A stretch of DNA of 34,073 nucleotides, from IMG/VR virus record IMGVR_UViG_3300047334_000042, positions 1-34,073 of that record; one strand, given 5' to 3'. This DNA is from a virus. The position numbers and the translations under genes are program-made. Below, piece after piece: positions 1 through 34,073 of the stretch (positions are counted from its first letter, which is position 1; the number at the start of each line of letters is the position of its first letter). A model generated the notes under the pieces. The model worked only from the letters and a program-made list of their open reading frames with translations. It searched no databases and was not told the DNA's origin.

Positions 1-868
1 GATTGAGCGCTGTGGTCACGACGGCTGGGTTCGCGTTAGTGATGCCGGAAACCGACATCGTCGAGCCCACCAGCGTTGCGATGTCGAAGAACCCCTCGTA
101 GATTGCACCCGCTACCTGATAAGGGTCGCCACCCCCAACAATGACTTCGTATTCACCACCGCTAACCGTCCGCACGCTAACCAAGCGCTCAGACACACCT
201 GGCACATTCTCCACCAGAGAACGCAGGAATGCGGGCATACCTTGCGCCGTGCATTGCAAGCCCTGGATCACCTGCGCCCTGTAGTCGCCCTCAGTCTGAG
301 TAGTTGTGCTGGGCACGCCTGCTTCGGGATTGGTGACGGTCAGCGTGATACCTGTTGGCACTGAGGAGGCCAGCGCGTTGACTGTGCCGGGACCAACCGA
401 CCATGTGCCGGCCTGCGTCGCGATACAGTAAATTGGCTGACTGGAACCGCCAGTAGCGATCACCCCCGCATCTTGCGTCACGTACTGATATGTGCCGTCG
501 GAAACGTAGAAGCCAGCGTTGATCACGTAACCAATTGAAGAACTGCTGAATACAACATAGACGCTTGTGTTAACACCCTGACCAAGAGGGATGCCCAGCA
601 TGGTTCCTAGCTGCGTTAGAATGAAAGCGTTGGCCCCGTAGGGGGTTAGAGAGTTGACTAGCTCCACACGCGCACTATCACACAGCGCCACGCCAGCGAC
701 ATCCGTGCTGGAGACGTCCTCGACCAGCGACCCCGGCAGGTTGGCCGTGTAGCCCGGATTGGTCGCTACCACGGCGGCAATCAACTGTGCCAGCAGCGAG
801 GCTGGTGACTGCGGTTGCAAACCGGCCGTCGTCAACACCGTGGGCAAGCTGCTTGTGCTGCCGCTCAT
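1..868 (-). CDS. Baseplate J-like wedge protein (partial, 3' end outside window)
   Basis: The minus-strand frame is open from ATG at 868 to the window edge, giving the first 289 residues; the C-terminus is missing. The ATG overlaps the stop of the gp25-like gene (ATGA, 868-865). The product starts MSGSTSSLPTVLTT and contains the NPEAGVPSTTTQTEGDYRAQ stretch near residue 190. A Gly/Pro turn followed by T-E-x-x-Y/F-R-x-x in this place is typical of the baseplate J family (P2 gpJ, Mu gp47). These proteins form the baseplate wedges that join hub, sheath and fibres. Its position after the spike and gp25-like genes agrees with this role. The family call is by recall and gene order. Confidence 0.88.
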   Translation of the reverse strand, partial: MSGSTSSLPTVLTTAGLQPQSPASLLAQLIAAVVATNPGYTANLPGSLVEDVSSTDVAGVALCDSARVELVNSLTPYGANAFILTQLGTMLGIPLGQGVNTSVYVVFSSSSIGYVINAGFYVSDGTYQYVTQDAGVIATGGSSQPIYCIATQAGTWSVGPGTVNALASSVPTGITLTVTNPEAGVPSTTTQTEGDYRAQVIQGLQCTAQGMPAFLRSLVENVPGVSERLVSVRTVSGGEYEVIVGGGDPYQVAGAIYEGFFDIATLVGSTMSVSGITNANPAVVTTALN

Positions 869-1230
869 ACTGGAACCTGTAGCAGCAATTTGACACCATT
901 ATGCTTGATGATGCTGACAGAATACGTCGGAGGGTCAGCGCTTGTCCGCGCGATCAGCAACGACGCAAAATAGGACGAAAACTGCTGTTGCACTTGCGCC
1001 ACGTAGAAGTCTGGTAGCACTTGGCTAACAATGGTCGGGTGCGCTGGTATGCCGTAATTCGCGTAGAACGGACTTTCGCCAAGGTTTAGCTTCAGCGTCT
1101 GTATGAGCGTCGTCACCCACACATCGTCGTTGAAACCGTTAGCGTCCGTGGTGACTTCGGTCCATACCCCGGGATTGTTAGGCGGACCGATAGGCAGATT
1201 AGGAATGTAGACGCGACCCCATGTTCTCAC
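865..1230 (-). CDS. gp25-like baseplate wedge protein
   Basis: The 121-residue product has the size and place of T4 gp25/P2 gpW-type wedge proteins, which link the inner baseplate to the sheath and start sheath assembly. The centre reads LIQTLKLNLGESPFYANYGI. A patterned L-L-x-x-x-G-E-x-P-x-x-x-x-x-G-I is the hallmark of this family, where the E-x-P-x-x-x-x-x-G region is near invariant. The start is GTG at 1230, overlapping the spike stop as GTGA; the stop overlaps the ATG of baseplate J. Both overlaps argue for coupled translation. The product has no signal peptide, membrane segment or cysteine. Confidence 0.88.
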   Translation of the reverse strand: MRTWGRVYIPNLPIGPPNNPGVWTEVTTDANGFNDDVWVTTLIQTLKLNLGESPFYANYGIPAHPTIVSQVLPDFYVAQVQQQFSSYFASLLIARTSADPPTYSVSIIKHNGVKLLLQVPV

Positions 1231-1865
1231 GGTATGGGCGGTCCGCTGTCACCCGTGCCACCTGCGTCAACGTGCAAGTGTGTGGCCAGCGGGATGCCTT
1301 GCGAGATAATCGGTGAGTTCGAATTCAAGGTAGCACCAGTAATGTTGTTCTCAGTCAGCGTTATGTCCCACACCACTACGCCGCCGATTGTGATTGTGAT
1401 ACCTGTCGAACTCAACATGAAAACGCAGTTGCCGTCGAGATCTTGGATCACTGCACCCGTCGGACCTTGAACCTGGACCTTACCGCTATCGACCAGCCCA
1501 CCCCAGCCTTTATTAGCTACGGGTTGGAACACTAGGGAAGACAAATTGGCCCGCTGCGCCAGCGTTGGAGTGCCTGTCCCGAGGCCGTTGATGCCGCCTA
1601 GCGATACGTCGGCAGAGAACACCACACCTAAATCACCGACTTGGATAGGCTCGCGCAAATAGATGGAACCCGCCACTGGCAGCGTCACCTCGGACAGCGT
1701 GTAAGCGCTGACCACGTCAAATGCCACAGTTACAATTCCGCCCGATACGGCTACCACATGACAAGGTAACGCTTTGCCGGTGAGCTGTAGCTGGTCCTGC
1801 ACCTTCTGCAAGGCAAAGGTGTGCAGCGATTGGACCAGCGGTGTTCTGAGCGCATTGTTGCTCAT
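1227..1865 (-). CDS. Central spike / baseplate puncturing protein (gp138-like)
   Basis: I chose the ATG at 1865, which overlaps the hub stop (ATGA), over an upstream start 42 bases earlier; this gives 212 residues. The N-terminal 100 residues (VVAVSGGIVTVAFDVV, PIQVGDLGVVF) look like the OB-fold of gp138/gpV-type spikes. The rest is short beta strands (GAVIQDLDGNCVFMLS, GITITIGGVVVWDI), as expected for an intertwined trimeric beta-helix. The C-terminal end has ATHLHVDAGGTGDSGPPIP. An H-x-H pair in this position binds a metal ion at the apex of P2 gpV and phi92 gp138 spikes. The spike would sit under the hub and pierce the outer membrane. The fold is inferred from pattern only. Confidence 0.85.
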   Translation of the reverse strand: MSNNALRTPLVQSLHTFALQKVQDQLQLTGKALPCHVVAVSGGIVTVAFDVVSAYTLSEVTLPVAGSIYLREPIQVGDLGVVFSADVSLGGINGLGTGTPTLAQRANLSSLVFQPVANKGWGGLVDSGKVQVQGPTGAVIQDLDGNCVFMLSSTGITITIGGVVVWDITLTENNITGATLNSNSPIISQGIPLATHLHVDAGGTGDSGPPIP

Positions 1866-2842
1866 GTGCCGGCCGACGCCTGGTGCGCCTGGATCGTTGT
1901 AATCCAAGACATGCCGGACGGCTGACGAAAGTTACCGACATGCCGCAGCGTGTCTATTTGGAACGACCCTTGGTAAATGCTTGACTGCTTGTATTGCGAC
2001 AGCGAGTTCTGTGTTGTCTCAACAAGCGCTGGAGGCATCTTGATGTAGTCGCCCACGGAGAGGTCAGCGCGCATGACGCAGTTCATGCTGATCTGCAGCG
2101 GACCAAACGCAACGGGCTGGCCAATAAGGTCGGTAAATTGAATTTGCTTAGGTGTTGTCACCGTAGTCCCATCGTAAACATTGAAGGAACTGTCTCCGAC
2201 AACAATGTCGACCCCTTGGTAGGTGCCGCCTACTACATCCTGACTAATCTGCTTCAGGTATTGTGCAAACTGCGTCAGGTTGCCGTAGAAGCCCTTCTCG
2301 TCCGTGGCGAGCACCAGATTCTTACTGATGTTGATTGTTTGCTTGTAGGTTGGGAACGCCGTTGTCAGCGCCGTCGCAATAGCCTGCGCCAGCGGTGTGC
2401 CTGCTTTCCAGTTGATAACGATATTCTGTGGAGGTGGTGTTGTAGGACCACCGACGTCGGGCGATGCCGCAGCCACAACTTGCATATCCAACGTCATATC
2501 CGTTCCAATCCAGTTCCCGTAAGCCTGGAGGATTTGTCCGGATATCAAAAGCCCTGCTTGTGCTGGGTTGGCCAGCGGTAGCCCTTTTTGCATGCCGCCA
2601 TAGATGGCGACCAGCTTACCGTTCAGGTTGCGCGCTTGCGCGATGTCCTGGATGGAGATGCCCCACACGCGCGCAAACGCATTGCCCGTGGGCACTGCGT
2701 AGGGCGCGGTCATGAAGTCAAACTCAACATTCAACGCGCCCGGATCATTCACGCCGTTGGGATAGCTGTCATATAGCGACACGGTCTTCTTCGACGTTGG
2801 GTCCGTTATCACGAACTTATAGTATCTTATGACACGGACCAA
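1862..2842 (-). CDS. Baseplate hub protein (gp27/gpD-like)
   Basis: The 326-residue product opens with a beta-rich region (YYKFVITDPTSKKTVSLYDS) and has a charged, aromatic middle (GLLISGQILQAYGNW, DEKGFYGNLTQFAQYLKQI). Hub proteins carry this kind of layout, and the gene lies directly before the spike gene, the usual hub place. It should form the trimeric hub that joins the tube to the spike. The frame begins at TTG 2842, which overlaps the end of the 70-residue gene by 16 bases; no ATG or GTG is near and no clear ribosome site is visible, so the start is uncertain. The stop overlaps the spike ATG. Only one cysteine is present. Confidence 0.8.
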   Translation of the reverse strand: MVRVIRYYKFVITDPTSKKTVSLYDSYPNGVNDPGALNVEFDFMTAPYAVPTGNAFARVWGISIQDIAQARNLNGKLVAIYGGMQKGLPLANPAQAGLLISGQILQAYGNWIGTDMTLDMQVVAAASPDVGGPTTPPPQNIVINWKAGTPLAQAIATALTTAFPTYKQTINISKNLVLATDEKGFYGNLTQFAQYLKQISQDVVGGTYQGVDIVVGDSSFNVYDGTTVTTPKQIQFTDLIGQPVAFGPLQISMNCVMRADLSVGDYIKMPPALVETTQNSLSQYKQSSIYQGSFQIDTLRHVGNFRQPSGMSWITTIQAHQASAGT

Positions 2843-3039
2843 TCACTAAAGAAGCACGTTATTTTCCAACCGCATTCGAGGTTGGCTTTGAGTGCGGCCT
2901 GGTAGGCTGCGCTCTCTGTTTCGAAATAAGTGACGCCGTTGAGCTTTGCAGTCCAGTAAGGATTCCCCGCACCGAGCACAAGAAACACGGCGTTCGTAAA
3001 GCCCTTACCTACACGCTCAATGACGTAATCTTTTTTCAT
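2827..3039 (-). CDS. Small protein of unknown function in baseplate cluster
   Basis: The 70-residue product starts at ATG 3039, overlapping the upstream stop (ATGA). It reads MKKDYVIERVGKGF and then NPYWTAKLNGVTYFETESAA, which suggests a small compact alpha/beta fold with a helix around residues 42-53. I do not recognise the family. The gene sits between the plug and hub genes and is coupled to both, so a baseplate or assembly role is plausible but is inferred only from position. It overlaps the following hub frame by 16 bases. There is no membrane segment or signal peptide. Confidence 0.7.
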   Translation of the reverse strand: MKKDYVIERVGKGFTNAVFLVLGAGNPYWTAKLNGVTYFETESAAYQAALKANLECGWKITCFFSDWSVS

Positions 3040-3326
3040 GGGCTGATTTCAAACCACTGTGACTCGTCCCGCCAGATCATTGTCGAGGTAAAGTAACCCG
3101 CTGTCAGTGATATGTCCCGGCCGGAAGACAGCGCACCGGAGATTGGTGGTGACGCAATGCGGGGCAGACACACAATCAACACACCGTCGGCTGAGTAGAT
3201 GTTCACATAGTAGCGTTGACCAAACAAGTTCCACGTCACTGTCACAGTGTAGGGGTTGCCGTCCAGCGTTGCAGTGAATTGAAACGCAGCGTCGGGCGGT
3301 TGTGTGAAATTGACGTAGGTTGTCAT
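3036..3326 (-). CDS. Baseplate plug protein (Pam3 gp18 / DUF6983-like)
   Basis: The 96-residue, all-beta product contains PYTVTVTWNLFGQRYYVNIY followed by SADGVLIVCLPRI. The pattern T-x-x-W-N-x-x-x-x-R-Y-Y-x-x-I-Y-x-x-x-G-x-L-I is characteristic of the small plug protein described in the cyanophage Pam3 baseplate. The plug closes the tube channel at the hub. Its place between the hub gene and the tape-measure-proximal gene fits. The start ATG 3326 overlaps the stop of the preceding gene, and the stop overlaps the next ATG. The family is assigned from memory of the pattern. Confidence 0.78.
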   Translation of the reverse strand: MTTYVNFTQPPDAAFQFTATLDGNPYTVTVTWNLFGQRYYVNIYSADGVLIVCLPRIASPPISGALSSGRDISLTAGYFTSTMIWRDESQWFEISP

Positions 3327-4099
3327 GGTAGATCGGTTGTCGTCACGGTGCCGGGTGTGTAGCCTGCTGTTACGTCCACGTAGCCCGGAGCCGCTGTGCC
3401 AGCAAGGTTGCTCCCACCCGTCACCTGGCCGGCCGACCCACCTACGGGCGTGCCTGTAACAGCATCCGGGCCAGACGTGGCGCCTGCCGTGGGTTGCCCG
3501 TTATTGAGCTTGGACATCAGGGTATTGAGCGACTGCGCGGCCTGCGCTTGCGTCACCAGCGGTTTGATGAAGTCAAACTGCCAAGTATTCTGCACTTGTG
3601 CGGACTCGCCGTTGCTGGTGTCCGTCAGCGTAAGCAAAATCAAGTTCTGGTAGATGTAGGCCGGTGTCGCAACCACGAACAAACCACCGAGATTGATGTG
3701 ATTGTCCAATATCTGCTTCAGTGCCATGAAAGTTATCAGCTTGGCCGTATAACCACCCGCCTGCCTCACAGGGCAGATCATCTGCATGGATAACTTCAAC
3801 GGCTGCGTAATCACCGCGTTAGCTGCTACCGCCTGGTTCGCAAACGGGTAGGAGCCGATTGTGTTGTCGACCAGTGTGCTACCAGGTAGCGGCCGGAAGT
3901 GCGCAAAGAAGTTGTCTAAGTTGACGTCGATCGTGCCGTTCAGCAGCGTCGCTACGAAGTTAGCCGCCTCCGTGATCGCCACAATAGGGAGCATCCCACC
4001 CGGTATGTTGGACGCGATTCCGCCCTGTAGAACAATCGGCGAGATTTCGAACCCAAGCCGGAAAATAACCCGGCCAATGGTGTTGAGGACATCACTCAC
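3323..4099 (-). CDS. Probable baseplate / tail-tube terminal protein, unknown family
   Basis: The 258-residue product starts at GTG 4099, which overlaps the tape-measure stop (GTGA). The first 190 residues look globular (SYPFANQAVAANAVITQPLK, YTAKLITFMALKQILDNH, YIYQNLILLTLTD, NTWQFDFIKPLVTQAQA). The last 60 are a low-complexity Gly/Thr/Ala tail (GTPVGGSAGQVTGGSNLAG). A protein of this size and composition follows the tape measure in phages with the same sheath type, where it is placed at the tube-baseplate junction. I cannot name a family with certainty. The flexible tail may be an interaction arm. No cysteine-rich or signal-like segment is present beyond a single Cys. Confidence 0.7.
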   Translation of the reverse strand: MSDVLNTIGRVIFRLGFEISPIVLQGGIASNIPGGMLPIVAITEAANFVATLLNGTIDVNLDNFFAHFRPLPGSTLVDNTIGSYPFANQAVAANAVITQPLKLSMQMICPVRQAGGYTAKLITFMALKQILDNHINLGGLFVVATPAYIYQNLILLTLTDTSNGESAQVQNTWQFDFIKPLVTQAQAAQSLNTLMSKLNNGQPTAGATSGPDAVTGTPVGGSAGQVTGGSNLAGTAAPGYVDVTAGYTPGTVTTTDLP

Positions 4100-6105
4100 C
4101 GTGGCACGCCGACAAGCTGGCTACCGGAGACAGCCACTTGAGCACCGGCTGGATTGTTGACGTCCACTTGCACCTTGACCGGGGCCTGCCCAGCAGACTT
4201 TGCGCTGGACGTTTGGCGAAAATCACCAATGCCACGCTGCGCATAGTCGATATAATGCTTGGTCTCGGCCGGCAGAAACTTGCGCCAATCCTTATGATGC
4301 GCGGCGATGTCCGCATCTATGTTACCGGGGCCGTCGTTGTAGGCCGCCAGCGCTTCAGTAACGTCGCCGTGGTAGTGTTTAATCAAATCCCGCAAGTAGT
4401 CCGCCGCCGCTGTCGCGCCCTCCTGCGGATCGAGCGACTGCCCGCCAGGGTAGTCTTTGGCTGTGTCATCCGTAAACTGGAAGTCGCCCTTGGCGCCAGC
4501 AGGTGACGTAGAGGGGTTGCGACCTTGATCTGATTCCAGTTTGTAGACGTTGGCCAGTAAGCCGGCCGGAAGATTTGCTCCGTATTCCTGAGCAAAGAAC
4601 TCGTCACGCCTGTCGGGGTCCGTTGCGGCATTATAGAACGGATCAGTGACTTTGCGGCCTTCCGCATCCACACCTGTCAGCTTGACGCCGGCCGCACGCG
4701 CAAGTCGCCGGTAGTCGTCCGCTGGTGTCGGAGGCGGTATCTCGAACCGTTCTTGATACCACTTCGGTGTAGCGGCCGGCACGTCATAGGGCGCTTGGTC
4801 CACGGACCGACCAGCAGGCACGGCAGCGGGATGTGCCGCATACCAAGCAGCAGGATCGTTTTGCGCTGCTGGCGGCACTACCTCGGGGTGTTGTGCATAC
4901 CAGCTAAGTTTCTCGCCGTTAACAACAGTGTTGGGATCGTCGCCCGGCCCCTCGCCGGGTGTTTGGTTGACGACCTTAACCGGACCGAACTTACCCTCGA
5001 TCCACGTCACTACGTTTTCGAGCATGTGCCACAGCTTTACCACGGCATCTTCGAAATGACCTAGATCAGCAGTAAAGCCGTTGGGATCATTTAGGTAGTC
5101 CGCAAAATGTTTGATGCCTGTAGCAAGGTCACCAATCCATTCTTTTATATGCGGGTTCGCCATCAGAGATTCGACAGCCTTAGTGAAAGCAACGGACAAC
5201 TGCGCCAGCGGCCCTTCAAGTGGAATCAAGCCTTCAATGAAGGTGCGCTCAATCCGCACGCCGGCGCGCTCCATTTGCACATCGAAGTCTTGCCAGGCTT
5301 TGGCGTCCTTCGGGGGTAGCGTCAGCGCCGCTTTATCCTGCTCGTAGTCTTGTTGGCTTTGGTTCAAGTCACCCGCAGCCAAACGGCGCAAATCCTCTTG
5401 CGAGAATAGTTGATCCAAACCGTGCGCTTGGACAAATTGCTGTGAGCGGTCACTGTTCAAATACATGCGCTTCGCGCGCGACATCACATCCGTGGCAAGG
5501 GTTGCTGGGTCTTCGTTGTTTAGTTCACCCTCACCGATACCAAGTGCTGAGAAAATCCAGCGCTTACTATAGTCCGACTTTGCGTCCGCGATGTTGGACA
5601 ACAAATGGTCGGTATCGAGATACCGACTATAATTGATCCGCATGGCGTCGGCCTCGCCAGTCGTAACCCCGACGCCTTGCGCGCTGCGTAGCTTGCTGCC
5701 AGCGGATTGTGCAAGACGATCAATGCCCCATATCCCGCCAGCACCTAGCAGACCACTGACCAGCTCCGTCACGGTCGCCCATTTCAGCAGGCTTTCCGTC
5801 GCTTCCTTAATGTGCCGGGCCACGTCCACCGTGCTACGCGCCAAGCTGGACATGCTGCGGCCGCTGCTCTCCGTGGCGCGGCTGAAGCCCTGCTGGTGCT
5901 CGGCCATCGTCTTCGTGTGCTGCTCGATAGCAGACAGCGCGTTCGCAATAGCGTCCAGATGCGTGCCGTGCTCGGACAAGGCCGTAGTAACGTCTTGCCA
6001 CTGTGCCGGCAGCTTTTCGACCGAGGCTTTGTATTCATCAAAGCGATTGACAAAGGATTTGAAATCCTCGTCTTGCACCTCAATCTGAAGGACGGATACT
6101 GCCAC
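4096..6105 (-). CDS. Tape measure protein with C-terminal lytic transglycosylase domain
   Basis: The 669-residue product starts at GTG 6105 behind an AGGGGA ribosome site. Residues 1-110 are helical with coiled-coil character. A hydrophobic Gly-rich stretch follows at 111-127 (TVTELVSGLLGAGGIWG), then helical spans to about 375 and a Pro/Ala-rich linker with two WYA(A/Q)HP motifs at 402-426. Residues 512-600 resemble a soluble lytic transglycosylase: VYKLESDQG with candidate catalytic Glu524, AKGDFQF at 539 and AYNDGPGNI at 588. The protein would set tail length and cut peptidoglycan during DNA entry. I found no cysteine in it. It follows the frameshifted tail chaperone, the standard order. 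Confidence 0.93.
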   Translation of the reverse strand: MAVSVLQIEVQDEDFKSFVNRFDEYKASVEKLPAQWQDVTTALSEHGTHLDAIANALSAIEQHTKTMAEHQQGFSRATESSGRSMSSLARSTVDVARHIKEATESLLKWATVTELVSGLLGAGGIWGIDRLAQSAGSKLRSAQGVGVTTGEADAMRINYSRYLDTDHLLSNIADAKSDYSKRWIFSALGIGEGELNNEDPATLATDVMSRAKRMYLNSDRSQQFVQAHGLDQLFSQEDLRRLAAGDLNQSQQDYEQDKAALTLPPKDAKAWQDFDVQMERAGVRIERTFIEGLIPLEGPLAQLSVAFTKAVESLMANPHIKEWIGDLATGIKHFADYLNDPNGFTADLGHFEDAVVKLWHMLENVVTWIEGKFGPVKVVNQTPGEGPGDDPNTVVNGEKLSWYAQHPEVVPPAAQNDPAAWYAAHPAAVPAGRSVDQAPYDVPAATPKWYQERFEIPPPTPADDYRRLARAAGVKLTGVDAEGRKVTDPFYNAATDPDRRDEFFAQEYGANLPAGLLANVYKLESDQGRNPSTSPAGAKGDFQFTDDTAKDYPGGQSLDPQEGATAAADYLRDLIKHYHGDVTEALAAYNDGPGNIDADIAAHHKDWRKFLPAETKHYIDYAQRGIGDFRQTSSAKSAGQAPVKVQVDVNNPAGAQVAVSGSQLVGVPR

Positions 6106-6205
6106 GCAAATCCCCTGGCCTACAGGCCGTTTAGCTGCTGGCCGCTACCCTACTGCCCGGCAACCCCCAAAACGGCTTGGCGGTGTGCCGTTTGGCTTGA
6201 ATTAG
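6106..6205 (+). repeat. Intergenic structured repeat, copy B
   Basis: The gap between the chaperone T stop (6211) and the tape-measure start (6105) holds a GC-rich element. Bases 6169-6205 are a near-identical inverted copy (36 of 37 bases) of 29749-29785. The core is a 7-bp stem, AAACGGC and GCCGTTT, around a 10-base loop. About 30 bases before it on the plus strand is GCTGGCCGCTAC, also present in copies A and C. In this copy the shared orientation is on the plus strand, antisense to the genes. No U-run follows, so it is not a clear terminator. Confidence 0.75.
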
Positions 6206-6210
6206 GTGGG

Positions 6211-6902
6211 TTAAGCAACCCGGCGCAGGCGGCGCAACTCGTGCAGGACAAAGCGCTGCCGCCATTCGTGTGCCGACCGTATATCCACCGACGAAAAGAA
6301 CGCCGCAAATCCCTCGTGCATCAGGTAGTCTAGGACGGCACCGACGATGCCGCCACCGTTGCGGGCATCGGTAAAGTCGCGGTCTCGGTCGATGTCGGCA
6401 ATGAACCTTTCCACTCCGTAACAGTCAATAATGTAGTTTGGGTCCGCCAGACAGCCCCCAGCCCCGTCAAGACTGACTGTATCTCGGCCTTCCGGTGGAT
6501 TGCCGAGGCGCACATAAAAAAAGCCAGCAGCCCTTCAACCTCCGCGAGATCGTCCTCGTCCAGCAATCCGCGCGTGACGGCCGCATCCAGCGTGATAGTT
6601 TCCCAGCCGCGATCCGTCAGCATCACCACGTTGGCCAGCCGACGCATTTCGAGTAGCAAACCCTTTTCCACAGTCTCGAGCTGGCCGAGCCCCTCGGCTA
6701 CACGCCGCAGCATGAGAGCAGCGATGCGTGGACCTGAGATGATGGACAAACCCTGCTTGTAGATGCGGGCAAACGTGCCGGCAATGACTTCGAAGTGCTG
6801 TTCGTAGGCTTCCCGCATCAGCGGCATGGCGTGGACATAGATAATCCCGCTGTCTTGTTTCAGCGGGATTACGAGGTTCAGCTTCTTATTGATGCGAACC
6901 AC
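6211..6902 (-). CDS. Tail assembly chaperone GT fusion (made by -1 ribosomal frameshift)
   Basis: Two overlapping minus-strand frames lie between the tube and tape-measure genes, where lambda-type G/GT chaperones are found. The second frame (GTG-containing, stop at 6211) is -1 relative to the first. A T7 run at 6516-6522 gives the slippery heptamer T-TTT-TTT in the first frame. Shifting there joins 129 residues of the G frame to 101 of the T frame, for a product of about 230 residues. The T part reads FYVRLGNPPEGRDTV and ends in an Arg-rich helix (RQRFVLHELRRLRRVA). GT proteins bind the tape measure while the tube forms. The second frame has no convincing start of its own. Confidence 0.88.
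6330..6902 (-). CDS. Tail assembly chaperone G (unshifted product)
   Basis: The 190-residue product starts at GTG 6902, one base after the tube stop and without a strong ribosome site, so it is probably coupled to tube translation. It is mostly helical (MPLMREAYEQHFEVIAGTFA, EGLGQLETVEKGLLLEMRRL, LLDEDDLAEVEGLLAFFMC). The region past the slip site (residues 130-190) becomes Thr/Ser/Pro-rich (TSTETATLPMPATVAASSVPS) and looks disordered. G-type chaperones coat the tape measure in excess over GT and are absent from the virion. The role is assigned from gene order and the frameshift arrangement, not from residue similarity to lambda G. Confidence 0.85.
   Translation of the reverse strand: MVRINKKLNLVIPLKQDSGIIYVHAMPLMREAYEQHFEVIAGTFARIYKQGLSIISGPRIAALMLRRVAEGLGQLETVEKGLLLEMRRLANVVMLTDRGWETITLDAAVTRGLLDEDDLAEVEGLLAFFMCASAIHRKAEIQSVLTGLGAVWRTQTTLLTVTEWKGSLPTSTETATLPMPATVAASSVPS
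6483..6507 (-). promoter_or_regulatory. Frameshift-stimulating stem-loop
   Basis: On the minus strand, CTCGGC (6507-6502) pairs perfectly with GCCGAG (6488-6483) across a 13-base loop. The stem begins 8 bases after the slippery heptamer, inside the 5-9 base spacing seen at known -1 frameshift sites. It lies within the region read in both frames. Confidence 0.65.
6516..6522 (-). other. Slippery heptamer for -1 programmed frameshift
   Basis: On the minus strand the G frame reads GCT-TTT-TTT-ATG, so the seven Ts form T-TTT-TTT of the X-XXY-YYZ type. The -1 frame continues TAT-GTG-CGC into the T frame, which stays open for 102 codons. It lies 130 codons into the G gene. Confidence 0.88.
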
Positions 6903-6903
6903 G

Positions 6904-7350
6904 TTACGTCAAGTTCCACAAGTTAGAATTGATGTAGTAAGCGCCCGTGACGTGGACGATATAGCCGGGGTCATCGCCTGCGAAGGACACCTCGGATACG
7001 GTCTCGATGGCGCAGTTGGACAGGTAGTAATTCGGAAACACGGACGTATCCGAAGTCACTGTGATGTCCCCAACAGTGGCGATGGTTTCAATCTGCTGCT
7101 TCCACAACGACGCAAGGTTCTGTGTTTTCAGCAAGTGGATCATCAAACTGGCCATCTGAAACGGCTCAGGTGACGTGACGTTTCCCGTCTGTGTTGGGAT
7201 CATCAGCGTAGTGTTGCCCTCCAGGGTCAAGCGTATCATTTGCTTGCCCATGAAACCCGCCGTGACATTTAGCTGCGGATAATTAGGAACTACCACGCTC
7301 GGACGAAGCCGGTTGAGCGTGCCCTGCGGGATGAGGTTGTTCGCGGCCAT
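6904..7350 (-). CDS. Tail tube protein
   Basis: The 148-residue, beta-rich product starts at ATG 7350 with GGAG seven bases upstream. It reads NRLRPSVVVPNYPQLNVTAG, then KQMIRLTLEGNTTLMIPTQT, TVGDITVTSDTSVFPNYYLSN and a final beta region (GYIVHVTGAYYINSNLWNL). A tube gene directly follows the sheath gene in contractile-tail phages, and the size fits a tube subunit. Hexameric rings of this protein would form the DNA channel. The V-x-D-I-T-V-x-S-D stretch resembles the antiparallel beta-sheet core of tube proteins, but I assign it mainly by order. One cysteine is present. Confidence 0.85.
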   Translation of the reverse strand: MAANNLIPQGTLNRLRPSVVVPNYPQLNVTAGFMGKQMIRLTLEGNTTLMIPTQTGNVTSPEPFQMASLMIHLLKTQNLASLWKQQIETIATVGDITVTSDTSVFPNYYLSNCAIETVSEVSFAGDDPGYIVHVTGAYYINSNLWNLT

Positions 7351-7367
7351 GTGTGTGCGCTCCTACC

Positions 7368-8687
7368 TTATGCCGTCGGGATGTCGGAGACTTGGACGTT
7401 AAAGAGAATGGACTCAAAGCCGCGACGGGGTGTGTAAATCACCGCCAGGCCATTGTAGACCCCATTCGGGTAGTCAGACTCATTGGTGAGCACATAAGCC
7501 GCGAACGGCACGGCGGTCACCGCCACTGGCGGCAACACCAGCCCGTAGGTCACGCCGCGATTCATCGTGCCTTGCGCGCGAGCTTGCAGGCGGTTGATGC
7601 CGTTCTGGTCGTAGTAGAGCGGCGCTTGCGGATTGTTGCTGCCGTTGATAATTTCGTTCGACAGATCCAAGTTCAGGTTGATCTGCACCCAATCGACAGA
7701 AAACCAGTAGTTGAACGGGTTGCCGTCCATCGTGGTGCCCCACAGCACCATTGTATTGCTGATCCCACCCTCAGCACCAGTGCCGACCCAATTTACGAAT
7801 GCGGCTTTCCACGTCGCAAACAGGGCTGCGTTACCCTTGGTCGGGTAGGGGGTCACGCCATACAGGAACGCAAACGCGTTTGGTGTGACCATGTTGGTCG
7901 TCGAAGGGTTGTAGTTGATTGTGACATACATAAAAGCAGCGGCGCTGAACTCGGTTGCCGGTATGCCAGGTGCCTCGATTACGGCATACACGCATTTCAT
8001 CAGATTGGTGAAGTTCGTGTATGCGCCCGGACCAGTATTTGTCGCTGTAACGAAGAAGTAAGTCATCGCCTCCGGGTTCTCGTAGCTGGCCAAGAACGAG
8101 AGGAACGAGGACGCGGCGGCCCACGCACGCGGGACAAGAAACGAGTAGATGGTTTGCGGGTTGGCCACGATGTAGGTGTTCAACGCCGTAATGGCGTCGA
8201 TGGTGTCGATGGCTCCCAGCTCGAGAACCAGCACGGACGCGGTTGTGCCTTGTGCAAACCACGTCGTCGCCATCGCCACCAGTTCAGCCGCTTCCTCCAC
8301 GGCCACGCTGCCGAAGATGGTCGCGGTGCCAGGGTTGCTTGCCAGCGGGTAGGTGAAGGCCGTTGTGGTTGTGATCGTTGCCAGAAACGTGCCGTTGTAG
8401 CCGGCCGGGGTAGCGCCGGTGATGGTTAGTGAGACGACCTCACCGATGGTGTAGCCGTGCGGCACGGTCGCGGTCGCGGTCACAACGCTACTGGCCCAAA
8501 CCAGATTGGACAGCGTCTTTGCCGTTGCCAGCAGCGGTGTGAGATCGGCGTATTGCGTGAGCAGCCCGGTGTTGCCGGCCCCTAGCGTAGTGCCGCCAAG
8601 CGAGATCAGCGCGCCCGTGCGCTGTAGGGTGCTCGCAGCCGGCGCGACGGTCTGGCTGACGGCAACTTGGACAATCGCGTTCGACAT
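7368..8687 (-). CDS. Contractile tail sheath protein (DUF3383-like)
   Basis: The 439-residue product starts at ATG 8687 with a strong GGGAGGG site five bases upstream. The opening (MSNAIVQVAVSQTVAPAAST, then TGALISLGGT and LTQYADLTPLL) and the body (SFLSFLASYENPEAMTYFFV, AFLYGVTPYPTKGNAAL, QARAQGTMNRGVTYGLVLPP) match DUF3383-type sheath proteins as I recall them. It forms the contracting outer layer of the tail. Residues about 62-130 hold an extra Ig-like module also found in the head protein at 18278-19126. The C-terminal part ends in the strand-rich region RRGFESILFNVQVSDIPTA. Only one cysteine was seen. Confidence 0.92.
   Translation of the reverse strand: MSNAIVQVAVSQTVAPAASTLQRTGALISLGGTTLGAGNTGLLTQYADLTPLLATAKTLSNLVWASSVVTATATVPHGYTIGEVVSLTITGATPAGYNGTFLATITTTTAFTYPLASNPGTATIFGSVAVEEAAELVAMATTWFAQGTTASVLVLELGAIDTIDAITALNTYIVANPQTIYSFLVPRAWAAASSFLSFLASYENPEAMTYFFVTATNTGPGAYTNFTNLMKCVYAVIEAPGIPATEFSAAAFMYVTINYNPSTTNMVTPNAFAFLYGVTPYPTKGNAALFATWKAAFVNWVGTGAEGGISNTMVLWGTTMDGNPFNYWFSVDWVQINLNLDLSNEIINGSNNPQAPLYYDQNGINRLQARAQGTMNRGVTYGLVLPPVAVTAVPFAAYVLTNESDYPNGVYNGLAVIYTPRRGFESILFNVQVSDIPTA
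8298..8504 (-). repeat. Ig-like module shared with head protein (sheath copy)
   Basis: Residues 62-130 of the sheath contain VVTATATVPHGYTIGEVVSL, then GATPAGYNGTFLATI, FTYPLASNPG and a closing G-x-V. The head protein has the same series of motifs (PHGY or AHGY, YNG, PLAS-x-PG) in the same order and spacing. It is a protein-level repeat, not a DNA-level copy. Confidence 0.75.
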
Positions 8688-8710
8688 GCAAGCCCTCCCT
8701 GGTTAGACGC

Positions 8711-9067
8711 TTAGCGGTAAGCCACGCTCAGCACTTGGCCGGTGCCGGGAACAACAGTGATACCGTTCTGGCACGGCCAGTCCACGGCATAGAGTCCGAC
8801 CGTGTTGGGGATCGTCATGATGGTATTGTTGGCTGTGACCGCGCCCACGGTCTTGCAATCATTGGCCGTGCCGGCTGTGGAGCCGGCCGTAATAACTGAA
8901 ATCTTCGCAAGGCGGCCGGCTGTGCCTTTGATCACCGTCGAGGTTGTCACGTTGTTATTCGACAGACTGGACGAGCCGGTGATGAGCGCGCCCGTCAGCG
9001 GGTCAACTTGTAGCGGCACGGCGCTGTTGCCGTTGTTTGCGACGTAGTTTAGCGGACCTTGGGCCAT
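8711..9067 (-). CDS. Small structural protein upstream of sheath, unknown function
   Basis: I chose the second of two consecutive ATGs (9067), since it lies five bases after AGGAGG while the first lies only two; the product has 118 residues. It is beta-rich: PLQVDPLTGALITGSSSLS, then STVIKGTAGRLAKISVITAG and NDCKTVGAVTANNTIMTIPN, ending GTGQVLSVAY. Similar V-I-K-x-x-x-G-R-L-x-x-(V/I)-x-V-x-x-x-G proteins occur in phage structural clusters and are usually listed as hypothetical or decoration-like. It lies between fibre cassette 2 and the sheath gene and has its own strong ribosome site. It has no signal peptide and two cysteines. Confidence 0.72.
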   Translation of the reverse strand: MAQGPLNYVANNGNSAVPLQVDPLTGALITGSSSLSNNNVTTSTVIKGTAGRLAKISVITAGSTAGTANDCKTVGAVTANNTIMTIPNTVGLYAVDWPCQNGITVVPGTGQVLSVAYR

Positions 9068-9128
9068 CATAGCCTCCTGTTAGTTAGAGATTGGAACCAG
9101 CAATCAACGGGTCGCTTACAGCAACCAA
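9068..9128. other. Short intergenic gap after fibre cassette 2
   Basis: These 61 bases hold the AGGAGG site of the downstream 118-residue gene. I see no inverted repeat with a U-run and no convincing promoter boxes. It marks the 3' border of the inserted fibre cassette. Confidence 0.4.
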
Positions 9129-12100
9129 TTACTCTATTTCCACAATAATCGGATCATCGCCCAGCGTCACTGTGACCGAAGCCCCGCTTGAGAACGTCTG
9201 TGTTGGGTTGCTGCCCGTGATTGGATCATAAACGTTGACTGCGGCAGCGGTCGGCAGGGTCACGGTGACGCTATGTGACCCGAGCGAAATCTCCTGGCCG
9301 GTTGCCGGATTCCATGACGTGCCGTCCTGCCAGAGCAGGAGGTCGTAGACACCGCCCGGTTGCTCCAGCAGGAGCGAATATGCGTCGGACGGCATCCCGC
9401 TCAGCGTGTAGGCCAACGTGCCGGGCACTTGCAACACGCCGCCAGCCGGGTTGCGCTCCAAAATCGTCGTCAAGTTTTGCAACGCTGTAGCGGCCACCTT
9501 TGGAATAACAGTAGACGTGCCGTTGTTCTGGAAGAGTCCAAAGTAGTTATTGAAATTGGTCGATGCCGGGATAACCGGCGGATAGTCTTGCAGGTTGTAG
9601 AGATAGGTCCGCGCGACGGTCTGTATCGGTGCGTCAAACAGGAACCGCAAATCGTAGCGGGCTTGCGTGGTCTGGTCGACACCCAGCGTATAGTTCGTCG
9701 GAATGGTGGACAGGCCGGCCTCAGTCACCCAGCCGGGCTTCGTATCCGCAAGCACTTCGTAGAGCAGGCAATAGGACAGCGTAGCAGCGGCCGACGACGT
9801 GTTGCTGGCGTAGCAGTGCCGATCGTCGATGTCGGCAAGAGGCCCGACCTGGAATCCATTCGAGTTGACGCCGACGCCCAGCGTGAACGTGGCGACAGGT
9901 AGCACCGTCGTAGGAAGTGTGGGGCAGAACACTCCGGGGACGCAATTCCCGTCGCTCTTGATGGCCGAGTAGAGCGCGGTCTGATACGCGACCGCGCCAG
10001 CGCCGCTCGCGATGCCGACTCCGTTGTAGCTGTCCGGCGACGGGCCGAGAATAACCTCGTTCTCGCCGCCAATCGCTTCCACTACTCCGGCAGTCACCGG
10101 ATCGACGTAGGTCGTCACCCACGACGCTTCGCTACCTGCGCCCGTCGGCGGGATATTGCAGAAGCAATAGGCTTGCATCTCCAGCACCTTGGCGATGGTC
10201 GCCGAGTAGGCGCTGATTTGCGCGGCCGTCTGGCCGGTCACACCGGCTTGCAATCGGACGTGTTTGATCCCCGTGTAGGCCAGCAGCGGGCCGTCCGTTG
10301 CGGCAATGCCTGATCCGTTCACACCGATACTGTCCACGAACGTCGAAGCCAGTTCGGCCTGTTGCTCGCCCTGCGTAGCGGGCGGCCAATCGCCCGCCTG
10401 GTTCGCGAGAGACGTAAACTCCGGGCTGATGGCCGGCAGCACCTGACTCCCGCCGACGTTGTTATAGGCCCCCGTTCCGAGAACCGTCGTGCCTGAGCCG
10501 GTAGCGATGTTCGTCACTGTCAGCGGCGCTGGCGATATGGAGTCCGTGTAGGCAACCGATTCCGTGCAGACGCCAGGCACTTGCAGCGCGAATTTAATCT
10601 GACCAAACCCCGCCGACGTGCCTTCGCGCTGCGATACGGCCCCCATCGGATTGCCGGCGATCAAGAGCTGATTGCTTTGCATGGCGTTTGCCATCTGACC
10701 TGTGACGGCCACGATACCGCTGGACGAGATCGGCGGCAGATCGACAGCTTGGACAGTGTAGTGCGTCACCTGCGGGCTGTTCGAGGCGGTCGGCGAGGTC
10801 TGCGTGAAAGTGATGACTTCGCCGAGAACGGGGGTGCCTTGCAGTTTGACGGTGCCGCACGTAGCCGAGACGGACAGATATGATCCGTTTATGGTCGGGT
10901 TGCCGACACACCCCGGCGCAGGCCCGCACTGAGGGTTAGGCGAGACGAATTTGTTGTCTATGTAGAACGCGGCGGTCTGGCCGCCAACAGGGCTGCCAGC
11001 AGCGTCACCTGTGCCGATCTTAAAGCCCTGGACGGAAGATCCGTCGCATACGTTACCGACGACGTGCGCGTATATGTTCGCGCCACCGACGACGTTGCAG
11101 TAGTTTCGCGAGAGGTAGTAGGTTCCAACGTCCCAGTAGGGACCGGAGACGCCGTTGTTCGCGGCGCCGCCACCCGATCCGTTACCGTTCGTGCCGCCGT
11201 TGTAAGCCAGCGGCGAGGACACCCCTAGCGAGTCTGTTATCGTAGCGGTGGCGACGCAGGCGAGATTGCCAGGGAGCCTCCACTCGAAAGCGTGCGTGTA
11301 GGTGGTCGCGTGCCCGGCATACCATGCGTAGGTTTGCAGCGACACGCCGTTCACCACGATAGGCGAGGCGTTCACCACCGCCGCCATGTTCGCCATGACG
11401 GAGCGCAGCGGATCGGCCGCCGCGATGTCGCCAGATGTCACGGTGTAGGTCGGATATGTCTGTACGGAAGCGCCCGCTGGCCGGGACAGGCTGAGCGCGA
11501 GCGTCAATTGTTGCCCGAGCTGCGGCGTGCCGGCAATGCCGATCGTGTAGCAGGTCGGCACGGTGCTGCTGTTGTTCGTGTAGTCCTGGAAGGTCGTGCC
11601 GTTGGCGGTGTACTGCGGCGGTGTGGAGTTCGTCCGCGCCGAGCGCAGTATGTCACCGCCGAGAATAGACGAGTTCGCGACGGTGCCGTTCAGAGTGCTC
11701 GGCTGCAATCCGAGCATGTCGTAGTATATGAACGACGAACCGTAAGTCGCGTAGCGAGATGCGTCCGTGAACACGTCCCACAGAACAGAGTAGCCGTTCG
11801 GCGCCGGCATACCGCCGACTTTGAGCGCGCCCAGCGCCGAGAACCAGCTCGTCTGCCCTATGCTGTGAACGACACCGCAGTCCTGACCCGTGAGGTAGTA
11901 GTGCGACGCGCCTACATTCTCACTATCTAAGTGGTCCATCGTCACGCCGCCGACGGCGACAACCGATCCGGTGCCGTTCGGGCCGCTCCAGATAGTGCCG
12001 TTGGCGTTTTCGCAGACTACGCCGTGGCCGCCGGTCGTGAGACCGGGGGTGTTGGTAGCAGCGACGTTGGAGTAGTTGCCATTCGTCGTTAGGTATCCAA

Positions 12101-12512
12101 CATAGGCGTTGTTCCCGATCATGTCGATCAGGTCGAACGGGTTCGCCAGCAGCGCCGTTGTGTCGGCGTTCAGGCTTGATGTCGGCCCGGTATTCGCCGT
12201 GATCATCTGCGCGGACGGAAAGAGGCGTAGCTGCGTCTCCCTGGCCTGCCCGACAGCGTCAGGCGTCGCCAAGTGGACAGGTCCGTCACCGAACAACACG
12301 GTGCCGTCGTTCGGCACTGTGATCGCGCCCGTCATGTCGCACTGAGAAACGGCCGTTCGGATATGGACGTAGCCGCCTATTCCGGGCGGAACGGCGGCGG
12401 TAAGCTGGTTGATGGCGGCCACGTCGGCCGGCGTGCCCGTGCAGCTATAGGTCGCGGCGCGCGCGTGGCCGCAACACAGCAGCGCCAGCAAGAGTGCGAG
12501 AATGCGCGTCAT
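9129..12512 (-). CDS. Exported tailspike-like protein with beta-helix and clan GH-A-like glycosidase domain
   Basis: The 1127-residue product starts at ATG 12512, overlapping the fibre gene stop (ATGA). Residues 1-20 form a signal peptide (MTRILALLLALLCCGHARA, cut at ARA). Residues 21-540 are beta-rich with repeated G-N and Y-N turns, like a beta-helix; 545-670 is another beta domain. Residues 720-975 look like a TIM-barrel glycosidase: IGGENEV with candidate acid/base Glu819, DDRHCY at 896-901, and GWVTEAG with candidate nucleophile Glu931. The 112-residue spacing suits clan GH-A enzymes. The end (about 1030-1127) resembles their C-terminal beta sandwich. The mature part has 18 cysteines. 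It probably cuts a host surface polysaccharide; the substrate is unknown. Confidence 0.8.
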   Translation of the reverse strand: MTRILALLLALLCCGHARAATYSCTGTPADVAAINQLTAAVPPGIGGYVHIRTAVSQCDMTGAITVPNDGTVLFGDGPVHLATPDAVGQARETQLRLFPSAQMITANTGPTSSLNADTTALLANPFDLIDMIGNNAYVGYLTTNGNYSNVAATNTPGLTTGGHGVVCENANGTIWSGPNGTGSVVAVGGVTMDHLDSENVGASHYYLTGQDCGVVHSIGQTSWFSALGALKVGGMPAPNGYSVLWDVFTDASRYATYGSSFIYYDMLGLQPSTLNGTVANSSILGGDILRSARTNSTPPQYTANGTTFQDYTNNSSTVPTCYTIGIAGTPQLGQQLTLALSLSRPAGASVQTYPTYTVTSGDIAAADPLRSVMANMAAVVNASPIVVNGVSLQTYAWYAGHATTYTHAFEWRLPGNLACVATATITDSLGVSSPLAYNGGTNGNGSGGGAANNGVSGPYWDVGTYYLSRNYCNVVGGANIYAHVVGNVCDGSSVQGFKIGTGDAAGSPVGGQTAAFYIDNKFVSPNPQCGPAPGCVGNPTINGSYLSVSATCGTVKLQGTPVLGEVITFTQTSPTASNSPQVTHYTVQAVDLPPISSSGIVAVTGQMANAMQSNQLLIAGNPMGAVSQREGTSAGFGQIKFALQVPGVCTESVAYTDSISPAPLTVTNIATGSGTTVLGTGAYNNVGGSQVLPAISPEFTSLANQAGDWPPATQGEQQAELASTFVDSIGVNGSGIAATDGPLLAYTGIKHVRLQAGVTGQTAAQISAYSATIAKVLEMQAYCFCNIPPTGAGSEASWVTTYVDPVTAGVVEAIGGENEVILGPSPDSYNGVGIASGAGAVAYQTALYSAIKSDGNCVPGVFCPTLPTTVLPVATFTLGVGVNSNGFQVGPLADIDDRHCYASNTSSAAATLSYCLLYEVLADTKPGWVTEAGLSTIPTNYTLGVDQTTQARYDLRFLFDAPIQTVARTYLYNLQDYPPVIPASTNFNNYFGLFQNNGTSTVIPKVAATALQNLTTILERNPAGGVLQVPGTLAYTLSGMPSDAYSLLLEQPGGVYDLLLWQDGTSWNPATGQEISLGSHSVTVTLPTAAAVNVYDPITGSNPTQTFSSGASVTVTLGDDPIIVEIE

Positions 12513-14029
12513 TTAATGACACGCACGTTGTAGGCCGAGGCGGTTGGAGTGCCTGCCACGTCGGCGCACACCTGCACCGTCACGGTGTTGCTGGAAGACA
12601 CGTAATCGCGCCCCCAATCGAAGCCGGCGCCGGGGTATGTAACGGGCGTTGCCGATACAACCATGCCAGTAGTCGCTCCGGTCACGGCGACTGTGCCGCT
12701 CGCGCAAGAGCCGAGCGTAAGAGAGCTTCCGCCTATGCTACCTGTTGTGCCGGTCAGCAACGGGGGATTGGTCGCAACGAAAGCTGTGGTCGCGATCTTG
12801 GTTGAGTTGTCACCCAGCGTCGGTGTCGGTGCGGTTGGTGTGCCAGTGAATGCAGGTGAGGCTAATGGTGCAGCTCCTGTAATACGTGAGTCGTTGCCGG
12901 CCGCCGCAGTCGATCCCGTCGTTCCAAGCTGCACATTCAAGTTGCCCGCGCTCAGCGCAAGCGCCGTGCCCGCGCTGACGGATATCCACGCCCCGTTCAC
13001 ATCTGTTCCCAAGAGTGACGCTGAAACCGGCGTATTCGGCACGAGGTTCGCGGTCGGCGTCCAGTTGCCGTTCGTGGTCGGCCGAAACATCTCGGTCCAG
13101 TTGCCGAGCAGCGTCACGCCCGCGCCAGCAGTCCCACCAGAGATCGTGTCGGTCCCGTTGTTGTAGGGGTAGACGGTGATCGTCGAGTTTACCATGCTGA
13201 CCACGATGGCCGGAATGCCCTGCGCGACTGCGGCCGGCAGACACACACCGCCTCCACCGCCGCCGGTTATCACCGTCAACTCGGCCGTAAGCTGGAAACA
13301 GGTCGCCTGATTAGTGCCTGCGGCTGTCTGCGCGAGCTGGCGCGCCGGGTAAGGGTCGAAAGCGTTCGTCGCGCACGCGATGATGTTGCTATTGCTGTCG
13401 GTGCCACCACACGGCAGATTCGGCGGCGACGTGACGACACCAGGTATCGTGGCGCTGGCCTGCCCGATCTGGTTTATCGAGCCGTAGAGCGCGTCGACGG
13501 CCGTGTATTCGGCCTGTGCCGCGATCAAGCCAGCGTTCACGGCGGCAAGGTCGGCAGCCATCTGGGTCGAAGCGTTGGCGATACTCGCGACGATAGCTGG
13601 CGACGGGAGGCCAATGTCGGTGGTCCGCTGCCAGCCCCCGGCCGTGTAGCGCACACACTCGTCTGCGTTAGCGTTCAGAAACATAGGAGGATCGCTGATA
13701 GACGACCCCGACGTCAGCGTGAGCGTCGTGATCGCGTAGGGTGCAAGCAAGCAGAACGGATCACCGTTCTTCGGGGTGGGCGGCAGCGCGACAGTCAGTA
13801 AGGCGAGTGTTCCAGTAATAGGCAAGTACTGGTTATAGACGCCAGTCTTCTCCGTGACGGTCGATCCGCTAGTCGGAGGTGACGCCGTGGTGGCGTATCC
13901 CGTGCTGCCGAAATTGACTATGGCTACACAGCCATTGCACACGGTCTGCGCCTTTGCTGCCTGGCCAAAGCCAAACCCCGCCAGGGCCAGCAAAACAAGC
14001 AGGAAAACAGCAAGCAAACTACGCCGCAC
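12509..14029 (-). CDS. Tail fibre-like protein with N-terminal signal peptide
   Basis: The 506-residue product starts at ATG 14029. Residues 1-28 are a classic signal peptide (MRRSLLAVFLLVLLALAGFG, cut near AKA-QT). Residues 150-210 form an Ala-rich helical segment. The region GGVCLPAAVAQ to ITVYPYNN (about 260-300) is a fibre module also seen in the genes at 14019 and 27334. TGAAPLASPAFTGTPTAPTP, then DNSTKIATTAFVA (about 395-430), is the phage tail-fibre repeat found in many host-recognition fibres. The mature protein has 10 cysteines. Fibre identity is clear; the signal peptide is odd for a virion protein. It is translationally coupled to the following glycosidase-like gene, so the two may work together. 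Confidence 0.82.
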   Translation of the reverse strand: MRRSLLAVFLLVLLALAGFGFGQAAKAQTVCNGCVAIVNFGSTGYATTASPPTSGSTVTEKTGVYNQYLPITGTLALLTVALPPTPKNGDPFCLLAPYAITTLTLTSGSSISDPPMFLNANADECVRYTAGGWQRTTDIGLPSPAIVASIANASTQMAADLAAVNAGLIAAQAEYTAVDALYGSINQIGQASATIPGVVTSPPNLPCGGTDSNSNIIACATNAFDPYPARQLAQTAAGTNQATCFQLTAELTVITGGGGGGVCLPAAVAQGIPAIVVSMVNSTITVYPYNNGTDTISGGTAGAGVTLLGNWTEMFRPTTNGNWTPTANLVPNTPVSASLLGTDVNGAWISVSAGTALALSAGNLNVQLGTTGSTAAAGNDSRITGAAPLASPAFTGTPTAPTPTLGDNSTKIATTAFVATNPPLLTGTTGSIGGSSLTLGSCASGTVAVTGATTGMVVSATPVTYPGAGFDWGRDYVSSSNTVTVQVCADVAGTPTASAYNVRVIK

Positions 14030-14525
14030 AGCTCACCCCGCTGCTGATACCAATCACGCGCTGATACGTCCCATAGGGCGCGTTTGGTGTGATTGGAATC
14101 GGTTGGTCTGTTGTAAAGCCCGGAAACGCGGACCCGGCGTATGGGTAGATATTGATTGTGTTGCCGGTCAGATTGACGACCAAGTGTTCAACCCCAAGCT
14201 CATTGATCCGGACACCTGTATTCGCCGCACCCGCAACAATAATTGTTGTCATTGCAACCAGCAGGTAAGCGGTGCCGGAGGTGCTGCCGACCGCCGTGAC
14301 GGTTGGGTCCAAGGAAGTAACCAGCAGCCCAGTTGTGATAGGGTTGTGCGCTGGTAGTGCGGCCTCCGCTACAGCCAGGGCGGAATCTGCTGCGGATAGC
14401 GCGGACGAAGCGTTTGTGGATGCGGTGTTGGCCGTATTCTGTGCGACAGCAGCAGCAGTCGCTACGACTGCAATCGCGGACAGCACGTCCTCGGCCGTAG
14501 CGGGTTGTCCGGCAGCGATGGTCAT
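14019..14525 (-). CDS. Short fibre-like protein without signal peptide
   Basis: I chose ATG 14525, which overlaps the upstream stop (ATGA) and has GGGAG nine bases ahead, over a GTG six bases earlier with poor spacing; this gives 168 residues. Residues 10-60 are Ala/Ser/Thr-rich and helical (AQNTANTASTNASSALSAAD), as in trimeric fibre stalks. The remainder is the beta module shared with two other fibre genes (HLVVNLTGNTINIYPYAGS). Lacking a signal peptide and having one cysteine, it differs from its exported neighbours. It could be the cytoplasmically assembled adaptor to which they attach; this is inference. It overlaps the next gene by 11 bases. Confidence 0.72.
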   Translation of the reverse strand: MTIAAGQPATAEDVLSAIAVVATAAAVAQNTANTASTNASSALSAADSALAVAEAALPAHNPITTGLLVTSLDPTVTAVGSTSGTAYLLVAMTTIIVAGAANTGVRINELGVEHLVVNLTGNTINIYPYAGSAFPGFTTDQPIPITPNAPYGTYQRVIGISSGVSCAA

Positions 14526-15652
14526 TGCCACAAGCTCCCGTCATCCCAGTTAAACTCGTCCCACACAGCGTTACCGCTTGGGAGTGGTGGGGTGGGCGGA
14601 ATCGGCGGCACCCAAATCGTCCCGGAATAGGTGAGGAACTCAATCGTCGGGATGGCCTTGAGAATAAGCTGACGTGCAATATCATTGACGCGCGTTTGGT
14701 AGTAATTGATTTCAAACTCAACCACTTTGCGTTGCGCCAGCACGCCTAGCTCGATCTGTAGCCGCTTCTCGTCGCGCATCACCGGCATATTCATTATGCC
14801 AAACGCGTCGGAGTCCAGCGTGTATTGGTTGACGTAGTCCAAGAAATCGAGCGCCTGATCATTACGCAGCCCATAGAATGTGATCTTGACGCGCTCGCAC
14901 ACTAGCTGCGTATGCGTCGTAGTGTAGCGATCAAACGTCGGAGCGGCCTGCAAAGCGTGTTGTGATTCAGGAATAACATGGATCGCAGCGTAGGGTGGGC
15001 TGATGTTGTCCGGCACAAGAAACGACGGATACAGCGGCACCACTTGCGTCTTGCGGTAGGGATACTGCGGCATCATCGGGTTCAATGCCAACCACAACGG
15101 CAGACTGTTGGACACCACTTGCAGACCGTTGAAGGACACCACATCGTCAATAATCTGTGTATTCATTGTTGGATACACAGCGTTGCCGACGTAGTGATAG
15201 AGTTGTGCCTGCTCGTAGAAGTTCCCGCGTTCCGCAAATGCAAAGCGCAACCCGTTGAAGGCGCCAAGATACATGATGTTCGGTGACACTTCATTAAGGT
15301 CTTGGATTTCGGACTCGGACGTGAAAGTCACACGGTTTACCGCGTAGCTTTCCTCCTCACTGACCTCGCTGACGCTGCTGTAGTGTAGGGAACCCGCTAC
15401 CGTTATCGTAGGCGCACCCACGCTGACGGTCGGTGTGCTGGCCAGCAGCGCGTTACCAAAACCCATCGCACCGATCAGCGCTTGGTAGCTTACCAATTCA
15501 GCGCGCACCCAAAAGACAAACCCGTCCAGCGGTAGCACGAGCCTGACATACTTGGTGAAAGTAACCGTCTGCTGTGCGTCAATGGTCTCCAAGCCAGCGC
15601 GTAGGGTGCTGCCAAGCTGGGATTCACCAGTAACGGATTCAGCAATCGTCAC
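14522..15652 (-). CDS. Virion structural protein of unknown function with Pro/Trp-rich tail
   Basis: The 376-residue product starts at GTG 15652, overlapping the upstream stop (GTGA). The main body alternates strands and aromatic residues (TFTKYVRLVLPLDGFVFWVR, RVKITFYGLRNDQALDFLDY, ELGVLAQRKVVEFEINYYQT) and looks like a globular structural protein. The last 30 residues are a Pro linker (VPPIPPTPPLPSG) followed by a Trp/Asp peptide (AVWDEFNWDDGSLWQ). I do not recognise a named family. Its position among connector genes, before the fibre cassette, suggests a neck or tail-completion part or a fibre attachment protein. The Trp-rich end would suit a docking peptide. Confidence 0.72.
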   Translation of the reverse strand: MTIAESVTGESQLGSTLRAGLETIDAQQTVTFTKYVRLVLPLDGFVFWVRAELVSYQALIGAMGFGNALLASTPTVSVGAPTITVAGSLHYSSVSEVSEEESYAVNRVTFTSESEIQDLNEVSPNIMYLGAFNGLRFAFAERGNFYEQAQLYHYVGNAVYPTMNTQIIDDVVSFNGLQVVSNSLPLWLALNPMMPQYPYRKTQVVPLYPSFLVPDNISPPYAAIHVIPESQHALQAAPTFDRYTTTHTQLVCERVKITFYGLRNDQALDFLDYVNQYTLDSDAFGIMNMPVMRDEKRLQIELGVLAQRKVVEFEINYYQTRVNDIARQLILKAIPTIEFLTYSGTIWVPPIPPTPPLPSGNAVWDEFNWDDGSLWQ

Positions 15653-16164
15653 TTTTTATCAGACCATGCAACAAAGCTGGATTGATAAAGTCCCGTATCA
15701 ATAAAGGACGGGCGCGGAGCCCCGCGCTTCTGCTTCATCCGGTGATTGACACCTAGGAGTGAGGCCCTAGTCGGGATGCCGGGATAACCCAGCGCATCCA
15801 TGCCGCGCATGGATAGGAACTGTTTAAAGCTGGCCTGTAGCGTGGACAGCGACCCGGCTAGTGGATCGACCAGCGGACCACCCATTGCGTGTGTCTCAAA
15901 CGCTTGCGCAAAACCCTCGGCAAAGCTGGCCGCAAGCTGCTTCTCATGGAGCTCGTAGTAGATTTCCATAATGTGGTATTTGTTCTCAAGCCAGACCGCC
16001 ACGTCGCCTGTTGAGACGCTGCGGCCAACTTTACGTTTCCGCTTCTTCCTAGCTTGACGCAGCTTGCCGGGTTTCACCTTGCGCGGCTTGGCCTCGGGGG
16101 TCTCATACTGCGTGTATGGAATGTCATAAACCCCAAGATGCAGGACAATCACGTCAAGCCCCAT
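15649..16164 (-). CDS. Probable tail-completion / neck protein
   Basis: The frame is open from 16257, but ATG 16164 is the likelier start, giving 171 residues; GTG 16152 overlaps the upstream stop as GTGA with GGGG six bases ahead and is equally possible. After about 20 residues comes a very basic stretch (PRKVKPGKLRQARKKRKRKV), then helices (WLENKYHIMEIYYELHEKQL) and a C-terminal region RPSFIDTGLYQSSFVAW. The last motif is found in small proteins of the head-tail junction in related phages, where similar proteins act in tail completion. The Lys/Arg stretch could contact DNA or the negatively charged connector. The identification is tentative. Confidence 0.65.
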   Translation of the reverse strand: MGLDVIVLHLGVYDIPYTQYETPEAKPRKVKPGKLRQARKKRKRKVGRSVSTGDVAVWLENKYHIMEIYYELHEKQLAASFAEGFAQAFETHAMGGPLVDPLAGSLSTLQASFKQFLSMRGMDALGYPGIPTRASLLGVNHRMKQKRGAPRPSFIDTGLYQSSFVAWSDKK

Positions 16165-16622
16165 AGCGTTCCAACCGACTGCGCAAAAGCAAGATATTGG
16201 CGGCCGTAGGGGGTCTGTAGAAGTAGCTGATTGGCCAATGTCAAGTCCCGATACCAATCAGGCACGACAAGACTTGAACTGGTGGACACATCGGACGCCG
16301 ATTGCACGGCACCGGGCGCAAAGTTCGCCAAGTTGTAGCCTGCTGGTGCTGGACCCCGTAGCGTTTGGAAATACGTCATGCCGGGCTGGTCAAGCGCGAA
16401 GCGAATCAGGTAGTCGCCTGCAAGATTATAGACCGCCAGCGCATAGATGGTGGGGTTCACCATCGCGATAACTTGGTTGACGATCTGCAACGCTACCGTC
16501 AGCGCGTTGGTGATGGCCCCACTATTGTCCGGCAGCGCGTTGGTTGGGATGCCCATCTGCCCACGGATAAACAGCAGGAAGTTAGCTTGCGACGGTGCTC
16601 CCGGACCAACAAAGCCCGACAC
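16149..16622 (-). CDS. Putative head-tail joining protein, unknown family
   Basis: The 157-residue product starts at GTG 16622, three bases after the upstream stop, with only a weak ribosome site. It is mainly helical: ANFLLFIRGQMGIPTNAL, then ITNALTVALQIVNQVIAMVN and YALAVYNLAGDYLIRFA, ending LANQLLLQTPYGRQYLAFAQ. A helical protein of this size after the major capsid gene is typical of head-completion connectors (gp6/gp15-like). I cannot show a family motif. It contains no cysteine, signal peptide or clear membrane segment; the hydrophobic helix at about 45-75 contains polar residues. Confidence 0.65.
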   Translation of the reverse strand: MSGFVGPGAPSQANFLLFIRGQMGIPTNALPDNSGAITNALTVALQIVNQVIAMVNPTIYALAVYNLAGDYLIRFALDQPGMTYFQTLRGPAPAGYNLANFAPGAVQSASDVSTSSSLVVPDWYRDLTLANQLLLQTPYGRQYLAFAQSVGTLWGLT

Positions 16623-16625
16623 GGT

Positions 16626-17138
16626 TTATGCGCGCCTGGCGCGCCGCTGCTCACGCGCGGAAGTCGGCTTGCCGCTATTACGACGGTTTACTTCGATGGC
16701 CTCGGCAACGCGCGGCGTCTCGCCCTTGGTATCCTCGACAATTTCCAGCTCCATGTGCGCAAGGCCATCATTCTCACTGAACATCTGGTGTTCCATGGCG
16801 ACAGCAGTTTGCTTGCGCATCTCCACACCGCGCTGTGTTAGAACGCTGGTGTTGTGATCGTCCGCAACCATCATAACATCCATTGGCACGGGCTTGTCGA
16901 TGGAATAGCAGAAGCCGATAAACTCACGCGTGCGATCCACCTCGTTGACCGCGACCAGACCGTAGGGCCGCATTTGATCAACAATCGCCATCAGCACGGG
17001 CAGGGAATCCGGCTTCCAAATGACCTGCTGCGTGCCGGGCGCAATCGATGTCCGGTAGGGCATCTTGCTGCGGTCTTCCGGCACGCGATACTGAAAATCG
17101 AGGATCTGCTTCGTGCAGTTAGCGAGGTAGAGCTGCAT
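16626..17138 (-). CDS. Structural or head-completion protein of unknown family
   Basis: The 170-residue product starts at ATG 17138, just after intergenic element C. The first half is compact (LANCTKQILDFQYRVPEDRS, APGTQQVIWKPDSLPVLMAI, GLVAVNEVDRTREFIGFCYS). The second half is charged (MRKQTAVAMEHQMFSENDGL) and ends in an Arg/Ala/Lys tail (SAREQRRARRA). It follows the capsid gene, so a role at the capsid-connector boundary is likely, but no family is recognised. The basic tail might contact DNA. Only a weak ribosome site is visible, so expression may be lower than that of the capsid gene. Confidence 0.65.
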   Translation of the reverse strand: MQLYLANCTKQILDFQYRVPEDRSKMPYRTSIAPGTQQVIWKPDSLPVLMAIVDQMRPYGLVAVNEVDRTREFIGFCYSIDKPVPMDVMMVADDHNTSVLTQRGVEMRKQTAVAMEHQMFSENDGLAHMELEIVEDTKGETPRVAEAIEVNRRNSGKPTSAREQRRARRA

Positions 17139-17149
17139 AGCGCTGGCAC

Positions 17150-17236
17150 CTAGTGCAAAACGGGGTTTTCAAGCACCGCCAGCAGGTTTTGGCGGGGTAG
17201 CCGTGGGGGTAGTAGCGGCCCACCCCCACAGGGGGC
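17150..17236 (-). repeat. Intergenic structured repeat, copy C
   Basis: This element fills the 98-base gap just after the major capsid stop. On the minus strand it contains GGCCGCTACTACCCCC (17220-17205), AAAAC and TGGCGGTG in the same order as copy A. It also has the pairs TGGGGGT/ACCCCCA around the GGCCGCTACTAC part and CCGCCA/TGGCGG in the distal part. It is more diverged than A and B are from one another. Confidence 0.65.
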
Positions 17237-18262
17237 TTAGTAGGGCATGGACACAATGGTGATGGCCTCGGGACGCAAGCCCCAGCCCGAGGTGATCCGC
17301 ATCTCGGAAACCACGTCGATCGCCCCGCCCGGAATCGGGGTGGGAATCTCCCGAGGTGCGGCCATGTCGCAAAGCTGGATGTTGGCCGCTTCAAGACCGG
17401 GGGTCAGCTCGGCGAACTCGTTAGTGTTGATCTTCTGATTCTGCACCTTCGGCTTGCGCACCTCCGGCATGGTGATGATCACAGCGTCGGACCCGCCGCT
17501 GCCCTTGCCGATCAGTGTATCGTCGTAGACCCATTCCAGCGTATCACCGTTCATCTCCAGCACCTTCTCTGTCATGCCGGCCGTTGAATCAGTGCCCGCA
17601 CCCGGACGCTGGAACTGAACAAGCTGGACAATGCCCGCATACGCGAACTGGGCCAAAGTTTGCTGGCTGCCACAGATGGTGATTTTAACACCTTGGCCCA
17701 TCTGGAACATGCGCGTCTTGAGCGCGGACACCTGGCCGATCAGGAATAGCGCCATCGCACCGTTGTCGTAGGTGCGAACCGTTGTGTTGCCGTTCATGTC
17801 CGGAGGCAGCAGCACAGCCGTCGCGCCGTTGGTATTCAACAAGCCCTCGCCGTTGGCTGGATTGAACCCATACAGCAGCGCGTTACGCACGTTGCCGAAG
17901 TGACCCTGTCGCATACCGAGGCGCTGGGCGTCGACGATGCTGTAGCCCCACTTGGCGGCGGCGGCGGTGTCGTGGTGATCGTATTCCGCCCGGATACGCT
18001 GGAGGTAGGTCGGGGTCTGGATCATTGACGTGATGGTTTCCACCGACGGCAGCTGATTGTATGCCGTCTGGCCGGAGGCGACCTTGGTCCGCAGCTCCAT
18101 CTTCTTGGCGTAGACGAACAGATCACCTTCGCCGAGCCGAACCATTGGGTTGCCAGTCGCGATGGTCTCGAACGCGCCGGACGCCTGCTGATATTGCAAC
18201 AGAAATTCCGGGAGGACATAGCTCGGGTGGATCATCACCCGTGCCGGAGTCACGTTGGGCAT
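17237..18262 (-). CDS. Major capsid protein (DUF2184-like)
   Basis: The 341-residue product starts at ATG 18262 with a strong GGGGAG site eight bases ahead. Features that fit DUF2184-type HK97-fold capsid proteins include the early LPEFLLQYQQASGAF segment, a YLQRIRAEYDHHDTAAAAKW region, an E-loop-like acidic and Gly-rich centre, the ITICGSQQTLAQFAYAG helix, and the closing P-domain-like strand region ending ITSGWGLRPEAITIVSMPY. It is the shell-forming protein of the head. It follows the scaffold and head surface protein and is followed by structured element C, which may affect mRNA level. It has two cysteines. Confidence 0.9.
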   Translation of the reverse strand: MPNVTPARVMIHPSYVLPEFLLQYQQASGAFETIATGNPMVRLGEGDLFVYAKKMELRTKVASGQTAYNQLPSVETITSMIQTPTYLQRIRAEYDHHDTAAAAKWGYSIVDAQRLGMRQGHFGNVRNALLYGFNPANGEGLLNTNGATAVLLPPDMNGNTTVRTYDNGAMALFLIGQVSALKTRMFQMGQGVKITICGSQQTLAQFAYAGIVQLVQFQRPGAGTDSTAGMTEKVLEMNGDTLEWVYDDTLIGKGSGGSDAVIITMPEVRKPKVQNQKINTNEFAELTPGLEAANIQLCDMAAPREIPTPIPGGAIDVVSEMRITSGWGLRPEAITIVSMPY

Positions 18263-18277
18263 GGTAGATGCTCCCCT

Positions 18278-19126
18278 TTATAGCAGGATGAGTGCAGCGG
18301 TGCCGTTCGGCGTCCAATGCACCAAATTGTTGACAGCGTCGTAGGATACCACCTTGCTGTTGCCCACCTGAACCATCAGCACACGCACGGGCAGCGCACC
18401 ACCGCCCGCAAGCACCTGACCCTGCGTCGTCACAGCGCCCGGCGTGCTGGCCAGCGGTAGCAGATAGACCAACGTGCTGCCCGTCGTGCCGGCAATGAGC
18501 GTCACGTCGCCGTTGTAGGCCGTGGGCACAACACCACTGATCGTCACGACATTGCCGGCCACGTAGCCGTGCGCCGTGGTCGTGGTCGCGGTGACGGTGC
18601 CACCGTTTGTATTGGCCCACGACATCGCGGTGATGACATTGGCCGCTTCGACTGGCGCGTAGGGGATCAACTGCTGAGCGTTGAAGTCCCACGAGACCTG
18701 CTGCGTGACCAGTCCGCCCTCGAGGGACACTAGGGATGGCGCGCACGCCACGGCCAAGCGCGCATTACTGCCGAATCGATAGAATGGCACCGTCATGCTG
18801 ACGCCGGCAGACGGGCACTCGGACTGCGGCGAGCTGATCCAGGCGTGGGCCTGGTTGAATGTGCTGAACCCCGTCAGGTTGGCCAGCGTGGTTGCTCGCT
18901 GCAATGACGGACCAAGACCCGTCAAATTGTTGTTGAACGGAATGTCTTCCTGGATGCCGACACCGCCCCACATCGGCAGGGTTTCTGTTAGCGCCAGGAT
19001 GCCACCCGCGAGCTGGTAGCGCGCGGCCGGATCATCCATCACCGCGCCTTGGACAAGGCCGTCCGTGGTCGCAAGAAATAGCCCTGCTGCGCTGTTCGTC
19101 AGCATGGGGTTGAAAGAGAACGTCAT
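18278..19126 (-). CDS. Head surface / decoration-like structural protein with Ig-like module
   Basis: The 282-residue product starts at ATG 19126 with AGGAGG eight bases ahead (inside the end of the previous gene). Residues 1-160 begin MTFSFNPMLTNSAAGLF and include LPMWGGVGIQEDIPF. Structural genes of this size lie between the scaffold and capsid genes in related phages. Residues 164-238 hold an Ig-like module (VTATTTTAHGYVAGN, PTAYNGDVTLI, LLPLASTPG) also present in the sheath. The C-terminal end is beta-rich (VRVLMVQVGNSKVVSYD). A role as a capsid-associated surface protein is plausible from position and the module. The exact family is not certain. Confidence 0.75.
   Translation of the reverse strand: MTFSFNPMLTNSAAGLFLATTDGLVQGAVMDDPAARYQLAGGILALTETLPMWGGVGIQEDIPFNNNLTGLGPSLQRATTLANLTGFSTFNQAHAWISSPQSECPSAGVSMTVPFYRFGSNARLAVACAPSLVSLEGGLVTQQVSWDFNAQQLIPYAPVEAANVITAMSWANTNGGTVTATTTTAHGYVAGNVVTISGVVPTAYNGDVTLIAGTTGSTLVYLLPLASTPGAVTTQGQVLAGGGALPVRVLMVQVGNSKVVSYDAVNNLVHWTPNGTAALILL
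18413..18637 (-). repeat. Ig-like module shared with sheath (head protein copy)
   Basis: Residues 164-238 show the motif series HGY, YNG and PLAS-x-PG in the same order as sheath residues 62-130. Such modules are commonly found as surface-exposed insertions on phage structural proteins. Confidence 0.72.
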
Positions 19127-19129
19127 GGG

Positions 19130-19969
19130 TTATGCCTCCTGGCTGACGCGGCGCAGTCGGGCGCCCATTGGGTCCATTTTGAATGGAGCCCAGCACGCCT
19201 CCGGGCTGCCGACGAACTCCGTGATGGCCCGGCCGGAACCATCCCGACGCGTGATGGCCCGCAGCGTATTGGCCGGCAAGTCGGTTGGGTTCAGCGCCGC
19301 TGCTTGCGCGTCCGCATAAACCTGGCTTTCGACCACACCGAAGTGACCTTCGTCGACGATCTTGGACAGGTCGATGTCCTTCCAAGTCGTGCTGTGCTTC
19401 TGAAACGCCGAGAGCTGGCGCTTGCGATAAGCAAACGGAGTCTCACCCGCCAGCGGCCGGGGGGCGGACGAACCAAACAGCTGAGCGACGCTGTCAGCGC
19501 GTGCCTGGATCTCGGCCATCTTGTTGTAGTCCTCATCAGACAGCACCTTGGGCATGTTGCGCTCGAGCGCTGCCAGGCGCGCCGCCGTGTCGGCCGCATC
19601 CTTGCGCGCCTTGTCCTCGCGCTCCTTCTCCTCGGCGTCCTTGCGCGACTTGTCCTCGCGCTCCTTCTCCTCGGCGTCCTTGCGCGACTTGTCCTCGCGC
19701 TCCTTCTCCTCGGCGTCCTTGCGCGACTTGTCGGCTACCGGCTGTTCCGGCTCGCCCTTAACCTTCTTTTCCTCAGCGTCCTTTTTGAATTGGTCTTCCA
19801 TCGCATCCAAACGCGACACTGTGTCCGCCATGAACTTGTCCATGCGCGACATGCACGCATCGAGCCGGGTGGCGCGTTCCTCCGCATCCTTGCGCGCCTT
19901 GTCCTCGCGCTCCTTCTCCTCGGCGTCCTTGCGGGCGGCGTCAGCACGGTCCTTGTCTTCTTCAGGCAT
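19130..19969 (-). CDS. Probable nested scaffold product from internal start
   Basis: Inside the fusion gene, an in-frame ATG at 19969 (codon 311, MPEEDKDRADAARK) has GGAGG at 19979-19975 with a five-base spacer. This is among the best ribosome sites in the window and lies exactly at the border between the protease-like part and the coiled coil. Translation from here would give a 279-residue scaffold without protease or NUDIX domains. Phage lambda C/Nu3 and other phages make scaffold this way from an internal start in the protease gene. The site is seen directly; its use is inferred. Confidence 0.7.
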   Translation of the reverse strand: MPEEDKDRADAARKDAEEKEREDKARKDAEERATRLDACMSRMDKFMADTVSRLDAMEDQFKKDAEEKKVKGEPEQPVADKSRKDAEEKEREDKSRKDAEEKEREDKSRKDAEEKEREDKARKDAADTAARLAALERNMPKVLSDEDYNKMAEIQARADSVAQLFGSSAPRPLAGETPFAYRKRQLSAFQKHSTTWKDIDLSKIVDEGHFGVVESQVYADAQAAALNPTDLPANTLRAITRRDGSGRAITEFVGSPEACWAPFKMDPMGARLRRVSQEA

Positions 19970-20899
19970 GGTAGCCTCCACAGCAGTTGATGAAAGGACG
20001 CCTTGTGGCGCGCCGCCCTTATCCCAAACACCTAATTCACAGATCGCCACATGGTCAACCAAGCTAGGCGTGCCCTCGATCAGCACCGTGCCGCCGTCAT
20101 CCAGAGTAGAGTCGTCATTGGCCAACGGTCGGAAGTAAGTCAAACTGGAACCCAGCAGCACACCGGGCGACGTGGACAGCACTTCGCTGCCCATCATTGT
20201 AATTGCGTCTTTGTCGAAAACCTTCGCAATACCCCACACTTCATTATCATTAATGTAGGGTAGGAAGATTGTGCCAACAATACGCTTGCTGAACTCGTCA
20301 CTGTCCAGCAGCGGCTTCTCAGGATGATCCCACAGGACCGGCAACCCGTTGCAGCGCGCTAGAAAACGCTCGTTCAGGTAGAGTGTAGGGTCGCGCCAAG
20401 TGTATTCGTTATTCTTGACGCGGTAGGCCGCACCCGTGCCTGTAATGCGCAGCGCAAACAGGGCGACGTTCTGGTAAATCTGTGGCGACACCAGATCACC
20501 GGACGAGATCATTCGCGCGATGTCGAGTTCGTCAGCGGTCAGCTTTGCCAATGCTACCGCACACCCCGGATGAAGTGGTTCCGGAGGCGCTTGTGGGTCC
20601 GCCCACATGAAACCCGTATGCTCGTCGTTAAGCACGGGATTGAATTTGTCGCATAGCTGGACGAATGTTGTGTAATCAACACCGTCCTTTACGCGCCGGC
20701 ATAGTAGCTTGCGCGCACCTGTAGGGCAAGTGCCGAGCTCCTCTTTACACTCGCGGACAGCCGCTTGCTCAGCAGTCTCGCCAGCCTCCATCTTACCGCC
20801 AGGCGCGCCCCACGCGCCGGGTGCGTCACCTTGGTCGCTGCGCTGTAACAGCAGCACTTGCCCATCAGCGATAAAGAGAATACCGGCAGCTTGGATCAC
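19130..20899 (-). CDS. Fusion of NUDIX hydrolase, DUF2213-like head protease and coiled-coil scaffold
   Basis: The 589-residue product starts at GTG 20899, overlapping the upstream stop (GTGA). Residues 1-120 are a NUDIX domain; G35 to G56 match the Nudix box G-x5-E-x7-R-E-x2-E-E-x-G exactly, with E53 and E54 as metal ligands. Residues 140-300 resemble DUF2213, a presumed head maturation protease: GLPVLWDHP with candidate His192, GSSLTYFRP (candidate Ser251 or Ser252) and DHVAICELG. Residues 311-445 are a charged coiled coil with repeats of 13 residues (RKDAEEKEREDKS). Residues 446-589 are a globular C-terminal part. The neighbours (capsid and portal) fit a scaffold/protease role. NUDIX may hydrolyse a nucleoside diphosphate compound; the substrate is unknown. 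Confidence 0.85.
   Translation of the reverse strand: MIQAAGILFIADGQVLLLQRSDQGDAPGAWGAPGGKMEAGETAEQAAVRECKEELGTCPTGARKLLCRRVKDGVDYTTFVQLCDKFNPVLNDEHTGFMWADPQAPPEPLHPGCAVALAKLTADELDIARMISSGDLVSPQIYQNVALFALRITGTGAAYRVKNNEYTWRDPTLYLNERFLARCNGLPVLWDHPEKPLLDSDEFSKRIVGTIFLPYINDNEVWGIAKVFDKDAITMMGSEVLSTSPGVLLGSSLTYFRPLANDDSTLDDGGTVLIEGTPSLVDHVAICELGVWDKGGAPQGVLSSTAVEATMPEEDKDRADAARKDAEEKEREDKARKDAEERATRLDACMSRMDKFMADTVSRLDAMEDQFKKDAEEKKVKGEPEQPVADKSRKDAEEKEREDKSRKDAEEKEREDKSRKDAEEKEREDKARKDAADTAARLAALERNMPKVLSDEDYNKMAEIQARADSVAQLFGSSAPRPLAGETPFAYRKRQLSAFQKHSTTWKDIDLSKIVDEGHFGVVESQVYADAQAAALNPTDLPANTLRAITRRDGSGRAITEFVGSPEACWAPFKMDPMGARLRRVSQEA
19601..19732 (-). repeat. Tandem 39-base repeat encoding charged coiled-coil units
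   Basis: Three near-identical 39-base units begin at 19601, 19640 and 19679, followed by a partial fourth to about 19732; another single copy lies at 19889-19927. Each encodes RKDAEEKERED plus two residues. The repeats are in frame with the scaffold part, so unit number can change without breaking the gene. Confidence 0.92.
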
Positions 20900-21753
20900 G
20901 CCGCTGTCCTCCGTAGGGCGCGCACACGCGCCAGTTCGTTGTGCCCCTTCGGTGTAATCATGTCTGGTGGTAACGCGCTAATGGCGTAGATGTATTGGTA
21001 GTGACACCTGCAAAGGACTTCCTCACCTGGCTTAGTCATATCGTCCGTGTAGCCCGCGCCCTTGTTCATTAGGCCTTTCTCTATTGCCCAATTCCCACGG
21101 ATTGCGTAGACCTTGAGGTCGCGTTCCTTGTGGTCTTCGCGGTAGTTGTAGCCTAGCTGACGCCAATTACTATGCCACACAGCAGCGATAGCACCACCAT
21201 CCACCGCAATGATATTGTTGAGTTCGGAAGTAAACTTGTGCCCTTGGTCGATCAGGACGCGGCGCTCTTCAAACGGAAGCTGTGACAGCGCTTTGCGTAA
21301 TTCCTTCTTTACCTCGGGCTTACGCACGGCGTCGCTGCCGTCAGGTGGGATTGAGGTGGACCAGCCAGAAAACCGTTGTAGCGTCTTTTGAATTGACGCC
21401 TCGCGGTTCAACTTGATCAAGTTAGCGGAAGCCAGTATGCGACGATCGAGTTCCGCCCGGAGGCGAGGCTTGACGCGATCCAGCGTAAAGCGGGCAACAC
21501 CGGGGTGCTGACGCAGTATGTCGCCCCGCTCCACAACACGCTGGTAGACGCTGCCTAGCACACGCGCCAGCTCCTCGCGCAACTTGTATTCGGGCACCAT
21601 GCTACGCAACGCGGCACGCCGCAGCACCTCCACCCAACGCACTAGACGCTCATGGTCGTCATAACCATGCTCGGCGAAGTCCGCGATAGCTGTGGACAAC
21701 GCTTCAACAAACGTCGGCTCGTCAGGGAGCGCCTTAGCCAACGAACTGCACAA
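20896..21753 (-). CDS. Head morphogenesis protein (Mu gpF-like)
   Basis: The 285-residue product is helical at first (residues 1-120) with REELARVLGSVYQRVVERGD. The C-terminal half has the signature of the Mu gpF/SPP1 gp7 minor head protein family: AAVWHSNWRQLGYNYREDHK, then a Gly-rich loop, and PGEEVLCRCHYQY near residue 245. The gene follows the portal, the usual order, and ends by overlapping the GTG of the protease/scaffold gene. Such proteins enter the procapsid with the portal. The start is uncertain: the frame begins at TTG 21753 (overlapping the upstream gene by 20 bases) and has another TTG at 21741. Confidence 0.88.
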   Translation of the reverse strand: MCSSLAKALPDEPTFVEALSTAIADFAEHGYDDHERLVRWVEVLRRAALRSMVPEYKLREELARVLGSVYQRVVERGDILRQHPGVARFTLDRVKPRLRAELDRRILASANLIKLNREASIQKTLQRFSGWSTSIPPDGSDAVRKPEVKKELRKALSQLPFEERRVLIDQGHKFTSELNNIIAVDGGAIAAVWHSNWRQLGYNYREDHKERDLKVYAIRGNWAIEKGLMNKGAGYTDDMTKPGEEVLCRCHYQYIYAISALPPDMITPKGHNELARVRALRRTAA

Positions 21754-21979
21754 CCTTCCAATTATGCACCGTTAGATTAGCGGCTTCACGGCTGGCCAGA
21801 AGCTGACTTGGAAACTTAGCAGCGGCGGTCCTGTCAGTGGTCCACCCGGAGTTCCCGGACATCGCGGAGCTGTAGAGGTATTCGTCCATACCGATCTCGT
21901 GCCGCACGATCACCCAATACCCTTGCTGCGTTTCCGACAAACGCTTGACGCGCTGCTCGCCGGTCTCGATGTCGTCCAT
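21734..21979 (-). CDS. Small protein between portal and head morphogenesis genes
   Basis: The 81-residue product starts at ATG 21979 with AGGAG seven bases upstream, 10 bases after the portal stop. It has an acidic start (MDDIETGEQRVKRLSETQQG), then YWVIVRHEIGMDEYLYSS and a Trp-rich centre (GNSGWTTDRTAAAKF), and ends TVHNWKVVQFVG. No family is recognised. The residues suggest a small soluble domain. Its place suggests a head-related or accessory role. The end overlaps the next frame by 20 bases. Confidence 0.72.
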   Translation of the reverse strand: MDDIETGEQRVKRLSETQQGYWVIVRHEIGMDEYLYSSAMSGNSGWTTDRTAAAKFPSQLLASREAANLTVHNWKVVQFVG

Positions 21980-21989
21980 CGTCGTGCTC

Positions 21990-23519
21990 CTACGTTGTAG
22001 ACTTGAAAGGTGCTGGCTCGGCCGGTTCCTTGTCAGCAGGTTCGCCAGCCTTGGGGTCAGCCCCTGGCTGCATCAGAACTGCTTCGGCTTGCATGTCTGC
22101 TTGCTTCTTATCCTCTTCGTATTTGCTCTGCAGCTCTTGCACATCCAACAGCAACGGGTTGCTGAACAGCAGTTGGAACGCCCTGTCATTAAAGCTGTCG
22201 CACACCCATTGAATAAGCGTTGCCTTATTGATTGGGTCCATCTCCGGCAGCAGCACCTCGAGCACGGCAATCACCGCCTTCAGCTTGACGTCCACCACCT
22301 TGATCTTCTCGCTGTCCGGCTCCGTCAGCAATGACGGCCAGGATGCTTCAAAGCTATTCTTCCATTCCGCGAACGCCGTGAGAAACGGCTTATCCTTGTA
22401 TTCAGGAAACTCGTTTTGCAGCGTCGCATAGAACTCCGGTGTCCACGCGCGATACATAACGATTTGATCCATGAACTTGTAGAGCGGGTCCATAGCTTCG
22501 CGCTCACGATCAATGTATCGCGCAACGGCCTTAGCGTCCTCTGTGCCCTCGGCCAGCCCGGACGCGTAGGTCTCTTCGTGCAGCATTTGCGCTGGCATGG
22601 GCACGGCAGCGGCAATGTTATCCAAGATATTCTTGCGAGCTGCGTTGTGCGCGCCGTCGATATTTTGCAGGTTAAGACTTTGGATGTCCTCGTCCGGCGC
22701 TGCAATGGACAGCACGTTGTTCGTGCGCCCCTGCTGTAGCAGCGCACGCTTTACGCCAGCGATGGCGCTCATCATGTTGTCAATGATTGAACCGGGTGGT
22801 TTGAGCTTGGCGATCAGCAAACCGGCCTTGCGCGTCACCATGTCGTCTGTGATCATGGATTGCACAAACGACTTCAGCGGGAACAACGCCCGCTGATACA
22901 CGCTGCGACCAACGAACCCAAACGCGGACGACGTGTAAGACAAGTAAACCGGATTTTCGTTCTGAATGATAACCACGCGATTGCGCGCATAGGGTTTGCC
23001 AGCAACAGACACCGACACCGTTTTGAGGAAGTCCGCTGCGTTGGGGTCTTGGTTCATTACTGCGCTACCCGCCGTATTGAGCGGGTCAAACACGCTGAAG
23101 TAGATTTCGGCCGCGCCCAGCTTGGCGAAGTTCAGCGGTTTGCCGGGGTCTTTGTTTAGCTCGCCTAGTGCGATGGCGGACAAACCATACACACGGGACA
23201 ACACTCGGCAATTCAAAATGTGCTTGCTGCACCCCAACGCGTTCCAAGTGTCGTTGAACGCCTTGGCAACGCTGTCGCCCGGTGCCCTGCCGACCACGAT
23301 CTCGCGAGCCTGTGACTGCGCCAGCAACACGGGGGCTGAAGCAATTTTCTCACCCAGCGGGTGATAGAGGTAGATGACTTTGCAGAGCTGATAGCTGGGG
23401 TCGTAGCCTGGCACAATGTCGTCGGACAGCAGCAGCTCTTGCAGAGCCGTGCCAAGCTGTGATCCATCAGCAGTAAGGAACGCAGACCCCGTAGGCGCTG
23501 TGCCGAGACTACCACTCAT
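21990..23519 (-). CDS. Portal protein (DUF1073-type)
   Basis: I chose ATG 23519, two bases after the upstream stop, instead of an in-frame start at 23558 that would run into the preceding gene; the product has 509 residues. Portal features include SDDIVPGYDPSYQLCKVIYL, GCSKHILNCRVLSRVYGLSA, the long central helices (VKRALLQQGRTNNVLSIAA; AARKNILDNIAAAVPMPAQM) and GLAEGTEDAKAVARYIDRER. The C-terminal 60 residues are charged and Pro/Glu-rich (DPKAGEPADKEPAEPAPFKS). Twelve copies would form the DNA gate of the head. The terminase, cassette 1 and portal order shows that three fibre genes split an otherwise usual terminase-portal pair. The ribosome site is weak, so coupling is likely. Confidence 0.88.
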   Translation of the reverse strand: MSGSLGTAPTGSAFLTADGSQLGTALQELLLSDDIVPGYDPSYQLCKVIYLYHPLGEKIASAPVLLAQSQAREIVVGRAPGDSVAKAFNDTWNALGCSKHILNCRVLSRVYGLSAIALGELNKDPGKPLNFAKLGAAEIYFSVFDPLNTAGSAVMNQDPNAADFLKTVSVSVAGKPYARNRVVIIQNENPVYLSYTSSAFGFVGRSVYQRALFPLKSFVQSMITDDMVTRKAGLLIAKLKPPGSIIDNMMSAIAGVKRALLQQGRTNNVLSIAAPDEDIQSLNLQNIDGAHNAARKNILDNIAAAVPMPAQMLHEETYASGLAEGTEDAKAVARYIDREREAMDPLYKFMDQIVMYRAWTPEFYATLQNEFPEYKDKPFLTAFAEWKNSFEASWPSLLTEPDSEKIKVVDVKLKAVIAVLEVLLPEMDPINKATLIQWVCDSFNDRAFQLLFSNPLLLDVQELQSKYEEDKKQADMQAEAVLMQPGADPKAGEPADKEPAEPAPFKSTT

Positions 23520-23521
23520 TA

Positions 23522-26500
23522 CTACTGCACCGTGCTGCAGACGGTGGGCGTGCTGCACGACACCGACAGCGACTGATGCGCTGTGTTCAGCGTCACGCTG
23601 GCCGCGCCGTTGATGGTGCCGCCGCTGGGTGCCGCGATGGTGAACGCCGTGCCGCCAGCCGCCGTGCCGCCGATGTCGGCGAAGGCGTAGCGATGCCGCA
23701 GCATCGGCTGCGCCGGCATCGACACCGCCACAGCCGTCGCCGCGCCGTAGTTAAAGTCCAGCTCACTGTCGCTAAGCTGCACCGCCTGCGTCGCGCCCGA
23801 GGTCACGATGCGCGGCGCGGAGGCGAAGCTGGGCGCGCTGAACTCCATCTGCGCGGAGTTGGCGTTGTAGGTATCTTCGTAAGCCTTGATGCTCAGATGG
23901 CTGGCGTGTGCGACGCAAGCGCCGCCATAAGGGCCGGTGCCGTTCTGGCCGCCTTGCTGGCAGGATCCGAACGCCTCATAGCCGGTCTCCATCGGCGGCA
24001 GCAGCGGCTGAGTGCCGGTAAACTGCGTCGCCTCGCTGCGCTGGGTGTTGCTGTCCAGGTAGAACGAGAACAACGCGCTCCCGACGCCGGTCTGCGCCGA
24101 GGTGATGAGCGGCTGATAGTGGCCGCCGAACGTTTCGACGTTGCCGTCGAAGGCTGGCTGCCCGGTGGTCAAGACGCCGTTCGTCGTCAGCACGTAGCCA
24201 TGCGTCCCGAGCACGCCGGCGAAGGTCAGATTCGTCAGATAGGACCCGTTGGTTGCCAGCACGACCGGAATGCCGGTGTCGGTAATCGGGTAGAACGAGT
24301 GATAGATCGCCACCGTGACCGCAGCACTGCTCAACGTCGCCGTCGCCGGGTCGCTCAGCGTCAGAGTTTTGCCGTCCGCACTCACCGGATTCGTGGACAC
24401 GCCAGGTTTGCCGATGGTGGTGTTCAGGCAGTTCGTGGAGGCGGCGATCATCCACGGGCAGGCAGCACTCCCCGCTCCGGGAATGCTGATCTGCCCGTAG
24501 CTATGCCCCTGATTGGCCAATGAGGCGCTGCACACCAGCGAGGTTTGACCGCTAGTGATGGAGCACGTGCCCGATGATGTGAAATTGTACAGGTAGCCAC
24601 CCACCGTGTAGTCGGTCCCGTTCGTGCCCTCCACCAGTTCGTTGCCGGGATAGCCGGTCAGCATCGTGCTCGTCTGGCCGCCGATCCCGACAGGCGTTCC
24701 ATAGGCACCGTTGCCGATTCCCATGATGAGGTAGCCGCCGAGGTTCGACCAGAAGGTCGACGCGCTACCGGCCACGCTCTTGGTCTGGAATCCGAGTTCC
24801 CAGCCCATGACCGGCACAGGCCACTGGAATGGCGGCGTGGCGATGGCGCCGGTCGTGTAGTTTGCCCCCATGCCCTCCACTTCATCGGCACGGCGCAGCG
24901 GCCCGCGTTCGATGTCGACTCCGGTCTGATACAGGATGTCGGTGCGGCCGGTGTCGAGCAGCCCGATGTGGCCGCCGCTGGCAAGCGTTCCCCACGTGTT
25001 GCTCTGCGGGTTGTAGTAGTCGCCGCTCTCCACCATCGACGCCTCCCAGCGCGAGATGAACAGCATGTTCTCTTGCTGGGCATAGCTGGCGTTGCTGGTG
25101 TTCCCCTGCGGATTGAAGGCCGCGGAATTGATGATGATGTCTGGGTTGCTGCCGCAAGTGGTCCGCCACGCCGCCGTCTGGGTATAGGCGATGACGTTCC
25201 ACCATGCCGACACGTTCAAGTTCACAAGGTCATTTGAAAACCGGATTGTCAGCACGTCCGGGCAGTCGGCCTTGATGTAGCTGATCCACTGCGAACCCTG
25301 GTTCGTATACCACTGCGAAATGCTGGTCAGGTTGGTCGGCGGCACACCCGAGGCAGCGCCGATCACCGGCCCCGCCGGGTCGAGTTCCGACATCGTGGTA
25401 GCGCCGATGCAGCGGTTGTTCACGGTGATTCCAGGGAAGCCCAGAGGCGAACCCGCATTGGCGGTCTTGTAGCTCTCCTCGATGACTTTCGACAGCGAGC
25501 CGAAGAACGCCAGATGGTTGCTGCTCGGCGAGCACATGCTGTCGCCGGTCGCGTCCACCACGACGGGGCCGCCGGCCAGCGCCTTGCTGACCGCCTGCCG
25601 GTAGTTTTCGTTGCGGTTAAGCGTCACCGGAATTGCTTGCCGCGCGAATGGCGGCGTGCAGCGCGCGGCGTTGCGAAGGAATTGCGAGCCGATCGGATAG
25701 ACGATGCGGCCGCCGTTGACCGATCCATCGTTGCACAGCAGCACGTTCGCCACCGCCGCCGCGCTGGGCGTCACCCAGAACGGCTTGACTCCTTGCGGGA
25801 ACGTGACTTCCGAGTAGCCGCTGTTGACCGCGTAGCTGAACAGCGAGATCAGCGCCGCGCTGTCGTCTGTGCCGCAGCGCAGTTCGTTGGGCGTCTGATG
25901 CCTCGTCACTCCGGCATTGGACGCCAGGGTGACGTGGAACGGGTCGGTGTAGCCGCTGATGGCGGCAATCAACTCCGCCCCAGCCGCGCCGATATTGCCG
26001 ATGTCACAGGTCTGCCCGACCATCGCCGGGGTGAACACCATCGGCCCGAACGACAATTGCACCGCATTGGCATTGGACAGCGTGTAGGGAGGTGCTGCCG
26101 CCAGCGTCGCGACGCTGCTGGTCGCCGACAGCACCGTGGTGGTGAAGTCCGCATTCGTGCCGGTCGGGTCGTGAATCGTTATCTGGATGCTCGATCCATC
26201 TCCCGCCGTCGTGTCCGAATACAGGTAGGTCGCGTTGAACGCCCCGGCTGGGCAAGTCAACAGATTGCCGGACGTGGAGCAGAAGTTCAGCTCCATCGTG
26301 TTCTCGGCATTGTCTTGCGAGGCGGTGAACGGGGTGCTGGAGTTGCTGTAGGACCCGAACACCGAACCGCCGGTCGACGGCAGGAATGCCAGCCCGCTCG
26401 TGAAGGTGCCGCTGCTGCTCGGAGCGGGGTTCAGCGTCACCGTGTAGGGTCCTGTCCCGGTGATTGCGGTCACGATTGGGTTGTTCGACCATGTGGTGCC

Positions 26501-26923
26501 GGTTGCGAGCGAGACGGCTTTGATGCCGTTGCCCGCGACGTTGCCCAGCAGATAGCTCGGCAGGGTCACGCCGGACGGCAGCGTGATGACTGCCTGCGCG
26601 GTGCCGTTGGTGGTCACGCTGACGGTGCCCGCAGCGTAGACATAGGCCGCAGTGATGCCGAGGCTGGGCGAGCCGCTCGTTGTTTCGGTTGAGGACGGGT
26701 CCGACTGCGCGTTGGCGGCGATGGTCGGGCCGCCGAACGTGGCGGAGTCGAGCGGCGTCAACACGGTCGGCACCGCGCCCAGCGTCACCCGCCCAGCCGC
26801 GCCCGAGGCGACGAGGCCCGGCACCGTCTGGGTGGCGACTCCCGGCGCAGGCGCGGGCAGCGGCCCGCCAAACGCCGGAGGGGCACACACCAAGACTGTG
26901 GCGGCGAGGATCCATGCGCGCAT
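23522..26923 (-). CDS. Large exported protein with SGNH-esterase-like domain and beta-rich ends
   Basis: The 1133-residue product starts at ATG 26923 behind AGGGG. Residues 1-19 form a signal peptide (MRAWILAATVLVCAPPAFG). Residues 25-345 are beta-rich. Residues 350-385 (GTDDSAALISLFSYAVNSGY, then FPQGV) recall the start of pectate-lyase-like domains. Residues 453-690 resemble an SGNH hydrolase: VVVDATGDSM with candidate nucleophile Ser462, VNNRCIGATT (block II, Gly507), and PDVLTIRFSND (block III, Asn564). The usual D-x-x-H is not clear; GGHIG (His652) is a candidate, with Ser at the Asp position. The mature part has 18 cysteines. It may deacetylate a surface polysaccharide. The two features, esterase fold and export, are inferences. 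Confidence 0.72.
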   Translation of the reverse strand: MRAWILAATVLVCAPPAFGGPLPAPAPGVATQTVPGLVASGAAGRVTLGAVPTVLTPLDSATFGGPTIAANAQSDPSSTETTSGSPSLGITAAYVYAAGTVSVTTNGTAQAVITLPSGVTLPSYLLGNVAGNGIKAVSLATGTTWSNNPIVTAITGTGPYTVTLNPAPSSSGTFTSGLAFLPSTGGSVFGSYSNSSTPFTASQDNAENTMELNFCSTSGNLLTCPAGAFNATYLYSDTTAGDGSSIQITIHDPTGTNADFTTTVLSATSSVATLAAAPPYTLSNANAVQLSFGPMVFTPAMVGQTCDIGNIGAAGAELIAAISGYTDPFHVTLASNAGVTRHQTPNELRCGTDDSAALISLFSYAVNSGYSEVTFPQGVKPFWVTPSAAAVANVLLCNDGSVNGGRIVYPIGSQFLRNAARCTPPFARQAIPVTLNRNENYRQAVSKALAGGPVVVDATGDSMCSPSSNHLAFFGSLSKVIEESYKTANAGSPLGFPGITVNNRCIGATTMSELDPAGPVIGAASGVPPTNLTSISQWYTNQGSQWISYIKADCPDVLTIRFSNDLVNLNVSAWWNVIAYTQTAAWRTTCGSNPDIIINSAAFNPQGNTSNASYAQQENMLFISRWEASMVESGDYYNPQSNTWGTLASGGHIGLLDTGRTDILYQTGVDIERGPLRRADEVEGMGANYTTGAIATPPFQWPVPVMGWELGFQTKSVAGSASTFWSNLGGYLIMGIGNGAYGTPVGIGGQTSTMLTGYPGNELVEGTNGTDYTVGGYLYNFTSSGTCSITSGQTSLVCSASLANQGHSYGQISIPGAGSAACPWMIAASTNCLNTTIGKPGVSTNPVSADGKTLTLSDPATATLSSAAVTVAIYHSFYPITDTGIPVVLATNGSYLTNLTFAGVLGTHGYVLTTNGVLTTGQPAFDGNVETFGGHYQPLITSAQTGVGSALFSFYLDSNTQRSEATQFTGTQPLLPPMETGYEAFGSCQQGGQNGTGPYGGACVAHASHLSIKAYEDTYNANSAQMEFSAPSFASAPRIVTSGATQAVQLSDSELDFNYGAATAVAVSMPAQPMLRHRYAFADIGGTAAGGTAFTIAAPSGGTINGAASVTLNTAHQSLSVSCSTPTVCSTVQ

Positions 26924-26926
26924 GAT

Positions 26927-27349
26927 CTAATTCCCCTGGCTGACGGAAACCACGGCCGCCGCCGTGCAGAAGACATGCACGCTGGCCAGCGTCACGCCGT
27001 CCGACAGAACGCTGGGCGGCGGTTCTACGATGTTCCACACGTAGCCGCCCGGTATCGGCGTGGAGGTCGCAGTCGCCGCCGTGCTGTCATCGGTCATGGT
27101 GCATGTCGCGTTGTTCGGGACGATCCGCAGCACGCGCGCGAACACCACGCTTGCCGTCGTGCCGGTCGGGGCCGTCCAGACCAAGGTGGACACACTGGCC
27201 GGCACGCTGACAGACACGTCCCCCTGCATGGTCTGGCCAGGGGCCAGCGGTGTGATCTCCATGCCGTTGTAGACCGCGCCCGCCTGTGCCCATGCGACGG
27301 CAGGGAGCAGGCACAGGGCCGCCGCCAGCGTCTTCATCGTGCCGCCCAT
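26927..27349 (-). CDS. Small exported beta protein in fibre cassette
   Basis: The 140-residue frame has two candidate starts: ATG 27349 (AGGAG seven bases ahead) and ATG 27337 (overlapping the upstream stop as ATGA). Either gives a signal peptide (MKTLAAALCLLPAVAWAQA, cut at AWA). The mature part is about 117 residues and beta-rich (QGDVSVSVPASVSTLVWTAP, SVVFARVLRIVPNNATCTM, VTLASVHVFC). It has two cysteines, which could form one disulfide. The gene lies between the tailspike-like and esterase-like genes and is coupled to both. It could be a fibre accessory, chaperone or capping protein; no family is recognised. Confidence 0.72.
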   Translation of the reverse strand: MGGTMKTLAAALCLLPAVAWAQAGAVYNGMEITPLAPGQTMQGDVSVSVPASVSTLVWTAPTGTTASVVFARVLRIVPNNATCTMTDDSTAATATSTPIPGGYVWNIVEPPPSVLSDGVTLASVHVFCTAAAVVSVSQGN

Positions 27350-29601
27350 GTGGTAGCTCCTGTCGACCGAGGAAGGAATGATGCCGAACCACCCGATACG
27401 ATCACGGCGGCGGCGTTGGTGGCCCGTCCGTCGATAGCACTCCCAACAACAGGCCAGACATCGACCGGGCCAGAACTGCGGTTCACCACCACTTCAGCGC
27501 ACGCTTGCGCCGGCTCGGCGAACAACCGCACGCCCCCAGCGCCGGCAGTGACCGTATTCGTGCAAGCGGTCAGCAACGTAGCCGCCGACTGCGCGCCGCT
27601 GTTGGCCACGCCATCCGCGTAGTAGGTCCCGGCCGCCGCCACGCTTGCATAGGTCAGCGGCGCGCCACACGACCCGATGCCGACCACGCCGCTCACATCG
27701 CCCCCGAGGCACGGCAAGCCGGCCAGCGCCGGTAGCTTCAACGCGGTCGAACCGGAAGCAGTGTCCACAGCTACCTCGCTGATCAGCGCCGACGCCGCCG
27801 GGTCCTCCGGGTAGATGTTGGTCGTGAACAGGTTCCAGACATCATCCGTGAAGTGCGCCGTCGTCATCCCGTCGGACACATAGGCCGCGCCGGAACCGTT
27901 CATGATGGTATTCGAGATTTGGACAGCGCCGGAAAGCAGTTGCAGCCCGACACCCCCAGCAACTATGTTGTTCCGTAGCTGGGTGCCATGGATCGTAACG
28001 CCCGTTGCGGTGTTGCTCGAATTGGCAACTAGTTGGAAGGCGACGGACGACGTATAGCCATCGGTGAAGTTGATCGTGGCCGCATTATCGGTGACGTTGT
28101 ATCCAACATTGATGGCATCATTCTTGTCTGCTCCATCATAGGAGCAGTTCTGGCAGAACAAGCCGTTCAGCCCGACGCCGGCATGGAAGGCGACGGCGTG
28201 GGACAGGGAGAACAAGTTAAGCGCCTCGATATTTTCTGAATTGGTGAAATAGAACCCATCCCCTGCACGATAGCCGGTGTCGAAGTTCACCGTGCCCCCG
28301 GAGGTATAGGCGACGTTGCTGAAGGTGGCCGTGCCGGTGCCGTTAGCCGTTGCCAGGCTAGATGCCACGATGGCGCTGCCCGCCGGCATGATCCCCAGCA
28401 CCGTGGCGGCCGGCAACCCCGCCGTAGCTACATGCATCCCTGGCACGATGCCTGTCATGCTCGACAGACCAGAGATGACCGAGGAGCCGAGATGTGTGGT
28501 GCCGGTGACGGATACCGGAGCCGTCTGCGATCCCTGCAGATCGATATGCGTGCTGTCCACCACCGTGACCGGGTACGGATAGTTGGCCGCAGCCATGCCG
28601 CCCACGCCTTGGATCGTGGCCCGCGAGCCGCTCGCGATCGATGCGTCGATCGCCGAAGCAAGCGTCAAGCGGATCAGCCCCGACCCGTTGTCCGCCGCGC
28701 CCGCGACGCTGTAAGAAGGAAGCGAGAACGTTTGGTTCTCGGTCAGGAACGGACCGCACTCGACATCCTTGAGCCGGCTCGGGTCCGTCGAGCCGTCGAC
28801 GTGCAAGCAGGACGTATCATCCAGGAACAACCCGTCCGCGTAGAACCGTGGATAGTTGGAAGCGATGCCTAGCGCAAACCCATAAACCCCGACATGGCGA
28901 AGGTGCACGTCCTTGCCCGTGGTGGTGATCCCCGTGCCGGCAAAGCTGGCGACCAACGCATAATTCTGCCCCGCGCTCGTTGGAGTAATCAGCCCCGCCT
29001 GCATGACGGAGACGTTTTCCATCGTGGTCGATGCGCCGAAGACCAGGGAGTAGGCTGGCGCGAATTGGATGACGCACGGAAGCGTGCTCCACGCGAAATT
29101 GTAGGGCTGCCCGAAGTTGTCCCCTACGCATTTCAGCGTCACGCCGCGAGGCACCGTGATGTTGCCGCTGGTTGCCAAGTAAACGGCCGGTGCGAGGACC
29201 AACACCTGCCCAACGTCATTACCGATGCTGCCCGCCACCGAGGCGTTGAGTGCGTTCTGTAAGCACGTGCGCGCATCTGTCACCCCATCGTGCGGGCAAG
29301 AAAAATCATCCGCGTGAGGCTCGTCTGACGCACGTGACGCAAGCGTCCGCGCAGTACTGCCGACCGTGCCGATGGTGGTATTAGTCGAAGCAAGACCCCC
29401 AACTGCAACTGCTCCCACACTCGGAGCGGTCAACGTGACCACCGGCCCGGTCTGGCCGTTGACGGATGTGATGGTGCCGCCCCCGCCGCCGCCTCCGCCA
29501 CCCCCAGGCGTGACCTGTTGGGCGTGCGCGGCCGCCGACGTGCAGACGCAGAGTGCGTATATCAAACCAGCACGGAGAATTCTCATGTTTTGGCTTTTCA
29601 T
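27334..29601 (-). CDS. Exported pectate-lyase-like tailspike
   Basis: The 755-residue product starts at ATG 29601 or ATG 29586, both with weak ribosome sites; both give a signal peptide (MRILRAGLIYALCVCTSAAA, cut near AHA). Ten glycines follow (residues 33-42), then TITSVNGQTGPVVTLTAP, a common fibre joint. Residues 98-160 contain ADDFSCPHDGVTDARTCLQ and VPRGVTLKCVGDN, the start of a pectate-lyase-3-type right-handed beta-helix, which continues to about 620. The end (about 685-755) carries the fibre module also found in two cassette-2 genes. Twelve cysteines lie in the mature part, several flanking the GV-T-D turn. It probably binds or cuts host polysaccharide. Confidence 0.8.
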   Translation of the reverse strand: MKSQNMRILRAGLIYALCVCTSAAAHAQQVTPGGGGGGGGGGTITSVNGQTGPVVTLTAPSVGAVAVGGLASTNTTIGTVGSTARTLASRASDEPHADDFSCPHDGVTDARTCLQNALNASVAGSIGNDVGQVLVLAPAVYLATSGNITVPRGVTLKCVGDNFGQPYNFAWSTLPCVIQFAPAYSLVFGASTTMENVSVMQAGLITPTSAGQNYALVASFAGTGITTTGKDVHLRHVGVYGFALGIASNYPRFYADGLFLDDTSCLHVDGSTDPSRLKDVECGPFLTENQTFSLPSYSVAGAADNGSGLIRLTLASAIDASIASGSRATIQGVGGMAAANYPYPVTVVDSTHIDLQGSQTAPVSVTGTTHLGSSVISGLSSMTGIVPGMHVATAGLPAATVLGIMPAGSAIVASSLATANGTGTATFSNVAYTSGGTVNFDTGYRAGDGFYFTNSENIEALNLFSLSHAVAFHAGVGLNGLFCQNCSYDGADKNDAINVGYNVTDNAATINFTDGYTSSVAFQLVANSSNTATGVTIHGTQLRNNIVAGGVGLQLLSGAVQISNTIMNGSGAAYVSDGMTTAHFTDDVWNLFTTNIYPEDPAASALISEVAVDTASGSTALKLPALAGLPCLGGDVSGVVGIGSCGAPLTYASVAAAGTYYADGVANSGAQSAATLLTACTNTVTAGAGGVRLFAEPAQACAEVVVNRSSGPVDVWPVVGSAIDGRATNAAAVIVSGGSASFLPRSTGATTWAAR

Positions 29602-29743
29602 TGTCTTTGCTTGCTTCGGTCTGGTTGGTTTGCTGCTCTACGCAGCGGCGCGCGTAGCATGGGCGCTACTGCGCTTAGCAGTCTACCTAATACCAATCTT
29701 CTGTGTGGGTATGGCGCTATGGGCGCTAGTGCTGGCCCTGTAG
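29585..29743 (+). CDS. Small plus-strand membrane protein (two segments)
   Basis: This is the only gene on the plus strand that I support. ATG 29585 has GGAG seven bases upstream and the frame ends at TAG 29741-29743, for 52 residues. The product is almost wholly hydrophobic, with membrane segments at about 2-20 and 31-51 separated by ARVAWALLRLA. It starts in the overlap with the 5' end of the tailspike gene and is antisense to about 17 of its bases. A GAGAATTCTC palindrome (29575-29584) covers the ribosome site. A short, two-segment protein could be holin-like or an exclusion protein, but no motif confirms this. It may also be a chance frame. Confidence 0.5.
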   Translation: MFWLFIVFACFGLVGLLLYAAARVAWALLRLAVYLIPIFCVGMALWALVLAL

Positions 29744-29748
29744 CATAG

Positions 29749-29785
29749 CTAATTCAAGCCAAACGGCACACCGCCAGGCCGTTTT
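29749..29785 (-). repeat. Intergenic structured repeat, copy A (core hairpin)
   Basis: On the minus strand this 37-base core is 36/37 identical to plus-strand 6169-6205. It contains AAACGGC and GCCGTTT as a 7-bp stem with a 10-base loop. GGCCGCTACTAC and CCCCGCC upstream of it on the minus strand link it to copy C. The core lies between the plus-strand small gene (3' side) and the 29841-30137 gene. Confidence 0.8.
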
Positions 29786-29808
29786 AGGGGCGGGGCTGGG
29801 GGTGTAGT

Positions 29809-29842
29809 AGCGGCCAGCGGCCAAACTGGCCTGGCGGCCGCT
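29809..29842 (-). terminator. Strong GC-rich hairpin at end of HTH gene (possible terminator or RNA processing site)
   Basis: AGCGGCC (29809-29815) pairs with GGCCGCT (29836-29842), and GGCCA (29819-29823) with TGGCC (29827-29831) round an AAC loop, with an asymmetric internal loop. It overlaps the stop codon of the HTH/zinc-ribbon gene. No U-run follows on either strand, so an intrinsic terminator is only one reading. Confidence 0.45.
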
Positions 29843-30137
29843 AATAGGAGCTGGTTTGGTAGACGTCCATCTGCTTGCACGAGCGGCAGACGAAGTTGCC
29901 CTTTGAGATTGGCGTAAAGGGCTTCTGACAGCACAAGCATTTCCGATCGCCTATGGTCAGCTTAGATGGCGGTGTGGCCTGCGACGCGGAACTGCGCCTG
30001 TAGCGCTGTAGCACGTAGCGGACCTGAGTGACGGTCAATCCCAAATCCTGCGCAACGTCGGTGACGGTGCGCCCGGGAGTAGCGCTGGAGAGAATACGCT
30101 CAATCCTCTCCAGCGGTATTAGCTGCCCTATCGGCAT
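29841..30137 (-). CDS. Small HTH and zinc-ribbon protein
   Basis: The 98-residue product starts at ATG 30137 (TGATG overlap with the upstream stop). Residues 20-48 form a helix-turn-helix (RTVTDVAQDLGLTVTQVRYV), with a recognition-like second helix. Residues 67-87 hold a zinc ribbon, C67-x2-C70 and C84-x2-C87 (CLCCQKPFTPISKGNFVCRSC is 21 residues, so only the Cys pairs are cited here). It could regulate transcription of this late operon, or the gene on the other strand. Similar small ribbon proteins are common in alphaproteobacterial phages, as I recall. It is followed by the hairpin and copy A of the intergenic repeat. Confidence 0.78.
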   Translation of the reverse strand: MPIGQLIPLERIERILSSATPGRTVTDVAQDLGLTVTQVRYVLQRYRRSSASQATPPSKLTIGDRKCLCCQKPFTPISKGNFVCRSCKQMDVYQTSSY

Positions 30138-30490
30138 CAGTTTGGTTTGACGCCTTGCTCGACCATTTGATCAAGCATCTGCTGCGCTTGTAGATGGTCC
30201 ACCACAATCTCGGCAAAGGTCTTGGCGATTGCGTTGGCCACGGCCAGCCGTTCCAACGGTTCCAAATTTTGGACCATGTGGAGCAGCGTGGACGTGGTAA
30301 GGTTGATTAAAGGCGCGGCGTTAGTGTGTTCGCCGATGTCGTAGCAGCGCGTGCCAGTGCCGGTATTATCGTAGAACACCAGCAAGGATGCGGATTTGTC
30401 CGCGTAGCAGCCATTAGTCAAACCTTCCAGGAAGGTCTTTGCCGCCTTGGTCAGCGACGGCACACGCTCATTGTTACCGAGGACTAGCAT
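30137..30490 (-). CDS. Small accessory protein, unknown function
   Basis: The 117-residue product starts at ATG 30490, two bases after the stop of the upstream gene. It begins MLVLGNNERVPSLTKAAKTF and has an alpha/beta composition with ADKSASLLVFYDNTGTGTRC in the middle. The C-terminal half is helical (LEPLERLAVANAIAKTFAEI, then DHLQAQQMLDQMVEQ). I recognise no family. It is in the run of small genes after the terminase, which in many phages is a place for variable accessory genes. The stop overlaps the start of the HTH gene. Confidence 0.72.
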   Translation of the reverse strand: MLVLGNNERVPSLTKAAKTFLEGLTNGCYADKSASLLVFYDNTGTGTRCYDIGEHTNAAPLINLTTSTLLHMVQNLEPLERLAVANAIAKTFAEIVVDHLQAQQMLDQMVEQGVKPN

Positions 30491-30492
30491 GA

Positions 30493-31116
30493 CTAGCCGC
30501 CGATTCCCACGCCTTTCTCATCACCGGATGCTTTTTTGATGCGCGGGCGCTCGAGTGCCTTGGGTTGACCTGCAACCTCCGACGCATCGGCGAGCTGGCC
30601 GCTGTCGAACTGGTAGTCGACTTCGTTCTCGTCCGTATTCTGACGATCCTCACCAACCGCGCCGACCACGGCATCCGGCTGTTGCTGCGCGTCCACGTCG
30701 CTGACGGCCTCGGTCGCGTCCTGGTAACCCGCATATGGGTGCGGTTCGTTTGGCTTATCCGGGCTGGCCGGATTCGGCTGGCCGGGGTAGCTGCCGGTGC
30801 TAGCCTCCTGGCCAGGGGCGACTTCTGTGCCGGGTGTGTCTGGACGCTTGTCGATCATCACCGTGCGCGGCCTGGCGGGTTGGTTGGCGCGTTCGGGGTG
30901 CGCAACCAGGTGCTCGAGTTCCGCGATGAGCGCACGGACGCTGTGACCCACGAACGCACGCGACACATCCAGCGCATGTTGCACGCCGGCCTGCCAGGTG
31001 TAGTTGTTTGCGACTGCTGCGGGGTCCGCCGTCGTGCTGTTGTCGGCCGGCTGCTGGAGAACTTCGTCGCCCTCGCGCACAACCGGGCCGGGGGTTGCAG
31101 TCATTGGATCGGACAT
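30493..31116 (-). CDS. Low-complexity, acidic accessory protein, unknown function
   Basis: The 207-residue product starts at ATG 31116 with AGGAG five bases upstream. Residues 35-80 are probably a helical domain (WQAGVQHALDVSRAFVGHSV, RALIAELEHLVAHPERAN). The rest is low complexity, rich in Pro, Asp, Gln, Ala and Gly (GQEASTGSYPGQPNPASPDK), with a basic end (KALERPRIKKASGDEK). It is probably largely disordered. No family is recognised. It could be an adaptor or virion-associated protein, but this is unsupported. Confidence 0.72.
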   Translation of the reverse strand: MSDPMTATPGPVVREGDEVLQQPADNSTTADPAAVANNYTWQAGVQHALDVSRAFVGHSVRALIAELEHLVAHPERANQPARPRTVMIDKRPDTPGTEVAPGQEASTGSYPGQPNPASPDKPNEPHPYAGYQDATEAVSDVDAQQQPDAVVGAVGEDRQNTDENEVDYQFDSGQLADASEVAGQPKALERPRIKKASGDEKGVGIGG

Positions 31117-31140
31117 TCTAACTCCTGTTGCCTTGTTGTG

Positions 31141-31404
31141 TTAGATAGCGGACTGATCATCGCCGATAGCGTGGACCGGCACGGTGTCCGGTGGGCCGGG
31201 CTTCTTGTTGCCATGCAGCAGCGCCCGCATGGACGCGTAGGGCATCGGCACCCACTTCATAATGCCGTTAAAGAAAACCCGACAAACAGGACGGTCGTGT
31301 TCGTCGGGTGTAAATTCATCAGACACACCGACAGCGCTACGGGACATGTCGTAGCGCGTGCCGTCGACGTCGCGGAACGCGATACGTGTATCGTCGATAT
31401 TCAT
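31141..31404 (-). CDS. Small protein, unknown function
   Basis: The 87-residue product starts at ATG 31404, overlapping the upstream stop (ATGA). It reads MNIDDTRIAFRDVDGTRYDM, then VGVSDEFTPDEHDRPVCRVF, FNGIMKWVPMPYASMRALLH. It is acidic and appears soluble and compact. I do not recognise a family. It is coupled to the gene with the RYYQQQH repeat and is 24 bases from the next gene, so it belongs to the same transcript. Confidence 0.68.
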   Translation of the reverse strand: MNIDDTRIAFRDVDGTRYDMSRSAVGVSDEFTPDEHDRPVCRVFFNGIMKWVPMPYASMRALLHGNKKPGPPDTVPVHAIGDDQSAI

Positions 31405-31670
31405 TTGATTTGCTCACTGTCCTCGACGTGCGCCAGCCGCGCATCGGGTAACACCGTTATACGGACAGCACGGAGAGCGCTGTCCCGTTCCTGCGCATCA
31501 AGCGCCAACGCATTTTCGCAGATTAAAGCAAGTGCTTCGTTGACGCGCGCCTTTGCTGTGTCCGGCGGTGTCTTGGCCAAGTGCTGCTGTTGGTAGTAGC
31601 GGTGCTGCTGTTGGTAGTAGCGGAATTGATCGCGGCGCATCTGGACGCAAACACGAAGATTGTTGCTCAT
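31401..31670 (-). CDS. Small helical protein with duplicated RYYQQQH segment
   Basis: I chose ATG 31670, which has GGAG six bases upstream and overlaps the previous stop (ATGA); the longer open frame to 31973 is not needed. The 89-residue product begins MSNNLRVCVQMRRDQF, followed by two copies of RYYQQQH encoded by a perfect tandem 21-base repeat. After that it is helical (DTAKARVNEALALICENALA, DAQERDSALRAVRITV). No family is recognised. It is likely a soluble accessory protein; the Gln/His/Tyr-rich stretch may be a flexible insert or a binding site. Confidence 0.75.
   Translation of the reverse strand: MSNNLRVCVQMRRDQFRYYQQQHRYYQQQHLAKTPPDTAKARVNEALALICENALALDAQERDSALRAVRITVLPDARLAHVEDSEQIK
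31581..31622 (-). repeat. Perfect tandem 21-base duplication
   Basis: The 21-base unit at 31581-31601 is repeated at 31602-31622 without change. It is in frame, giving RYYQQQH twice. An exact duplication points to a recent event. Confidence 0.95.
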
Positions 31671-31867
31671 TGCAAGCTCCACGCGACCAGCAGCCACAGC
31701 ACCATACACACGATCGCCCAAAAGAAGACCGCCGGATGCGGGCCGGGCTTGCGCGCGTGCCAGCCACACGGGTTGCCTTTTCGCATCATGGTGTTGCAGT
31801 GAGGACAACGCTGCTGGTAGGTCGGTGGTGCGTTGACACACGGCGGCATCAGGTGCATCCGCTCCAT
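31667..31867 (-). CDS. Small zinc-ribbon-like membrane protein
   Basis: I chose ATG 31867, sharing one base with the upstream stop (TGATG), which gives 66 residues. The N-terminal part has C-P-H-C (residues 21-24) and two further Cys (10 and 34) and His residues, so it may bind zinc. The C-terminal part is a membrane helix (PAVFFWAIVCMVLWLLVAWS). It could be an anchored accessory protein. It is one of two consecutive membrane genes after the terminase, a place where small lysis or exclusion genes occur, but I see no holin signature. Confidence 0.68.
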   Translation of the reverse strand: MERMHLMPPCVNAPPTYQQRCPHCNTMMRKGNPCGWHARKPGPHPAVFFWAIVCMVLWLLVAWSLQ

Positions 31868-32037
31868 CAGCCCCACCGTGCGAAAATGAGCCAGTCCCAC
31901 CGTGCGAAAATGAGCGCCAGCACAAGGCTGGAGCACACGAACAGGACGAGAAACACGAACACCCACGGCACACCCCACCACGGCTCGCCGCGACGGGAGT
32001 ATTGAATGCTCTTGCTTTCCTTTTGAAGTCCCAGCAC
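31867..32037 (-). CDS. Small single-span membrane protein
   Basis: I chose GTG 32037, seven bases after a strong AGGAGG, over an upstream GTG at 32076 that lacks a ribosome site; the product has 56 residues. After a charged start (LGLQKESKSIQYSRRGEPWW) comes a membrane segment (VPWVFVFLVLFVCSSLVLAL). The end has a duplicated 8-residue unit (LIFARWDW, then LIFARWG) from the 24-base DNA repeat at 31872-31915. It may be a small inner-membrane protein such as a holin, spanin part or exclusion factor; nothing decides between them. Confidence 0.68.
   Translation of the reverse strand: MLGLQKESKSIQYSRRGEPWWGVPWVFVFLVLFVCSSLVLALIFARWDWLIFARWG
31872..31915 (-). repeat. 20-base direct repeat with 24-base period in membrane gene
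   Basis: CCCACCGTGCGAAAATGAGC occurs at 31872-31891 and again at 31896-31915. It is in frame and duplicates the LIFARW end of the small membrane protein. This is the second such in-frame duplication in the adjacent accessory genes. Confidence 0.93.
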
Positions 32038-32079
32038 GTCGACTCCTCCTGTTTTTTCAGCTAACAGGATATACACGGC

Positions 32080-33399
32080 TCAGTAGCCGTCCACATTTCC
32101 GAGTGCGATGCTGATCGCGTAGCACCACGTATCAAGTAAATCGTCCGCGCGCTTAGCCGCGTCCTTGTCACCTAGTCGGAAACCAAACACTTGCGCCAGC
32201 AGGTGATTCCGCGTGGTATCCTTGTATTGCACAATTTTGTTGTAGGCTGGCTCACTGATCTTGACAAGCCCCTGGTAGACGTAAGCGGACACGTTCAACG
32301 CCCGCTCGTCCTTACCCTTGGACGTCAGCTTCATGTCGATGCCTTGAACAGGGGCTTGCTTGCGCTGCATCTGCTGCACAAGGATAGCACCGGAGTTGAC
32401 GTTCTCCACGAACACGCCCAGCGAGCCCATGCGCGACCCACACAGCTTGGATAACTCTTGCGTGCGCGCAATCACGTTAGGTATCCAATGCTCGAGCAGC
32501 GAACCCTCGATTTGAAGGATGTCGTAGTCCAAGCACACCAGGCGCTGCCCGATATAGCGTGACGTCGCCCAATAGCTGACGGCTGTGCCGTCATTCTCAC
32601 TGCCTGCTTTGACAGCGGTATCGACTACGGCAAACACACCGTCGCAAATCATCGGTAGCGGCGTGGGCAGTCCGTTGACCAGACAGCGCTCCAGCTCAAA
32701 AAACTGGATACCATGCCAGTCGACAAACTCGGCAAGATATTCCTGGCGCCACACAAGCGGGGGCTTAGCCTGATGTAGCCGCGCCAGCTCCTCAACCGGC
32801 ATCCGAGGATTGCTGTGTGTTGGTGCGTGGTATTCGGCGAAGTCCAAGTCGCGCTGCGTGCAAACCTTGTAGAAGAAATTCTCGTCATCGATTCCGGCGG
32901 TGTTGCTGGCCACAATGACGTTGCCGCAATAGTCCAGGAGCGTCGGTTCGATGCTGCGCTCCCAAATCGCCGTCATGTTGGGTTTGGCGAACGCGGCCTC
33001 GTCGATGAGGACCGTGTGGTATTTGCGGGAGCGGCCAGCGGCCTCGTCCTCAAGCGTCCAGAAATCAATAATACCACCGTGCTCGGTGCGCAGCACACCT
33101 TCGGTCTTGGAACTGCGCCGTAGTATCGGACCCAGCATCTGTCGCAGGTCTTCAAAGACCTCGGAAAGCCGCTTGTAGTCCGGCGCGAAGTAACCAATCA
33201 GTTTCTGCTTTGCGGCACCGTCACCAGCGATGCACTCCAGCAGCGTAGTCTTACCCCACCGCCGTCCGCACCTGATGGACAGACGTCGGTGCTTCCTGGA
33301 CATCCGGTAGGCTTCAACCTGTGACGCATGAAGCGTCGGCAGCACAATAACAGCAGGTCCGTCATTCCTCGCTTGCTGCTTGTATCCCAGGGAGCTCAA
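32080..33399 (-). CDS. terL: Terminase large subunit (ATPase-nuclease)
   Basis: The 439-residue product starts at TTG 33399, overlapping the small subunit stop (TTGA). The ATPase part has Walker A at residues 45-52 (GRRWGKTT), Walker B at 128-134 (HTVLIDE, Asp133-Glu134) and motif III VIVASNTAG at 161-169. The nuclease part has Asp260 (FAVVDTAV), Glu332 (VFVENVNSG) and Asp419/Asp423 (RADDLLDTWCYA), the three acidic positions of RNase-H-type terminase nucleases. It cuts concatemeric DNA and pumps it into the head through the portal. The start lacks ATG, so coupling to the small subunit seems likely. A 6-bp hairpin at 32075-32090 overlaps the stop. Confidence 0.97.
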   Translation of the reverse strand: MSSLGYKQQARNDGPAVIVLPTLHASQVEAYRMSRKHRRLSIRCGRRWGKTTLLECIAGDGAAKQKLIGYFAPDYKRLSEVFEDLRQMLGPILRRSSKTEGVLRTEHGGIIDFWTLEDEAAGRSRKYHTVLIDEAAFAKPNMTAIWERSIEPTLLDYCGNVIVASNTAGIDDENFFYKVCTQRDLDFAEYHAPTHSNPRMPVEELARLHQAKPPLVWRQEYLAEFVDWHGIQFFELERCLVNGLPTPLPMICDGVFAVVDTAVKAGSENDGTAVSYWATSRYIGQRLVCLDYDILQIEGSLLEHWIPNVIARTQELSKLCGSRMGSLGVFVENVNSGAILVQQMQRKQAPVQGIDMKLTSKGKDERALNVSAYVYQGLVKISEPAYNKIVQYKDTTRNHLLAQVFGFRLGDKDAAKRADDLLDTWCYAISIALGNVDGY

Positions 33400-33923
33400 T
33401 CGGGCAGGCCGCCAATGATCTTCACTGCAACGCCGACGTTCGGGTCATTTGGATCGGGGTTCGTGTTGACCGCTACTTCCAAGTGCCGGTCACGCCACAG
33501 ATCGGGACGACGGTTCTTCAGCCAGAAGATGCAGCTTGTCGGGTCCGGTGCATAGTGCTCAACGTATTCAGCGCGAACGATCTCACCACCTTTGGTACAA
33601 AAGATCTTTTCCACTTTGTGACTGTAACCTTTTGCACGGTGGAATAGCGATTTTGCTATGTAGGCGTCAGCATTTTCACGACCATCTTTTAAGGCATTGT
33701 CAAAAGATTGGTGTGCTGCACGCCATTTGTAAATCGTAACGATGTCCACCTGATGGAAGTTCGCGATCTCCTGATCCTTAGCACCCAACAGGCAAAGATT
33801 GTAGGTTTGAACATCCATGTATGAATGGTATTCCGTGGGGCGGCCTAGCTTGTTGGCCTCCCGCTGCGCGACCTTGTCCTCAAAGGTCGGCCGCTTCAAC
33901 TTTGTAATCACTGGTCGCTGCAC
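33396..33923 (-). CDS. terS: Terminase small subunit
   Basis: The 175-residue product starts at GTG 33923, sharing a base with the NusG-like stop (TAGTG). It has a helix-turn-helix-like region near residues 40-75 (LLGAKDQEIANFHQVDIVTI, YKWRAAHQSF), then LKDGRENADAYIAKSLFHRA, KGYSH and a late YVEHYAPDPTSCIFWLKNRR. The pattern HTH, K-D-G-R-x-x-A-D-A-x-I-A-x-S-L-x-x-R-A-x-G-Y is typical of one small-terminase family found in proteobacterial phages. It recognises the DNA packaging start and recruits the large subunit. The gene order and the overlap with the large subunit support this. Confidence 0.92.
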   Translation of the reverse strand: MQRPVITKLKRPTFEDKVAQREANKLGRPTEYHSYMDVQTYNLCLLGAKDQEIANFHQVDIVTIYKWRAAHQSFDNALKDGRENADAYIAKSLFHRAKGYSHKVEKIFCTKGGEIVRAEYVEHYAPDPTSCIFWLKNRRPDLWRDRHLEVAVNTNPDPNDPNVGVAVKIIGGLPD

Positions 33924-34073
33924 TACAGGTACTCCACGTCGTTATAGTTCAATTCCAGGTTTGTTAGACTTCGGCCAAACAAATCGATAAACACATGCAC
34001 GGACTTACGATCAACGCTGGACACTACACCTTGAAATGATGCAAATGGTCCGTTGACGATTCGAACAGTCTGA
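33923..34073 (-). CDS. NusG-family transcription factor, C-terminal KOW domain (partial)
   Basis: The minus-strand frame is open from the window edge (first whole codon 34072) to TAG 33925-33923. The 49 visible residues include VRIVNGPFASFQGVVSSVD and VHVFIDLFGRSLTNLELNYN, ending DVEYL. This matches the NusG/RfaH C-terminal KOW pattern G-P-F-A-x-F-x-G-x-V-x-x-V-D ... F-G-R-x-T-x-(V/L)-E-L-x-x-x-x-(V/I)-E. NusG-type proteins bind RNA polymerase and act on pausing and Rho; the KOW part binds ribosomal S10 or Rho. Being coupled to the terminase gene by a one-base overlap, it belongs to the phage and not to the host. It may be the late antiterminator. Confidence 0.87.
   Translation of the reverse strand, partial: QTVRIVNGPFASFQGVVSSVDRKSVHVFIDLFGRSLTNLELNYNDVEYL

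Follow-up and report, generated by a model that had tools for sequence, protein, structure and literature searches.

The slippery heptamer of bacteriophage lambda is G_GGA_AAG. In lambda, a -1 frameshift between the tail chaperone gene and the T frame, beside the tape-measure gene, yields two products, gpG and gpGT, at an unequal ratio of 30:1, according to PMC5009743; there, U_UUU_UUU is reported to cause far less shifting in E. coli constructs than A_AAA_AAG does. Slip sites on T runs are reported for contractile-tailed phages in PMC3931495: T6G in P2 (gpE/E+E'), T7G in the P2-like phage Smp131 and, as a prediction, T7C in related prophages. There, E' has no ribosome-binding site and reaches only 37 nt back into E. 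A long overlap is described in PMC4378225 for the D3112-like phage PaMx73, where a T TTT TTC site is predicted at codons 116-118 and the stop follows 43 codons later. T-run slip sites in tail genes are thus already known; the protein families studied here are unnamed PHROGs.

We analyzed a virus record of 34,073 bases (referred to as the window, i.e., the whole stretch of DNA), whose minus strand carries two reading frames that we call G and T. The locus is likened to that of lambda by arrangement, not by sequence, and the lambda slip lies near the 3' end of G, whereas here it lies 61 codons ahead of the G stop in the window and 53 to 76 codons (median, 62) ahead of it in 37 representatives of the group. 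It resembles P2 and Smp131 in its contractile tail and T-run site but differs from them in its proteins, which belong to the unnamed PHROGs 11810 and 14324, and in a dual-coded overlap of 61 codons (again 53 to 76 in the 37 representatives). PaMx73 also has a long overlap, but its tail is that of a siphovirus and its proteins are others. Judged from the sequences, the locus very probably encodes a tail assembly chaperone of the G/GT type by way of programmed -1 ribosomal frameshifting.

G, the zero-frame product, is encoded by an ORF of 190 codons with a GTG start (6330..6902, minus strand) and matches phrog_11810, a family with no named function (PHROG E value, 3.4e-43). Around the slip site, the minus strand reads ...GAG GTT GAA GGG CTG CTG GCT TTT TTT ATG TGC.... 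The slippery heptamer T_TTT_TTT, followed by an A (6516..6522, minus strand; A7 at 6516-6522 on the plus strand), consists of the third base of G codon 127 and of codons 128 and 129; the zero-frame codons are GC(T) TTT TTT, specifying Phe128-Phe129, and then ATG. The -1 frame stays open between 6534 and 6211, a span of 107 codons from stop to stop. From the heptamer onward it constitutes T (6211..6522, minus strand), with 103 codons and a stop, which belongs to phrog_14324, again with no named function. A profile built without the window, from the T sequences of the other 36 representatives, matched the window T at an E value of 1.6e-22 and matched nothing else among 647 window ORFs. The overlap (6330..6515, minus strand) carries the C-terminal part of G in the zero frame and T in the -1 frame. 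The initial annotation of this DNA had reported a T_TTT_TTT in the zero frame, an eight-base spacer and a perfect 6-bp stem, and all of these are present as written in the window. It had also held that the T frame has no good start; the earliest possible start in the window is a GTG at 6513, within the signal itself, and 15 of the 37 representatives have none that is usable. The T7 alone is unremarkable, since 1.29 occurrences of T7 or A7 are expected in the window from its composition and one is present; what is remarkable is its place, phase and conservation. Among the 25 listed window ORFs, one of the six Phe-Phe pairs is written TTT TTT, namely, the pair in G.

A tblastn search with G found homologues in 14 phage records, all at less than 60% identity and with at least 80% query coverage; a second G query of phage records returned the same 14. 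Eight of these deposited relatives were examined; in each of them the aligned codons carry T_TTT_TTT in frame, and the -1 frame beyond it is open. Scans of viral contigs enlarged the set to 142 sequences, window included. A G match was found in 140 of them (L139 and L141 had no G hit and were dropped), and 139 of these loci have the site together with an open T frame. The remaining copy, in L121 (approximately 2501-3200), has a disrupted G frame, is perhaps a decaying tail gene and was excluded from the counts. Over the 139 loci, the site reads TTTTTTTA in 129, GTTTTTTA in 5, TTTTTTCA in 3, TTTTTTTT in 1 and TTTTTTCT in 1. These loci contain the window twice (WIN and L010) plus the near-identical contig L001, and most claims below rest on the 37 representatives, window included, that remained after dereplication at 90% nucleotide identity, because the 139 loci are redundant.

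The site is kept in all 37 representatives, as T_TTT_TTT in 33, T_TTT_TTC in 2 and G_TTT_TTT in 2, by a counting pattern, [T/G]TTTTT[T/C], that was fixed post hoc, once the exceptions had been seen. With the next base included, there are 32 T_TTT_TTT_A, 1 T_TTT_TTT_T, 1 T_TTT_TTC_A, 1 T_TTT_TTC_T and 2 G_TTT_TTT_A. The initial annotation had named conservation of the heptamer in relatives as a test of its own proposal, and the proposal passes it: T_TTT_TT[T/C], and with it the X_XXY_YYZ pattern, is present in 35 of 37, the other 2 being G_TTT_TTT. The first slippery Phe codon is TTT in 37 of 37 and the second in 35 of 37, compared with 82 of 216 Phe codons outside the site in the same G genes. 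Other ORFs of at least 250 amino acids in the 37 loci contain 3 in-frame T_TTT_TTT in 45,728 codons and write 15 of their 96 Phe-Phe pairs as TTT TTT. In an alignment of 30 G proteins with a median pairwise identity of 29% (lowest, 16%), the only invariant columns are Phe128-Phe129; these 30 were hand-picked from the 37, leaving out close look-alikes, L069 (which has a partial G frame) and L126. The T frame is open for 91 to 118 codons in all 37 representatives, and 34 of the 37 T sequences match phrog_14324.

The G_TTT_TTT variants, with a run of six T's and an intact T frame, are L050, L052, L057, L058 and L140, from two distant lineages. The level or mechanism of shifting may differ in them, because a P-site tRNA-Phe could not re-pair perfectly there after a tandem -1 slip. 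The next long ORF of L140 contains a second in-frame T_TTT_TTT, at approximately 7819, whose -1 frame stays open for 85 codons; this second site may be there by chance. T C-termini are mostly of the FREL..FKNPAGVL type in the Rac-SA53-like loci L002, L003, L091, L095, L103, L108 and L118, and an FR.R[YF]-type C-terminus is common in the other groups.

The near-identical contig shares both site and stem with the window and differs from it at two places across the compared part (6612-6106). Neither the contig scans nor queries with the tape-measure and tube proteins found relatives at an intermediate distance: the near-identical contig was the sole hit of the tape-measure query, and the tube query had none. 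None of 50,697 phage records matched T by tblastn at an E value of ≤1; unlike tblastn, the T profile does detect T on the fetched loci. The diverse G alignment contained no stretch conserved enough to serve as a search query, and in a scan of genome contigs, 0 of 286 pattern matches were confirmed.

We then compared substitutions on both sides of the site, using only pairs of sequences of equal length and limited divergence. In 55 such pairs of 21 representatives, which are not independent counts because of shared ancestry, the 99 nt immediately ahead of the site had 21/13/67% of their substitutions at G positions 1/2/3. The overlap gave 20/36/44%, and the stretch beyond the G stop, in which the wobble position of T corresponds to G position 2, gave 13/67/19%. 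The switch from position 3 to position 2 was also seen within the Felixviridae/Yersinia-like (62 loci), Rac-SA53-like (41 loci) and Shewanella-like (7 loci) groups, each named after the query that found it; the Shewanella-like group (20 pairs) stands apart from the others in that its overlap substitutions favor G position 3 (0/25/75%). In a synonymous-change test under the same restriction, the share of silent changes before the site (28 pairs) was 74.5% for G and 12.9% for the T phase, and after the G stop (44 pairs) it was 66.8% for T and 13.9% for the G phase. In the overlap (69 pairs), 38.0% were silent in G, against 26.2% for random placement, and 32.9% in T, against 25.9%; in both frames, this synonymous excess exceeded all 200 random placements. 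As read from these substitutions, both frames of the overlap are translated and under selection, and the substitution phase switches as a -1 fusion predicts. The site, its phase, its conservation and this coding selection are shown here, and the contractile-tail -1 frameshift joining G to T that the initial annotation had put forward is supported by a site found in 37 of 37 representatives and by coding selection in both frames.

The same -1 fusion would arise if RNA polymerase slipped on the T run and added one U. Bacterial transcriptional slippage usually needs longer runs. Of the 139 loci, 118 have an uninterrupted run of eight T's, as do 24 of the 37 representatives, so polymerase slippage is possible in many relatives; the run is seven long in 16 loci and 11 representatives, the window among them, and six long in 5 loci and 2 representatives. 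The T_TTT_TTC variants do not have shortened runs. Although run length thus ranges from 6 to 8, the codon-phased X_XXY_YYZ is kept in 35 of 37, and two lineages with six T's retain an intact T frame, as does the window with seven. Since the codon-phased pattern is fixed and the run length varies, ribosomal slippage on two tRNA-Phe is favored, and we judge polymerase slippage to be quite improbable. No fusion at all would be required if T were an independent gene, initiated inside G from the GTG at 6513 or a later start, or translated by coupling. The GTG in the window lies three codons into T, 20 others of the 37 representatives have some ATG, GTG or TTG within reach, and PHROGs keeps T as a separate family of 97 columns. 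However, 15 of 37 have no such codon between the upstream stop and 40 codons past the slip, so that ordinary internal initiation cannot make T in them, and 20 of 37 have none within the first 25 T codons; an independent T would also leave the conservation of the heptamer unexplained. We consider this account very improbable.

Homopolymers are error-prone, and a single base would join the two frames, so the arrangement might conceal one truly long ORF broken by a sequencing error or a frameshift mutation, or T might be decaying. We give these explanations almost no credence: the same frame arrangement occurs in 37 of 37 representatives from isolates and metagenomes, the near-identical second contig carries the same site and stem, and purifying selection on T in relatives speaks against decay. 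A further question is whether the heptamer and the stem form a classical two-part signal, with the stem as an essential stimulator. In the window, eight nucleotides past the heptamer, a 6-bp stem, CTCGGC/GCCGAG, encloses a 13-nt loop (6483..6507, minus strand): the spacer ATGTGCGC spans 6515-6508, CTCGGC 6507-6502, the loop 6501-6489 and GCCGAG 6488-6483. The distance is fitting, and the folding z score is -2.0 over 36 nt, -2.3 over 50 nt and -1.1 over 76 nt. The stem by itself is only mildly unusual, as equally good folding is found in 4.4% of 2,837 36-nt windows on the same strand and a perfect 6-bp stem occurs exactly 8 nt downstream at 0.8% of positions and 5 to 9 nt downstream at 3.1%. 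Over the 37 representatives, in contrast, downstream folding was not conserved (mean z, -0.29; median, -0.13; 5 of 37 below -1.5), and its mean rank fraction against control windows from the same genes was 0.52. The preservation of the stem in the near-identical contig says little. An essential two-part signal is thus unlikely, and the initial annotation, which had counted the stem as part of the signal, holds for the presence of the stem in the window but not for its conservation in the group.

As a general conserved element of the group, the stem was rejected, there being no excess folding over the 37 representatives. It is at most a local modulator in the virus of the window, where it may still have a role, the one close relative that turned up being almost the same sequence. 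Upstream of the heptamer, a Shine-Dalgarno-like sequence, GGAGG (6543-6539) and GAAGGG (6536-6531), lies 16 and 8 nt away, respectively (6531..6543, minus strand), as a possible 5' stimulator that is largely explained by amino acid content. Shine-Dalgarno-like energies upstream of the site are raised in the group relative to other positions; when codons were resampled synonymously, 45 of 200 resamplings reached the best mean and 2 of 200 the mean over all distances, and a small residual signal beyond the protein sequence is possible. The locus differs from dnaX-type sites, which combine a heptamer with a downstream stem and an upstream Shine-Dalgarno sequence, in that a conserved downstream stem-loop was not found in the 37 representatives. 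A stimulator is not established, since the stem is not conserved and the Shine-Dalgarno-like signal is not clearly separable from amino acid content.

The surroundings of the site are those of a tail module. On the minus strand, the order is tail sheath (7368..8687; phrog_205 tail sheath; E value, 1.3e-31), presumed tail tube protein (6904..7350; phrog_6566, unnamed; presumed from its position after the sheath), G/T and a tape-measure-like protein with an SLT lysozyme domain (4096..6105; PF01464; E value, 5.3e-12; phrog_2013 lytic tail protein; E value, 1.4e-27). The tape-measure matches of the last protein are weak, PF20155 being below its cutoff. The tape-measure-like protein would be the expected partner of G and GT, and the tube protein would be that of the T part. 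The eight annotated relatives have ORFs of similar size and order, mostly named hypothetical protein. Between the T stop and the GTG start of the tape-measure gene lies a gap of 105 nt (6106-6210, minus strand), which folds no better than shuffled sequences (z, -0.75). In the Klebsiella phage RothD (L004), by comparison, the T stop lies beyond the annotated tape-measure start.

A structural model of G had a pLDDT of 87 and was confident to approximately residue 172, past the slip at residues 128-129, with residues 173-190 below a pLDDT of 50; that of T was helical, with a pLDDT of 72. Against BFVD, the rank 2 match of the G model was a named tail assembly chaperone (Foldseek E value, 0.028; probability, 0.97), and 7 rows with a chaperone name were among the best 50 listed. 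Searches of Pfam with the 30 G members gave no useful match (best E value, 0.027, one member). Foldseek of G against the PDB gave nothing at an E value of ≤0.001, and the best VIA-align Z score was 3.3. Against PDB sequences, the G profile returned two rows, both designed helical repeat proteins (best E value, 0.0061), and the T profile two rows, a designed protein (E value, 0.034) and a TIM chimera (E value, 0.89); the T model had no match among viral folds at an E value of ≤0.001. Gene order, the G/GT layout and the weak fold match of the model suggest that G is a tail assembly chaperone. The name is circumstantial, since there is no useful Pfam match and no confident match to a solved structure, the top viral fold match is uncharacterised, and six of the seven chaperone rows have E values of 0.3 to 1.1.

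Under the favored reading, programmed -1 ribosomal frameshifting, most ribosomes would read G to its end, making the 190-residue protein the abundant product. A minority with tRNA-Phe in the P and A sites on T_TTT_TTT would slip back by one base; the two tRNAs would re-pair with UUU UUU, after which UAU (Tyr) would be read and then the T frame. The predicted GT would consist of G residues 1-129 and 101 T residues, approximately 230 amino acids in all, with the junction ...AFF|YVRLG.... By analogy with lambda, many G copies would bind the tape-measure protein, and a few GT copies would recruit the tube protein through T. We infer that slippage takes place, that it is the work of the ribosome and not of RNA polymerase, how efficient it is and that G acts as a chaperone. 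A simple slippery site that has little or no stimulation would be expected to shift at a low level, as the lambda system requires.

Because 61 codons of G remain after the slip, G and GT would be proteins with alternative C-terminal parts rather than G and an extended G. This departs from the initial annotation, which had joined the whole 190-residue G to T: GT would carry G 1-129, with the last 61 residues replaced. We tentatively propose, as an idea we rate somewhat below an even chance, that the frameshift swaps rather than adds a C-terminal domain. The zero-frame half would complete the G fold and the -1 half would start the tube-recruiting T domain, so that the two proteins would have residues 1-129 in common and C-termini different in fold, and lineages with a natural G_TTT_TTT or T_TTT_TTC would differ in their G:GT ratio. 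The locus adds a group whose slip site is deep within G, one that can be used to ask what purpose the displaced end of G serves, and its natural heptamer variants are ready-made test cases.

Described phages of this group include the Felixviridae phages RothD, Chronis and PdC23 (PMC12629751 and PMC12451628; PdC23 is also mentioned in PMC11494819). Their G and T are homologous to those of the window, the heptamer recurs unchanged at the corresponding codons, and the G proteins share 30 to 32% identity with that of the window. In all eight deposited relatives examined, these three included, G is deposited as "hypothetical protein." The T gene is absent from the annotation of seven, and RothD has a 34-codon piece of T; the two unrelated ORFs that the initial annotation had expected from gene callers are therefore not what is deposited. 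None of the eight annotates a G/T fusion or slippage product. The word "frameshift" has no occurrences in the main text of PMC12629751 (KlebPhaCol, Felixviridae) or of the Yersinia phage paper PMC9224151, in which contractile tails are described by electron microscopy. Among the open-access titles and abstract openings listed, we found no description of this frameshift in Felixviridae or related phages.

The analysis proposes a function for PHROG families 11810 and 14324, both listed as unknown, and points to a conserved T gene that is missing or fragmentary in the deposited annotations examined. Its weight is modest: the result is solid and helps annotation, and it is not surprising. The families occur in phages and prophage-like contigs with the recorded hosts Klebsiella, Yersinia, Pantoea, Shewanella, Escherichia and Actinobacillus, as well as in environmental contigs. 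The records of Shewanella phage vB_Sb_QDWS (OK094664.1) and "Hujiaoplasma phage zrk29-1" (OP650936.1, given with a Tenericutes host) have an equal length of 47,902 and equal match scores, which may reflect an erroneous host label or a contaminant record.

Elsewhere in the window, three long ORFs on the minus strand (9129-12512, 23522-26923 and 27334-29601; 1127, 1133 and 755 amino acids) had no PHROG or Pfam match, the first at an E value of 0.1 and the others at E values of 0.01 and 0.001. A protein of 589 amino acids (19130-20899, minus strand) matches phrog_6216 (E value, 5.9e-149) and carries an N-terminal NUDIX hydrolase domain (PF00293; E value, 4.3e-17). It lies in the head module, where it adjoins a head-morphogenesis match (20896-21753) and is two genes from a capsid-like one (17237-18262).

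Follow-up and report, generated by a model that had tools for sequence, protein, structure and literature searches.

A PslG-like clan GH-A glycosidase domain on a putatively exported protein in the structural operon of a Certevirus-like phage

The window analysed here is a 34-kb viral contig (34,073 nt) from a soil-type, Certevirus-like myovirus. One of its genes, located in the structural operon, encodes a 1127-aa protein whose C-terminal part, residues ~720-1127, is strongly supported as a genuine clan GH-A glycosidase. Our favoured reading is that the gene product is probably a phage-made polysaccharide hydrolase with a PslG-like GH-A module, exported by the Sec pathway and probably disulfide-bonded.

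The gene and the insert that carries it

As shown in Table 1, the gene lies on the minus strand, where 9129-12512 is an open frame with an ATG start. The plus strand contains stop codons throughout the same interval. The open reading frame reported in the initial annotation is real, and its strand is the minus strand. The start codon of the gene overlaps the stop codon of the upstream fibre-like gene in an ATGA sequence.

Pantoea phage PdC23 (Certevirus) and Klebsiella phage RothD share with the window the order of the genes for terminase, portal, capsid, gp11, sheath, tube, tape-measure and baseplate proteins, with identities of about 30-58%. In PdC23 and RothD, gaps of just 20-90 bases separate gp11 from the sheath gene and the terminase gene from the portal gene. 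The window has inserts instead: four genes including the glycosidase gene at 8711-14531, and eight ORFs at 23522-31973. The gp11-sheath site is also occupied by other genes in L088, L094, L097 and L117, which are fibre-like in L097 and L117. The start of the 170-aa protein of the window is identical to these two fibre genes at 10/14 residues (E 0.1). The fibre gene at this site in L117 (L117:13087-15732) has a weak match to PhoD-like / purple acid phosphatases (E 5e-4), and its product is possibly a further enzyme-bearing fibre. The gp11-sheath site apparently serves for the insertion of surface-acting modules.

Table 1. Features of the glycosidase gene and of the insert between the gp11 and sheath genes.
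Feature	Position	Strand	Basis or remark
gp11 homologue, left insert border	14522..15652	-	43% identical to PdC23 gp11
Fibre-adaptor-like protein, 170 aa, beginning MTIAAGQPATAEDV...	14019..14531	-	start resembles same-site fibre genes in L117/L097
Signal-peptide protein with tail-fibre repeats, 506 aa, upstream	12509..14029	-	PHROG 4209 tail fibre, E 1e-10
Whole gene: signal peptide and C-terminal PslG-like clan GH-A domain, 1127 aa	9129..12512	-	
Sec-type signal peptide, residues 1-20, cleavage between MTRILALLLALLCCGHARA and A	12453..12512	-	sequence; crude h-region/(-3,-1) rule
Orphan N-terminal region, residues 20-320	11553..12455	-	without homologue; model pLDDT 33
Internal repeat copy 1, residues ~320-453	11154..11555	-	BLASTP, copy 1 vs copy 2
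Internal repeat copy 2, residues ~551-685	10458..10862	-	BLASTP, copy 1 vs copy 2
(β/α)8 barrel, clan GH-A catalytic domain, residues ~722-1018	9459..10349	-	alignment, profile, model, Foldseek, VIA-align
Glu819 codon, predicted acid/base after invariant Asn818, just past β4	10056..10058	-	invariant in 35 homologues; model
Glu931 codon, predicted nucleophile on β7, aligned with PslG Glu276	9720..9722	-	alignment, profile, model
C-terminal β-sandwich, residues ~1032-1127	9132..9419	-	model strands; PslG superposition up to residue 442
119-aa protein closing the insert, adjoining the tail sheath	8711..9070	-	
Tail sheath, right insert border	7368..8687	-	PHROG 205, E 1e-31; homologue of PdC23 gp12 and RothD

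The second insert, between the terminase and portal genes, contains three signal-peptide proteins on the minus strand (23522-26923, 26927-27349 and 27334-29601) with 18, 2 and 12 cysteines. The 1133-aa protein of this insert has an SGNH-like GDSM motif and no Pfam match. The first two of the three signal-peptide proteins are found at the same place in L063, whose capsid is 100% identical. Elsewhere in the operon, the gp05 homologue (18278-19126, minus strand) and the tail sheath (7368-8687, minus strand) have in common a domain of ~75 residues, which is also found in RothD and PdC23. The ORF at 19130-20899 (minus strand), in the head-morphogenesis region, encodes a long charged-repeat protein to which a NUDIX-like N-terminus is fused, and this arrangement is conserved in PdC23 gp04.

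The catalytic domain

The initial annotation had proposed two catalytic glutamates in the C-terminal part of the protein. Both are present as described, Glu819 within ...AIGGENEV... and Glu931 within ...GWVTEAG..., 112 residues apart, and DIDDRHCY is located between them. Homologues of the GH-A domain were found by tblastn on plasmids of Roseomonas, Rhizobium, Sinorhizobium and Granulicella (E down to 1e-24), and a BLAST scan of genomes gave 48 loci with domain homologues (E down to 3e-44). Since the homologues reach these E values, the similarity of the Glu819/Glu931 region is beyond chance. In the 35-sequence alignment, Arg753 (the β2 Arg), Asn818, Glu819, Asp894, His899, Tyr901, Glu931 and Gly933 are among the invariant residues. 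The motif reads Gly-Gly-Glu-Asn-Glu in the window protein but Glu-Gly-Pro-Asn-Glu, or nearly so, in almost every homologue, a deviation from which changes around the active site may follow.

The whole protein had no match in Pfam (E up to 1), NCBIfam or PHROGs, and the GH-A domain alone matched no Pfam family at 0.1, the GH39 model (PF01229) included. The score does not place the domain in Pfam GH39, and the likeness of the domain to PslG appears only by profile and fold. A phmmer search of the PDB returned only an antibody chain, which was rejected as a chance match; PslG is too distant for pairwise sequence detection. The PDB profile search with the 35-sequence alignment gave PslG as the best match (E 6.5e-10), followed by GH39, GH17, GH30 and GH2 enzymes. 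In the profile alignment, residue 250 of the 416-residue PslG chain is matched by the TE of the family. The solved part comprises residues 31-442, so that, provided the chain carries four additional N-terminal residues, this TE corresponds to PslG Glu276. Glu165 and Glu276 are the catalytic residues of PslG (PMC7237758). The Glu165 region is outside the profile alignment, and its correspondence is implied by the fold match alone.

The AlphaFold model of the C-terminal domain consists of a (β/α)8 barrel and a β-sandwich (pLDDT 81, pTM 0.87). The TIM-barrel arrangement anticipated from the order of the motifs is present in the model, and so is the β-sandwich-like end, as strands at residues ~1032-1126. 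Asn818-Glu819 come directly after model strand 112-116, at the C-terminal end of β4, and Glu931 is inside model strand 228-234, at the C-terminal end of β7. The Foldseek search with the model gave PslG as the top match (6e-18). VIA-align superposed the domain on PslG with a Z of 27.9 over 352 residues at 19% identity, followed by GH39 (25.5) and by GH79 and GH30 (about 22). The top VIA matches belong to the clan GH-A families GH39, GH79, GH30, GH51 and GH17, and many GH-A families occur in the Foldseek and VIA listings. The nearest solved relative of the domain is PslG. The annotation of a C-terminal clan GH-A-like glycosidase is borne out by homology, the invariant catalytic residues, the predicted (β/α)8 barrel and the PslG match. 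From alignment and model, Glu931 is the predicted nucleophile and Glu819 the predicted acid/base of a retaining mechanism.

PslG of Pseudomonas aeruginosa (PDB 5bx9, 4zn2, 9g17) has the same barrel and C-terminal β-sandwich as the phage domain, and the spacing of its two glutamates is 111 residues compared with 112 in the phage. It is a bacterial Psl exopolysaccharide hydrolase, which cuts biofilm sugars. The phage protein differs from it by 700 extra N-terminal residues and by six cysteines in the catalytic domain.

Export signals and the N-terminal region

Signal peptides were called by a crude home-made rule based on n-, h- and c-regions and a (-3,-1) cleavage site. In the loci of the capsid relatives the rule is positive for 35/1260 ORFs. 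The 1127-aa protein has the n-, h- and c-regions of a signal peptide by this rule, with the cleavage site given in Table 1. Signal-peptide-like starts were found in 5/12 ORFs of the two cassettes and, as credible cases, in 0/21 core ORFs (Fisher p 0.003, with the puncturing-protein homologue counted as negative). That homologue, with the start MQDQLQLTGK..., was the sole rule-positive core ORF and was set aside as a false positive that is not signal-peptide-like.

The five mature cassette proteins have 18, 10, 18, 2 and 12 cysteines, all even numbers, and a cysteine content of 1.6-2.1% compared with 0.9% pooled over the other ORFs. The mature 1127-aa protein has 18 cysteines, six of which are in the GH-A domain and are missing at the same columns in all 34 homologues. 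Among the phage homologues described below, L007 and L009 have a signal peptide and 1.5-1.7% cysteine, and L011 and L012 have neither. Mature L007 has 9 cysteines, an odd number. The signal peptide and the cysteine pattern fit real export into an oxidising compartment; the odd count of L007 does not. Export of the 1127-aa protein is supported, indirectly, by its signal peptide and its even cysteine count. PslG also has a predicted signal peptide (PMC7237758).

Residues 20-700 contain a duplicated unit of ~135 residues (BLASTP of copy 1 against copy 2: E 1e-6, 25% identity), and have no detectable homologue in Pfam, PHROG, profile, viral and genome searches. A scan of viral sequences gave no homologue, either for residues 20-320 or for the protein as a whole. 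One weak match of the N-terminal region among 299 genomes of one family (E 7.7e-4, L143) was rejected as chance, because it is beside a shikimate-dehydrogenase-like ORF and was not reproduced by BLAST. A single-sequence model of residues 20-719 had a pLDDT of 33.5 and was unusable, and the profile search gave no match. The start of residues 20-320 reads like a pectin-lyase-type β-helix cap, a resemblance that is unproven. No virion-docking or trimerisation domain was recognised by Pfam, PHROG or profile searches. The initial annotation had described a tailspike with the glycosidase after a β-helix. The glycosidase half of this description stands, but the tailspike and β-helix half does not go beyond a proposal, given the missing homologues and a model pLDDT of 33.

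Relatives and probable function

The family of the domain is alphaproteobacterial and secreted, with members in Rhizobiales, Acetobacteraceae and other Alphaproteobacteria, and it has no Pfam model. It was present in 28/299 genomes of one tested family. Members such as Roseomonas WP_265548342 and Rhizobium WP_252755441 ('glycosyl hydrolase') are homologous to the phage domain over the whole barrel and sandwich, at 23-34% identity in the 35-sequence alignment. Unlike the phage protein, many of them have the enzyme right at the start and other C-terminal extensions behind it, and most have no cysteines in the domain. Some cellular relatives have xylan-binding CBM60 or ricin-type lectin modules. 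Several relatives lie in polysaccharide loci. Their neighbours are a sugar transferase, PAP2 and a glycosyltransferase in one case, type I secretion, an epimerase and GDP-mannose dehydratase in another, and GT87, GT4 and O-antigen ligase in a third; others adjoin a pyruvyl transferase and GT4, and a flippase. The remaining neighbourhoods looked at are not of the polysaccharide type, so that a location beside exopolysaccharide genes is a tendency of the family, not a rule. This location in several members is a further likeness to PslG. The gene for PslG is located in the psl cluster (cf. PMC9075953). We infer that the substrate of the phage domain is likely a bacterial exopolysaccharide.

The GH-A domain has representatives in five or more environmental viral lineages, this phage included, and two of the four others have signal peptides. 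The L007/L008 homologue has a signal peptide and DUF4082, and the L009 homologue has a signal peptide and lies between the portal and capsid genes. The L010/L011 homologue has 1619 aa with GH39-like, fn3 and GH16 parts and is beside baseplate J, L011 being signal-less. The L012 homologue is signal-less and has a CBM60. By fold, one more phage homologue is present in BFVD (A0A6J5RG31). No match was found by tblastn among 50,697 GenBank phage records, whether the query was the full protein, the isolated domain or a relative, and none of the loci of 80 capsid relatives, many of them partial, carries this domain. In the best tree the viral copies are scattered, with strongly supported branches that force at least two changes, and the window protein is on a long branch (1.71). 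The AU test did not reject one viral clade (p 0.107). Independent capture of the viral copies is suggested. The 1619-aa product of L011:3504-8363 is a multi-glycosidase tail protein, with GH39-like, fn3, GH16 and PslG-like domains in one chain; a second GH16+fn3 protein (L011:1303-3504) precedes it and baseplate J comes after it. L012 has, near its GH-A gene, a related pair of proteins (14353-15834 and 3345-4190; HYSPNGNFANG.../HYSANGNFANG...) with no Pfam match.

The place in the particle operon, the export signal and the PslG-like enzyme fit together best if the product is a polysaccharide hydrolase that is carried out of the cytoplasm and set free at lysis. The protein would be expressed late together with the particle genes, directed by its signal peptide into the periplasm and folded there with its 18 cysteines paired. 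At lysis the enzyme, free or loosely attached, would reach the cell surface, the matrix or released virions. The C-terminal module should then cleave a β-linked exopolysaccharide, located in the host envelope or biofilm, through a retaining double-displacement mechanism, with Glu931 as nucleophile and Glu819 as acid/base, and the polysaccharide barrier would be opened. Against this reading, lysis would free even a cytoplasmic enzyme, which leaves the need for export in doubt, and the neighbouring signal-peptide fibre-like protein looks like a virion part. TspA of the Rhodobacter capsulatus GTA is a detachable, biofilm-degrading tailspike loosely held on the particle (PMC13420450). It resembles the phage glycosidase in its alphaproteobacterial, phage-derived context (PMC13420450) and is a precedent for a releasable enzyme. 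As a close relative it was rejected, being a right-handed β-helix trimer without a TIM barrel.

A less probable but serious alternative is a virion-attached tailspike depolymerase, in which residues 20-700 would be a trimerising, tail-docking β-helix or stalk, the hydrophobic start a non-working signal peptide, and the GH-A domain would strip exopolysaccharide during adsorption. The gene follows immediately on a fibre-like gene inside the structural operon, and L097 and L117 have fibre-like genes at the same site, the latter with its PhoD-like match. In another phage the signal-less 1619-aa homologue with GH39-like, GH16 and this GH-A domain is directly before baseplate J. Acinetobacter phage tailspikes, e.g. 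of vB_AbaP_46-62_Aci07, have TIM-barrel (transglycosidase-domain) regions with polysaccharide depolymerase activity (PMC11823257), and the Aci07 tailspike was matched by the fold search (E 1e-6). They belong to another sequence family than the phage glycosidase, and the relevant passages of that report mention no export signal. TIM-barrel phage depolymerases are already known, so the earlier remark that a TIM-barrel enzyme after a β-helix on an exported protein is less usual is fair but needs this qualification. The signal peptide, the even number of cysteines, the want of a recognised docking or trimerisation domain and the signal peptides of the L007 and L009 homologues argue against the tailspike. 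With the signal peptide, a classic spike assembled in the cytoplasm is only one of two live options.

It is improbable that the protein is an auxiliary enzyme whose digestion of environmental (plant or soil) polysaccharide, instead of the host envelope, would feed the infected host or free the virions. The CBM60 or lectin modules of some cellular relatives and the CBM60 of one phage homologue would suit such a role, but the structural operon location, the relatives in exopolysaccharide biosynthesis loci and the position of PslG, no plant-fibre enzyme, as nearest solved relative do not. Least probable is a catalytically dead glycosidase retained as a carbohydrate-binding receptor module, to which the long branch and the Gly-Gly-Glu in place of Glu-Gly-Pro before Asn-Glu would point, since every invariant position is kept, including both catalytic Glu, Asn818, His899, Tyr901 and Arg753.

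As an exported, PslG-like exopolysaccharide hydrolase, the protein would be an addition to the phage depolymerase repertoire, and specific residues are now on hand for testing. The data raise the question why the fibre-like and enzyme genes of a tailed phage should have signal peptides and paired cysteines. In a more tentative reading, the two cassettes of the head-tail operon might encode large fibre-like and enzymatic products that are Sec-exported, disulfide-bonded in the periplasm and, once lysis has occurred, become attached to the particles or work alongside them. If true, the maturation of virion accessories or of free enzymes that degrade the envelope would take place outside the cytoplasm. 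A fibre-like protein of 778 aa with a signal peptide and 10 cysteines is encoded between the portal and capsid genes of another relative (L074:4227-6563), so that the export pattern may extend beyond this phage.
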